38,574 bases of DNA, taken from contig JAQBVG010000012.1 of the NCBI GenBank assembly GCA_027623655.1, positions 1 through 38,574 on the forward strand. The letters are read 5' to 3'. A program made the translations under genes and the position numbers. This document shows, in pieces, positions 1-38,574 of this stretch. This DNA is from Chloroflexota bacterium. GTDB taxonomy: Bacteria; Chloroflexota; Dehalococcoidia; Lucifugimonadales; Lucifugimonadaceae. The stretch's first letter is position 1, and every line of letters starts with the position of its first letter. The notes under the pieces were generated by a model. That model did not search any database. It had not been told where the DNA came from and saw only the letters and a program-made list of their open reading frames with translations.

Positions 1-282
1 CCTAGCCTCATAGCATCGTCCGCATTGAGAACGGCGTGTTCTCCCGTTCGTTCTCTGGCGAAGGTCGCTCCTGATTCAATCACAAATTGATGAGCCGGGT
101 GTATACGAACTTCGTGGTTCAGCGCTCCCAGACGGGGAGGGGCCCAGAATGCAACGGATGCGACCTACGCGCCGGTCATCCATCAAAATCCTACGACCTG
201 CCCCGCTTCCACGTCCTGCGGCGAGAGAAAGCGCGGTCAGTACGGGTGGGGGTGACGTTCTGCTGAACGGGGGATTTATCGA
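1..282. other. left-edge stretch without a supported gene
   Basis: I see no convincing coding signal here. A short plus-strand frame begins at 149 behind a G-rich run (136-144), but it is basic, low in family-like features and runs antisense into the lipoprotein gene, so I do not call it. No tRNA, terminator with a T-run or clear promoter was recognised. Confidence 0.4.
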
Positions 283-1596
283 CTACGCACCAGGGACCAG
301 GGCATTTGCCAGCAGAGCACATCTTTCGATCGATTGCGCTTCATCTGATCCCTGGCAAAGCATCACGATATTCTCGAATACTGCATAGCCGCCAAATTTG
401 GGGCCAATCCCACTCCGAGCGCCCCCGCCAACTCCACTTCCGATGATCACACGCCTATTTTTGACGCCATCTTTGTACGTCGCCTCGTCGGCATCAAGGA
501 TCGCGGTGTTGCCGGAGCCCTCTATAGCGAACCGGGTACCCAGCTCGACGGCCTGTTGATGTGAGTCGTAGAACCTGACCTCGTACTCATAAGGATCGCC
601 GCTTCCGACTCTGAGAAACCCGTAACTAACATATGTTGCTCCCGGCAACCCTTCTGTCGAGTAAACACTCGACTCCTTGAAACTGGTTGCCTGGAGTGTC
701 TCGACGCTGATGACCTGGCCCGAATCGCTGATCTGGGGGAATTTTTGTTCATCGCCCAAGGTACCGCCACAAGCGTTGAATTGAACGATCGCGAAAATTA
801 CCCCGACAATAGTTACGGTGAGGTACAGACTTCGACTCTTGAATTTCGGTTGGATCAAGTTGGAACCCGGGATCGAAGGTACGGTCGCCCACGAAAAATT
901 CTGTGCGGATGATATCTGCTGCCATCTCAAGGTCAATTGACCCGACGAATTCGACCCCTTGATTTGCTCGTTGCTCGGGTAGGTCAGCCCGGGAACGCGG
1001 AACTCGCTGGGTTCGCCGCGCTGGAATGCGTTGTAGCCCTTCCACAGACACCCCGTGTCGTGCTTTTTAGCGCTGGAATCTCTGAATAGGAACCAGCCAA
1101 TATGCTGTCCATCCAGGTTCCAAACGAGGGCTAAACCGTCCCGCACCAGCGCCTCCTCTATCGATTTGCCGGCACTCGTGTACATGTAGAAGTGGTCACT
1201 GTCATTGCGGATACTATCGGCTGGACCCGGTTCGATCCGGAAGGAATCTCCAACCAATTCCCTGAGTCGATCGTGCGACAGGGCGGCACAATCAGATGGC
1301 TGATCCAGGACATACGCTCCGTACATTTGGATGTCGCCCAGTGAAGTCCGCACCGTGTTCGCGTCGACGACTTCGATTACATCGATGAGTTCGCATTCGA
1401 GGCACAGGAGTGAGCCCTCAGAAACGACACCGGAGGCAACGCCCGGAATCCCAACACTGTCACTGGCTTCGACAGATTTCGCAGGTTCCCTGCCAGAACT
1501 ACAGCTTGCGACCACGACCAGTAACACGACCACTGCGAATACCACAGTAATCGACCCGGAAAAATCTTTGATTTTGTTGTTCTTGGACGACTTCAC
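283..1596 (-). CDS. SNase-like lipoprotein fused in frame to a second lipoprotein-like domain
   Basis: The frame stays open further upstream to 1806, but that part lies antisense to the next gene. A GTG at 1596 gives a short basic start, a hydrophobic stretch and a canonical lipobox V-A-S-C, with the cysteine at residue 32, so export and lipid anchoring are likely. The next roughly 160 residues follow the staphylococcal nuclease (SNase) fold order: a V-D-A-N-T-V strand, a G-D strand, then E-A-L-V-R-D-G-L-A and a final G-C-L-W-K. The usual catalytic Arg/Asp/Glu positions are not apparent, so nuclease activity is doubtful. Around residue 250 a second basic and hydrophobic stretch ends in F-N-A-C-G-G, which resembles another signal peptide and acylation site. 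A TTG at 858 could start a separate protein. The C-terminal 160 residues are not recognised. No stop codon separates the halves. Start choice is uncertain because no clear ribosome site precedes GTG 1596. Confidence 0.55.
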   Translation of the reverse strand: MKSSKNNKIKDFSGSITVVFAVVVLLVVVASCSSGREPAKSVEASDSVGIPGVASGVVSEGSLLCLECELIDVIEVVDANTVRTSLGDIQMYGAYVLDQPSDCAALSHDRLRELVGDSFRIEPGPADSIRNDSDHFYMYTSAGKSIEEALVRDGLALVWNLDGQHIGWFLFRDSSAKKHDTGCLWKGYNAFQRGEPSEFRVPGLTYPSNEQIKGSNSSGQLTLRWQQISSAQNFSWATVPSIPGSNLIQPKFKSRSLYLTVTIVGVIFAIVQFNACGGTLGDEQKFPQISDSGQVISVETLQATSFKESSVYSTEGLPGATYVSYGFLRVGSGDPYEYEVRFYDSHQQAVELGTRFAIEGSGNTAILDADEATYKDGVKNRRVIIGSGVGGGARSGIGPKFGGYAVFENIVMLCQGSDEAQSIERCALLANALVPGA

Positions 1597-1668
1597 GGCG
1601 TTAGTATCTACGAGCCTGACGCGCAGGTCGGGTTGATTTGAACCATTTCTACGACCTGGAGTTGAAAA

Positions 1669-2355
1669 TTGAACGTGCTGATTACATCGGCTGCCTCGGA
1701 CACGGCGAAGATTGTCGCAAAGGCACTGGCGGGTGCGCACACGCTCCGATTGACCGATCTGCCTGCTAACTCCTCTGGTGAAATTGTGGCTAACGAACTC
1801 GGTCATGAGGACGTAACAGACGAGTTAGTCGCGGGCATCGATGCCATTGTGAATATCGGCTTCCAGGGCCAGAAGGGGAGCCCGGTCCATTTGATGGACT
1901 ACCAGACCCGCCGCACGTACAACTTGCTGCGGGCAGCTTCGGATGCAGGCGTCGCCCGGCTGGTGAATGTCAGCACACTGCGTCTTTACGAGGATCATGA
2001 AGAAAACCTCGTCGTGACTGAGAGATGGCGTACCGACCCGCCTGCAGAGGACGTTGACCTACTGGGTGCCCATATGGCCGAGACGGTATGCAAGGAGTTC
2101 GCAAGAGACCGGCTGATTCAGGTGGTCAATCTCCGGTTCGGATGGTCGTTTGTTGAGGGTGGCACAATCGCTGCAAACGACACGGCCGCTATTTCACTCG
2201 ATCTGATTGGTGCTGCGGTTGCCGAGGCGCTCGTGAGCAAGGAACTGGGTCAATGGCAGGACATCCATGTTCAATCCCCGGTCCCCAACCAGAGGTTTAT
2301 CACTAAAACCGCGGCAAAGTTACTCCCCGGAATTTCTGAAAGGCTGACCCGATGA
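1669..2355 (+). CDS. NAD-dependent epimerase/dehydratase-like protein, degenerate
   Basis: A 228-residue extended-SDR-like protein that starts at TTG with GGAG seven bases upstream (1658-1661). The overall pattern is that of sugar-nucleotide epimerases: a first beta strand, an acidic end of strand two (T-D-L-P), an A-I-V-N-I-G strand, then R-L-V-N-V-S-T. Key positions are lost: the glycine-rich nucleotide loop (usually G-x-x-G-x-x-G) reads S-A-A-S-D-T-A at residues 7-13, and the catalytic Y-x-x-x-K is replaced near residues 132-137 (L-G-A-H-M). It is also short for the family (usually 300 or more). It overlaps the next gene by four bases (ATGA), so the two are translationally coupled, and I infer it may be a structural partner of that protein and not an enzyme. 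Function is unknown. Confidence 0.75.
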   Translation: MNVLITSAASDTAKIVAKALAGAHTLRLTDLPANSSGEIVANELGHEDVTDELVAGIDAIVNIGFQGQKGSPVHLMDYQTRRTYNLLRAASDAGVARLVNVSTLRLYEDHEENLVVTERWRTDPPAEDVDLLGAHMAETVCKEFARDRLIQVVNLRFGWSFVEGGTIAANDTAAISLDLIGAAVAEALVSKELGQWQDIHVQSPVPNQRFITKTAAKLLPGISERLTR

Positions 2356-3140
2356 AAATCCTCATCCTCGGTGGAAACGGAATGCTGGGTCCATGGACGG
2401 TCAGGGCTCTGAAGGACCGTCACGACATACTGCTCACGGATATCAACGAACCTCGCGCCGATTACAAAGGCGAGTATTTGAAGCTTTCTGTAGATGATGT
2501 CGACGGCGTAGTGAAAGCAGCTGAAGGCATGGACGTGATCGTTAATCTGTCGGTGCTACGTCCACACCGTAAAGTTGCGTTCGATGTAAACACAATGGGC
2601 AACTACGCGATGATGATTGCAGCCCGCGAGCAGGGAATAAAACGTGTTATTAATTCCGGGCCTCATTTCCAGATGGCCGGAACGCAGTATGAGAACTGGG
2701 ATTTTGACCTCAACCCGGATATGCCGCCTGCGCCCGGAACCAGGCTCTATGCTCATACAAAGGCGCTCGGACAGGAGATCTGCCGGGTTTTCAGTGAACG
2801 CCACGGAATCCAGGTCATCACGCTGCTGTACTACAACATGAAGCACTCGTGGGACCTCAGCGGGATGGAACCGGGCGGGCCGGAGTATCACCAGGATATG
2901 ACACCCTTCAGCACCGCATGGCCTGACTGCGGGACCGCCGTTAAAGCCGCCGTTGAAGTACCTGAAGAGCGACTCGCGACTCGTTGCGAAACTTTTTTTG
3001 TATTCCCCGACGTGCCTCATCGCAAGTTCAACAACGAAAAGATTAAGCGCGTGCTTGAATGGAAACCCCGCTACCACGTTGAAGGATTGTGGAACAAGGA
3101 GTTCCGAAAGCCGCCGGACAATCTTTACGGGGCGTTCTAA
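2352..3140 (+). CDS. NAD-dependent epimerase/dehydratase (extended SDR)
   Basis: A 262-residue cytoplasmic Rossmann-fold protein. The nucleotide loop G-G-N-G-M-L-G is at residues 7-13, an acidic residue ends the second strand (T-D-I), and the catalytic pair is present as Y133-A-H-T-K137 with serine upstream in I-N-S-G. It is therefore likely an active oxidoreductase or epimerase of the sugar-nucleotide epimerase superfamily; substrate cannot be told. The C-terminal part is short compared with GalE or RmlB. The start overlaps the stop of the preceding SDR-like gene (ATGA), so both are expected in equal amounts. The genes stand next to no recognisable pathway partner on the left; the rest of the window concerns sugar-acid metabolism, which would suit an acid-sugar dehydrogenase or epimerase role (inference). 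Confidence 0.85.
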   Translation: MKILILGGNGMLGPWTVRALKDRHDILLTDINEPRADYKGEYLKLSVDDVDGVVKAAEGMDVIVNLSVLRPHRKVAFDVNTMGNYAMMIAAREQGIKRVINSGPHFQMAGTQYENWDFDLNPDMPPAPGTRLYAHTKALGQEICRVFSERHGIQVITLLYYNMKHSWDLSGMEPGGPEYHQDMTPFSTAWPDCGTAVKAAVEVPEERLATRCETFFVFPDVPHRKFNNEKIKRVLEWKPRYHVEGLWNKEFRKPPDNLYGAF

Positions 3141-3153
3141 GAAGGACTGCTAT

Positions 3154-3176
3154 TCCGGCAAATGGCGTTCGCCGGA
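3154..3176. other. inverted repeat between convergent genes
   Basis: TCCGGC at 3154-3159 pairs with GCCGGA at 3171-3176 around an 11-base loop, 14 bases after the epimerase stop and before the convergent pntB stop. There is no T-run on either side, so it is only a possible factor-assisted or bidirectional terminator. A second small hairpin (ACGAG/CTCGT) lies at 3207-3219. Confidence 0.25.
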
Positions 3177-3221
3177 TCCGACCCAGGCGAGGAGTATGCG
3201 ATTCGTACGAGGGCCTCGTGG

Positions 3222-4625
3222 CTAGAGGTCTTTTACCTCGGCAATGATCTTTTCGACCGAGGCCTTCGCATCGCCGAACAACATTTGAGTCTTATCGAGG
3301 AAGAACAGTTCGTTTTGAACGCCGGCGAACCCCGAGGACATTGACCGTTTCATCATGATGACTGACTGAGCCTGGTCGACGTTCAGTATCGGCATGCCGT
3401 AAATGGGGCTTGATGTGTCGGTGCGTGCTGCAGGGTTTGTGACGTCGTTTGCGCCGATTACAACGGCAACGTCAGTCCGCTGGAACTCCCCGTTAATCTC
3501 GTCCAGATCTTTCAGTTCATCATAAGGGACGCTTGCCTCAGCCAGAAGTACGTTCATATGACCCGGCATCCTCCCGGCGACCGGATGAATCGCGTAGCGA
3601 ACGCTGATTCCCCTGGCCTTCAGTAGATCGGCCAGTTCACGGACCTGGTGTTGTGCCTGAGCCACTGCGAGTCCGTAGCCCGGTACGAATATCACCGACT
3701 GGGCATACCCCAGCATGGTCGCTGCGTCTTCGGCCTGAATCGATCTAACCGGTCGATCGTCGTCACCACCGGCAGCTGCAGCACCATCCTCGACGCCAAA
3801 GCCACCAAGCATCACATTGGCCAGTGACCTGTTCATCGCCTTCGTCATGATCCGGGTCAGGATCAGTCCTGATGCCCCAACGAGGGAACCCGCGATTATC
3901 AGCACGTCGTTGTGCAGAACAAACCCGGTAGCTGCACCGGCAATTCCTGAGTATGAGTTCAGCAGGGCGATGATAACCGGCATGTCGGCGCCACCGATTG
4001 GGATGACCACAAGCACGCCGAGTGCGAGTGCGATAGCGCCGGCGATCAAGAACGGCGTGATAGATGGATCGACGATCAACCAGACTGTCGAGGCGATCAT
4101 GCCGATGAGCAGCGCCACATTGATCACATTGCGGACCGGTAGCAAAACCGGTCTGGATGTAACCAGTCCCTGCAGCTTACCGAATGCAATGAAACTTCCC
4201 GTGAACGTCACGCCGCCGACGATGACCGAGGCCATGATGGTGATCGAGACGTCTTCGGCAATTCCATCACCACGGTCGATGAGGCGGACAAGTTCGGCGG
4301 TTGCGACGACCGCAGAGGCAGCGCCACCGAACCCGTTGAACAATGCAACGAGTTGTGGCATCGCTGTCATCTGGACTTTGCGCGCTGAATAAGCGCCGAT
4401 ACCCGAGCCTACGATCACTCCACCCAGGATCCATTCCCACGATGCCAGGTCGTTTCCGACTACGGTCGCAAGGACCGCGACCAACATGCCGATCGCAGAC
4501 AGTCTGTTCCCGCTCCGCGCGGTTGCGGGCGATCCCAGTCGCTTTAATCCGACTATAAAAAGAACGGCGGCGACGATGTAGGCGACGTTTGTAACGTTGA
4601 TGTCGAACAGTGCTTCAGTACTCAT
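3222..4625 (-). CDS. pntB: NAD(P) transhydrogenase subunit beta
   Basis: This 467-residue membrane subunit carries the NADP(H)-binding domain III and most of the proton channel of proton-translocating transhydrogenase, which moves hydride between NADH and NADP+ using the proton gradient. About nine hydrophobic helices fill the first 270 residues, including the conserved G-G-A-D-M-P-V-I-I-A-L-L-N-S-Y-S-G segment. The C-terminal soluble domain has the NADP loop P-G-Y-G-L-A-V-A-Q-A-Q. Length equals that of the family (about 460-480). The ATG at 4625 shares one base with the TAA of pntAB (TAATG), so translation is coupled. It is the last gene of a three-gene operon. In this window it would supply NADPH from NADH produced by sugar oxidation, or the reverse. 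Confidence 0.97.
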   Translation of the reverse strand: MSTEALFDINVTNVAYIVAAVLFIVGLKRLGSPATARSGNRLSAIGMLVAVLATVVGNDLASWEWILGGVIVGSGIGAYSARKVQMTAMPQLVALFNGFGGAASAVVATAELVRLIDRGDGIAEDVSITIMASVIVGGVTFTGSFIAFGKLQGLVTSRPVLLPVRNVINVALLIGMIASTVWLIVDPSITPFLIAGAIALALGVLVVIPIGGADMPVIIALLNSYSGIAGAATGFVLHNDVLIIAGSLVGASGLILTRIMTKAMNRSLANVMLGGFGVEDGAAAAGGDDDRPVRSIQAEDAATMLGYAQSVIFVPGYGLAVAQAQHQVRELADLLKARGISVRYAIHPVAGRMPGHMNVLLAEASVPYDELKDLDEINGEFQRTDVAVVIGANDVTNPAARTDTSSPIYGMPILNVDQAQSVIMMKRSMSSGFAGVQNELFFLDKTQMLFGDAKASVEKIIAEVKDL

Positions 4626-4924
4626 TACTTCTTGTCACCCGATCGCCTGAACATCTTCAACATACGATCTGTAACCATGAACCCGCCGACCACGTTGATC
4701 ATGGCCAATCCGACGGCGACCGCGCCGAGAATCTGCCCTGTCAGACCGTCGGCCTGTCCGGCGACGAGCAGTGCGCCCACGATCACGATGCCAGATATTG
4801 CGTTCGACCCTGACATCAGCGGGGTATGCAGTGTGGGCGGTACTTTGGTGATTACCTCGTACCCGACAAAAATGGCGAGAACGAATACCGTCAGCGCCGC
4901 GATCAAGACATCGGCTTCAAACAT
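4625..4924 (-). CDS. pntAB: NAD(P) transhydrogenase subunit alpha, membrane part (alpha-2)
   Basis: A 99-residue integral membrane protein with three predicted helices, corresponding to the C-terminal part of the E. coli alpha subunit that is encoded separately in Rhodospirillum-type operons. Recognisable segments are F-V-G-Y-E-V-I-T-K-V-P-P-T-L-H-T-P-L-M-S-G followed by the glycine-rich second helix. It forms part of the proton-conducting domain II with PntB. The gene lies between pntAA and pntB; its stop codon overlaps the pntB start by one base, and pntAA ends 53 bases upstream. A purine-rich GAG lies a few bases before the ATG. Confidence 0.95.
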   Translation of the reverse strand: MFEADVLIAALTVFVLAIFVGYEVITKVPPTLHTPLMSGSNAISGIVIVGALLVAGQADGLTGQILGAVAVGLAMINVVGGFMVTDRMLKMFRRSGDKK

Positions 4925-4977
4925 TAGCTCTGAGACTCCTTTGTCTCGACCGTTTGCACGGTGACGATTTCAACCGG

Positions 4978-6096
4978 TTATCCACCCAGACCATGGCGTG
5001 CTTCGCCGTTGTGAGTAACACAGGCTGAGTCGATTACCTCATCCTCAAAATTGAGATTCAGCGTGCCTTCTTTTCGGTCGATAAGCAGGTCGAAAAGTGC
5101 CATCAAGTTCCTTGAATAAAGCTGGCTCGCGTGAAATGGCATAGAACTGGGTACGTTTATCGGACCATTGATCGTTACACCGTTTACGTGGACGACTTCA
5201 CCTGCGACAGTTCCGGCCACGTTCCCGCCGGACTCCGCAGCCAGATCGATCACGACGCTTCCCGGTCGCATCGCTTCAACCATGTCTTCCGTAACCAGAA
5301 GGGGGGCCCTGCGCCCGGGTATTGCGGCGGTGGTGATAACTGCATCAGCCGCGGCGATGTGGCCTTTTAAAAACTCCCGCTGAGCAATCTGCTCGTCCTC
5401 GGTTTGTTCCCGAGCGTATCCGCCCGCACCTTCGGCATCTTTAGCAGCTGGAGGGTGGATGAACTTGGCGCCCAGGCTTTCGACCTGTTCACCGGCTGCA
5501 GCGCGAACGTCGAAGGCCTCTACAACCGCGCCAAGGCGGCGTGCCGTCGCTATGGCCTGGAGGCCTGCAACACCGGCTCCGAGGACGAGAACCTTTGCCG
5601 GAGGAATCGTTCCCGCCGCGGTCATCATCATAGGCAGGTATTTACCGAGACTGTTGGCAGCCAGCAACGCACCTTTGTAGCCGGCGATAGACGCCTGTGA
5701 CGAGAGCACGTCCATCCGCTGAGCGCGGGCAATCCTGGGGACCAACTCCATGGCGAATGCGGTAACTCCGGCAGATGCGAGGGCCGATACACCGTCGGCG
5801 TCGGTACGAGCATTTAGCAGGCCAATCACGACGGTGCCTTTCTTGAGGGCAGCAATTTCGTCGGGTGTCGGAGTCTGGACATGAACGAATACTTCGACTG
5901 ATCCGGCGACGGTTCCTTCCGGTGCGATCGTCGCGCCTGCCAGGGCATAAGCGGAGTCAGTGAACCCTGCGGCCACACCGGCATTTTCCTGGATGACGAT
6001 TTCGTGACCGGCTTTGACCAGTCGTTCGACTGTTTCGGGTACCAGTGCTACTCGCCGCTCGTTGGGATTTGACTCCCTGGGGGCCCCGATCTTCAT
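4978..6096 (-). CDS. pntAA: NAD(P) transhydrogenase subunit alpha, NAD-binding part (alpha-1)
   Basis: A 372-residue soluble subunit with domain I of transhydrogenase, related to alanine dehydrogenase. It begins M-K-I-G-A-P-R-E-S, the usual family start, and carries R-R-V-A-L-V-P, the NAD loop V-L-G-A-G-V-A-G near residue 170, R-A-A-A-G-E-Q-V-E-S and the G-R-R-A-P-L-L-V segment. It lacks the membrane helices, which are coded by pntAB. I prefer ATG 6096 over the in-frame ATG at 6108, because GGAG lies six bases before 6096 (formed by the codons right after the upstream ATG) and the family start fits. It is the first gene of the pnt operon; the 265-base region upstream is shared with the divergent gene at 6362 and should hold both promoters. 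Confidence 0.95.
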   Translation of the reverse strand: MKIGAPRESNPNERRVALVPETVERLVKAGHEIVIQENAGVAAGFTDSAYALAGATIAPEGTVAGSVEVFVHVQTPTPDEIAALKKGTVVIGLLNARTDADGVSALASAGVTAFAMELVPRIARAQRMDVLSSQASIAGYKGALLAANSLGKYLPMMMTAAGTIPPAKVLVLGAGVAGLQAIATARRLGAVVEAFDVRAAAGEQVESLGAKFIHPPAAKDAEGAGGYAREQTEDEQIAQREFLKGHIAAADAVITTAAIPGRRAPLLVTEDMVEAMRPGSVVIDLAAESGGNVAGTVAGEVVHVNGVTINGPINVPSSMPFHASQLYSRNLMALFDLLIDRKEGTLNLNFEDEVIDSACVTHNGEARHGLGG

Positions 6097-6256
6097 CCAC
6101 TGCTCCATTGAAATACAAATTGTTCGCTCAAGCCACGGTTGGCGACAACCTTTGAATGATATCCCCGGTCTTGCCGATGGGGCGTGAAATTATGATGATT
6201 TCTCTGGCTAACGGTTTACGAAGGCCGGTCTTCGGCTGTACTTTGTCCCGGTCTAA

Positions 6257-6274
6257 TGTTCGCATGTTCGAACA
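6257..6274. promoter_or_regulatory. TGTTCG repeat with palindrome (possible operator)
   Basis: TGTTCGCA at 6257-6264 is followed directly by the perfect 10-bp palindrome TGTTCGAACA at 6265-6274. This makes three TGTTCG half-sites in the region shared by the divergent pnt operon and the gene at 6362. It looks like a dimeric repressor site. It is not the spaced GAAC-N4-GTTC SOS box. The regulator is unknown. Confidence 0.3.
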
Positions 6275-6361
6275 ACAGGCCTCACAATATTAGTACCCTA
6301 GCGTTTGCTGGCCGGTACCAACGTGTTTCCACCGTAAAAACCCACTCGAGAGGAACCTTGA

Positions 6362-6685
6362 ATGTATGTGATCAGACGCGTTTACGAAGTGAAGCCGGGA
6401 AGCGCACGCCGCGCTGCCACCCTGATCAAACAGCAGGGTGATGCATACACGAAGGCGGGTCAACGCTCGGAAGTCCGAGTGTACTTCAACGGCGGGACCC
6501 TGCCGGGAGACACCAACCGGGTCTACATGGAATGGACGGACGAAGTAATTAACAGCCCGTACCGCGAAGGCGTTCCCTCTGTGCCGGAAGCCTCTGAAAT
6601 CGGTGCCAAAGTCCGTGAGCATGTAATCAGTCAGCGCATAGAGTTCTACGAAATGATGGTCCCCGCGAAGATGCAGGATGCCTAG
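6362..6685 (+). CDS. small dimeric alpha/beta-barrel-like protein
   Basis: A 107-residue soluble protein of unknown function. It opens with a strand (Y-V-I-R-R-V-Y-E-V-K-P-G), then a helix rich in Ala and Gln (R-R-A-A-T-L-I-K-Q-Q-G), another strand (E-V-R-V-Y-F-N-G-G) and V-Y-M-E-W, an order seen in ferredoxin-like NIPSNAP or monooxygenase-type dimeric alpha/beta barrels. No catalytic residues can be assigned. AGAGGA lies upstream of the ATG. It sits 84 bases before the leader peptide and dehydratase gene and probably shares their transcript. Two other explanations are a small stress-response barrel or a lactone/sugar-acid isomerase-like helper; neither is supported further. Confidence 0.7.
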   Translation: MYVIRRVYEVKPGSARRAATLIKQQGDAYTKAGQRSEVRVYFNGGTLPGDTNRVYMEWTDEVINSPYREGVPSVPEASEIGAKVREHVISQRIEFYEMMVPAKMQDA

Positions 6686-6769
6686 TATTCTGCCCGTCCG
6701 AGCGTTGATCAGTATTGAATTGATTGGTAACGAGTAGTCAAGTCGGGGTAGCGAACGGGTGAGATCTAC

Positions 6770-6799
6770 ATGAACCCACGCAAGCACGATTCGTATTGA
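6770..6799 (+). CDS. possible nine-codon leader peptide
   Basis: An ATG at 6770 starts a nine-codon frame (M-N-P-R-K-H-D-S-Y) that ends in TGA at 6797-6799. GGTGAG at 6758-6763, a match to the canonical Shine-Dalgarno tail, stands six bases before it. The TGA overlaps the TTG start of the dehydratase gene (TTGA), whereas that TTG has no ribosome site of its own. Translation of this peptide could therefore deliver ribosomes to the dehydratase start. It has not been compared with related genomes. Confidence 0.4.
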   Translation: MNPRKHDSY

Positions 6800-7956
6800 A
6801 GATCAAGGAAATAACCGCGTTCCCCATCAGAATCTCCCGGGAAGAGGATTCAGAGGGGGGAGACCGTCCGGCCGTTATCGACTTCGGCGATTACTTTGTC
6901 GATCAATCCGCGTTCACATCGATCTACTCGAAGCACCATGAAACTACCGTCATTAAAATTGAGACAGACACAGGAATAGTCGGGTGGGGGGAGGCGCAGT
7001 CTCCTGTTTCACCGAAGACGACCCGGACAATAGTCGACGACCTGGTGCGGCCGCTGATCCTGGGTCGTGACCCGTTCGACATCGAGGCGATCTGGACACG
7101 AAATTACGGTGCGATGAGAGAGCGTGGACATCCGACGGGGTTCTACATTGACGCCATCGGTGGCACGGATATCGCACTCTGGGACATCGTTGGCAAGGCA
7201 ACGGGTAAGCCGGTTCACAAGCTCGCCGGTGGACGCTACCGCGACAGGGTCAAACTCTACGCCGGGATGGGCGGCACCGACCCGCAAAAAGTGGCCGATT
7301 CGGCCGAAGAACACGTCGGTTATGGCTACCGGGCCCTGAAACTGCACTTGCTGCTGGACGCGACCGGCGTGGCTGAGATCGCTCGCGCTGTGCGCCAGCG
7401 AGTGGGACCCGACATCATGCTGATGTGTGACGTGCACATGCGCCAGTCGGTTACAAGTGCGATCAAGCTGGGTCGCGAGTTGGAAAAGCTTGACTTCACA
7501 TGGCTTGAGTCGCCGCTTGTCCCCGAGGACGTACCGGGTGCATCCAGGCTGGCCGACGCCCTCGATATGGCAGTCGCGATCGGCGAGTGGAGCCGAACAC
7601 GCTACGAGATGCGGGAAGCCTTCGAACGCCGTGCGTACGACATCGTTATGCACGACATCGCACGTACCGGAATCACTGAGGGTCACCGCATAGGAACGAT
7701 CGCCGACACCAATAACATTCCTGTCGCCCCACACGTCGGTGGCGGCGGTATTCTGTCGGTTGCTGCAACGGTCGAGTACTCGGCGTCCTGTTCCAATTTC
7801 ATGATCATGGAGCACAGCCACCATGCGAACGAGATCAAGAACGCAATCACAGCCGAGAACTACGGACCGAGGAATGGTTATTTCGAGGTTTCCGATAGAC
7901 CGGGTCTGGGGATCGAGATCGATCAATCGCTGGTCGAAAGCTTTGTAGTCGCCTAG
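6796..7956 (+). CDS. enolase-superfamily acid-sugar dehydratase (mandelate racemase group)
   Basis: A 386-residue TIM-barrel enzyme of the mandelate racemase/muconate lactonizing family. The N-terminal capping domain (1-125) is followed by I-A-L-W-D-I-V-G-K and the barrel. Metal ligands and acid/base residues are visible: K182-x-H184, D212 in D-V-H (H214), E238 in L-E-S-P, E264 in I-G-E, and H313 in A-P-H-V-G-G-G. The D-x-H arrangement with a late His resembles galactonate and related aldonate dehydratases, which make 2-keto-3-deoxy sugar acids by removing water through an enediolate. The exact substrate is not fixed. The start is TTG 6796, which overlaps the stop of a putative leader peptide. 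The kinase gene follows after 17 bases, so the two form a sugar-acid operon. Confidence 0.9.
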   Translation: MKIKEITAFPIRISREEDSEGGDRPAVIDFGDYFVDQSAFTSIYSKHHETTVIKIETDTGIVGWGEAQSPVSPKTTRTIVDDLVRPLILGRDPFDIEAIWTRNYGAMRERGHPTGFYIDAIGGTDIALWDIVGKATGKPVHKLAGGRYRDRVKLYAGMGGTDPQKVADSAEEHVGYGYRALKLHLLLDATGVAEIARAVRQRVGPDIMLMCDVHMRQSVTSAIKLGRELEKLDFTWLESPLVPEDVPGASRLADALDMAVAIGEWSRTRYEMREAFERRAYDIVMHDIARTGITEGHRIGTIADTNNIPVAPHVGGGGILSVAATVEYSASCSNFMIMEHSHHANEIKNAITAENYGPRNGYFEVSDRPGLGIEIDQSLVESFVVA

Positions 7957-7973
7957 TCGATTTGGATGTCGAC

Positions 7974-9458
7974 GTGACCAAATACGAATCTCCGTTTGTT
8001 CTGGCGGTCGATATCGGCAGTTCGTCTGTGAAGGCCGGGTTGTTCGATGCCCGTGCCAGAAGCGTGTCGGGAGTCGAGGTGTCGGTCCCACACAGCCAGA
8101 CCGTTGCCTCCGATGGCACGTCCGAAGAGGACGCAGATCAGATCAGGTACGCTGTCGAGCAGGCGATTGACCGGGTGCTTGAAAAAGCCGGTGATCTCGG
8201 AGCAGAGATTTCCGGAGTTGGATTCGATTGCATGGCCAGCACGGTACTCGGTGTGGACGTCGAAGGCGGTCCTGTTACCCCTGTTTACACCTATGCCGAC
8301 ACCAGATCGGCTCCTGATGTCGAGCAACTGAGAAAAGAACTCAACGTCCCGGTCGTGTACGACAGGACCGGGGTTATGCAGCACACGTCATACGTCCCCG
8401 GTCGAATCAGGTGGTTGCGGCGGACTCAGCCGCACGTCGCGGCGAGAGTTGTCAAGTACGTCGATCTTTCGACTTACATTTACTCGGTGTGGTTCGGCAG
8501 GCAAGACGTCAGAGCCAGTTACTGCGTGTCTTCGTGGAGTGGCCTGTTGAACCGCCGGGAACTGTCGTGGGACACCGGCCTTCTGGGAAGACTCGGTATC
8601 GATGAATCGAACCTTCCAGAACTTTCGGCATGGACCGAACCGGAACGGGGGTTGATCCGGGAATATAGCGAGCGCTGGTCGGCCCTTCGGAATCTGCCGT
8701 TTTTCCTTTCGGTCGGGGATGGCGCCGCAGTCAACGTTGGCAGTGGGAGTGTCGATCAGTCGAGAGTAGCCCTTACGGTGGGGACCACCGGGGCGATGCG
8801 AATCTTGAGCAAGGGGCCAGCACCGGATGTGCCGAACGGTCTCTGGGCGTATCGGCTCGGTAAAGACCGGACTCTCCTGGGCGGCTCGTTTTCAGAGGGC
8901 GGGAACATCGTTCAGTGGGCTTTGAACAATCTGAGGTTACCCCGCATCGAAGAGTTCAACGAGGCCCTCGATAAGATGCAACCTGCCCGGCACGGGATCA
9001 CGGTACTACCGTTCATCGCGGGTGAGCGGGCGACGGGGTGGTCGACGAATGCCACCGGTATGTTCGATGGAATCAGGGTGTCGACAACACCGATTGAAAT
9101 TCTCCAGGCGATGCTCGAATCAGTTGCCTACCGATTCGCGCTGGTCGCCGATCTGTTGCTACCGGGCATCAAGTCCGGGTATCAGGTGATCGCGAGTGGA
9201 GGAGCTATACAGAATTTGCCCTGGTGGCTTCAGACAATGTCCGACGTGCTGGGCGTCTCTGTGGGTGTTTCAGCCGAGAAACAGGACACGAGTCGCGGGA
9301 CCGCAATTCTCGCTTTATACGCCCTTGGTATCTGGGACGAACTCGACAAGTACCCTGCTCGAATCGCGAAGACGTATGAACCGAACCAGGCGAATTCGGA
9401 CGTTTACGCCGCCGCCAGGGACCGTCAATCCAGGTTGTACAAGCAACTGCTAGGTTAA
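7974..9458 (+). CDS. FGGY-family carbohydrate kinase, gluconokinase-like
   Basis: A two-domain sugar kinase of about 494 residues. The first phosphate loop D-I-G-S-S-S-V-K is at residues 13-20, the catalytic aspartate lies in S-V-G-D-G-A-A-V-N-V-G, the second phosphate motif is L-T-V-G-T-T-G-A, and A-S-G-G-A-I-Q-N forms the adenosine site. The segment L-P-F-I-A-G-E-R-A-T-G-W is typical of FGGY gluconokinases and their near relatives. Likely reaction: ATP plus gluconate (or a related aldonate) to the 6-phosphate, which is the substrate of the gnd product coded just downstream on the other strand. GTG 7974 is preferred; an in-frame TTG at 7962 is the alternative. Xylulokinase or another polyol kinase cannot be excluded. 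Confidence 0.85.
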   Translation: MTKYESPFVLAVDIGSSSVKAGLFDARARSVSGVEVSVPHSQTVASDGTSEEDADQIRYAVEQAIDRVLEKAGDLGAEISGVGFDCMASTVLGVDVEGGPVTPVYTYADTRSAPDVEQLRKELNVPVVYDRTGVMQHTSYVPGRIRWLRRTQPHVAARVVKYVDLSTYIYSVWFGRQDVRASYCVSSWSGLLNRRELSWDTGLLGRLGIDESNLPELSAWTEPERGLIREYSERWSALRNLPFFLSVGDGAAVNVGSGSVDQSRVALTVGTTGAMRILSKGPAPDVPNGLWAYRLGKDRTLLGGSFSEGGNIVQWALNNLRLPRIEEFNEALDKMQPARHGITVLPFIAGERATGWSTNATGMFDGIRVSTTPIEILQAMLESVAYRFALVADLLLPGIKSGYQVIASGGAIQNLPWWLQTMSDVLGVSVGVSAEKQDTSRGTAILALYALGIWDELDKYPARIAKTYEPNQANSDVYAAARDRQSRLYKQLLG

Positions 9459-9461
9459 GGC

Positions 9462-9704
9462 CTACTCTGCCGTTCGACCGGGCTCTTCTGAGTGTCTTTC
9501 GACCCTTTCTGTGATTATGGATCGCATAAGCGTGCGAACGTCCTCGATCAACCGAATTGGCGGCGCCTGGTCTTCGTGGACCGATTCAGCTCTGTCGACC
9601 CATTCCCAGAGATCCTCCAGGGCCTCGCGCAGTTCCCGCGCAGTCATCATCTGGGGTTCTGCATCCCAGTAATCTGGCGGTGCTGGAAACTTCGCGTTAG
9701 TCAT
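9462..9704 (-). CDS. small acidic hypothetical protein
   Basis: An 80-residue protein with no recognised domain, rich in Glu, Arg and Ala and probably mostly helical (E-L-R-E-A-L-E-D-L-W-E-W-V-D-R near the middle). There is no signal peptide or membrane segment. It is placed 90 bases after gnd on the same strand and could be the last gene of the pentose-phosphate operon. It ends tail to tail with the kinase gene (four bases apart). ATG 9704 is preferred over the adjacent GTG 9707. The composition resembles a real soluble protein, but the gene is short. Confidence 0.5.
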   Translation of the reverse strand: MTNAKFPAPPDYWDAEPQMMTARELREALEDLWEWVDRAESVHEDQAPPIRLIEDVRTLMRSIITERVERHSEEPGRTAE

Positions 9705-9793
9705 CACTGAACTCTATTCGGAAGGGCTGCCTGTTTTGAGTCTCATCGGCTTCGAATGGAGACTGATTGTCAGTTCTGGCAGCGGTCGAAATT

Positions 9794-10705
9794 CTACTCG
9801 CCAGCCTTTTTGACTGCATGTCCACCGAAGCCGCGGCGCATTGCCGCGAGCATTTTCCCGCCGAACGGATCGGTCTGCCTTGACCGGAACCTCATCTGAA
9901 GCGCGGCGGTGATGACAGGTATGGGGACCGCCAGCTCGACTGAAGCGTCAACAGTCCATCGCCCCTCGCCGGAGTCGTCGACGTAGGAGCTCAGAGAATC
10001 AAGATTCGGTTCGCGCTCCAACTCGTCTGCAGCGAGGTCGAGCAGCCATGATCGAATTACACTACCCCGTCGCCAATTCTCGGCGATTGCACCCAGATCG
10101 AGATTGAAATCTTCTTTGGCTGCGAGCAGTTCGAAGCCCTCGGCAAATGCCTGCATCATTCCGTATTCGATCCCGTTGTGGATCATCTTGACGTAGTGAC
10201 CCGATCCACTCGGACCAACGTAAAGGTTGCCGTCAGAGTCGGGCGGAGCGAGCGTCCGGAAGATCGGCCTGTTGCGCTCGTATGCTTCTCGACTACCGCC
10301 AATGGTCAGGCAGTATCCGTTGGCAAGTCCCCACACACCCCCGCTTGTGCCTGAATCAAGAAAATCGATACCGCTGACGGCAGCGTGGTCGGCCCTGCGT
10401 TGCGATTCCTTGTAGTTCGAATTTCCTCCGTCGATCAGCGTATCGCCCGGCTCGAGCAGAGCCACAAGATCGTTCACGGTCTGCTCGGTGATGTCGCCCG
10501 CGGGCACCATTACCCACACCGTCCTCGGGGCATCTAACTGAGCCACGAGTCTCTCGAGTGAATTAGCCGAAGTCGCACCTTTTTCTGCAAGTGAAGCGAC
10601 CGCGGTCGAGTTTGGATCGTAGGCAACGACATTGTGACCGTCCAAGAGCAACCGCTCAGCCATATTGCCGCCCATCCGGCCCAGGCCGACCATTCCGAGA
10701 ATCAT
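9794..10705 (-). CDS. gnd: 6-phosphogluconate dehydrogenase, decarboxylating, short type
   Basis: About 303 residues, the size of the short NAD-type 6-phosphogluconate dehydrogenases (the classical NADP type is about 470). It converts 6-phosphogluconate to ribulose 5-phosphate and CO2. The protein begins M-I-L-G-M-V-G-L-G-R-M-G-G, the dinucleotide loop; then D-G-G-N-S-N, the substrate signature G-T-S-G-G-V-W-G, and the catalytic lysine in G-H-Y-V-K-M-I-H-N-G-I-E. ATG 10705 is chosen because of this family start and GGGGAG eight bases upstream; the in-frame ATG at 10753 would add 16 unlike residues. It is coded in an operon with rpiB, tal and pgi, which use its product, and lies opposite a gluconokinase-like gene that would make its substrate. 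Confidence 0.95.
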   Translation of the reverse strand: MILGMVGLGRMGGNMAERLLLDGHNVVAYDPNSTAVASLAEKGATSANSLERLVAQLDAPRTVWVMVPAGDITEQTVNDLVALLEPGDTLIDGGNSNYKESQRRADHAAVSGIDFLDSGTSGGVWGLANGYCLTIGGSREAYERNRPIFRTLAPPDSDGNLYVGPSGSGHYVKMIHNGIEYGMMQAFAEGFELLAAKEDFNLDLGAIAENWRRGSVIRSWLLDLAADELEREPNLDSLSSYVDDSGEGRWTVDASVELAVPIPVITAALQMRFRSRQTDPFGGKMLAAMRRGFGGHAVKKAGE

Positions 10706-10749
10706 TTGGGTGCTCCCCCCCTGCCATTCGACCGGGACGCCACCCCGGA

Positions 10750-11493
10750 TCACGCTTGTTCGACTGAATCAATTCTGCGAGAAACAGTTTCGTTGAGTTT
10801 AGCTGGATCGTGGACGATCCACTGCTCGTCCATCCATGAAGTTGACTCGATAGCAGGGCGAGAGAATGCTGTGCTCACGCAAATCCATGCAGCACCGGCG
10901 GCCGAAGCGGCCTGGATCCCGATGGGGGAATCCTCGATGATAATTACTTCGCCAGGTTCAACGCCCAGCCGATCCATTATGTAGAGATAGATCTCGGGGT
11001 CGGGCTTTGGATTTGTTACAGCATCCCGACCGACCACACCGTCCAACAACACTCTGAGACCGATGGCGTCGAGCACTCTTTTCGCTTCATCGGTGAACGA
11101 CGAAGTTGCGACGGCGACAATCCGCCCTATCGACTTTTGTTCACGCAAAAGACTGGCGCTGTGCCAGTAGACGTTCGCTCGAAGATTTTCGGGTGTGCCA
11201 TTGCTCCCGCGATACTCATCCATTCTTTGCTGGTGCAGGTTTACCCACGGTTCACCATGGAGAGGCTCGAGCGCGCTGGTGAGGTCGAACTCTTCAATCA
11301 TCTGGCGGCACACCATTTCATCTGTTGAACCGACGATTCGTTCGTAAAGTTCGACGGCGCGATGATCCGGTGAATTGGCTCCGGTCAGCGAACCCACTAC
11401 AGTGGCGTAACTCTGTGCCTTGAGTTGCTCGGTCTCAACGAGAGTCCCGTCGAGATCGAATATGAACGCACGAATCCGAGAGGTGGCCGCCAT
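10750..11493 (-). CDS. HAD-superfamily hydrolase (beta-phosphoglucomutase-like)
   Basis: A 247-residue HAD phosphatase or mutase of subfamily IA with an alpha-helical cap. Motif I F-D-L-D-G-T is at residues 12-17, motif II is V-A-T-S-S, motif III lysine is in N-P-K-P-D-P-E-I-Y, and motif IV reads I-I-E-D-S-P-I-G-I-Q-A-A, a form common in beta-phosphoglucomutases and sugar-phosphate phosphatases. It probably dephosphorylates or isomerises a sugar phosphate of the neighbouring pathway. ATG 11493 is preferred because the family start follows directly; the ATG at 11541 would overlap the DUF2090 gene by 35 bases. It lies 13 bases after that gene and 44 before gnd. Confidence 0.88.
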   Translation of the reverse strand: MAATSRIRAFIFDLDGTLVETEQLKAQSYATVVGSLTGANSPDHRAVELYERIVGSTDEMVCRQMIEEFDLTSALEPLHGEPWVNLHQQRMDEYRGSNGTPENLRANVYWHSASLLREQKSIGRIVAVATSSFTDEAKRVLDAIGLRVLLDGVVGRDAVTNPKPDPEIYLYIMDRLGVEPGEVIIIEDSPIGIQAASAAGAAWICVSTAFSRPAIESTSWMDEQWIVHDPAKLNETVSRRIDSVEQA

Positions 11494-11506
11494 TCTTTTG
11501 CCGCGG

Positions 11507-12412
11507 CTAGTAGACCTTTGAGGTAGATCGAGATTTTTCAAATATCTCGTCTACGTCGTTCAGGTGAGACGCTATGGCATTGATCGCTTCGCCGCGGTCG
11601 ATCAGTCCTTCGCTGAACTGAACCAACTGGCGGAAGTAGGCCCCGGGGCCGATCAGTACACCATCTATGCCCGGAGTGTGTGCCGCAACCCTGACGACAT
11701 GCTTTTCGGTTTCAGGGGGAGCAGACCCAACCTGTCCGGCCGCCAGATCTACCGACGCAGCAAGAAGGACCTTTGTGTTTGCACGATCGTCGAGACGAGC
11801 CTGAGCAGCGAACGTCGCTGTGTACGTATCGTCGGCTCCCGGCTCAAATGCCCAGATCGAAGGCTCGACCCCGACATCCTGCAACTGCTGAATGGCCATC
11901 AGTAGCATTACCGACTTTGCTTCCGCCACGCTACCGTACATTTCTATCTGGGCTGACGTGGGAACCGCGTCGAGTTGGATAAGTAAGGGCATCGATTCGT
12001 CACGCGCCCTGTCAGAAACGATTTTCAGGCGACCTAGCAGCTCGCTGAGGACTTCCTTCGGGCTATCCGGGTCGAGAGCGATCTGGATGCCTGTGTAGTC
12101 GACATTCAGTTTGCCGAGTGTGTGGGCACCGCTGCCCGGGGACGACACCGAGATCATCGACATTGCTCTTGCCCTGAGTAACACCGATTCACCCAGATCG
12201 CTGTCAGCCCAGACGCCCACGCTTGATTTCGCAAGCCCGTTTTCGATCGCGGTCATCACACCTTCGAAAACAATGCGCTTCAGGTCAGCAGCAGCTTCAC
12301 GGTCGGCCGCAGAAGGCTCGCCCTCAGCTTTGAGTATTTCGGCGCACAGATCCACGCGATCGTCGAGAGTGACGATGAAGAAAGGATTTAGTTCGGTACT
12401 TGAGCCTGTCAA
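11507..12412 (-). CDS. DUF2090 / IolC C-terminal-domain-like aldolase-fold protein
   Basis: A 301-residue protein that I recognise by pattern as the DUF2090 domain, found at the C-terminus of some IolC (5-keto-2-deoxygluconokinase) proteins and thought to be an aldolase-type TIM barrel. Matching segments are L-K-R-I-V-F-E-G-V (44-52), a P-L-L-I-Q-L strand near 142-147, Q-L-Q-D-V-G-V-E-P-S-I-W (176-187) and D-G-V-L-I-G-P-G-A-Y-F (250-260), the last like the family's G-F-A-V-G-R-T segment but with the Arg missing. Here it stands alone, without the kinase domain. It is the fourth gene of the rpiB-tal-pgi operon, 27 bases after pgi. The start is TTG with GGAGAG upstream. A sugar-phosphate aldolase role, perhaps in place of a class II aldolase, is inference. 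Confidence 0.7.
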   Translation of the reverse strand: MTGSSTELNPFFIVTLDDRVDLCAEILKAEGEPSAADREAAADLKRIVFEGVMTAIENGLAKSSVGVWADSDLGESVLLRARAMSMISVSSPGSGAHTLGKLNVDYTGIQIALDPDSPKEVLSELLGRLKIVSDRARDESMPLLIQLDAVPTSAQIEMYGSVAEAKSVMLLMAIQQLQDVGVEPSIWAFEPGADDTYTATFAAQARLDDRANTKVLLAASVDLAAGQVGSAPPETEKHVVRVAAHTPGIDGVLIGPGAYFRQLVQFSEGLIDRGEAINAIASHLNDVDEIFEKSRSTSKVY

Positions 12413-12439
12413 AATATGCTCTCCGAGGTGAGTCCTGGT

Positions 12440-14074
12440 TTAGCCGAATACAAGATTACGGGCGTGCTCGAGTTCTTCGATGAGACGGTTTCCCAGCGCA
12501 ATGGGCTGAACATTCTGACCTTGTTCCGCCATCACTGTAAAGTCTCCTCCGGCCTGTGCCACGGTCAGTTGCCCAAATGAGTAGTTTGCGCCCGGCACAG
12601 GCAGATCATCATATTTCCCTGATACGAAGCCCAGCACGACTGCGTTCTTTGGGCCCCCTTTGTAAAGTTGCCCGATCGAGTGTAGATAACGCGGTCCATA
12701 ACCGAACGTCGTGGCAACACCGGTCGCGTCGGTTATTGCCAACCGGAGTGCAGAAAACTCGGCGGTCAACGGCGGCGATTCCGGCAGGAACGCGATAAGC
12801 GCGACATAAGCGGGCGGTGAGACGCCAGCGAGCGATTTTAGAGCGTCGACCAATGGGCCAACTTCCAGCTCCTGGTTGATATCAGTTAGCAGTTGGCGAG
12901 CCTTGATTTTTGCGGCTTCAACGTCCGGTTGATCGAACGGATAAATGCCCATGAGCGAAGAGGCAACCGCGGTCGCGAACTCCCACCTGAAGAATTCGCC
13001 TGCGATTCGATATTTGTTCTCTGCAGGAACCTCGATGATCAACAAAGGATGGCCCGCCGCCACGAGTCCGCTCGACAGCGCACGAACGGAAGACGCATCG
13101 TCACCGGAATCGATCAGAACGAACTGACGATCGTTTCCGTATTTTTCGGCAGGGGATAGTTTTTCACCCGTGACCGGAATCAGCCCCTTGCCGTTTTTTC
13201 CAGTCGATTCGGCGAGTAGCTGCTCGACCCACATTCCAAACGCTGCGAGACCGGGCGACGTGAGGAGGGTCACCTTGTCGCGACCCGTCTGTGCGTTCGC
13301 CGCCAGAAACCCACCGAGTTGCAGGCCGGGATTCGAGGTGGTGTCGGCCCGGCACAGTTGGGCCATACGCACTGCTTCGTCGGCGAATGCCTGCAGATTC
13401 AGACCGGCCACCGCGGCGGGCATCATGCCGAATGCACTCAGGCCAGAAAATCGACCACCGACATCTTCAGGAGTGGCGACCCATGTTCCGAACTCGCCAG
13501 CCCTTGCTCTTTCAGATAGCGGAGTCCCGGAATCCGTGAGTGCGACGAAATTCCTGCGTCCACCCCTGGCGTTTGATTGATCAGCCAGTCTTGATCGGAA
13601 ATGCGACTCCAATGTGAGCGGCTCGACGGTGGTGCCGGACTTACTGGAGACGAAAAACAGTGTCCTGGAAAGATCAAGCGAATTTGTGAGACTGGTCACG
13701 GTGCTCGGGTTGACGGTGTCCAGGGCGTGAAGTCGCAATCTGGGTGCTGGGTCCTGGGACTGGCGATTCACGTCAGATCGGAATATTTCGCCCAGTGTCA
13801 GCGGGGTCAAGCTACTCCCACCCATACCGAGCACTACAGCATCCGTGAATCCGTCACCCACCAGCGTGCCTGCGAGGCCTGAAAACTGCTCGGCTAAATC
13901 GGGCAGCCGGGCCGGCAAGTCCAGCCAGCCCAGTGTGAGCTCCGGTGGGTCCCCACCCGGTGAGGGTTCGGGCCAGAGAGTGGGATCCCGGCGCCACAAC
14001 CTGGTAGCAAAGGATTCTGCAACGAGGTGATCAAGCACCTTTTCGACTGGTTGGTGACCTGGGAGAGCAGTCAA
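12440..14074 (-). CDS. pgi: glucose-6-phosphate isomerase
   Basis: A 544-residue phosphoglucose isomerase that interconverts glucose 6-phosphate and fructose 6-phosphate. It has V-L-G-M-G-G-S-S-L (81-89), the phosphate-binding S-S-K-S-G-T-T (143-149), a G-G-R-F-S-G-L-S segment, E-N-K-Y-R-I-A-G-E-F with the acidic catalytic region, and the family signature G-P-R-Y-L-H-S-I-G-Q-L-Y-K-G-G-P about 75 residues before the end. The sequence style is that of the isomerase half of bifunctional transaldolase/isomerase proteins; here the transaldolase is a separate gene 30 bases upstream, as if the fusion were split or not yet formed. The start is TTG 14074 with AGGGGAAG eight bases before it. Confidence 0.95.
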   Translation of the reverse strand: MTALPGHQPVEKVLDHLVAESFATRLWRRDPTLWPEPSPGGDPPELTLGWLDLPARLPDLAEQFSGLAGTLVGDGFTDAVVLGMGGSSLTPLTLGEIFRSDVNRQSQDPAPRLRLHALDTVNPSTVTSLTNSLDLSRTLFFVSSKSGTTVEPLTLESHFRSRLADQSNARGGRRNFVALTDSGTPLSERARAGEFGTWVATPEDVGGRFSGLSAFGMMPAAVAGLNLQAFADEAVRMAQLCRADTTSNPGLQLGGFLAANAQTGRDKVTLLTSPGLAAFGMWVEQLLAESTGKNGKGLIPVTGEKLSPAEKYGNDRQFVLIDSGDDASSVRALSSGLVAAGHPLLIIEVPAENKYRIAGEFFRWEFATAVASSLMGIYPFDQPDVEAAKIKARQLLTDINQELEVGPLVDALKSLAGVSPPAYVALIAFLPESPPLTAEFSALRLAITDATGVATTFGYGPRYLHSIGQLYKGGPKNAVVLGFVSGKYDDLPVPGANYSFGQLTVAQAGGDFTVMAEQGQNVQPIALGNRLIEELEHARNLVFG

Positions 14075-14104
14075 TTCGCTATCTTCCCCTGACCCTGGCG
14101 TGAG

Positions 14105-15208
14105 CTAAACCGTCAGGGCCTTCAACTTCTGGTCGATTCGACCTAACAACGATGCGTAAGAGTCGGCGAAGGCTTTCACTCCGGCTGTCAGCAGGTCGTC
14201 CGTTATGGCGCTCAGTGAAACACCGGCTTCAGACAGTGCGTTCAGTTGCGAACGTGCCTGGTCCAGACCCCTGGTCAACTCGACGCCGGGTTTTCCGTGA
14301 TCTAGCAGTGCCTTCATCGTCGCTTCGGGAACGGTGTTGACCGTATCGGGACCCATTAAACCATCGATGTACAGAGTATCGGGGTAGTTGGGGTTTTTTA
14401 CACCGGTCGATGCCCAGAGTGGCCTCTGAACTTGCGCACCGGTGGTGTGTAGCGGGAAGAACGAGCCGCCACCGCCCAGCTTGCGATCAAACATTTCACC
14501 GAACTCGGCATACGCTGCCTTTGCATTGGCGATTCCGATTTTTCCACGCAGGTCGTGCCCTTCAGGCAGTGCATTGTCTACTGATGTGTCGACCCGGCTT
14601 ACGAAGAACGATGCGACCGATGCGACGGAACCCGTGTTGCCGCGACCCGACTTAGCGTATGCGCTCAATCCTTCGATATAGGCGTTGGCCGCGGCGCGGT
14701 ACGCATCGATGGCGAACAACAGTGTCACGTTGACGTTGATGCCCTCCGAAATCAAAGCCTTGATTGCAGGGAGGCCAGCTGCTGTTCCCGGAACCTTGAT
14801 CATCACGTTTGGGCGATCAATTGCGTCCCACAGGCGATGGGCTTCGTTCACTGTGCCATCGGTGTCGTCGGCAAGGGTTGGCGATACCTCGATGCTCACG
14901 AAACCGTCTCGTCGTCCCGCCCCGTCATAGACGGGGCGGAGGACATCGGCTGCATCCCGGATGTCGTCGACAGCCAATCGTTCGAAGATGGACTGTGGAT
15001 CAGCTCCGCCTTCTGCGTACTCGAGGATCGACTCGTCGTAGATGTCGCTGTCGGCGATGGCCTTATCGAAAATCGATGGATTCGATGTGACACCGGTAAC
15101 CCCGAGGTCTACGAATTCCTGTAGTCCGCCCGATCGCAACATGTCTCGACTTATCGAATCGAGCCAAATCGACTGCCCGTTTTTCAGTGCTTTCTGGATG
15201 TTGTTCAT
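14105..15208 (-). CDS. tal: transaldolase
   Basis: A 367-residue transaldolase, which moves a dihydroxyacetone unit between sedoheptulose 7-phosphate and glyceraldehyde 3-phosphate. The N-terminus has W-L-D-S-I-S-R-D and the signature G-V-T-S-N-P-S-I-F (39-47); the Schiff-base lysine is K138 in V-M-I-K-V-P-G-T; N-V-N-V-T-L-L-F follows. The size and sequence are those of the mycobacterial/cyanobacterial type that is often fused to or next to pgi. It stands between rpiB (131 bases upstream) and pgi (30 bases downstream) in the pentose-phosphate operon. No strong ribosome site is seen before the ATG. Confidence 0.96.
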   Translation of the reverse strand: MNNIQKALKNGQSIWLDSISRDMLRSGGLQEFVDLGVTGVTSNPSIFDKAIADSDIYDESILEYAEGGADPQSIFERLAVDDIRDAADVLRPVYDGAGRRDGFVSIEVSPTLADDTDGTVNEAHRLWDAIDRPNVMIKVPGTAAGLPAIKALISEGINVNVTLLFAIDAYRAAANAYIEGLSAYAKSGRGNTGSVASVASFFVSRVDTSVDNALPEGHDLRGKIGIANAKAAYAEFGEMFDRKLGGGGSFFPLHTTGAQVQRPLWASTGVKNPNYPDTLYIDGLMGPDTVNTVPEATMKALLDHGKPGVELTRGLDQARSQLNALSEAGVSLSAITDDLLTAGVKAFADSYASLLGRIDQKLKALTV

Positions 15209-15339
15209 ATCAGTTGTCCCAGGGTTGGCCTTTCAGTTCAACAACCACGCCGCCATGTACAGGCAATTTTCAGCGAACCAGCATGCTGTTCAGGAGTCGC
15301 TTCCTCCAGGGAAGCGAACAACAGGACTGAGTGATTCCA

Positions 15340-15801
15340 CTAATTGCTGCCGATTTGCTCTCTCTCGATTCTGGCGACTTTGTCCAATCGTCGCTGGAAT
15401 CTCGGGTGTGATTCAAGGGTGGCACCTACAAAAGCTTTTACGAGGTCTTCCGCCAGGGCAACGCCGACGACCCGTGCTCCCATGCACAGGACATTCATGT
15501 CGTCATGACGGACTCCCTGAGCAGCAGAATACGTGTCGTGACACAGCCCCGCCCTCACTCCGGGATACTTGTTTGCAGCGATACACGCACCCACTCCACT
15601 GCCACACAGGATGATCCCTCGATCGACTTCGCCAGCCTGGACTGCCGCCGCGACCGGTGCTGCAAAGTCCGGAAAATCATCCTCACCGTCGAACTCGAAA
15701 GCGCCTTTGTCCACGACTTCGTGGCCAAGATTCGTGAGCAATTTCGCCATTTCACTTTTCAGATCAAAACCGCCGTGATCCGCGCCGATAGCAAGTCTCA
15801 T
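15340..15801 (-). CDS. rpiB: ribose-5-phosphate isomerase B
   Basis: A 153-residue RpiB/LacAB-type sugar-phosphate isomerase that converts ribulose 5-phosphate to ribose 5-phosphate. It has the family start M-R-L-A-I-G-A-D-H-G-G, the active-site C66 in L-C-G-S-G-V-G, A-N-K-Y-P-G-V-R-A and the C-H-D-T segment (87-90), followed by H-D-D-M-N-V-L. GGGAAG stands six bases before the ATG. It is the first gene of the operon that ends with gnd, whose product it uses. The 111 bases before it, toward the SMP-30 gene, would carry a promoter if the lactonase gene is a separate unit; both point the same way, so a longer transcript is possible. Confidence 0.95.
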   Translation of the reverse strand: MRLAIGADHGGFDLKSEMAKLLTNLGHEVVDKGAFEFDGEDDFPDFAAPVAAAVQAGEVDRGIILCGSGVGACIAANKYPGVRAGLCHDTYSAAQGVRHDDMNVLCMGARVVGVALAEDLVKAFVGATLESHPRFQRRLDKVARIEREQIGSN

Positions 15802-15912
15802 ATAAAGCTTCCCATTGAACAGTTACCGAAGTTCGATGCAATCTATTCTCGGCGCGATCCTCGTTCATTGCCAGCCAAGCAGGTGGATATTGGGTGGGCC
15901 CTCGATAGACGG

Positions 15913-16872
15913 CTACCAGTAACGATGTGATCCTGCGACCTTTACCCTCACCGAATAGAGTGACGTATCGCCACAAATGTAGATGCGCTGGCCGTCTCTG
16001 TCCCCAAAAACGAGATTGGCAGTTGCCTGCTCGGGAATAAGGATTTTGCCGATTAAATCGCCAGCCGGGGTGTAACATTGGACGCCGTCCCTGGCGCTGG
16101 TCCAGATATTTCCCCGCTCATCGACCCTTAAGCCGTCCGCCATGCCGGGTTTCACCTTCGCGAATAGTCGTCGATTCGACAGAGTCTTGCGATCGCTGTT
16201 CACATCGAACACCGTGATGCTCTGGGGCTTACCGGTATTCGCAAGGTAAAACAGTTTTTCATCAGGCGAGAATGCAAGTCCGTTCGGTCGATCACCAATA
16301 CTGTCAACGATCGAGATATCTCCCGATTCAGGGTCAAGCCTGTATGTGTAATTACCCTCGAGTTCTGAACTCCGTTGATTCCCTTCACGATCGGACAGAA
16401 TTCCGTACGGTGGATCTGTGAACCAGATCGTCCCATCGGATTTCACCACGAGATCATTCGGTGAATTGAGGCGTTTACCCTGCCAGTGTTCAACCAGTGA
16501 AACGACCGTGCCATCGGCCCCGGTCCGTGAAATTCGATTTGCTCGGTGCTCGCAAGAAACGAGGCGACCCTGCTGGTCTCGATAATGACCGTTCGTGTTG
16601 TTGCACGGTTCCCTGAAAACTGTGGTTTGCCCTGACCCGGCGGCAAACTTCAGCATTCGATCGTTCGGAATGTCGGACCACAGCACGTAGTCGCCTTCCG
16701 GGAAGTACACCGGACCTTCAGCCCACTCACAGCCCGTATAGTGCTTCTCGATCCGGATGTCCGGATCAATCAGTTCGAGAAACCGGTCGTCAATGACTTC
16801 GACGCCCTCTCTCAACTCCGCGGGAGGGGTTGAGTTCCGGTGGTTTGTAAAGGTTTTTGGTACTGCGATCAT
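15913..16872 (-). CDS. SMP-30/gluconolactonase-family lactonase
   Basis: A 319-residue six-bladed beta-propeller of the SMP-30/gluconolactonase/LRE family, which opens sugar lactones to aldonic acids with a divalent metal. Likely metal ligands are all visible: E52 in A-E-G-P, N139 region in N-S-P-N-D, N197 in R-P-N-G, and D246 or D247 region in A-D-G-L-R-V-D. K-S-D-G-T-I-W-F-T-D-P-P-Y-G is characteristic. No signal peptide is seen, so it acts in the cytoplasm. It lies upstream of and codirectional with rpiB-gnd and downstream of a second SMP-30 gene, so it may supply gluconate to the gluconokinase-Gnd route (inference). Confidence 0.92.
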   Translation of the reverse strand: MIAVPKTFTNHRNSTPPAELREGVEVIDDRFLELIDPDIRIEKHYTGCEWAEGPVYFPEGDYVLWSDIPNDRMLKFAAGSGQTTVFREPCNNTNGHYRDQQGRLVSCEHRANRISRTGADGTVVSLVEHWQGKRLNSPNDLVVKSDGTIWFTDPPYGILSDREGNQRSSELEGNYTYRLDPESGDISIVDSIGDRPNGLAFSPDEKLFYLANTGKPQSITVFDVNSDRKTLSNRRLFAKVKPGMADGLRVDERGNIWTSARDGVQCYTPAGDLIGKILIPEQATANLVFGDRDGQRIYICGDTSLYSVRVKVAGSHRYW

Positions 16873-16923
16873 TTGTAGGATTTTCTGTGGTTAGTCTGTC
16901 GTTGCAACGGGCGGAGATCGGGT

Positions 16924-17850
16924 TCAGACAGGTGGTCGACTGGCGCCGACCGCATTGAGTCTAATACTCCAGATTGAGCTCGTCGCTCCTATAAAAAGCG
17001 TCTGTAGGTCGTTCATTCCGAACGATAGATTGGCAGCGACCTCGGGTGTATGGATTTTGCCGAGCATGTCGCCCGCCGGATTGAACACCTGGACGCCATC
17101 GCCGGCCGCTACCCATATGTTGCCGTCGACGTCCGACCTGAAGCCATCGGGTACGTGCGGTTCAATATCGGCGTAAATTCGTGGATTCGCAAGACGGTCG
17201 CGATCTGCGCCAACGACGTCGAATGCCATCATTCGATGCGGTCTGAATTCCCCATGAGTGCGACCCGTGTCACCCACATACAGGACCGATTCGTCGGCTG
17301 AAAACGCTATGCCGTTTGGCTTGTCAAAATCCTCGTTGACCATTTTGATTTCGAACGAGTTGGGATCAACCCGATACACCCGATTGCGGCCCTGTTCCGG
17401 TTTGTCACCGTGCCCCAGTTCCGGGTGCAGAAATCCGTAATCGGGATCAGTGAACCAGATTGAGCCGTCTGATTTCACTGTTACGTCGTTGGGCGACGTC
17501 AGTCTGCCACCCTCAAACGAATCGGCGACCGTGGTCATACTGCCATCGTGCTCCTGCCGCACTACCGTACGTTCCCTGGTGAGGCACGACAGCACACGCC
17601 CTTCGCGATCGACGGTGTTGCCGTTGGCGCAACCTGACGGCCGACGAAAAACTCCAAAACCGCTTCGTTCGCTCCAACTGACGATTCGATTGTTAGGGAT
17701 GTCGCTAACGATCACTTCGCTACGGTTCGGCACCCAACAGACGCCTTCCGCAAACGCAAGACCGTCAGCGACAAGTTCCAGCCGGGGTGATGGACCCAGG
17801 ATGCGCTGGAATTCGGCGTCGAATATTTCGTAGCGATCAGACCCTGCCAT
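16924..17850 (-). CDS. SMP-30/gluconolactonase-family lactonase (second copy)
   Basis: A 308-residue beta-propeller paralogue of the next gene. It has A-E-G-V near residue 35, the S-P-N-D-V segment at 119-123, K-S-D-G-S-I-W-F-T-D-P-D-Y-G, K-P-N-G-I-A-F-S at 177-184 and P-D-G-F-R-S-D at 234-240, which match the metal ligands of the family. The open frame reaches to 18306, but the part above 17850 runs antisense to the ceramidase-like gene and is unlike the family. ATG 17850, with AAGGGG ten bases upstream, gives the proper start. The divergent gene begins at 18014, so the 163 bases between should hold two promoters. Substrate is unknown; a different sugar lactone from that of the first copy is likely, because the two are well diverged. 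Confidence 0.9.
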   Translation of the reverse strand: MAGSDRYEIFDAEFQRILGPSPRLELVADGLAFAEGVCWVPNRSEVIVSDIPNNRIVSWSERSGFGVFRRPSGCANGNTVDREGRVLSCLTRERTVVRQEHDGSMTTVADSFEGGRLTSPNDVTVKSDGSIWFTDPDYGFLHPELGHGDKPEQGRNRVYRVDPNSFEIKMVNEDFDKPNGIAFSADESVLYVGDTGRTHGEFRPHRMMAFDVVGADRDRLANPRIYADIEPHVPDGFRSDVDGNIWVAAGDGVQVFNPAGDMLGKIHTPEVAANLSFGMNDLQTLFIGATSSIWSIRLNAVGASRPPV

Positions 17851-18013
17851 GTTGAAGAAACCCCTTGAAATTGCCTCGTTACTGTGGAGACCCACTGAGC
17901 AAGAAGTGAGGTGGAGCGTACCACCCAACCGTGAAACTCGCACTCGGACGACGTGGGCGAAGCGGTAATATCGAAGCCGTTCACTGCGGCCCTTGCACAC
18001 AACAGGATTGCGA

Positions 18014-19084
18014 ATGGTTCTAGAAATGGCTGGCAAGACCGATCCTGGTCTATTTATGGCCGGCGCCGGGCGTGCTGTAATTACGCCTCCTGTCGGATTT
18101 ACTATCGACGGACCGGAATTCGGTGCACGCGAATCGATGGGCGTGCTGGACGACCTGCTGGCAAGAGTGGTTGTTCTCGAATCGAAGGGTGTTCGGACTG
18201 TTCTAGTAAGCCTTGATGTGTGGGGGCTTTCCACCGGGTTGGCTGAGGCGATCAAACGTGCCGCCGGAACCTCGGCCGGAGTCGAGAACGATTCAGTCTG
18301 GCTCACGGTTACCGGAAATGGAACCGCCCCGCCGTTGTGGCGAGACGATTCACAGTATGCAAACTACCGTGCGTTTCTACCCGAGCAGATCGCAGGTGCC
18401 ACGGCTGTCGCTGCACGATCGCTCGAACCGGCGTCGATGGGCTCGACCGCAACGCTTCTGCCCGATGTCTCGACGTTCTCAGATGGACCGGGTCGGCCAG
18501 GGAATGCCGCACTGTTTGTGCTGGCGATTAACGGGGCGGACGGTCATGGGATCGCCCGACTGGTCAACTTTGCGTGCCCCGGAACAATCACCGGTCCGGG
18601 GACGATGTGGACGGCCGACTACCCCGGTTATGCCGCATGGGCCCTCGAACAGAATGGTGGCGGGATTTCGCTTTTTTCGCAGGCCCCCTCTCACGACATT
18701 CGGCCGTATGACTGGTGGGACGGCAACGAAAATCCCTCACATGCGGGCCGGACGCCCCAGGATGTACATGCGCTGGGGCTTTTACTGGCAACACAGGCAG
18801 CTAATGGTGCCGCTGAATCCATACAGCGTCGGAACGTTGAGATTGAATCACGGTCAGACGCTGTAGCCGGTCTACAGGTGATGCGAATTGGCGACGCATA
18901 TTTCGTTTCTACCGACAAGCCGCAACCGAACAAGTTCGCTCGTAGAATCCGACGGGGACTCCCGCACTCGAAGACATTTGTGTCGGCTAATCTATCGGGC
19001 GGAATGTTTGATGCCCGGGCGACCTTCGACGCGAGGGCGGTAAAACGTGGATCGGCAATACTTTCCGAATTTGGAGCAACGTAG
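18014..19084 (+). CDS. neutral ceramidase-like protein without the zinc histidines
   Basis: About 356 residues that follow the N-terminal domain of neutral/alkaline non-lysosomal ceramidases as found in many bacteria: M-A-G-A-G-R-A-V-I-T-P-P-V-G (15-28), R-V-V-V-L-E-S, V-L-V-S-L-D-V-W-G and N-F-A-C. In active family members the segments T-H-T-H-S-G-P and F-A-C-H-P carry zinc-binding histidines. Here they read T-G-N-G-T-A-P (100-106) and F-A-C-P-G (186-190), so both metal motifs are gone. There is no signal peptide. ATG 18014 is chosen because CAGGA stands six bases before it; a TTG at 17993 would lengthen it. The protein is likely not a ceramidase; a binding or altered catalytic role is possible. 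Confidence 0.72.
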   Translation: MVLEMAGKTDPGLFMAGAGRAVITPPVGFTIDGPEFGARESMGVLDDLLARVVVLESKGVRTVLVSLDVWGLSTGLAEAIKRAAGTSAGVENDSVWLTVTGNGTAPPLWRDDSQYANYRAFLPEQIAGATAVAARSLEPASMGSTATLLPDVSTFSDGPGRPGNAALFVLAINGADGHGIARLVNFACPGTITGPGTMWTADYPGYAAWALEQNGGGISLFSQAPSHDIRPYDWWDGNENPSHAGRTPQDVHALGLLLATQAANGAAESIQRRNVEIESRSDAVAGLQVMRIGDAYFVSTDKPQPNKFARRIRRGLPHSKTFVSANLSGGMFDARATFDARAVKRGSAILSEFGAT

Positions 19085-19090
19085 AGTCGA

Positions 19091-19108
19091 TCCCCGTGGC
19101 CGCGGGGA
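19091..19108 (+). other. hairpin after the ceramidase-like gene
   Basis: TCCCCG at 19091-19096 pairs with CGGGGA at 19103-19108 around a six-base loop, seven bases after the stop codon. No T-run follows, so it is a weak terminator candidate or part of the leader of the GH4 gene. Confidence 0.25.
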
Positions 19109-19193
19109 CGCCATGGTCGAAACAGGTCGGCTATGCTAATTTGCCCGGACGTGGACACGTTGAGTCCCCTATCGGGACGTAAGGAATAAAGTC

Positions 19194-20480
19194 TTGGCAA
19201 AAATCTCACTCATTGGAGCAGGCAGCGTAGTATTCGCGAGGCGCCTGCTGCAGGACATCGTGTGCGTGCCTGAGCTTTCTGATTCGACCGTGTCGTTGAT
19301 GGACGTTGATCCACAGCGCCTGGAGTTGATGGGGAAGTTTGCAAAAAAACTGGCGAGAGACACGGGCACCAATATCGAGGTCGAGGTGACCGGTGACAGG
19401 CGCGAGGCACTGGCCGACTCCGACTATGTTCTAACCACTATCAGGGTTGGCGATAGTTACGAGCGAGACATCGCTATACCTCTGAAATACGGGGTGGATC
19501 AGTCGGTCGGCGACACGGTTGGTCCTGGAGGTGTATTTAAGGCCCTGCGCACTGCCCCCGTCCTGATGGACATTTGCGAAAACATCGAAGATGTCGCGCC
19601 TAACGCGACCTTACTCAACTACACGAACCCGATGGCCATTGCATGCTGGGCGATTGCTGAATCATCGGATGTCCCGACGCTGGGTCTGTGCCACAGCGTC
19701 CAACACACCACGGCCGACCTGGCCGACTACATTGGCGCTCCACGGGATTCGGTCAAGGGATGGGTGGCTGGCATCAACCATCTTGCGTGGTTCCTCCGCT
19801 TTGAGCAGGACGGCGTTGACGCCTACCCGAAGCTGTTTGAAGCGATGGAAGATCCGGAAATATTTTCACGGGACACGGTGCGATTTGAGATCATGCGGCA
19901 GTTCGGGTATTTCGTTACCGAGTCGACAAGGCACATGTCGGAATACACACCGTACTTCCGCCACAACGAAGAAATAATTCAAGAGTTCAATCTCAATCAG
20001 ATCAGGCAGGATCTCGAACGACGCACTGCGCGGGTCGACGATCACTACACACAACTCCTGGAGGACGCAAACTCGGACAAACGACTCACGGCCGAGCGCT
20101 CAGAGGAATATGCCTGCAGGATTATCGAAGCGATGGAGACTGGCCGGTCGACGACAATCAACGCAAACGTTCCAAACGCCGGTTTGATCGACAATCTGCT
20201 GGACATGAGTTGCGTTGAGGTGCCGATTCTTATCGACAAACTCGGATTTCATCCCATGGCGGTAGGAGAGATCCCCGGACAGCTCGCAGCGTTGAGTCGG
20301 TCGAACCAGGCTGTCCAACAGTTGGCTACCCAGGCAATCCTGGACGGGGACCGCGAGGCTGCCTTCCACGCGATCGCCCTGGATCCGCTCACTTCGGCTG
20401 TTCTTTCGCTCTCTGAGATACGGGAGATGTTCGACGAAATGTGGATGGCCCACGGCACCGAACTGGCATCTTATTCCTGA
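19194..20480 (+). CDS. glycoside hydrolase family 4 (alpha-galactosidase/glucosidase-like)
   Basis: A 428-residue NAD+- and metal-dependent GH4 enzyme. These cleave alpha- or beta-glycosides by transient oxidation at C3. The dinucleotide loop G-A-G-S is at residues 8-11, followed by the D-V-D end of strand two; N-Y-T-N-P-M (142-147), G-L-C-H-S-V-Q with C166 and H167 as metal ligands, and G-I-N-H-L-A-W (193-199) are family hallmarks, and the A-G-I-N-H form is common in MelA-like alpha-galactosidases and alpha-glucuronidases. The start is TTG with AAGGA eight bases before it. The stop TGA overlaps an ATG of the next gene frame (TGATG), so a dehydrogenase is cotranscribed. Glucuronide cleavage would suit the sugar-acid surroundings but is not shown. 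Confidence 0.92.
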   Translation: MAKISLIGAGSVVFARRLLQDIVCVPELSDSTVSLMDVDPQRLELMGKFAKKLARDTGTNIEVEVTGDRREALADSDYVLTTIRVGDSYERDIAIPLKYGVDQSVGDTVGPGGVFKALRTAPVLMDICENIEDVAPNATLLNYTNPMAIACWAIAESSDVPTLGLCHSVQHTTADLADYIGAPRDSVKGWVAGINHLAWFLRFEQDGVDAYPKLFEAMEDPEIFSRDTVRFEIMRQFGYFVTESTRHMSEYTPYFRHNEEIIQEFNLNQIRQDLERRTARVDDHYTQLLEDANSDKRLTAERSEEYACRIIEAMETGRSTTINANVPNAGLIDNLLDMSCVEVPILIDKLGFHPMAVGEIPGQLAALSRSNQAVQQLATQAILDGDREAAFHAIALDPLTSAVLSLSEIREMFDEMWMAHGTELASYS

Positions 20481-20503
20481 TGCCACGCGGGAACCAGGGT
20501 TCG

Positions 20504-21478
20504 ATGCGGGCGGCTGTCGCGGTCCAGCGCGGGGTGGTTCACTGCGAGGATGTCGCGATCCCCGTACTCGATGCCGGCGAAGTCCTGGTCCGGACCAGAT
20601 CGGCTTCGATCTGTGGAAGCGACCTCCACATGGTCATTACCGGTTGGGCGGTGCCAGAGTTTCCGGCATTCCCCGGCCATCCGGGTCATGAAGCTGTCGG
20701 CGAGATCGTGGAATCTCGTTCGGAAAAGTTCGCTGAAGGCGATCTGGTGCTTACAACACCCCACATCTGGAATTCCCGTTGTTTCGCCGACTATCAGGCC
20801 ATTGACGATGCTCACGTGCTGAAACTCGACGCGGATGTCGATATCGACTCGGTCGCGCTGGCACAGCAACTGGGAACGGTTGTTTACGCCGCAAAACGTC
20901 TCCCGACATCTCTCTCAGGCCGGACTTGCGTGGTGGTCGGGCAGGGCAGCGCTGGGATGTTCTGGAACTTCACCCTGAAAAAACTTGGAGCGGAGAAGGT
21001 TATTTCGATCGAGCCGCTCTCGTGGCGTCGGGACATTGGAGCTAGATACGGAGCTGACGAAACTATCGACGTGACGGGCGAACTGGCGACACAGGCGGTA
21101 AAAGATCTTACCGATGGTATGGGTGCCGATCTCGTGATTGAGGCTGTCGGATCCACGGCGACGCTATCGCAGGCATTTCACCTCGTGCGTAACGAAGGCA
21201 TGGTCGTGCTGTTTGGCCTGCCCGAGTCAGACGGACCTGTACCGTTCGACTATTCGCAAATGTTCAGGAGCAGAGCCGATGCGTTCACCGTGTTTGGGTC
21301 GCAGGACGAACAAGGACTGACAAGCTACCGTGAAGCGGTGCGCTTGATCGATTCCGGTGAAATCGACGTTGCACCGATCATTTCGCATCGTGTGAACATC
21401 TCGGAGATCGACCGAGCATTTGAAACAGCCCGCGATCGCGTTGACCGTGCTGTCAAGATCGGTATCACCTTCGATTAG
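20504..21478 (+). CDS. zinc-dependent medium-chain dehydrogenase
   Basis: A 324-residue MDR-family sugar or alcohol dehydrogenase. Catalytic zinc ligands are C37 in C-G-S-D-L-H and H62-E63 in G-H-P-G-H-E; the cofactor loop is V-V-G-Q-G-S-A-G-M. The four-cysteine lobe for structural zinc is missing: the stretch after L-V-L-T-T-P holds a single cysteine. This short type occurs among sorbitol/threonine dehydrogenase relatives in Chloroflexota-like genomes. ATG 20504 gives the common M-R-A-A-V start; the in-frame ATG at 20480, overlapping the GH4 stop, would add eight residues and couple translation. It probably oxidises the sugar or polyol released by the GH4 enzyme (inference). Confidence 0.88.
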   Translation: MRAAVAVQRGVVHCEDVAIPVLDAGEVLVRTRSASICGSDLHMVITGWAVPEFPAFPGHPGHEAVGEIVESRSEKFAEGDLVLTTPHIWNSRCFADYQAIDDAHVLKLDADVDIDSVALAQQLGTVVYAAKRLPTSLSGRTCVVVGQGSAGMFWNFTLKKLGAEKVISIEPLSWRRDIGARYGADETIDVTGELATQAVKDLTDGMGADLVIEAVGSTATLSQAFHLVRNEGMVVLFGLPESDGPVPFDYSQMFRSRADAFTVFGSQDEQGLTSYREAVRLIDSGEIDVAPIISHRVNISEIDRAFETARDRVDRAVKIGITFD

Positions 21479-21545
21479 CAGGCTCACCACGAAGTCCTGC
21501 TCACCTCTCGTAATTGCTATGGCGGAGCGATACTCGAGTGTGTGG

Positions 21546-22397
21546 TTACCCGGGAAGATCTGAAAGCGGTTGCGCCGAATGATGATCTTTACGAGTCATC
21601 ACTTCACGTGAGTAGAACTCGTCCGACCACCCGATCAAGTTTTTCACCGCTTCGTCGAACAGCATCTTGCCTTTTTCGGGGCTGGCCAGAAGTGCGTCAC
21701 CGCATACACCTGAGTCGGTGTACTCACTGGTCCAAGAAACAACCGATACAGGCCCAGCGCCCCAGAGATCAACCCATTGATATGGTGACTTGTGTTCGTG
21801 GAACTTGATTTTTTCGTTGACTGCCCTGTCCATCTGGATAAGATCGGCGTTCATGTGGAGTGCCATCGAAGTCTCTGCCTCGCCCGAATGTGCACAACCG
21901 CCGGGGAATTCAGACTCGCGCCAGGTTTTCATGAATTCAGGATCGACTGCGGTGAGATTCCACCACGAGGTGAGGGCGATGTTCGCATCGGTCTCGATAT
22001 TTGCACGGCGGCAAGCCAGGTCAAGTGGAGGCATGTTTGAGCCATGGCCGTTGATCACTATGATCCTGCTGAACCCGTGGTAGGCCAGCGACTTCAGAAT
22101 GTCGACTATGTAGCGAATGAACGTTTCGTAGTGGATGGTGACGGATCCGGGGAAGTCCATCACGTGAGTCGTGTAACCGTATGCCACCGGAGGCATTAGC
22201 AGCAATCGGTCCGAGTGTTGCTCGGCTGCCGCCCGGGCTACTTCAGTTGCTGTCCAGCGGTCCATCTTGACTGGCAAATGGGGGCCATGTTGCTCCATCG
22301 TTCCCACCGGAAGAACGGGTATCAATCCCGCTTCAGCGGCCTGGTTCATTTCCGGCCAGGTCAGGTCTTCGTATTGCCACTTGCCGTTGATTGCCAT
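21546..22397 (-). CDS. creatininase-family amidohydrolase
   Basis: A 283-residue metal-dependent hydrolase of the creatininase family, which opens cyclic amides or hydrolyses formamides (creatinine, FAPy and similar). The dinuclear metal site is recognisable: E35-Q-H37 in M-E-Q-H-G-P-H-L-P, D46, H in the T-H-V-M segment, the N-G-H-G-S-N loop and the late glutamate in H-S-G-E-A-E-T-S. GGAG stands six bases before ATG 22397. The substrate is open; family members act in creatinine use, riboflavin/F420 biosynthesis and mycofactocin maturation, but none of those partner genes are here. It is flanked by a convergent dehydrogenase and, upstream, by a codirectional dehydratase, with which it may form a unit (105-base gap). 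Confidence 0.9.
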   Translation of the reverse strand: MAINGKWQYEDLTWPEMNQAAEAGLIPVLPVGTMEQHGPHLPVKMDRWTATEVARAAAEQHSDRLLLMPPVAYGYTTHVMDFPGSVTIHYETFIRYIVDILKSLAYHGFSRIIVINGHGSNMPPLDLACRRANIETDANIALTSWWNLTAVDPEFMKTWRESEFPGGCAHSGEAETSMALHMNADLIQMDRAVNEKIKFHEHKSPYQWVDLWGAGPVSVVSWTSEYTDSGVCGDALLASPEKGKMLFDEAVKNLIGWSDEFYSREVMTRKDHHSAQPLSDLPG

Positions 22398-22502
22398 CAA
22401 GTTCTCCGTGTATTGAGTGAGTATTCGGGCTGATCAGAGTCCGCCCGAGAAGATGTCATTGTCGACCAGGTCCAACAGAGTTAGTCCGCGAGGTATTCTC
22501 GA

Positions 22503-23657
22503 TTACTGAACAGCGCCAAAATCCTCGGCTCCCACGCCGTGCGCACGCACCGCATCTTCGTCGATTTCGATGCCCAGCCCCGGCCCATCCGGGATCGGGA
22601 GCATCCCATCTTCATCGAGCAGCATTGGCTCTGCAAGTATTCCACTTACATAAGGTGCGGGATGCCAGTATTCGAGATAACGGCCATTTGGCATCGAGGC
22701 TGAAAGTTGCAGGTCGGCAGCTGCACCGACCGCTGTGTTCCAGCCGTGCATTACGACCTGCACGTTGTTGTCGTACGCCCCCTGCCATATTTTTCGAGAT
22801 TCCGATAGGCCACCGCAGATCGTCTGGTCTGGCTGCAAAATGTCGCACGCTTTTTCGTTGATGAATGGATCAAAATTCAGGCGACCTCGTATTACTTCAC
22901 CCGTGGCGATGCGTACCGGAGAAAGTTCGGTGAGACGTTTGTAGCCGTCGATATCGTCTGCTCGTAGCGGCTCTTCGAACCAACTGACATCGTAGTCCTT
23001 GAGCATTTTTGCGGCCTCGACTGCCCACTTAAAGTCGCCATGCCAGAACACGTCGGAACCACCCGGATCAACCATCAGCTCGGAGTCGTCTCCTATCGTC
23101 TTTCTGGCGGTCCTTACCAGTTCTTCATCGTGTCTGAGATTTCTCTCTCGACCAAACGTGCCCCAACCCAGCTTGAACGCCCTGAAATTCTTTTCGAGTC
23201 CCGATTCGAGACTCTCCACCATCTCGTCGACAGGCCACGAGAAAAGCATGGACGCATACGGTTTCAGCTTCTCAACATAACGTCCGCCGAACAGTCTCGA
23301 AATCGAGAGTCCTGTGTGCTTGCCGAGAATGTCCCAGAGTGCGTGGTTAACTGCTCCTATGTAGCTGGTGACGCCGCCGCCACGGCCGTACCAGAACGTC
23401 CACTGATGGAGGCGTTCGGTCACCGCTTCGGGTTGCAGTGCGTCCTGGCCGATCAGGTGAGGCCAGAGTACCTTCATCACGGCCTCCGCCATCTCCCACC
23501 TCACACCGGTGCAGCCCCAACCGGAAATGCCACCCTCAGTGTCTATCCTGATCAGCGTCTGATCGTATCCCCACCAGCTTGGATGGATGGGTTTGCCCAC
23601 ACGTAGTTCAGGTCGCTGGCTGACCAACGGAAATACTGTGACGTTTGTAATTTTCAT
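22503..23657 (-). CDS. enolase-superfamily acid-sugar dehydratase (second)
   Basis: A 384-residue mandelate racemase-group protein. From ATG 23657 it shows K162 in F-K-L-G-W, D197 in M-V-D-P-G-G, E228-E229 in F-E-E-P, E254 in A-T-G-E, D277 in Q-P-D and H304 in M-H-G-W-N-T. These give three metal ligands and a His-Asp pair as general acid/base, as in rhamnonate, tartrate or other acid-sugar dehydratases. The capping domain has a W-rich segment (P-S-W-W-G-Y-D) and a W-F-Y loop that may shape substrate choice. The frame is open to 23765, but the extra 36 residues do not resemble the family. No clear ribosome site precedes 23657. It is divergent from the glucarate dehydratase-like gene. Confidence 0.9.
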   Translation of the reverse strand: MKITNVTVFPLVSQRPELRVGKPIHPSWWGYDQTLIRIDTEGGISGWGCTGVRWEMAEAVMKVLWPHLIGQDALQPEAVTERLHQWTFWYGRGGGVTSYIGAVNHALWDILGKHTGLSISRLFGGRYVEKLKPYASMLFSWPVDEMVESLESGLEKNFRAFKLGWGTFGRERNLRHDEELVRTARKTIGDDSELMVDPGGSDVFWHGDFKWAVEAAKMLKDYDVSWFEEPLRADDIDGYKRLTELSPVRIATGEVIRGRLNFDPFINEKACDILQPDQTICGGLSESRKIWQGAYDNNVQVVMHGWNTAVGAAADLQLSASMPNGRYLEYWHPAPYVSGILAEPMLLDEDGMLPIPDGPGLGIEIDEDAVRAHGVGAEDFGAVQ

Positions 23658-23701
23658 CTGGCTGGTGCCGAATCCCTTGTAGACCGGAAGAAGGAGGTTT
23701 T

Positions 23702-23722
23702 TTCCTGCGGCATGAGCAGGAA
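23702..23722. promoter_or_regulatory. inverted repeat between divergent dehydratase genes
   Basis: TTCCTGC (23702-23708) and GCAGGAA (23716-23722) form perfect seven-base arms around seven bases, in the 226-base region between the two divergent enolase-superfamily genes. It lies just upstream of the minus-strand start and may be an operator for a shared regulator. A T-run precedes it on the plus strand, so it could not terminate plus-strand transcripts, and on the minus strand only an A-run follows it. Confidence 0.35.
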
Positions 23723-23883
23723 CTAATGACTGAGCGATGGTGCGCCCGGTTGAAATTCGTGTCAACGACGGCAGCGGGCGGAATAGGCGTTGACATCCTG
23801 CCTGCCGGTGTCAAAATTCCTCCCGTCGATCGAACGCGGAGCCGGTTCCGCGACCAGCTATCTGTATCTTACAGTTCAATTCA

Positions 23884-25119
23884 ATGAAAATATCGAAACT
23901 ACTTGCGACCCCGGTTGCGACCCACGACCAACCGCTTTTGAACAGCACCGGTGTTCACGAGTCGTATCGAATCCGGACGATCGTCCAGATTGAGACACCG
24001 GACGGATTCACCGGTGCCGGTGAGACCTCAAGCGATGTCAGTTCTGAGATAGAAGCGAATCGGAGTTGGATCGAGGGCTACGACCCACGCCAGATAACGA
24101 AGGCCCGATTGCTGTGGAAGGGCACGCCAAGAGCATGGGCGGCGGTCGAAACAGCGATGCTCGACGCAGCTGCGAAGCAGGCCGGACTTCCGGTGTGTGA
24201 CTACATCGGCGGTCGTGCGAGGGACCGGGTGGAGTGGGCAGCGTACCTGTTTTACAAGTTTGCCGACGAGAACGGCCAGGGTGAAGTTGCAACGGGTGAG
24301 GCGCTCGATCCAGAGGGTTTCGTGCAGCAGGCAGAGGAGTTCGTCGAAAGGTACGGCTTCAAGGCGCTCAAGATCAAAGGCGGATTCTTTCATCCGGATG
24401 TCGATATCGAGACTTTCCGACTGTTGCGCAAGCGCTTTCCGAAACAGGATGGGTACGAGATTCGAATCGACCCGAACGCAGTCTGGACCATCGAGACATC
24501 AATTCGAGTTGCAAAAGCGATTGAGCAGTACGAGCCACAGTATCTTGAGGATCCCACCAACTCGATTGCAGATCACGCCGAGGTAAAGAAGCACACCAGC
24601 ATTCCTACGGCGTCCAACATGTGCGTTTCGGCGTTCGCGCACGTGAAGCCCAACACCAAACTGGAAGGTATCGATGTAATTCTCGGAGATCACCATCACT
24701 GGGGCGGAATACTTGCCTACAAGGAAACGGGTGTGCTCTGTCGGGTAATGGGCTGGGGACTTTCTGGCCACTCGAACAATTCACTTGGCGTGTCTCAGGC
24801 CGCGATGCTTCACGCTTGCGCCGCAACGCCAGAATTGAATTTCCAGGCCGATACCCACTATCCATGGACTGACACGAATGGTGATGTAATCAAGGGCGGA
24901 AAACTTCAGTTCAAGGACGGCTTCATGGAAGTCCCCGATGCCCCCGGGCTCGGGGTGGAGATAGACGAGGACGCCCTGGCTGAGCGACATGAGGCGCTGA
25001 AGATGGGTCCACCTGATAACAGGAGAGATATGATTTTGTCGATAGACCCAAAAGCGAAACCGCGTGATGGGTCGTGGACCGGCTACAACTTTCCTAACTA
25101 TGCGAAGCCTAGATGGTAG
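23884..25119 (+). CDS. glucarate dehydratase-like enolase-superfamily enzyme
   Basis: A 411-residue protein of the glucarate dehydratase branch. It carries K163-I-K165, D196-P-N198, E222 in L-E-D-P, N245 in T-A-S-N-M-C-V-S, D269 in G-D-H-H-H-W-G-G and H296 in S-G-H-S-N-N; this K-x-K, D, E, N, D, H set and the H-S-N-N motif are characteristic of GlucD. Likely reaction: D-glucarate (or a similar aldarate) to a keto-deoxy-aldarate. A C-terminal tail ending K-P-R-W follows the barrel. Length is somewhat below that of E. coli GudD (about 446). The ATG has no obvious ribosome site, so the transcript may be leaderless. The enzyme might equally use another six-carbon acid. Confidence 0.88.
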   Translation: MKISKLLATPVATHDQPLLNSTGVHESYRIRTIVQIETPDGFTGAGETSSDVSSEIEANRSWIEGYDPRQITKARLLWKGTPRAWAAVETAMLDAAAKQAGLPVCDYIGGRARDRVEWAAYLFYKFADENGQGEVATGEALDPEGFVQQAEEFVERYGFKALKIKGGFFHPDVDIETFRLLRKRFPKQDGYEIRIDPNAVWTIETSIRVAKAIEQYEPQYLEDPTNSIADHAEVKKHTSIPTASNMCVSAFAHVKPNTKLEGIDVILGDHHHWGGILAYKETGVLCRVMGWGLSGHSNNSLGVSQAAMLHACAATPELNFQADTHYPWTDTNGDVIKGGKLQFKDGFMEVPDAPGLGVEIDEDALAERHEALKMGPPDNRRDMILSIDPKAKPRDGSWTGYNFPNYAKPRW

Positions 25120-25140
25120 GCTGCGTGATTAACGGCAAAT

Positions 25141-25157
25141 GCCGAACGTCGTTCGGC
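25141..25157. promoter_or_regulatory. 17-bp near-perfect palindrome
   Basis: GCCGAACG at 25141-25148 and CGTTCGGC at 25150-25157 are perfect eight-base arms around a single T. It lies 21 bases after the glucarate dehydratase-like gene and 16 bases before the start of the membrane protein gene. As DNA it resembles a repressor operator; as RNA it would form a six-pair stem with a five-base loop. No T-run follows. Confidence 0.4.
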
Positions 25158-25173
25158 GAGAATTGAGGGGGCT

Positions 25174-25677
25174 ATGGACGCAGAAATCGTAACACTCAGG
25201 CTCTTACATATCGTGCCCGGTGTCGCATGGGTCGGCAGCGCGATATTCCTGGCCTTTGTATTACAGCCTGCACTCGCGAAAACAGGTCCCCCCCACTCAC
25301 GGGCTGTGATGCGGAACGCCGTCAAGCGGTTGTTGATTCTGCTTCACTCGTCGGCCTGGTTGACGATGATCGTGGGCGTGATCATGGCTTTCCGAGTACG
25401 AGATCCCCTGTTCGACTTTCTGTGGTCGACCCCTTGGGGCACGATGATCTGGCTCGGGTTCGTGTTCGCGGTCATCGGTTACGCGATCGGGACGATTGGC
25501 GGGCTGACAAGTAAAAAGATGATGGACCTGGGCGCAAGCCTCGCCGGACAACCGCCCACGCCACAACAGGCGGGCCAGATCGCCAATTTGCAAAAACGTG
25601 GGATGTTGTTGTCAAAAATTGCTGCGGTCCTTGTTACGGCAGCTGTAGTAGTTATGGCACTCGCCCAACACGTCTAG
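25174..25677 (+). CDS. four-helix membrane protein, CopD/DUF2269-like
   Basis: A 167-residue integral membrane protein with about four hydrophobic helices. The first helix reads R-L-L-H-I-V-P-G-V-A-W-V-G-S-A-I (residues 9-24); the L-H-x-x-x-G-x-x-W-V-G pattern is shared by CopD, DUF2269 and related cytochrome-like membrane proteins, where the histidine may bind haem or copper. A second region has T-M-I-V-G-V-I-M-A and W-G-T-M-I-W-L-G-F. A cytoplasmic loop near residues 110-130 is rich in Pro and Gln. GAGGGGG stands just before the ATG. A related gene follows 11 bases downstream, and the two probably make a heteromer. Function is unknown. Confidence 0.8.
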   Translation: MDAEIVTLRLLHIVPGVAWVGSAIFLAFVLQPALAKTGPPHSRAVMRNAVKRLLILLHSSAWLTMIVGVIMAFRVRDPLFDFLWSTPWGTMIWLGFVFAVIGYAIGTIGGLTSKKMMDLGASLAGQPPTPQQAGQIANLQKRGMLLSKIAAVLVTAAVVVMALAQHV

Positions 25678-25688
25678 ACAGGACTGAA

Positions 25689-26174
25689 TTGGATCTTCCG
25701 CTCATAGTCGTCCGCCTGGTTCACATCATCGCTGGAACGTTTTGGGTCGGGGCGGCGATATACCTTGCAGTTCTGCTCGATCCGCGACTGCGGGCCGGAC
25801 CGATCGAGCTTGAGCGCCAGTTGCTCAGCAGGACGAGCAAGCTGAACAGCCTCTGGATTACTACATCGGCTGTGGCTGCGATTGCGTCGGGATTTGCGCT
25901 GATATCGATGACTCCCAGTCGCAGCATGTCGGACCTTGGTACCGATGGGTGGGGCACGATGATCCTGATCGGATTGCTGGCGTCGCTGGCAGCATTTTTC
26001 GTGTCGGGGTTCGCCGGAGCCGCGACCGCCAAGCTCAGGAGAGGATTGGAAGCAGGGAATGCCGACGAAACGCAAGTCGCCCTGTTCCGGCGGAGATTAT
26101 CGCTACTCGGATATGTCAACGCGACGCTTGTCGTAATTGCGGTTGGTTCAATGGCGATTGCCCGCTATGTGTGA
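25689..26174 (+). CDS. four-helix membrane protein, CopD/DUF2269-like (paralogue)
   Basis: A 161-residue paralogue of the preceding gene product. Its first helix R-L-V-H-I-I-A-G-T-F-W-V-G-A-A-I occupies the same residues (9-24) and keeps Arg9, His12, Gly16, Trp19 and Gly21. W-G-T-M-I-L-I-G-L occurs in the third helix at the place of W-G-T-M-I-W-L-G in the paralogue. The start is TTG 25689 with AGGA five bases upstream. The pair looks like a local duplication kept as two subunits. It ends 28 bases before the convergent stop of the HIT gene. No partner enzyme is nearby, so the job (haem or copper protein, or transport) is open. Confidence 0.8.
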   Translation: MDLPLIVVRLVHIIAGTFWVGAAIYLAVLLDPRLRAGPIELERQLLSRTSKLNSLWITTSAVAAIASGFALISMTPSRSMSDLGTDGWGTMILIGLLASLAAFFVSGFAGAATAKLRRGLEAGNADETQVALFRRRLSLLGYVNATLVVIAVGSMAIARYV

Positions 26175-26201
26175 TGCGCCGCTGGGCCGAACGAGCAATG
26201 C

Positions 26202-26936
26202 TCAGATGTAAAGGCCCAGTTGACCGCCTCCAAGCAAGAACAATTCAGCCGAATTTTCACCTGGCCTGTCTGTGACAGTATTTCCGGACGGCGACCCGCT
26301 GGAGGGCCGGGGATCGAAACTGGATATCATTCGAAATCCCTCTCGGGAGTGCTCGCTGGCGATTCGCATAGCAGCCTGAGATGCGTCCAGAATATTTCCC
26401 GATTGCCACAGGTCCCGCTGAGAAGTTTGCAGTTCAGGCGAAATCCCTACGGCGAACGGAGTTTCGTCTACGCGATATTCGTTGACGAGAAAGTTATCGA
26501 GTCGCTTTCGCAGGTCACCCAGTTGGGGAGTAGACGGTACTTGATCAGCCCCCTTGATTGGCAGGGAAGTGCCTGACACCACGTGCAGATGACCGTGGGC
26601 CTGGCTCTGGTGCGCGACGCGTCCAAAGTTGGAAATGACTCGATAACCGTCGTCGGCGCAGTATTTGTCGCCCATTTCGACTGCGAGCTTAGCGGCATCG
26701 GATAAAACCGTGGATGACCATAACTCCATCTGTGTCATGTGCGCGGTCGGAACGACCAGAAGCATGATCCGTGCCCATCTCAATTGGTTGTGAAAACACA
26801 CAACGCCCGGGTCATGGGAACTTCCGACAGCGCGCGGTCCACCGAGCCCGGGATGTACTTCCCATTTCGCCTCGGCGTCACCGGCGACGATCGAACAGAA
26901 TACACAGTCGTCGGTGTCAGGTAACTCGAACGTCAC
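26202..26936 (-). CDS. HIT-family protein with a second, degenerate HIT repeat
   Basis: A 244-residue protein. The first half is a normal histidine-triad domain: C11-x-x-C14 with V-F-C-S-I-V-A-G, L-L-V-V-P-T-A-H and the triad H114-G-H116-L-H118. HIT proteins hydrolyse or transfer nucleoside phosphates. Residues 161-207 align with 60-104: both have the pattern of a strand, D/E-L-W, a helix rich in Ala and G-Y/F-R-V/M-I-S-N/S-F. The repeat ends in E-L-F-L-L-G-G-G-Q-L-G, at the place of H-L-H-V-V-S-G, so its three histidines are replaced by Ser, Glu and Phe. The GTG start overlaps the stop of the helicase loader gene (GTGA). It is the last gene of the dnaB operon. Confidence 0.82.
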   Translation of the reverse strand: MTFELPDTDDCVFCSIVAGDAEAKWEVHPGLGGPRAVGSSHDPGVVCFHNQLRWARIMLLVVPTAHMTQMELWSSTVLSDAAKLAVEMGDKYCADDGYRVISNFGRVAHQSQAHGHLHVVSGTSLPIKGADQVPSTPQLGDLRKRLDNFLVNEYRVDETPFAVGISPELQTSQRDLWQSGNILDASQAAMRIASEHSREGFRMISSFDPRPSSGSPSGNTVTDRPGENSAELFLLGGGQLGLYI

Positions 26937-28378
26937 CTGCGAGTCGACTTCGCACGGGGTGCACCGGGTCTCGGTGCCGAACCGCGATGACGAAAATCAG
27001 GTGCTGAAAGATAACGCTCGGCCACAACGTTCGCGTCACTGAGCCTGGATACGATCGCTTCAGAGTACCGGGAGGTAATCCGAGATTCGGCGCCACCGAT
27101 CGTTTCGAGCGCCGTGCGACTGGTGAACACAGTTGGCATCAACGCGTCGTGCCTGTGGACGATCAGTTGGTAGAGCTTCTCTTCGGCCCAGGCGGTCGAT
27201 GCCTCTGCACCAAGATCGTCCAGCACAAGTACGTCCACATCGCGAACGGCGTTGAATGTGTAATCGAACGATCTGGTCCCGGCCGGGCCGAACGACCGCC
27301 GCAGGTCGTCCAGCAGGTCCGGCACGAATCGGAAAAGAACTTCCCTGTCCTGTTTGATGCTTTCACCGACGATGGCCGCGGCAAGATGGGTCTTGCCGAC
27401 TCCAGTTGGGCCAGCCAGGTAAAGCCAACCGGAGGGGTGTTCGGCAAACACCCTGGCGGCCTCGAATGCCTCCGAAAGAGATCGTTTTTGCGCCGTTGTA
27501 GCTCCGGTGGCGCCACGCGTGCTGAAACTGTCGAATGTCATCGTTTCGGCCAGACGTGCTCCCAGCCCGGAATCACTCGAGTCGGGAGTCCTGCTCCCGG
27601 CCTTGATGTGTATGACAGTTGAAAAATACGGGTCACCAAGGCGCGTTCGCAGGCGATCACCCAACTCTTCGAACCGAAAACCTGTGGTGACCAGCGTTGG
27701 TAGCCTGCGGTTGTACCGCTGAGTAATGATCTGATCCAGCTTCTCATCCGCCCACGCAGTCGACGACTGAGCACCGAGATCGTCAAGAATCAGCAGAGGA
27801 GCTTCGATGGCCTGGAGGAAAATCTGGTCGTACTGGGCGCCCACAGCGGGATCGAATGCAGAACGCAGATGATCCAGCAAATCGGGGACAGAGACAAACC
27901 GAACCGGCTGCCCGGCTTCGACAAGGGCATTTCCGACCGCGGCAGCCAGATGAGTTTTACCGGTCCCCGAGGGGCCCGATAACACCAGCCAGCCCTGCCT
28001 GTCGGTAGCAAAGCGTTGTGCGGCGTGATACGCCTCTCGGAAAGATGATGGATCCGAGAAAGTATCACGCGTGCCGAGTTCGACGGTGTCGAACGTCAGG
28101 CGCTCCAGAGGGCCGAGGTCGGAGTACTGTCTGATTCGATCGGAGGACCTGACACCCCATACTCGCTCCTGGCACTTGCAGGGTACGACTGTCCTCGCTG
28201 CTGCCGGAGAATCTTCTGTTGGTGCGACAACAAACCACCGTCGGTCGTCACACAGTTCACAGTGGATTTCGGAGTTAGTGGGCTCCTCGAGCTCGCTGTC
28301 TCTTGAGGTATTCCTCATAGAACTCGTCTGACCGATCCTTTTGAAGATCTCGTCGAGTGGTTCCATCCCCTTCATCAT
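26933..28378 (-). CDS. tandem AAA+ helicase loader (two DnaC/DnaI-type ATPase modules)
   Basis: A protein of about 481 residues. Counting from the TTG at 28381, a cysteine motif C41-x-x-C44 and C68-x-C70 (probable zinc site, as in DnaI) is followed by two full ATPase modules of the DnaC/DnaI/IstB class. Module 1 has Walker A G-P-S-G-T-G-K-T (136-143) and Walker B L-L-I-L-D-D-L-G (196-203); module 2 has G-P-T-G-V-G-K-T (324-331) and V-L-V-L-D-D-L-G (384-391). Each module is preceded by T-F-D and shares S/F-V-P-D-L-L-D and S-T-A-W-A-D/E-E-K-L. R446 in S-R-L of module 2 is a candidate arginine finger; module 1 has R-T-R-L. DnaC and DnaI normally carry one module and load the DnaB helicase. ATG 28378 or 28375 is preferred, with GAGGAG four or seven bases upstream. 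It overlaps the DnaD-like gene by about 100 bases. The single ATPase of transposon IstB is excluded by context. Confidence 0.9.
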   Translation of the reverse strand: MMKGMEPLDEIFKRIGQTSSMRNTSRDSELEEPTNSEIHCELCDDRRWFVVAPTEDSPAAARTVVPCKCQERVWGVRSSDRIRQYSDLGPLERLTFDTVELGTRDTFSDPSSFREAYHAAQRFATDRQGWLVLSGPSGTGKTHLAAAVGNALVEAGQPVRFVSVPDLLDHLRSAFDPAVGAQYDQIFLQAIEAPLLILDDLGAQSSTAWADEKLDQIITQRYNRRLPTLVTTGFRFEELGDRLRTRLGDPYFSTVIHIKAGSRTPDSSDSGLGARLAETMTFDSFSTRGATGATTAQKRSLSEAFEAARVFAEHPSGWLYLAGPTGVGKTHLAAAIVGESIKQDREVLFRFVPDLLDDLRRSFGPAGTRSFDYTFNAVRDVDVLVLDDLGAEASTAWAEEKLYQLIVHRHDALMPTVFTSRTALETIGGAESRITSRYSEAIVSRLSDANVVAERYLSAPDFRHRGSAPRPGAPRAKSTRR

Positions 28379-29012
28379 CAAGCTCCTCGGGTCTGCCTTC
28401 GGTCGCCCAGCGGCGAAGAATTGCAGCTATGTAGTTCCAGCTGCGAACATTTGCTTCGGCCGCGGTACGTATCGCCAGAAGAACCTCGTCTTCCGGATGT
28501 TGTTCGAGCGCCGCATGAATATTGTCTGCCACCGTCGGTGTGATCGGCGCGATGTTCTGTTCGTAAAACGTTACCGCATTCAGCCTGGGCAAAGCAGCGT
28601 CGGTATCGGGCCATGTTTCGTGCCGTTTTGCTCTTTCGGCACCAGATTCGGGATCGAAACCCTGTCTTGCTAGCGCTCGTTTTACGGGTTCTGTGTTCAG
28701 GAAAATACGGTCGGTCGAACTCTCGCTGCCCACGATCAAAAACACCCCACGGTTGACGGCAGCAGCCAGACCGGCGTCGACCGCTAGTTCCAAATCTTCT
28801 CCCGACGCTCCCAGCATTGCTGCCACTGTGCGGTCCGAATAGAGTTCGTCACGAGAGATTGAGGACGGGACTTTTCTTTGACGATGCAGAGCGTGGATAA
28901 CACGCAACGTGAGCTTGAGTTCGCTGAGTGAATCGATTTCTTCGAGCAGGGAGGCAAGCAGGGGGTCAGGAACTGGAGTGAACTGGACCCCGCGTGGGAA
29001 TCCATTTTTCAC
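28275..29012 (-). CDS. DnaD-like replication initiation protein
   Basis: A 245-residue protein. The C-terminal part (about 145-208) has the DnaD/DnaB2 helical domain pattern: F-Y-E-Q-N-I-A-P-I-T-P, E-D-E-V-L-L-A-I and S-W-N-Y-I-A-A-I-L-R-R-W, which in Firmicutes DnaD and phage replication proteins binds DNA and helps helicase loading. The N-terminal 100 residues may form a winged-helix domain (L-K-L-T-L-R-V-I-H-A-L near residues 32-42). The gene starts with GTG 29012 overlapping the dnaB stop (GTGA) and overlaps the helicase-loader gene by about 100 bases at its end. It therefore belongs to a dedicated primosome operon. The gene is too divergent to name as dnaD with certainty. Confidence 0.87.
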   Translation of the reverse strand: MKNGFPRGVQFTPVPDPLLASLLEEIDSLSELKLTLRVIHALHRQRKVPSSISRDELYSDRTVAAMLGASGEDLELAVDAGLAAAVNRGVFLIVGSESSTDRIFLNTEPVKRALARQGFDPESGAERAKRHETWPDTDAALPRLNAVTFYEQNIAPITPTVADNIHAALEQHPEDEVLLAIRTAAEANVRSWNYIAAILRRWATEGRPEELDDEGDGTTRRDLQKDRSDEFYEEYLKRQRARGAH

Positions 29013-30427
29013 CGGGTCACCCCGGATCTGGCAGCGTTTGACGGGTATGCGGGCGAAGACTGGGTCTGGAATGACAATTCCTCGAAAATTCCGATGGAGT
29101 CGCGCACCCTCATTTCCACTTCATCGGTCGGACCGTTCCTGTGCTTGGCAATTATCAGCGTGGCCTGATCACGCGGGAATGGCCGGGTGGGGTTGGACTT
29201 ATTCCATTCTTCCTCGGTCGTGAATTTGTCCTCCCTGTGAATGAACATAACGATGTCAGCATCCTGTTCAATCGATCCCGATTCACGAAGGTCGGAGAGC
29301 ATTGGCCTGTGCGAAGTTCGGTGCTCGATCGCACGGCTCAACTGTGAAATTGCAAGTACCGGGATGTGCAGGTCTCGTGCCATGCCTTTCATCTGGCGAG
29401 AGATTTCCGAAACTTCCTGGGCACGATTCCCGTCACGGCTGCCGGTCCCTCCGTTGATCAGCTGCATGTAGTCGACAACAAGGAAATCAAGGCCGTGCGT
29501 CATCTGTAGTCGACGTGCCTTGCTTCGCATTTCGGCGACGGTCTGGAACGGGGTATCGTCGATGTAGATCGTGAGGTCGGAGAGCAAACCGATCGAGTTG
29601 ATCACCTGGTCTTCTTCGTTGGGCGACTGTATACGGTTGCGAATCTTCTGCATATTTACCCGCGATTGAGCGGCCAGAAGTCTCATCGCGATTTGATCGC
29701 GGCCCATTTCGAGCGAGAATATCCCGACTTTGAATCCAGACTTTGCTGCGTGAAGCGAAAAATTCAGCCCCAACATCGATTTACCAATGGAAGGCCGGGC
29801 AGCAAGCACAACCATGTCTGAACGTTGGAGCCCGCCGACGAGCAGGTCGTCGAGCCGTTTATAGCCGGTCACGATTGGGGCTGTGCTTTTTTCGCCTTCG
29901 ATTTGATCGAGGGCTGAAACTTGCTCAAGGTAGGGCAGCAGCGAATCTGAGAGCGGTGCAAAATCTCGATTTTGCGAGCCCTGTCGAATCCCGAACAACG
30001 TGTCTTCCGCTGCGGAGAGCGCTACATCCACATCCGGGTCGTCGTTGTACCCGATTTCAGCGATTTCACCCGCAGCTGCGATAAGTCTTCGCATCGTTGC
30101 TGTGCGGTGCACGAGATTGGCGTAGTGCTTGATATGTACGGAAGTCGGGGTGACCGAAACGAGGTGTGAGAGGTAGGAGGGACCGCCGACTCCTTCGAGT
30201 AATCCCCGGTTTTCCAGCTCGTGGGTGACGGTGACCTGGTTGATCCCTTCATCGCGCTGGAACAGATCGTGGCAGACTTCAAAGCACTGGCGGTTGATCT
30301 CACGATAGAAATCATTAGCCGAAAGAAAGCCTGCGATCTCTGTGATCGTCATGCCATCAATCAGAATAGACCCGAGGACGGATTCCTCGGCGTTTAAATC
30401 ATGTGGGGGTAGTCGGTCTGCTTGCAC
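29009..30427 (-). CDS. dnaB: replicative DNA helicase
   Basis: A 472-residue DnaB, the hexameric 5'-3' helicase at the replication fork. The N-terminal helical domain (P-H-D-L-N-A-E-E-S-V-L-G-S) interacts with primase and loader; the RecA-like domain has Walker A A-R-P-S-I-G-K-S (210-217), E-M in F-S-L-E-M, Walker B L-V-V-D-Y-M-Q-L and the A-I-S-Q-L-S-R-A segment with D-L-R-E-S-G-S-I-E-Q-D-A-D. Length is normal and no intein is present. GTG 30427 is chosen; no clear ribosome site precedes it. A terminator at 30568-30605 separates it from rplI, so it should have its own promoter in 30428-30567. DnaD-like, loader and HIT genes follow with overlapping ends. Confidence 0.96.
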   Translation of the reverse strand: MQADRLPPHDLNAEESVLGSILIDGMTITEIAGFLSANDFYREINRQCFEVCHDLFQRDEGINQVTVTHELENRGLLEGVGGPSYLSHLVSVTPTSVHIKHYANLVHRTATMRRLIAAAGEIAEIGYNDDPDVDVALSAAEDTLFGIRQGSQNRDFAPLSDSLLPYLEQVSALDQIEGEKSTAPIVTGYKRLDDLLVGGLQRSDMVVLAARPSIGKSMLGLNFSLHAAKSGFKVGIFSLEMGRDQIAMRLLAAQSRVNMQKIRNRIQSPNEEDQVINSIGLLSDLTIYIDDTPFQTVAEMRSKARRLQMTHGLDFLVVDYMQLINGGTGSRDGNRAQEVSEISRQMKGMARDLHIPVLAISQLSRAIEHRTSHRPMLSDLRESGSIEQDADIVMFIHREDKFTTEEEWNKSNPTRPFPRDQATLIIAKHRNGPTDEVEMRVRDSIGIFEELSFQTQSSPAYPSNAARSGVTR

Positions 30428-30567
30428 GGGTGCGAAGCACTATAACCTGATTGAAACGCTATCTAGAAGTCCCTAACGGCAGATTAGCCAACCCATTTTC
30501 AGGACTTTTGTCGCACCCGGGAAACCTCCCAGTTCAACTCGGCTATTTGCAGGGAAATCGTGAGATT

Positions 30568-30605
30568 AAAAAAGATCGCCCGGGCCGCAATGAGACCGGG
30601 CGATC
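30568..30605 (-). terminator. Rho-independent terminator of rplI
   Basis: On the minus strand, GATCGCCCGG (30605-30596) pairs perfectly with CCGGGCGATC (30583-30574) and is followed at once by six T (30573-30568). It lies 25 bases after the L9 stop codon and ends that transcript before dnaB. Confidence 0.9.
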
Positions 30606-30630
30606 GACTTCATTAATTCACACGAGAAGG

Positions 30631-31266
30631 CTAATCTTCGTCCGCTTCACTCGACACACTGGTGCTGCCATCGCTGGCGTCACCTGTGGAGGCCTCGGCG
30701 TGGATTTTGGCCTCGGCAGCGGCCAGGACTTCTTCGAATGACGGGTCCAGGACGTTCTTGTCTGCCTCGGTAACAAGCGCAGCTGCGGCTTCCATCTGCT
30801 TGTTCAGTTCGATGGATGCATCGTCTGCGACTACATCAACCACCAGCGTGGTAGAGACACCATCAACGAGCTTTGCCGGGACTTTGTACTCCCCAACCGC
30901 ACGGATTGGCGCAGGGATCTGGATTCCTCTTCGATCGATTTCGCGGTCGGTCAATCTACCGAGTTCGGCGGCGATCATTGCACTGGTCACCGATCCGTAC
31001 AACCGCCCTGTCGGACCTGTCCGAACCTCGATGCGGATCTTCTGGTTCTTGATAGCGTCGGCGACGTCCTGCCACTCTTTCGCTTCTATCAATCGACGGT
31101 CTTCTGCAATCTGACGAAGACCAGCGGCTCGACGAAGCTCGTGCTCCGTTGCCAGGACCGCTAACCCTTTCGGAATCAGGTAGTTTCGAGCGAAGCCAGA
31201 TTTGACTTCCTTAACGTCTCCGGCTCGGGCCGTGGGACGAACATCCTGCAAAAATAGAATTTTCAC
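30631..31266 (-). CDS. rplI: 50S ribosomal protein L9 with C-terminal extension
   Basis: A 211-residue L9, against about 150 in most bacteria. The N-domain V-K-I-L-F-L-Q-D-V-R, K-E-V-K-S-G-F-A-R-N-Y-L-I-P-K-G-L-A and the C-domain G-R-L-Y-G-S-V-T-S-A-M are typical; L9 binds 23S rRNA domain V and supports frame keeping. The last 60 or so residues (after about 150) form an Ala/Glu-rich, acidic and Ser-rich tail ending E-A-D-E-D. GTG 31266 is preferred because GAGGTGA stands about seven bases before it; the frame is open up to 31326. The common neighbours rpsF, ssb and rpsR are not adjacent, although dnaB follows downstream as in many genomes. Confidence 0.95.
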   Translation of the reverse strand: MKILFLQDVRPTARAGDVKEVKSGFARNYLIPKGLAVLATEHELRRAAGLRQIAEDRRLIEAKEWQDVADAIKNQKIRIEVRTGPTGRLYGSVTSAMIAAELGRLTDREIDRRGIQIPAPIRAVGEYKVPAKLVDGVSTTLVVDVVADDASIELNKQMEAAAALVTEADKNVLDPSFEEVLAAAEAKIHAEASTGDASDGSTSVSSEADED

Positions 31267-31618
31267 TAACTCATCACCTCGTGCGTCTGGCGGTAAGTTT
31301 TGCGCTGAATTACAGCGGATCAGCATGCCGACCCAGCCACGATTTACGGGACTGCCGCCACACTCACAGTGCTAAACGCTGGCCCGTTCGAACAATTCTG
31401 TCCAGGCAAACACCTGATTGTTCCAGGCCCAGCAGACTAAAGGTACATGAAGGTGACGTTTGGAGCCACATCGGCGTATTTAGCCGAACCTGCCGTGGTG
31501 CGCTAGTTAGAATCACATCTGATCGCCACTCAACTCATTAGTCTTCTGGCTAGAATCTGCAAAGCACGGTTATTGCATTGAACAATCGAAGGACGGTAAC
31601 TCCGGGAAGCAGGCACGA
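31267..31618. other. intergenic region between divergent rplI and SMP-30 genes
   Basis: This stretch of about 350 bases holds no supported gene. It must contain the rplI promoter and leader on the minus strand and the promoter of the SMP-30 gene on the plus strand. The only clear structure is the hairpin-like repeat at 31390-31423. I found no tRNA, although GTTCGAAC occurs there, and no convincing -35/-10 pair. Confidence 0.5.
31390..31423. promoter_or_regulatory. compound inverted repeat upstream of rplI
   Basis: GAACAAT (31390-31396) pairs with ATTGTTC (31417-31423), and inside it CAGG pairs with CCTG directly next to the outer arm, leaving a six-base bulge and a six-base loop. This could be an operator or a leader structure of the rplI transcript (for example an autoregulatory site). 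Confidence 0.25.
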
Positions 31619-32515
31619 ATGGCTAATAATCAAATTTTTCACAGTGGCCTGGGAGAGCCAGAAGGCCCGGTCCTTCTCGCCGATGGGAGTTGGGGTGTAG
31701 TCGAAATGAGTTCTGACACGGGGCATGTCTCGGTCATCTCTCCGGACGGGACAACTAAAAAAGTAGTTACCCGGACAGGAAGGCCGAATGGCATGGTGGT
31801 CGATTCCGCCGGCTCGCTGCTGGTAGCTGAGTCGATGAACCCACCATCCCTGCTCAGAGTCGAACTCGATGGCTCGGTCGATGTACTGATGACCGAAGGA
31901 GACGGCGTCGAATTTCTTTTCCCGAACGATCTTGCATTTGGCCCTGACGGCGCTCTGTATTTGACCGATTCCGGTGTGAGACGGGACACTTTCCAGAACG
32001 TGCCTGAGGCAGACCGCGCAGACTACCCGTTCGACGGCAAGATTTTTAGGATCGATTTATCAAGCCGCTCGGCAGTGGTGTTGGATGATGGGCTGGCGTT
32101 CGCCAACGGGATCGCATTCGGCAAAGACCATGCTCTTTATGTGACCACGACGGCAGATGGGTTGATCGTCCGATATGCGTGGAACGACGACGGAAGTCCT
32201 GGCCCTCGCGAATGTTTCGCCGATCTGGTCGACCACACAAAACCGGCAGGAAACGGCGGTTTCAGGGGCGGTGACGGGTTTGCTTTCGGAGAAAACGGCT
32301 TTCTGTACAGCTCCGTCGTGGGGCAGGGCGACGTGACGGTCGTTGACGAAGGCGGAACGGTCGTCGAGCGGATCCCGGTTGGCGGAGATCAGCCTACGAA
32401 CGTCGCGTTCGGTCCCACGGCTAGTGGCGATATTTACGTCACGGTCAAGGATGCAGGGACGCTCGAACGGCATCACGTCGGTGTTGATGGATTGCCACTA
32501 CTGCCATCTTCGTGA
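31619..32515 (+). CDS. SMP-30/gluconolactonase-family protein (third copy)
   Basis: A 298-residue beta-propeller, well diverged from the two copies at 15913 and 16924. It keeps E15 in E-P-E-G-P, N in F-P-N-D-L-A-F-G-P-D-G, N in F-A-N-G-I-A-F-G and D in G-G-D-G-F-A-F-G, the likely metal ligands. The shorter blades and the Q-P-T-N-V-A-F-G-P repeat near the end are more like the lactonase/drug-responsive (LRE) branch or strictosidine synthase-like propellers. There is no signal peptide. It stands alone between rplI and a convergent hydrolase-like gene. Its substrate could be a non-sugar lactone. Confidence 0.85.
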   Translation: MANNQIFHSGLGEPEGPVLLADGSWGVVEMSSDTGHVSVISPDGTTKKVVTRTGRPNGMVVDSAGSLLVAESMNPPSLLRVELDGSVDVLMTEGDGVEFLFPNDLAFGPDGALYLTDSGVRRDTFQNVPEADRADYPFDGKIFRIDLSSRSAVVLDDGLAFANGIAFGKDHALYVTTTADGLIVRYAWNDDGSPGPRECFADLVDHTKPAGNGGFRGGDGFAFGENGFLYSSVVGQGDVTVVDEGGTVVERIPVGGDQPTNVAFGPTASGDIYVTVKDAGTLERHHVGVDGLPLLPSS

Positions 32516-32542
32516 CCGGAACAGACGCAGAAAATTATCCGC

Positions 32543-33142
32543 TCAAGACTTCGGGTCGACTGGCTCTGAGGCGGCGAAATTATCTATCGAACCACCTGAC
32601 TCGGCGATGAAAAGGTTCAGCGCAGCTGCAGCCGAGTCGGGGTTGTCAAAGGCGGGGAAGTCGCCGCAGTTCTCCGGTTCGATGAGCTTCGAGTTCGGCA
32701 AGGCCCCGTGCAACTGAACCGCACCCTCATGGCTCTGCAACTTACTCTGTCGGCCGCGGAGAATTAGCGTTGGCACCGCATGTGCCGTTCCGATCAAACT
32801 GGTGGGGACGTACCCATCGCAAATTGCCAGTGCCGTTACTGCCCCGGGTGCCATGCTCACAACCTCGCTGACCCACGCCGAGGCGACCTCGCCCTGCGAC
32901 AGCAGCATGACAGGTTCGCCAATCTCCCAGATTAGTAACAACAGCTCACGCGACGAAGAAACATCTGCCAGAACCGGGGAATGTGAAGGGACCACCTGCG
33001 CTGCGAATTTACTCCACTGCTCAGCAGATGTACCGGGTCCTGCGATTATGATCGCCTGCGCAGCGTCCGAGCCTGGCCATGCGTTGATCGATACTGGTGT
33101 TCCCGATTGCAACGTAACCGTGATTTGCTCGAAATTGCCCAT
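32543..33142 (-). CDS. alpha/beta-hydrolase-like protein lacking the catalytic histidine
   Basis: About 199 residues from ATG 33142 (the frame is open to an ATG at 33211). The alpha/beta hydrolase order can be followed: A-I-I-I-A-G-P-G-T-S (oxyanion strand), V-L-A-D, the nucleophile-elbow region M-L-L-S-Q-G-E (78-84), a P-T-L-I-L-R-G-R-Q-S strand where the acid normally sits, and N-C-G-D-F-P-A-F (158-165) at the place of the usual G-C-G-H-F-P. The catalytic histidine is therefore Asp and the elbow lacks the normal G-x-S-x-G. The lid is very short. A non-catalytic role or a decayed gene is likely. It is convergent with the SMP-30 gene, ending 27 bases apart. Confidence 0.6.
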   Translation of the reverse strand: MGNFEQITVTLQSGTPVSINAWPGSDAAQAIIIAGPGTSAEQWSKFAAQVVPSHSPVLADVSSSRELLLLIWEIGEPVMLLSQGEVASAWVSEVVSMAPGAVTALAICDGYVPTSLIGTAHAVPTLILRGRQSKLQSHEGAVQLHGALPNSKLIEPENCGDFPAFDNPDSAAAALNLFIAESGGSIDNFAASEPVDPKS

Positions 33143-33382
33143 GCTGTTCTGGCCCGTATTGGAAAGTTGCCCGATGTGATTGACAAAGCATGTTATCCGG
33201 CTCTGAGACATTTATTGCACTCAATCGTGCAAAACACCGGTTGAATGGATGCAGTTTGCGCCGCTGAGCGGTATATTTGCCCCCCAGCGGACTCGTGTCG
33301 AATTACCGTCTGCCACTCTCTATTCAATATTCAAACTATTAAAACTGTCGGGACGTCCTGAACGATCAGAAGGGAACTTGAT

Positions 33383-34534
33383 ATGACAACCAGAGAATGG
33401 GGAGCGATCTACAAGGAGATGGGTGCGAAGCCCGTAATAAACGCGACTGGCAGCGTGACGCTGCTCGGTGGCTCCACGCCTGTGCCTGAGGTGAAAGCTG
33501 CGATGGACGCCGCGGATTCAGCGTTCATTCCATTGATCGAGTTGGAGCAGGTCGCCGGTGATCGAATTGCCGAGATGCTCGGAGTGCCAGCTGCCTACAT
33601 TACGTCCGGCGCTGGTTCTGCACTGACACTTGCGACTGCGGCGTTCATGGCCGGCACCGATAACGCCAAAATCGAGCAGTTGCCAGACACAACAGGGATG
33701 CCGAACGAAATTCTTATCCAGAAACGGCAGCGTTACTGGTACGACCGCTGTCTGGAACTGGCCGGTGCAAAACTGGTCGAGTTCGGCGATGAAAACGGTA
33801 CCAGCGAAGACGATCTGAGAAACGCAATTTCTGATCGTACCGCTGCGGTGCACTATGTCGTTTACGAGCAGAGGCCTAAAGATCCAAACGTCCTGACTCT
33901 CGAACAGGTGATCAAGATAACCCACGACGCCGGAAAGCCGGTTTCAGTCGACGCCGCGGGCCAGATATACCCGCTCGAAAACTTCGGAAAATACGTAAAG
34001 ATGGGTGCCGATTTCCAGTGCATCGCTGCCAAGTATATGGGAGCGCCCCATTCCACTGGGTTTGCGCTCGGCACGAAAGAGGTAATCGACGCTATTAGTC
34101 GGCACTCCTTTGTTGGCTACGAAACGCATCGAATTCGTGGCATTGGACGCCCACACAAGATTGATCGACAGGAGATCATGGGCGTCGTAGCGGCTGTCAG
34201 GAGATGGTTTAGCATTGATCACGAAGAGCGGCTGTCGATAGCTGAAGGTCAATCGCAGGCGATTCTCCGACCGCTTAAGGGAATACCGGGTGTCAGGGCC
34301 GAATTGAACACCAACATCATGGGCCACCAGCCCTATGGCGTGTTCATCGATCTGGATCCAGATGTAGTTGGTTTCACGAACGCAGATCTCGTCCAGAAAC
34401 TGCGTGATGGCGATCCCTCGATTTGGACTCGCGTTCCCGACGGTGCGTCGCGGCTCGAACTGCACGTGTTCGGTCTCGGCGAAGGTGAAGCTGAGCTGGT
34501 AGGAAACGCTATCGTCGCTGCTGTGAAGGGCTAG
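33383..34534 (+). CDS. SelA/DgaE-like PLP-dependent enzyme
   Basis: A 383-residue fold-type I PLP protein of the SelA-like group, which includes D-glucosaminate-6-phosphate ammonia lyase (DgaE) and other amino-sugar-acid lyases. P-V-I-N-A-T-G-S-V-T (17-26) and T-S-G-A-G-S-A (74-80) are family segments; D190 in S-V-D-A-A and K217 in I-A-A-K-Y-M-G-A-P-H-S-T-G are the likely PLP contacts (SelA/DgaE usually have S-G-G-K). Selenocysteine synthase itself is unlikely, because length is about 80 residues shorter and no selB or selD is near. The ATG follows AAGGGAAC. A Rho-independent terminator follows the stop, so the gene is monocistronic. A keto-deoxy acid product would fit the window. Confidence 0.85.
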   Translation: MTTREWGAIYKEMGAKPVINATGSVTLLGGSTPVPEVKAAMDAADSAFIPLIELEQVAGDRIAEMLGVPAAYITSGAGSALTLATAAFMAGTDNAKIEQLPDTTGMPNEILIQKRQRYWYDRCLELAGAKLVEFGDENGTSEDDLRNAISDRTAAVHYVVYEQRPKDPNVLTLEQVIKITHDAGKPVSVDAAGQIYPLENFGKYVKMGADFQCIAAKYMGAPHSTGFALGTKEVIDAISRHSFVGYETHRIRGIGRPHKIDRQEIMGVVAAVRRWFSIDHEERLSIAEGQSQAILRPLKGIPGVRAELNTNIMGHQPYGVFIDLDPDVVGFTNADLVQKLRDGDPSIWTRVPDGASRLELHVFGLGEGEAELVGNAIVAAVKG

Positions 34535-34563
34535 CGCAACTCCAGTCCAACAATGTGCGAGTA

Positions 34564-34606
34564 GCGCTCGGGTTGCCTCGACAGGCCCCCGGGCGCTTTC
34601 TTTTTT
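34564..34606 (+). terminator. Rho-independent terminator
   Basis: GCGCTCGGG (34564-34572) pairs with CCCGGGCGC (34588-34596), with one T-G pair, and is followed by TTTC and six T (34597-34606). It lies 30 bases after the PLP-enzyme stop codon. Confidence 0.88.
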
Positions 34607-34708
34607 AGCTAATCGCATACGAACGTGTGAATCCGCATAGTATCCGGCGCAATCTTCACGTCATATATTGCCGACCACGATCAACTTGTACGAACGAGGA
34701 GGAGACAT

Positions 34709-35584
34709 TTGACAGTCAAGACCGTTGGAATAATGAGCCCGGGTGACATGGGAAGTGGCGTCGGCGGAGTTCTCAAGAAAAACGGATTCAGAGTCATCAC
34801 TGCACTGGACGGTCGCAGTGAAGATTCCAGGCGAAGAGCACGGGAACAGGGCATTGAAGACGTCGGTTCGCTGGACGACCTCGTAACTGCCAGTGACCTG
34901 ATTCTTTCCATTCTCGTTCCCTCCGAAGCGGTTTCATTTTCGCAGGAGGTCGCGGCGTCGATCATGCGAACCGGCTCGGAAGTAGCTGTCGCAGATTGCA
35001 ACGCGGTCTCACCGGGTACGGCGCTCCGGGTGAACGAAATAGTCACGGCCGCCGGTGGTAAGTTCATCGACGCCGGGATTATCGGTGGCTCGCCCAGGAC
35101 AGGCGCTGTTCCACGGTTCTATGCATCTGGTGAGTATGCTTCGATCTTGGCCGAACTTGATGGAAAGGGCATATCGGTGCCAGTCCTGAACGGTCCTGTC
35201 GGTCATGCATCAGGTTTGAAGATGTGTTACGCCGCCATCACCAAAGGTACAGCTGCCCTTTATGCCTCAACACTCATGACGGCGAAATCACTGGACCTGT
35301 ACGGGGAACTAATCCACGAATTAGAAGGAAGCCAGGCAAAAACACTGGCCGCCATGCAGGGCGTTAAATCGATTTCAGCCCGCGCATTCAGATGGATCGG
35401 CGAGATGGAAGAAATAGCGGCGACTTTCGAACAGGCCGGAGCTACCCCGAAGATCCATCTGGGTGCAGCAGAAACTTTTCAACAGATCGCCGACTCGTCG
35501 ATCGGGCATGAAAGAGTTGGATCGGTCGATCAGGGACGGAGCCTGGAAGAGACGATCGCGGCTCTTCTGATCGGCGGAAAATGA
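34709..35584 (+). CDS. NAD-binding dehydrogenase with DUF1932 C-terminal domain
   Basis: A 291-residue protein related to 6-phosphogluconate and 3-hydroxyisobutyrate dehydrogenases. The dinucleotide loop reads G-I-M-S-P-G-D-M-G (7-15), with Ser in place of a common Gly; I-D-A-G-I-I-G-G-S-P replaces the usual substrate motif, and the C-terminal part G-L-K-M-C-Y-A-A-I-T-K-G-T-A-A-L is typical of the DUF1932 domain, with the lysine at the catalytic place. It oxidises a hydroxy acid of unknown type. Start TTG 34709 has a strong ribosome site, AGGAGG (34696-34701), seven bases upstream. It has its own promoter region, because a terminator lies before it. It is convergent with the Mrp-like gene. 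Confidence 0.88.
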   Translation: MTVKTVGIMSPGDMGSGVGGVLKKNGFRVITALDGRSEDSRRRAREQGIEDVGSLDDLVTASDLILSILVPSEAVSFSQEVAASIMRTGSEVAVADCNAVSPGTALRVNEIVTAAGGKFIDAGIIGGSPRTGAVPRFYASGEYASILAELDGKGISVPVLNGPVGHASGLKMCYAAITKGTAALYASTLMTAKSLDLYGELIHELEGSQAKTLAAMQGVKSISARAFRWIGEMEEIAATFEQAGATPKIHLGAAETFQQIADSSIGHERVGSVDQGRSLEETIAALLIGGK

Positions 35585-35629
35585 GATGGATCGCAGCCTG
35601 TCACTACAGAGACCGGCTCCGGGTGTGAC

Positions 35630-35645
35630 TCAGCATCGGTGCTGA
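35630..35645. other. hairpin between convergent genes
   Basis: TCAGCA (35630-35635) and TGCTGA (35640-35645) form a perfect six-pair stem around a TCGG tetraloop, 46 bases after the DUF1932 gene and 47 before the Mrp-like stop. There is no T-run; it may be a weak bidirectional terminator. Confidence 0.3.
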
Positions 35646-35691
35646 TCGATGACCCAGCCAGGCACTTGTTGTTGTCGGGGACCGGGCAGGA

Positions 35692-36510
35692 CTACTTAGC
35701 CTTGACCGCCTGTATCTGGACCTTGAGCTTCTCGATAATCGCGGCGTACTCGGCCGCGATCTCGTCCGACTCAAGCGCCGCAGGTTGTTTCGAGTTGGCG
35801 TAGTCGGCAAGCATTTTCGTTGCGCCAAGGAAGGGCAGATCCATCTCTTCAGCCAGCGCCTGACCACCACCCGTACCAAATATTCCGCCCGAAAGGTTTT
35901 CGACAACGCCAAAAACACGCAGATTCATCTTCTTGATCATATTGATAGATCGTTTGGCGTCGAGGACAGCGAGTTCCTGTGGAGTTGTCACAATCACAAA
36001 ACCGTCAAGGTTCAGGGTCTGCATCACCGTAAGCGGGGCATCCGAGGTCCCGGGCGGCAGGTCGACGATCATGTAATCGGGGTTGCCCCACTCGGTTGAC
36101 TGCAGAAACTGGTTGATCGCGTTGTGGATCATGGGACCGCGCCAGACAATGGCCTCGTCTTCGTTTTCCTGGAAGAACGCCATCGACATGACTTTCACAC
36201 CGAAGCGTGACGGTGGGATCAACTTGGTGCCGTTCTGAACAGGTCCCTCGGTGATGCGAAGCACCCTGGTTACGTTGGGGCAGTCGATGTCGCAATCGAA
36301 CAGTGCCACATCATTGTCCTGAGCGGCAAGTGAGACAGCAAGATTCGTTGCGACAGTCGTTTTTCCGACTCCACCTTTTCCAGAATAGACGCCGATTCGC
36401 GTGCCGATCCCCTCGAGCAATTCCGTGACGCGTCGTCGCTCCTGGAAGTTCTTGCGAACCTGTGCGAGTCGGGCTTCTTCTTGTGGGGTCAGTTTTCTGG
36501 GGGAGGACAT
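35692..36510 (-). CDS. mrp: Mrp/ApbC-family P-loop ATPase (iron-sulfur carrier-like)
   Basis: A 272-residue MinD/Mrp ATPase. S-G-K-G-G-V-G-K-T-T (43-52) is the deviant Walker A, D-L-P-P-G-T-S-D (150-157) the switch segment, and G-P-M-I is present near 125. Mrp proteins hold and hand over Fe-S clusters through a C-terminal C-x-x-C after V-E-N-M-S. Here that region reads V-E-N-L-S-G-G-I-F-G-T-G-G-G (203-216) with no cysteine; the only close pair is C73-D-I-D-C77 after strand two. A cluster-carrier role is thus not certain. The usual N-terminal MIP18 domain is absent but coded by the next gene upstream (36570-36884), 59 bases away, as a separate protein. Confidence 0.9.
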   Translation of the reverse strand: MSSPRKLTPQEEARLAQVRKNFQERRRVTELLEGIGTRIGVYSGKGGVGKTTVATNLAVSLAAQDNDVALFDCDIDCPNVTRVLRITEGPVQNGTKLIPPSRFGVKVMSMAFFQENEDEAIVWRGPMIHNAINQFLQSTEWGNPDYMIVDLPPGTSDAPLTVMQTLNLDGFVIVTTPQELAVLDAKRSINMIKKMNLRVFGVVENLSGGIFGTGGGQALAEEMDLPFLGATKMLADYANSKQPAALESDEIAAEYAAIIEKLKVQIQAVKAK

Positions 36511-36569
36511 GTATCTGTTCCGCAGCGGTGACTACGCACCTGCGAGGGTCAATCCTAAACGGACGGTTT

Positions 36570-36884
36570 TTAGTCGATTCCGAGAAGACGCTTGCCGTCT
36601 TCGGTAATCATATCCGGTGTCCAGGGCGGATCGAAAACAACGTCGACCTGGACATCTTCAACATCGTCGATCTCGGCAATTCGCCATTCAGCCTGTTGAG
36701 CGATATACGGACCCATTCCACAACCGGCCGCGGTAAGGGTCATCTCAACGTGAACGTCACCATCTGCCACTTCGACTGAATAGATGAGTCCAAGATCCAC
36801 TACGTTTACGGGAATTTCCGGGTCGTAGACATCTCTCAGTGCTTCGAGGACCGTATCACGCCCGAGCACTTTTGTGTCGGCCAT
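36570..36884 (-). CDS. MIP18-family (DUF59) iron-sulfur assembly protein
   Basis: A 104-residue protein with D-P-E-I-P-V-N-V-V-D-L-G-L-I-Y, the MIP18/DUF59 signature, followed by T-A-A-G-C-G-M-G with the conserved cysteine and D-P-P-W-T-P-D-M-I-T. Relatives (SufT, PaaD, the N-terminal part of Mrp) help in maturation of Fe-S proteins in the cytoplasm. ATG 36884 is preferred over 36896 because GGAG lies six bases before it. The gene precedes the Mrp-like gene in the same direction with a 59-base gap; together they make up the two halves of a classical Mrp protein. Confidence 0.92.
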   Translation of the reverse strand: MADTKVLGRDTVLEALRDVYDPEIPVNVVDLGLIYSVEVADGDVHVEMTLTAAGCGMGPYIAQQAEWRIAEIDDVEDVQVDVVFDPPWTPDMITEDGKRLLGID

Positions 36885-37007
36885 CACCATCTCCATATAC
36901 CCGCTCTATTTTGCGTACGAGCCGGGTTCAAAACCGCAGTAAAATTCAGGCTGTGATAAGTGTACCAGAGAGGTAAGGAATTACCGGACCGAAGAGCTGC
37001 CAGCGGT

Positions 37008-37529
37008 CTACGACTTCTTCCCGGAGGGCCCCTTCTGACGGACCGCTTCTACCGACTTGAATGCTTCTCTCATTTCTGTGAGCCATTCCTTCTCGGTTTT
37101 GCCGACGTACCTGACACACCACGCAAGTGCCTCGCTGCGGGATCCCGCCACGCCGGAATTTACCAGGGTATCGAGGACCTCGCGTTCGTTGATCCGGAGC
37201 CGGGTCATCGAAGGTACGGCGATGTGCGTGAACAGGTAACTGTCTTCCCCAACCTGGACTCCCCAGGAGACTTTCCTCTCGAAAAATTCCTGTGCTTCGT
37301 GCGCTAGTTCCATGCGGGACTGGCGTGTCTCCTTACGGAACTGCCGGGCGATCCGTTTTGACGCAACCTCACGTTCACCGAGGTCGCCCGGAAGATCGTC
37401 GGTGGCTTGTGATTTCACAACTGCCAGAATCTCTTCACTGTCGACGGTGACTTTGATTCCACGCGAGCCCCATTTGTCGTCAACGTGTGACTCAAACCAT
37501 TTTTGGATTGTTGCCGTTTCGGTTGCCAT
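37008..37529 (-). CDS. hypothetical protein with ribbon-helix-helix-like C-terminus
   Basis: A 173-residue soluble protein that I do not recognise as a whole. The central part is charged and helical (residues 50-85, many Arg, Glu and Lys). Residues 108-142 (M-T-R-L-R-I-N-E-R-E-V-L-D, then G-S-R-S-E-A-L-A-W-C-V-R) have the strand, helix, Gly-turn, helix pattern of ribbon-helix-helix DNA-binding proteins of the CopG/Arc type. A Lys-rich tail G-K-K-S follows. It could be an autoregulated DNA-binding protein. It is codirectional with the MIP18 and mrp genes, 123 bases upstream of them, and probably has its own promoter in the AT-rich region at 37530-37600. Confidence 0.7.
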   Translation of the reverse strand: MATETATIQKWFESHVDDKWGSRGIKVTVDSEEILAVVKSQATDDLPGDLGEREVASKRIARQFRKETRQSRMELAHEAQEFFERKVSWGVQVGEDSYLFTHIAVPSMTRLRINEREVLDTLVNSGVAGSRSEALAWCVRYVGKTEKEWLTEMREAFKSVEAVRQKGPSGKKS

Positions 37530-37868
37530 GAAGTGTCTTCTCTTCGTTTATCCAGCTAGCGCAGTTACATGATTACAAAATTACAACATTAAACATACCG
37601 TGACGCAAACTCTTGAAAGAATCGGCCACCGTTCAAAATTCCGAGGATGTTCAATCGGCGACTCGTTCTTAAAATGCGACAATCACATGAAAAAGAAGTC
37701 GAAATGCGTTACGCTCCCGATGTCAAACCTGATCACTGAACCAGATTTTCCAGCTCGATCGAAAAGTGCGTTGTTCGGTGGAGAGAAGTCTGGTCGCTGG
37801 TTGATTGGCGGGCCAGCGTCGCGAGGATTCGTTGAGGGCAAACGGGGAAGAATGAGGAAGCTGTTTAC
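37530..37868. other. AT-richer stretch without a confident gene
   Basis: This region holds a tandem ATTACAAA/ATTACAAC pair (37572-37587), the first 25-bp direct repeat (37586-37610) and the leader of the HEPN-like gene with GAGGAAG (37854-37860). A 90-codon GTG frame (37600-37872) overlaps the next gene by ATGA, but it is basic, Ser/Lys-rich and resembles no family, so I leave it uncalled. Composition differs from the genes to the left. Confidence 0.4.
37586..37610 (+). repeat. imperfect 25-bp direct repeat, left copy
   Basis: This copy matches 38500-38524 at 21 of 25 positions, with identical ends ACATTAA and GTGACGCAAAC. Both copies contain GTG ACG CAA AC, which could be gene starts or a shared binding site. 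The repeats bracket the HEPN-like gene. Confidence 0.6.
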
Positions 37869-38474
37869 ATGACCGATTCAAACATTTTCGACCCAATCGG
37901 TAAGGCAGTGGATTGGATGTTTGTTGATGCTGCTCCAGTTATCAATGCGATTATTGCCGGCGATTCTCGTACTTCATCAATCCTCGGAAACGCGCTTCTA
38001 GATGAACGAATCATCGAATTGGCAAATAAAGTCAGACCGGAGCCGTCTCGAACTCCGAAATTCGATTACAACGCATCGACTCGTCAAATACGCAGATTGT
38101 TGCGATGGAGCGGGACGATAAACCAAGAGCTATATGACGAATTGAATACACATACAGATATTAGGAACCTGTTTGGTCATCGATCTGATCCGTCATTAGA
38201 TTTCGATTCGAAAAAAGTCGCGAACCAAGTCAAAGCCCTGAAAATGTACGGTTCCCCGACATACGGACGCGATGCGTGGATTGACGATGATCACAAATTG
38301 CTCATCACGACGAACACCGGGAAGTGGTTCATGTCGCTCGTTGTCGCTATGAACGCGCTAACTTTTTCGGTGGAAATCGCCAAGGAGTTGCCCGATAACG
38401 CATTGAAGACTGGAGCACTTGTCATCTCTCCACTCCACGAAATGATCAACAAGCTGGGACTGTATTCCGAATGA
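37869..38474 (+). CDS. MltR/HEPN-like protein
   Basis: A 201-residue protein with the helical pattern of the mannitol-repressor (MltR)/HEPN-like group: S-S-I-L-G-N-A-L-L-D-E-R-I-I-E-L (36-51), a middle segment with I-N-Q-E-L-Y-D-E-L-N, then D-I-R99-N-L-F-G-H104, which fits the R-x4-H motif of HEPN ribonucleases. Normally the segment reads R-N-x-F-A-H. Such proteins act as toxins, tRNA/mRNA nucleases in defence, or non-catalytic regulators. No MNT nucleotidyltransferase partner or other defence gene is visible inside the window. GAGGAAG stands eight bases before the ATG. Base composition is AT-richer than in the neighbours, and direct repeats flank the gene, which suggests acquisition by transfer. 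Confidence 0.65.
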   Translation: MTDSNIFDPIGKAVDWMFVDAAPVINAIIAGDSRTSSILGNALLDERIIELANKVRPEPSRTPKFDYNASTRQIRRLLRWSGTINQELYDELNTHTDIRNLFGHRSDPSLDFDSKKVANQVKALKMYGSPTYGRDAWIDDDHKLLITTNTGKWFMSLVVAMNALTFSVEIAKELPDNALKTGALVISPLHEMINKLGLYSE

Positions 38475-38499
38475 CCACCCACCCGAAGCAAGGAGTACC

Positions 38500-38524
38500 A
38501 CATTAATCACGCTGTGACGCAAAC
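38500..38524 (+). repeat. imperfect 25-bp direct repeat, right copy
   Basis: The right partner of 37586-37610 (21 of 25 identical). It lies 26 bases after the HEPN-like stop codon. AAGGAG (38490-38494 region) stands just upstream of it. Confidence 0.6.
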
Positions 38525-38574
38525 GATTTTGGCGTGGGTGCTCGCGGCCAGAGTTCTGAGTTATTCAATCGGAC
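38515..38574 (+). CDS. possible gene start cut by the window edge
   Basis: From GTG 38515 a frame of 20 codons runs open to the end of the window (M-T-Q-T-I-L-A-W-V-L-A-A). Its first four codons equal those of the frame at 37600. Too little is present to judge; AAGGAG lies about 20 bases upstream, which is too far for a normal start. Confidence 0.15.

Follow-up and report, generated by a model that had tools for sequence, protein, structure and literature searches.

Organization of the Locus

How does carbon enter a pentose phosphate gene cluster that carries neither a glucose-6-phosphate dehydrogenase gene (zwf) nor a 6-phosphogluconolactonase gene (pgl)? This question is raised by a locus within a 38,574-nt stretch of DNA (the window) from the genus of Candidatus Lucifugimonas marina (SAR202). 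The initial annotation had described a gluconokinase-like gene that faces gnd, pgi, tal, and rpiB together with two SMP-30 genes, and profile matches confirmed this arrangement as well as the lack of zwf and pgl among the cluster genes. The features of the locus and its neighbourhood are as follows:

3222–4625, minus strand: neighbouring pntB, NAD(P) transhydrogenase beta subunit
4978–6108, minus strand: neighbouring pntA, NAD(P) transhydrogenase alpha subunit
6796–7956, plus strand: mandelate-racemase-family (enolase-superfamily) sugar-acid dehydratase-like gene, ending 5 bp before the kinase gene
7962–9458, plus strand: FGGY-family kinase, probable D-gluconate kinase by sequence, fold, and context
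9794–10753, minus strand: gnd, NAD-type 6-phosphogluconate dehydrogenase (TIGR00872, 389.2 bits; cut-off 297.2)
10750–11541, minus strand: HAD-IA phosphatase, beta-PGM/CbbY-like
11507–12412, minus strand: aldolase-fold (LacD/YihT/DUF2090-like) protein without catalytic lysines
12440–14074, minus strand: pgi, phosphoglucose isomerase (PF00342, 49.3 bits; cut-off 22)
14105–15208, minus strand: tal, transaldolase (TIGR00876, 329.6 bits; cut-off 233.75)
15340–15801, minus strand: rpiB, ribose-5-phosphate isomerase B (TIGR01120, 140.8 bits; cut-off 138.65)
15913–16872, minus strand: SMP-30 family lactonase 1 (PF08450)
16924–about 17850, minus strand: SMP-30 family lactonase 2 (PF08450)

The kinase gene is thus convergent with a minus-strand run that extends from gnd through the SMP-30 genes. 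The same gene order is found in the 17 congeneric neighbourhoods that were read, as far as their contigs extend, which argues that the clustering is more than chance. The exceptions are an undetected HAD gene in loci L074 and L075 and an insert of about 2 kb between gnd and the kinase gene in L060 and L063. The HAD phosphatase and aldolase-fold genes of the same run, as well as the dehydratase-like gene in front of the kinase gene, had been omitted from the earlier reading. The pgi gene of the window is unfused, yet resembles the pgi half of tal–pgi fusions.

The best PDB matches of SMP-30 lactonase 1 are the chains 3e5z and 3dr2, both annotated as gluconolactonase. By the PF08450 domain and the nearest solved gluconolactonases, both SMP-30 genes encode putative gluconolactonases. 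The ORF of SMP-30 lactonase 2 extends to 18306, whereby the domain starts inside the ORF and the start codon given above is a deduced one. The dehydratase-like gene matches galactonate dehydratase best among the NCBIfam models (219 bits; cut-off 311) and scores 179 bits against gluconate/galactonate dehydratase (cut-off 750). Genes for gluconate synthesis or uptake were not identified, which counts against an entry of carbon at gluconate.

Distribution of zwf and Lactonase Genes in the Genus

The initial annotation had proposed that the cluster oxidises sugars outside the usual zwf entry, a reading that a zwf gene elsewhere in the genome would speak against. Such a gene was found by the genome search: contig C77 of the same genome carries a full-length zwf (TIGR00871, 519 bits; cut-off 400.6). 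Two further genes of contig C77 recur at the zwf locus of G054, the nearest relative, which makes a binning error or stray contig unlikely; the three other congeneric zwf loci that were read have only zwf in common with C77. The bypass therefore does not describe this genome, but it is supported at the level of the clade, since 14 of the 19 genomes of the genus, the closed strain JH1073 included, gave no zwf match. In 13 of these 14, gnd and the kinase gene adjoin. The exception (G042) has a kinase fragment only, which lies at a contig edge. In another genome (G046) gnd is split into two pieces. The window's genome belongs to a zwf-retaining minority of its genus, with zwf located elsewhere, and probably has both entries.

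A pgl gene of the SOL type was found neither in this genome nor in 75 of the 76 family genomes. YbhE-type lactonases (PF10282), however, match in 69 of the 76 genomes, which counts against gluconate entry. The copy of the window's genome, on contig C180, scores 399.6 bits to PF10282 but lies below both 6-phosphogluconolactonase cut-offs, and it is flanked by enolase-superfamily-like genes.

It might be that the pathway is an ordinary one here, in which zwf feeds 6-phosphogluconate, the lactone is opened by the YbhE-type lactonase or by spontaneous hydrolysis, and the kinase provides a minor route for outside gluconate. The zwf gene on C77, in its shared gene context, and the lactonase on C180 would fit this, and so would the kinase gene, which occurs in all 24 zwf-bearing genomes. 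The latter finding counts against gluconate entry, and the kinase is therefore not a replacement gained upon zwf loss. On the other hand, most congeners lack a zwf match while nearly all of these keep the gnd–kinase pair, and the score and the neighbours of the YbhE-type gene likewise speak against the ordinary pathway. We therefore regard the ordinary pathway as unlikely.

Substrate of the FGGY Kinase and Its Linkage to gnd

The gnd product is strongly assigned by sequence as an NAD-dependent 6-phosphogluconate dehydrogenase (6PGDH). Its best PDB matches are short 6PGDHs, the alignment to solved 6PGDHs is full-length, and all 36 orthologues examined have an Asp at the dinucleotide-binding strand as well as the motifs SGG and K..HN.

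For the kinase, a gluconokinase function is favoured, although not proved, by sequence, fold, and a conserved arginine, so that the activity is a predicted one. Both FGGY domains score over their cut-offs (Pfam PF00370, 106.7 bits; PF02782, 77.4 bits). The best NCBIfam model is the gluconokinase TIGR01314 (221 bits, below the curated cut-off of 648.55), with 188.6 bits against the xylulokinase TIGR01312. Gluconate kinase 3gbt is the best PDB sequence match (150.9 bits; next 117.7), and the top structural matches are 3ll3 (Z 45.6) and 3gbt (Z 45.3; next 42.1). The entry 3ll3 is the same protein as 3gbt, yet it is titled xylulose kinase, which counts against the gluconokinase reading. The Arg of the motif G(T/S)(T/S)x(A/S)xR is present in 40 of 40 kinase orthologues examined, in 5 of 5 annotated gluconokinases, and in 0 of 8 other FGGY kinases compared. 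A five-position specificity signature, beginning with Met-His, has been described for GntK (PMC3245297). The window kinase does not carry it: at these positions, located by MAFFT alignment to E. coli GlpK, it has A-S-S-D-A versus M-H-M-D-A in two Firmicutes GntKs, an agreement at only 2 of 5 positions. Two annotated Deinococcus gluconokinases have A-S-A-D-A. In the tree, the kinase groups with annotated gluconokinases of Deinococcus and Variovorax (83/100, drawn open), with the Firmicutes GntKs outside. The gluconokinase-like reading of the initial annotation is favoured by the best family, the fold, and the Arg but is weakened by the TIGR01314 cut-off and the missing signature.

The kinase and gnd genes are convergent neighbours in 41 of the 66 genomes that have both (7 of 12 genera). 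Eleven of these linked pairs lie in zwf-bearing genomes and 30 in zwf-less ones; zwf stands between the two genes in 6 of the 41 genomes, and in genus g8 it does so in 6 of 7 genomes. In genera g7, g11, and g12, the kinase gene is codirectional with pentose phosphate genes in one run (6 of 6 neighbourhoods read), which in five of the six also includes both SMP-30 genes. Genus g10 has the linked pair in just 2 of 9 genomes, and the kinases there show only 34% identity.

Alternatively, the kinase and the dehydratase-like gene product could share a different substrate, either a ketose or a sugar acid other than gluconate, whereby the adjacency of gnd would be incidental. This would agree with the lacking Firmicutes signature, with the three loci read in genus g2, which all retain the dehydratase–kinase pair with gnd far off, and with the nearest annotated kinases, those of Deinococcus, whose genes share sugar-acid operons with mannonate and galactonate dehydratase genes. 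However, in three g10 loci read it is the dehydratase partner that is not adjacent to the kinase gene, and the frequent gnd neighbourhood, or else the pentose phosphate run of g7, g11, and g12, as well as the invariant gluconokinase-type Arg speak for gluconate. A different substrate thus seems quite improbable to us.

Absence of zwf Across the Family

Within the family, 52 of the 76 genomes gave no zwf match. Forty-two of the 44 genomes with gnd and without zwf contain the kinase gene, whereas gnd occurs without either zwf or the kinase gene in G008, a single-contig genome, and in G030. An unrelated glucose-6-phosphate dehydrogenase, for example an F420-dependent one, might feed gnd in the zwf-less lineages, and G008 encodes a protein that scores 188 bits to the F420-dependent family. 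Since none of the 76 genomes reached the curated cut-off of 420 bits, the F420-dependent enzyme was rejected as a hidden zwf; there was also no match at E ≤ 1e-20 within the window's genus. Overall, a dehydrogenase of this kind is very improbable.

That zwf is merely missing from incomplete bins is hardly credible: most genomes are fragmented and several zwf-less ones are less than 80% complete, but zwf is also absent from 12 of the 26 high-quality genomes (at least 90% complete, at most 5% contaminated), two of them single-contig, including JH1073, for which this explanation is refuted unless zwf has diverged beyond recognition by the family model, and in 30 zwf-less genomes gnd and the kinase gene are contiguous at the very position where g8 carries zwf. 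No zwf remnant above chance was detected in the gnd–kinase gap of 15 gap-spanning congeneric loci, nor in that of the window, where relaxed hits had E values from 0.98 up.

Transketolase and the Aldolase-Fold Protein

The initial annotation had also suggested a return to hexose phosphate through transaldolase and Pgi. The tal and pgi genes are present, but the return is doubtful because, unexpectedly, the search of the 19 genus members yielded no full-length transketolase. The same holds for the 26 genomes examined from the Ca. Lucifugimonas genus and genera g5 and g6 together. The genome G044 encodes a transketolase-like protein of 783 aa, for which aceE is the best family, below cut-off.

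The protein encoded at 11507–12412 was modelled with AlphaFold2 (pLDDT 87.3; VIA Z 23.3 to 8tnf). It has its fold in common with the DUF2090/LacD/YihT class I aldolases (Z about 21–23). The lysine at the WK.E position is presumably the Schiff-base former. The other lysine and a Glu are named in PMC9007349. Homologues from Polaromonas and Deinococcus as well as IolC homologues keep both lysines, whereas both positions are substituted in 33 of 33 SAR202 homologues (A/V/S/I and A/G/D/E/C, respectively). These retain the Asp of DHR (33/33), the Arg (29/33), and the Glu (29/33), for which the window copy has Gln. Due to the loss of both lysine positions, aldolase activity is thought to be unlikely. 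A role as a simple replacement of transketolase or epimerase was rejected as well, since rpe matched in 70 of the 76 genomes and the gene also occurs in transketolase-bearing genera.

Proposed Model

Overall, we think it rather probable that the locus represents an entry of gluconate into the pentose phosphate pathway that is old in the SAR202 family. The SMP-30 lactonases would open a sugar lactone to the aldonate, and the FGGY kinase, judged by sequence, fold, and context, would convert D-gluconate to 6-phosphogluconate. Gnd, a strong sequence assignment, would oxidise and decarboxylate the latter with NAD to ribulose 5-phosphate, from which RpiB, together with an Rpe encoded elsewhere, could form ribose and xylulose 5-phosphates. 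The nearby PntAB transhydrogenase may turn NADH into NADPH. The dehydratase-like gene product might divert the same acid into the non-phosphorylative oxidation of sugars and sugar acids proposed for cultured SAR202 (Lim et al., 2023; PMC10444878). Such an entry could have made zwf dispensable and so have led to its loss in many lineages.

For the Ca. Lucifugimonas genus, g5, and g6, we tentatively raise a further possibility. Here the pathway may have been re-rooted on gluconate, with zwf mostly lost and without full-length transketolase, and could run one way, turning scavenged sugar lactone into pentose phosphate and NADH via gluconokinase, Gnd, and RpiB/Rpe, while the operon would retain the lysine-less former aldolase for a new function, perhaps a regulatory or isomerising one.

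Should gluconate be the entry, the NADPH and nucleotide supply of a widespread ocean lineage would rest on scavenged or self-made sugar acids and not on glucose 6-phosphate. As the zwf-less strain JH1073 is in culture, this can be tested directly.

Comparison With Known Systems

Passages of two surveys (PMC5864207, PMC11994032) call the SAR202 pentose phosphate pathway present or complete, which contrasts with the mostly absent zwf in the family and the absent full-length transketolase in the genus. A literature search on SAR202 and phosphoketolase returned no papers, and nothing on SAR202 was among the listed matches for a zwf bypass. In the main text of PMC10444878, the terms zwf, pentose phosphate, and transketolase do not occur, and gluconate appears only in a reference title.

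The canonical zwf–pgl–gnd pathway has gnd, rpiB, tal, pgi, and rpe in common with SAR202. It differs in that 52 of 76 genomes of the SAR202 family gave no zwf match and 75 of 76 no SOL-type pgl, and entry at gluconate is proposed instead. A closer parallel is the gntK–gnd record of Latilactobacillus, where an FGGY gntK lies beside a short gnd (about 299 aa), as in the SAR202 locus. The Latilactobacillus genes form a two-gene cassette by an RpiR-type regulator, whereas in SAR202 the pair is joined by lactonase genes, tal, pgi, and rpiB, and much of the clade has lost zwf. With the route of Lim et al. (2023), the locus has lactone and sugar-acid substrates and enolase-superfamily dehydratases in common, but the branch encoded here is a phosphorylating one.

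A convergent kinase and pentose phosphate cluster

Between positions 7962 and 17850, a plus-strand FGGY kinase gene is convergent with eight closely spaced genes on the minus strand: two of the SMP-30 family, rpiB, tal, pgi, one encoding an aldolase-fold protein, one encoding a HAD phosphatase, and gnd (6-phosphogluconate dehydrogenase). Positions of the genes discussed individually in the following are:

7962-9458, plus strand: FGGY kinase
10750-11541, minus strand: HAD phosphatase, adjoining gnd
11507-12412, minus strand: aldolase-fold protein
17993-19084: 363-aa protein adjoining the locus
22503-23765 and 23884-25119: two further enolase-superfamily genes

The observation of this cluster in the initial annotation is sound, and zwf (glucose-6-phosphate dehydrogenase) and pgl (6-phosphogluconolactonase) are absent from it; the kinase, gnd, pgi, tal, rpiB, and both SMP-30 genes had been recognized, but the aldolase-fold and HAD genes had been missed. 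A mandelate-racemase-family gene ends 5 bp ahead of the kinase start, and pntA and pntB flank this gene pair on the far side. Among NCBIfam models, the mandelate-racemase-family gene matches galactonate dehydratase best (219 bits, below the cut-off of 311), and it scores 179 bits against the gluconate/galactonate dehydratase model (cut-off 750). The HAD phosphatase has CbbY/beta-PGM-like PDB matches and may serve in the repair of a misfired sugar phosphate; a HAD gene likewise adjoins an NAD-type gnd on Polaromonas plasmid pPNAP02. The 363-aa protein is conserved across the genus, and Pfam and NCBIfam searches gave no match for it at E<=0.001. The two additional enolase-superfamily genes agree with reports that this family is greatly expanded in cultured SAR202.

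The kinase as a predicted gluconokinase

The best solved sequence relative of the kinase is the Lactobacillus acidophilus gluconate kinase 3gbt (150.9 bits), followed by a glycerol kinase (117.7 bits). A structural search with the predicted model (pLDDT 91.3) yielded 3ll3 (Z 45.6) and 3gbt (Z 45.3) as top matches, with the next at Z 42.1. Both entries represent the same protein; the 3ll3 record is titled xylulose kinase, and a study of the FGGY family places both under gluconokinase (PMC3245297). Among 901 matching records of a plasmid collection, the best three are annotated as gluconokinase and the fourth as glycerol kinase. A 29-sequence tree places the SAR202 kinases with annotated gluconokinases of Deinococcus and Variovorax (83/100, drawn open), separate from E. 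coli XylB, GlpK, AraB, LyxK, RhaB, and FucK, whereby two Firmicutes GntKs also fall outside the SAR202 group. The arginine of the motif G(T/S)(T/S)x(A/S)xR, which would bind the carboxylate, is present in all 40 SAR202 orthologues examined and in 5/5 annotated gluconokinases, but in none of eight other FGGY kinases. Against a gluconokinase count the missed TIGR01314 cut-off (221 vs 648.55 bits) and the Firmicutes GntK signature published in PMC3245297, of which only two of five positions match.

Gnd scores above the cut-off of the NAD-dependent 6PGDH model and aligns over its full length with solved 6PGDHs. The second dinucleotide-binding strand ends in an Asp, a residue that favours NAD at this position; this Asp and the K..HN motif occur in 36 of 36 orthologues examined. 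The nearby PntAB would provide NADPH.

zwf and pgl in the genome and across the family

The assembly (2.77 Mb in 216 contigs, 91.1% complete, 1.56% contaminated) carries zwf on contig C77 (PF02781, 1.1e-105; TIGR00871, 519 bits, cut-off 400.6), so that the proposal of a module without glucose-6-phosphate dehydrogenase is refuted for this genome. Since C77 measures only 6,721 bp, its membership in the genome was examined. Two further C77 genes have counterparts near zwf of the nearest relative, G054 (58% and 79% identity), and the three other congeneric zwf loci read share zwf alone with C77. In a tree, the zwf groups with four others of the genus (100/99), separate from those of genera g8 and g2. 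Grouping and shared genes together fit vertical descent. A SOL-type 6-phosphogluconolactonase (PF01182) was not found in the genome, but contig C180 encodes a YbhE-type lactonase (PF10282, 399.6 bits). It misses the cut-offs of two 6-phosphogluconolactonase models (208 and 178.6 bits against 500 and 370), and its neighbours resemble, by eye, enolase-superfamily genes.

Across the 76 family genomes, zwf is present in 24 (5/19 in the genus of the window) and SOL-type pgl in one. Among the 26 high-quality genomes (>=90% complete, <=5% contaminated), zwf was not found in 12, two of them single-contig. Of 68 genomes with gnd (E<=1e-80), 44 are without zwf, and 42 of these have the kinase (E<=1e-40); no match at this threshold was obtained in G008 and G030. 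The single-contig G008 (genus g3, 2.75 Mb) has gnd without zwf or kinase, and encodes a 188-bit F420-dependent G6PDH-like protein. All 24 genomes with zwf also have the kinase, which therefore did not originate as a zwf replacement; rather, once the kinase is there, zwf seems dispensable. The literal claim fails for this genome; the larger idea, gluconate as an entry with dispensable zwf, has good support for a large part of the clade (zwf not found in 52/76 genomes), provided that the predicted kinase is indeed a gluconokinase.

In 41 of the 66 genomes that have both genes, gnd and the kinase converge as neighbours no more than about 2.3 kb apart (g1, 18; g4, 8; g8, 6; g5, 4; g6, 2; g10, 2; g9, 1), and 30 of these 41 have no zwf. 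In six g8 genomes zwf is placed between the two; no zwf remnant above chance was found in the gnd-kinase gap of the window or of the 15 loci from its genus that span this gap. About 2 kb with open frames is inserted there in two genus members, G049 (L063:12284-14402) and G044 (L060:12092-14360). The kinase lies beside gnd in no genome of g2, g7, g11, and g12. The six g7, g11, and g12 neighbourhoods read place it in one codirectional run with rpiB and other pentose phosphate genes, including two SMP-30 genes in five. The dehydratase-like partner is retained beside the kinase in 3/3 g2 loci read (76-77% identical to that of the window) and was not kept in three g10 loci. Two SMP-30 genes lie upstream of rpiB in all 17 congeneric neighbourhoods read.

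Transketolase and the proposed return to hexose phosphate

Unexpectedly, searches for full-length transketolase (PF00456, best E<=1e-60) found none in the genus of the window (19 genomes), g5 (4), or g6 (3); the enzyme is present in 38 of the 50 remaining family genomes, and inside this same cluster in 10 of 40 loci compared (g2, g3, g7, g9, g11, g12). Six genus members, including the genome of the window, have matches to the N-terminal half (E 1e-24 to 1e-38), which in this genome (L178:4594-6224) and in JH1073 are two-subunit genes adjoining a HpcH/GarL-type aldolase gene. For the remaining 13 genus members, the best match falls within open frames of 857-898 aa, a size that would fit PDH E1. 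Transaldolase, pgi, and rpiB are retained in the loci read, and rpe in most genomes. With no transketolase, the suggested return path via transaldolase and Pgi would be missing its usual partner, a gap that a phosphoketolase could fill.

Two SAR202 surveys describe the pentose phosphate pathway as complete or present (PMC5864207, PMC11994032). Lim et al. 2023 (PMC10444878) report that cultured SAR202 can grow on fucose and rhamnose as well as on the lactones and acids of these sugars; its main text does not mention zwf, pentose phosphate, or transketolase, and gluconate occurs in one reference title only.

A lysine-less aldolase-fold protein

With the aldolase-fold protein as query, this locus was also recovered from Candidatus Lucifugimonas marina JH1073, whose genome is closed (CP046147.1; SAR202 cluster, Dehalococcoidia, Chloroflexota in the NCBI taxonomy). 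The protein is a weak relative of DUF2090 (24.3 bits, cut-off 27), which 28 of 33 homologues match at E<=0.01. A published proposal makes DUF2090 an aldolase that uses Lys and Glu in catalysis (PMC9007349). The model (pLDDT 87.3) matches sulfohexulose-phosphate, tagatose-bisphosphate, and YihT aldolases (Z about 21-23). However, the lysine position of WK.E/YKVE is A, V, S, or I in all 33 SAR202 homologues, and the second lysine is likewise gone in all 33. This protein, devoid of the catalytic lysines, is conserved in the pentose phosphate operon. In contrast, both lysines are retained in IolC and in the Polaromonas and Deinococcus homologues, and the first in YihT. The neighbours of the Deinococcus homologue include none of such pathway genes. 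On pPNAP02, the lysine-bearing homologue is clustered with phosphoketolase, transketolase, HAD, and NAD-type gnd genes, and the tie of the aldolase-fold protein to the pentose phosphate pathway therefore extends beyond SAR202.
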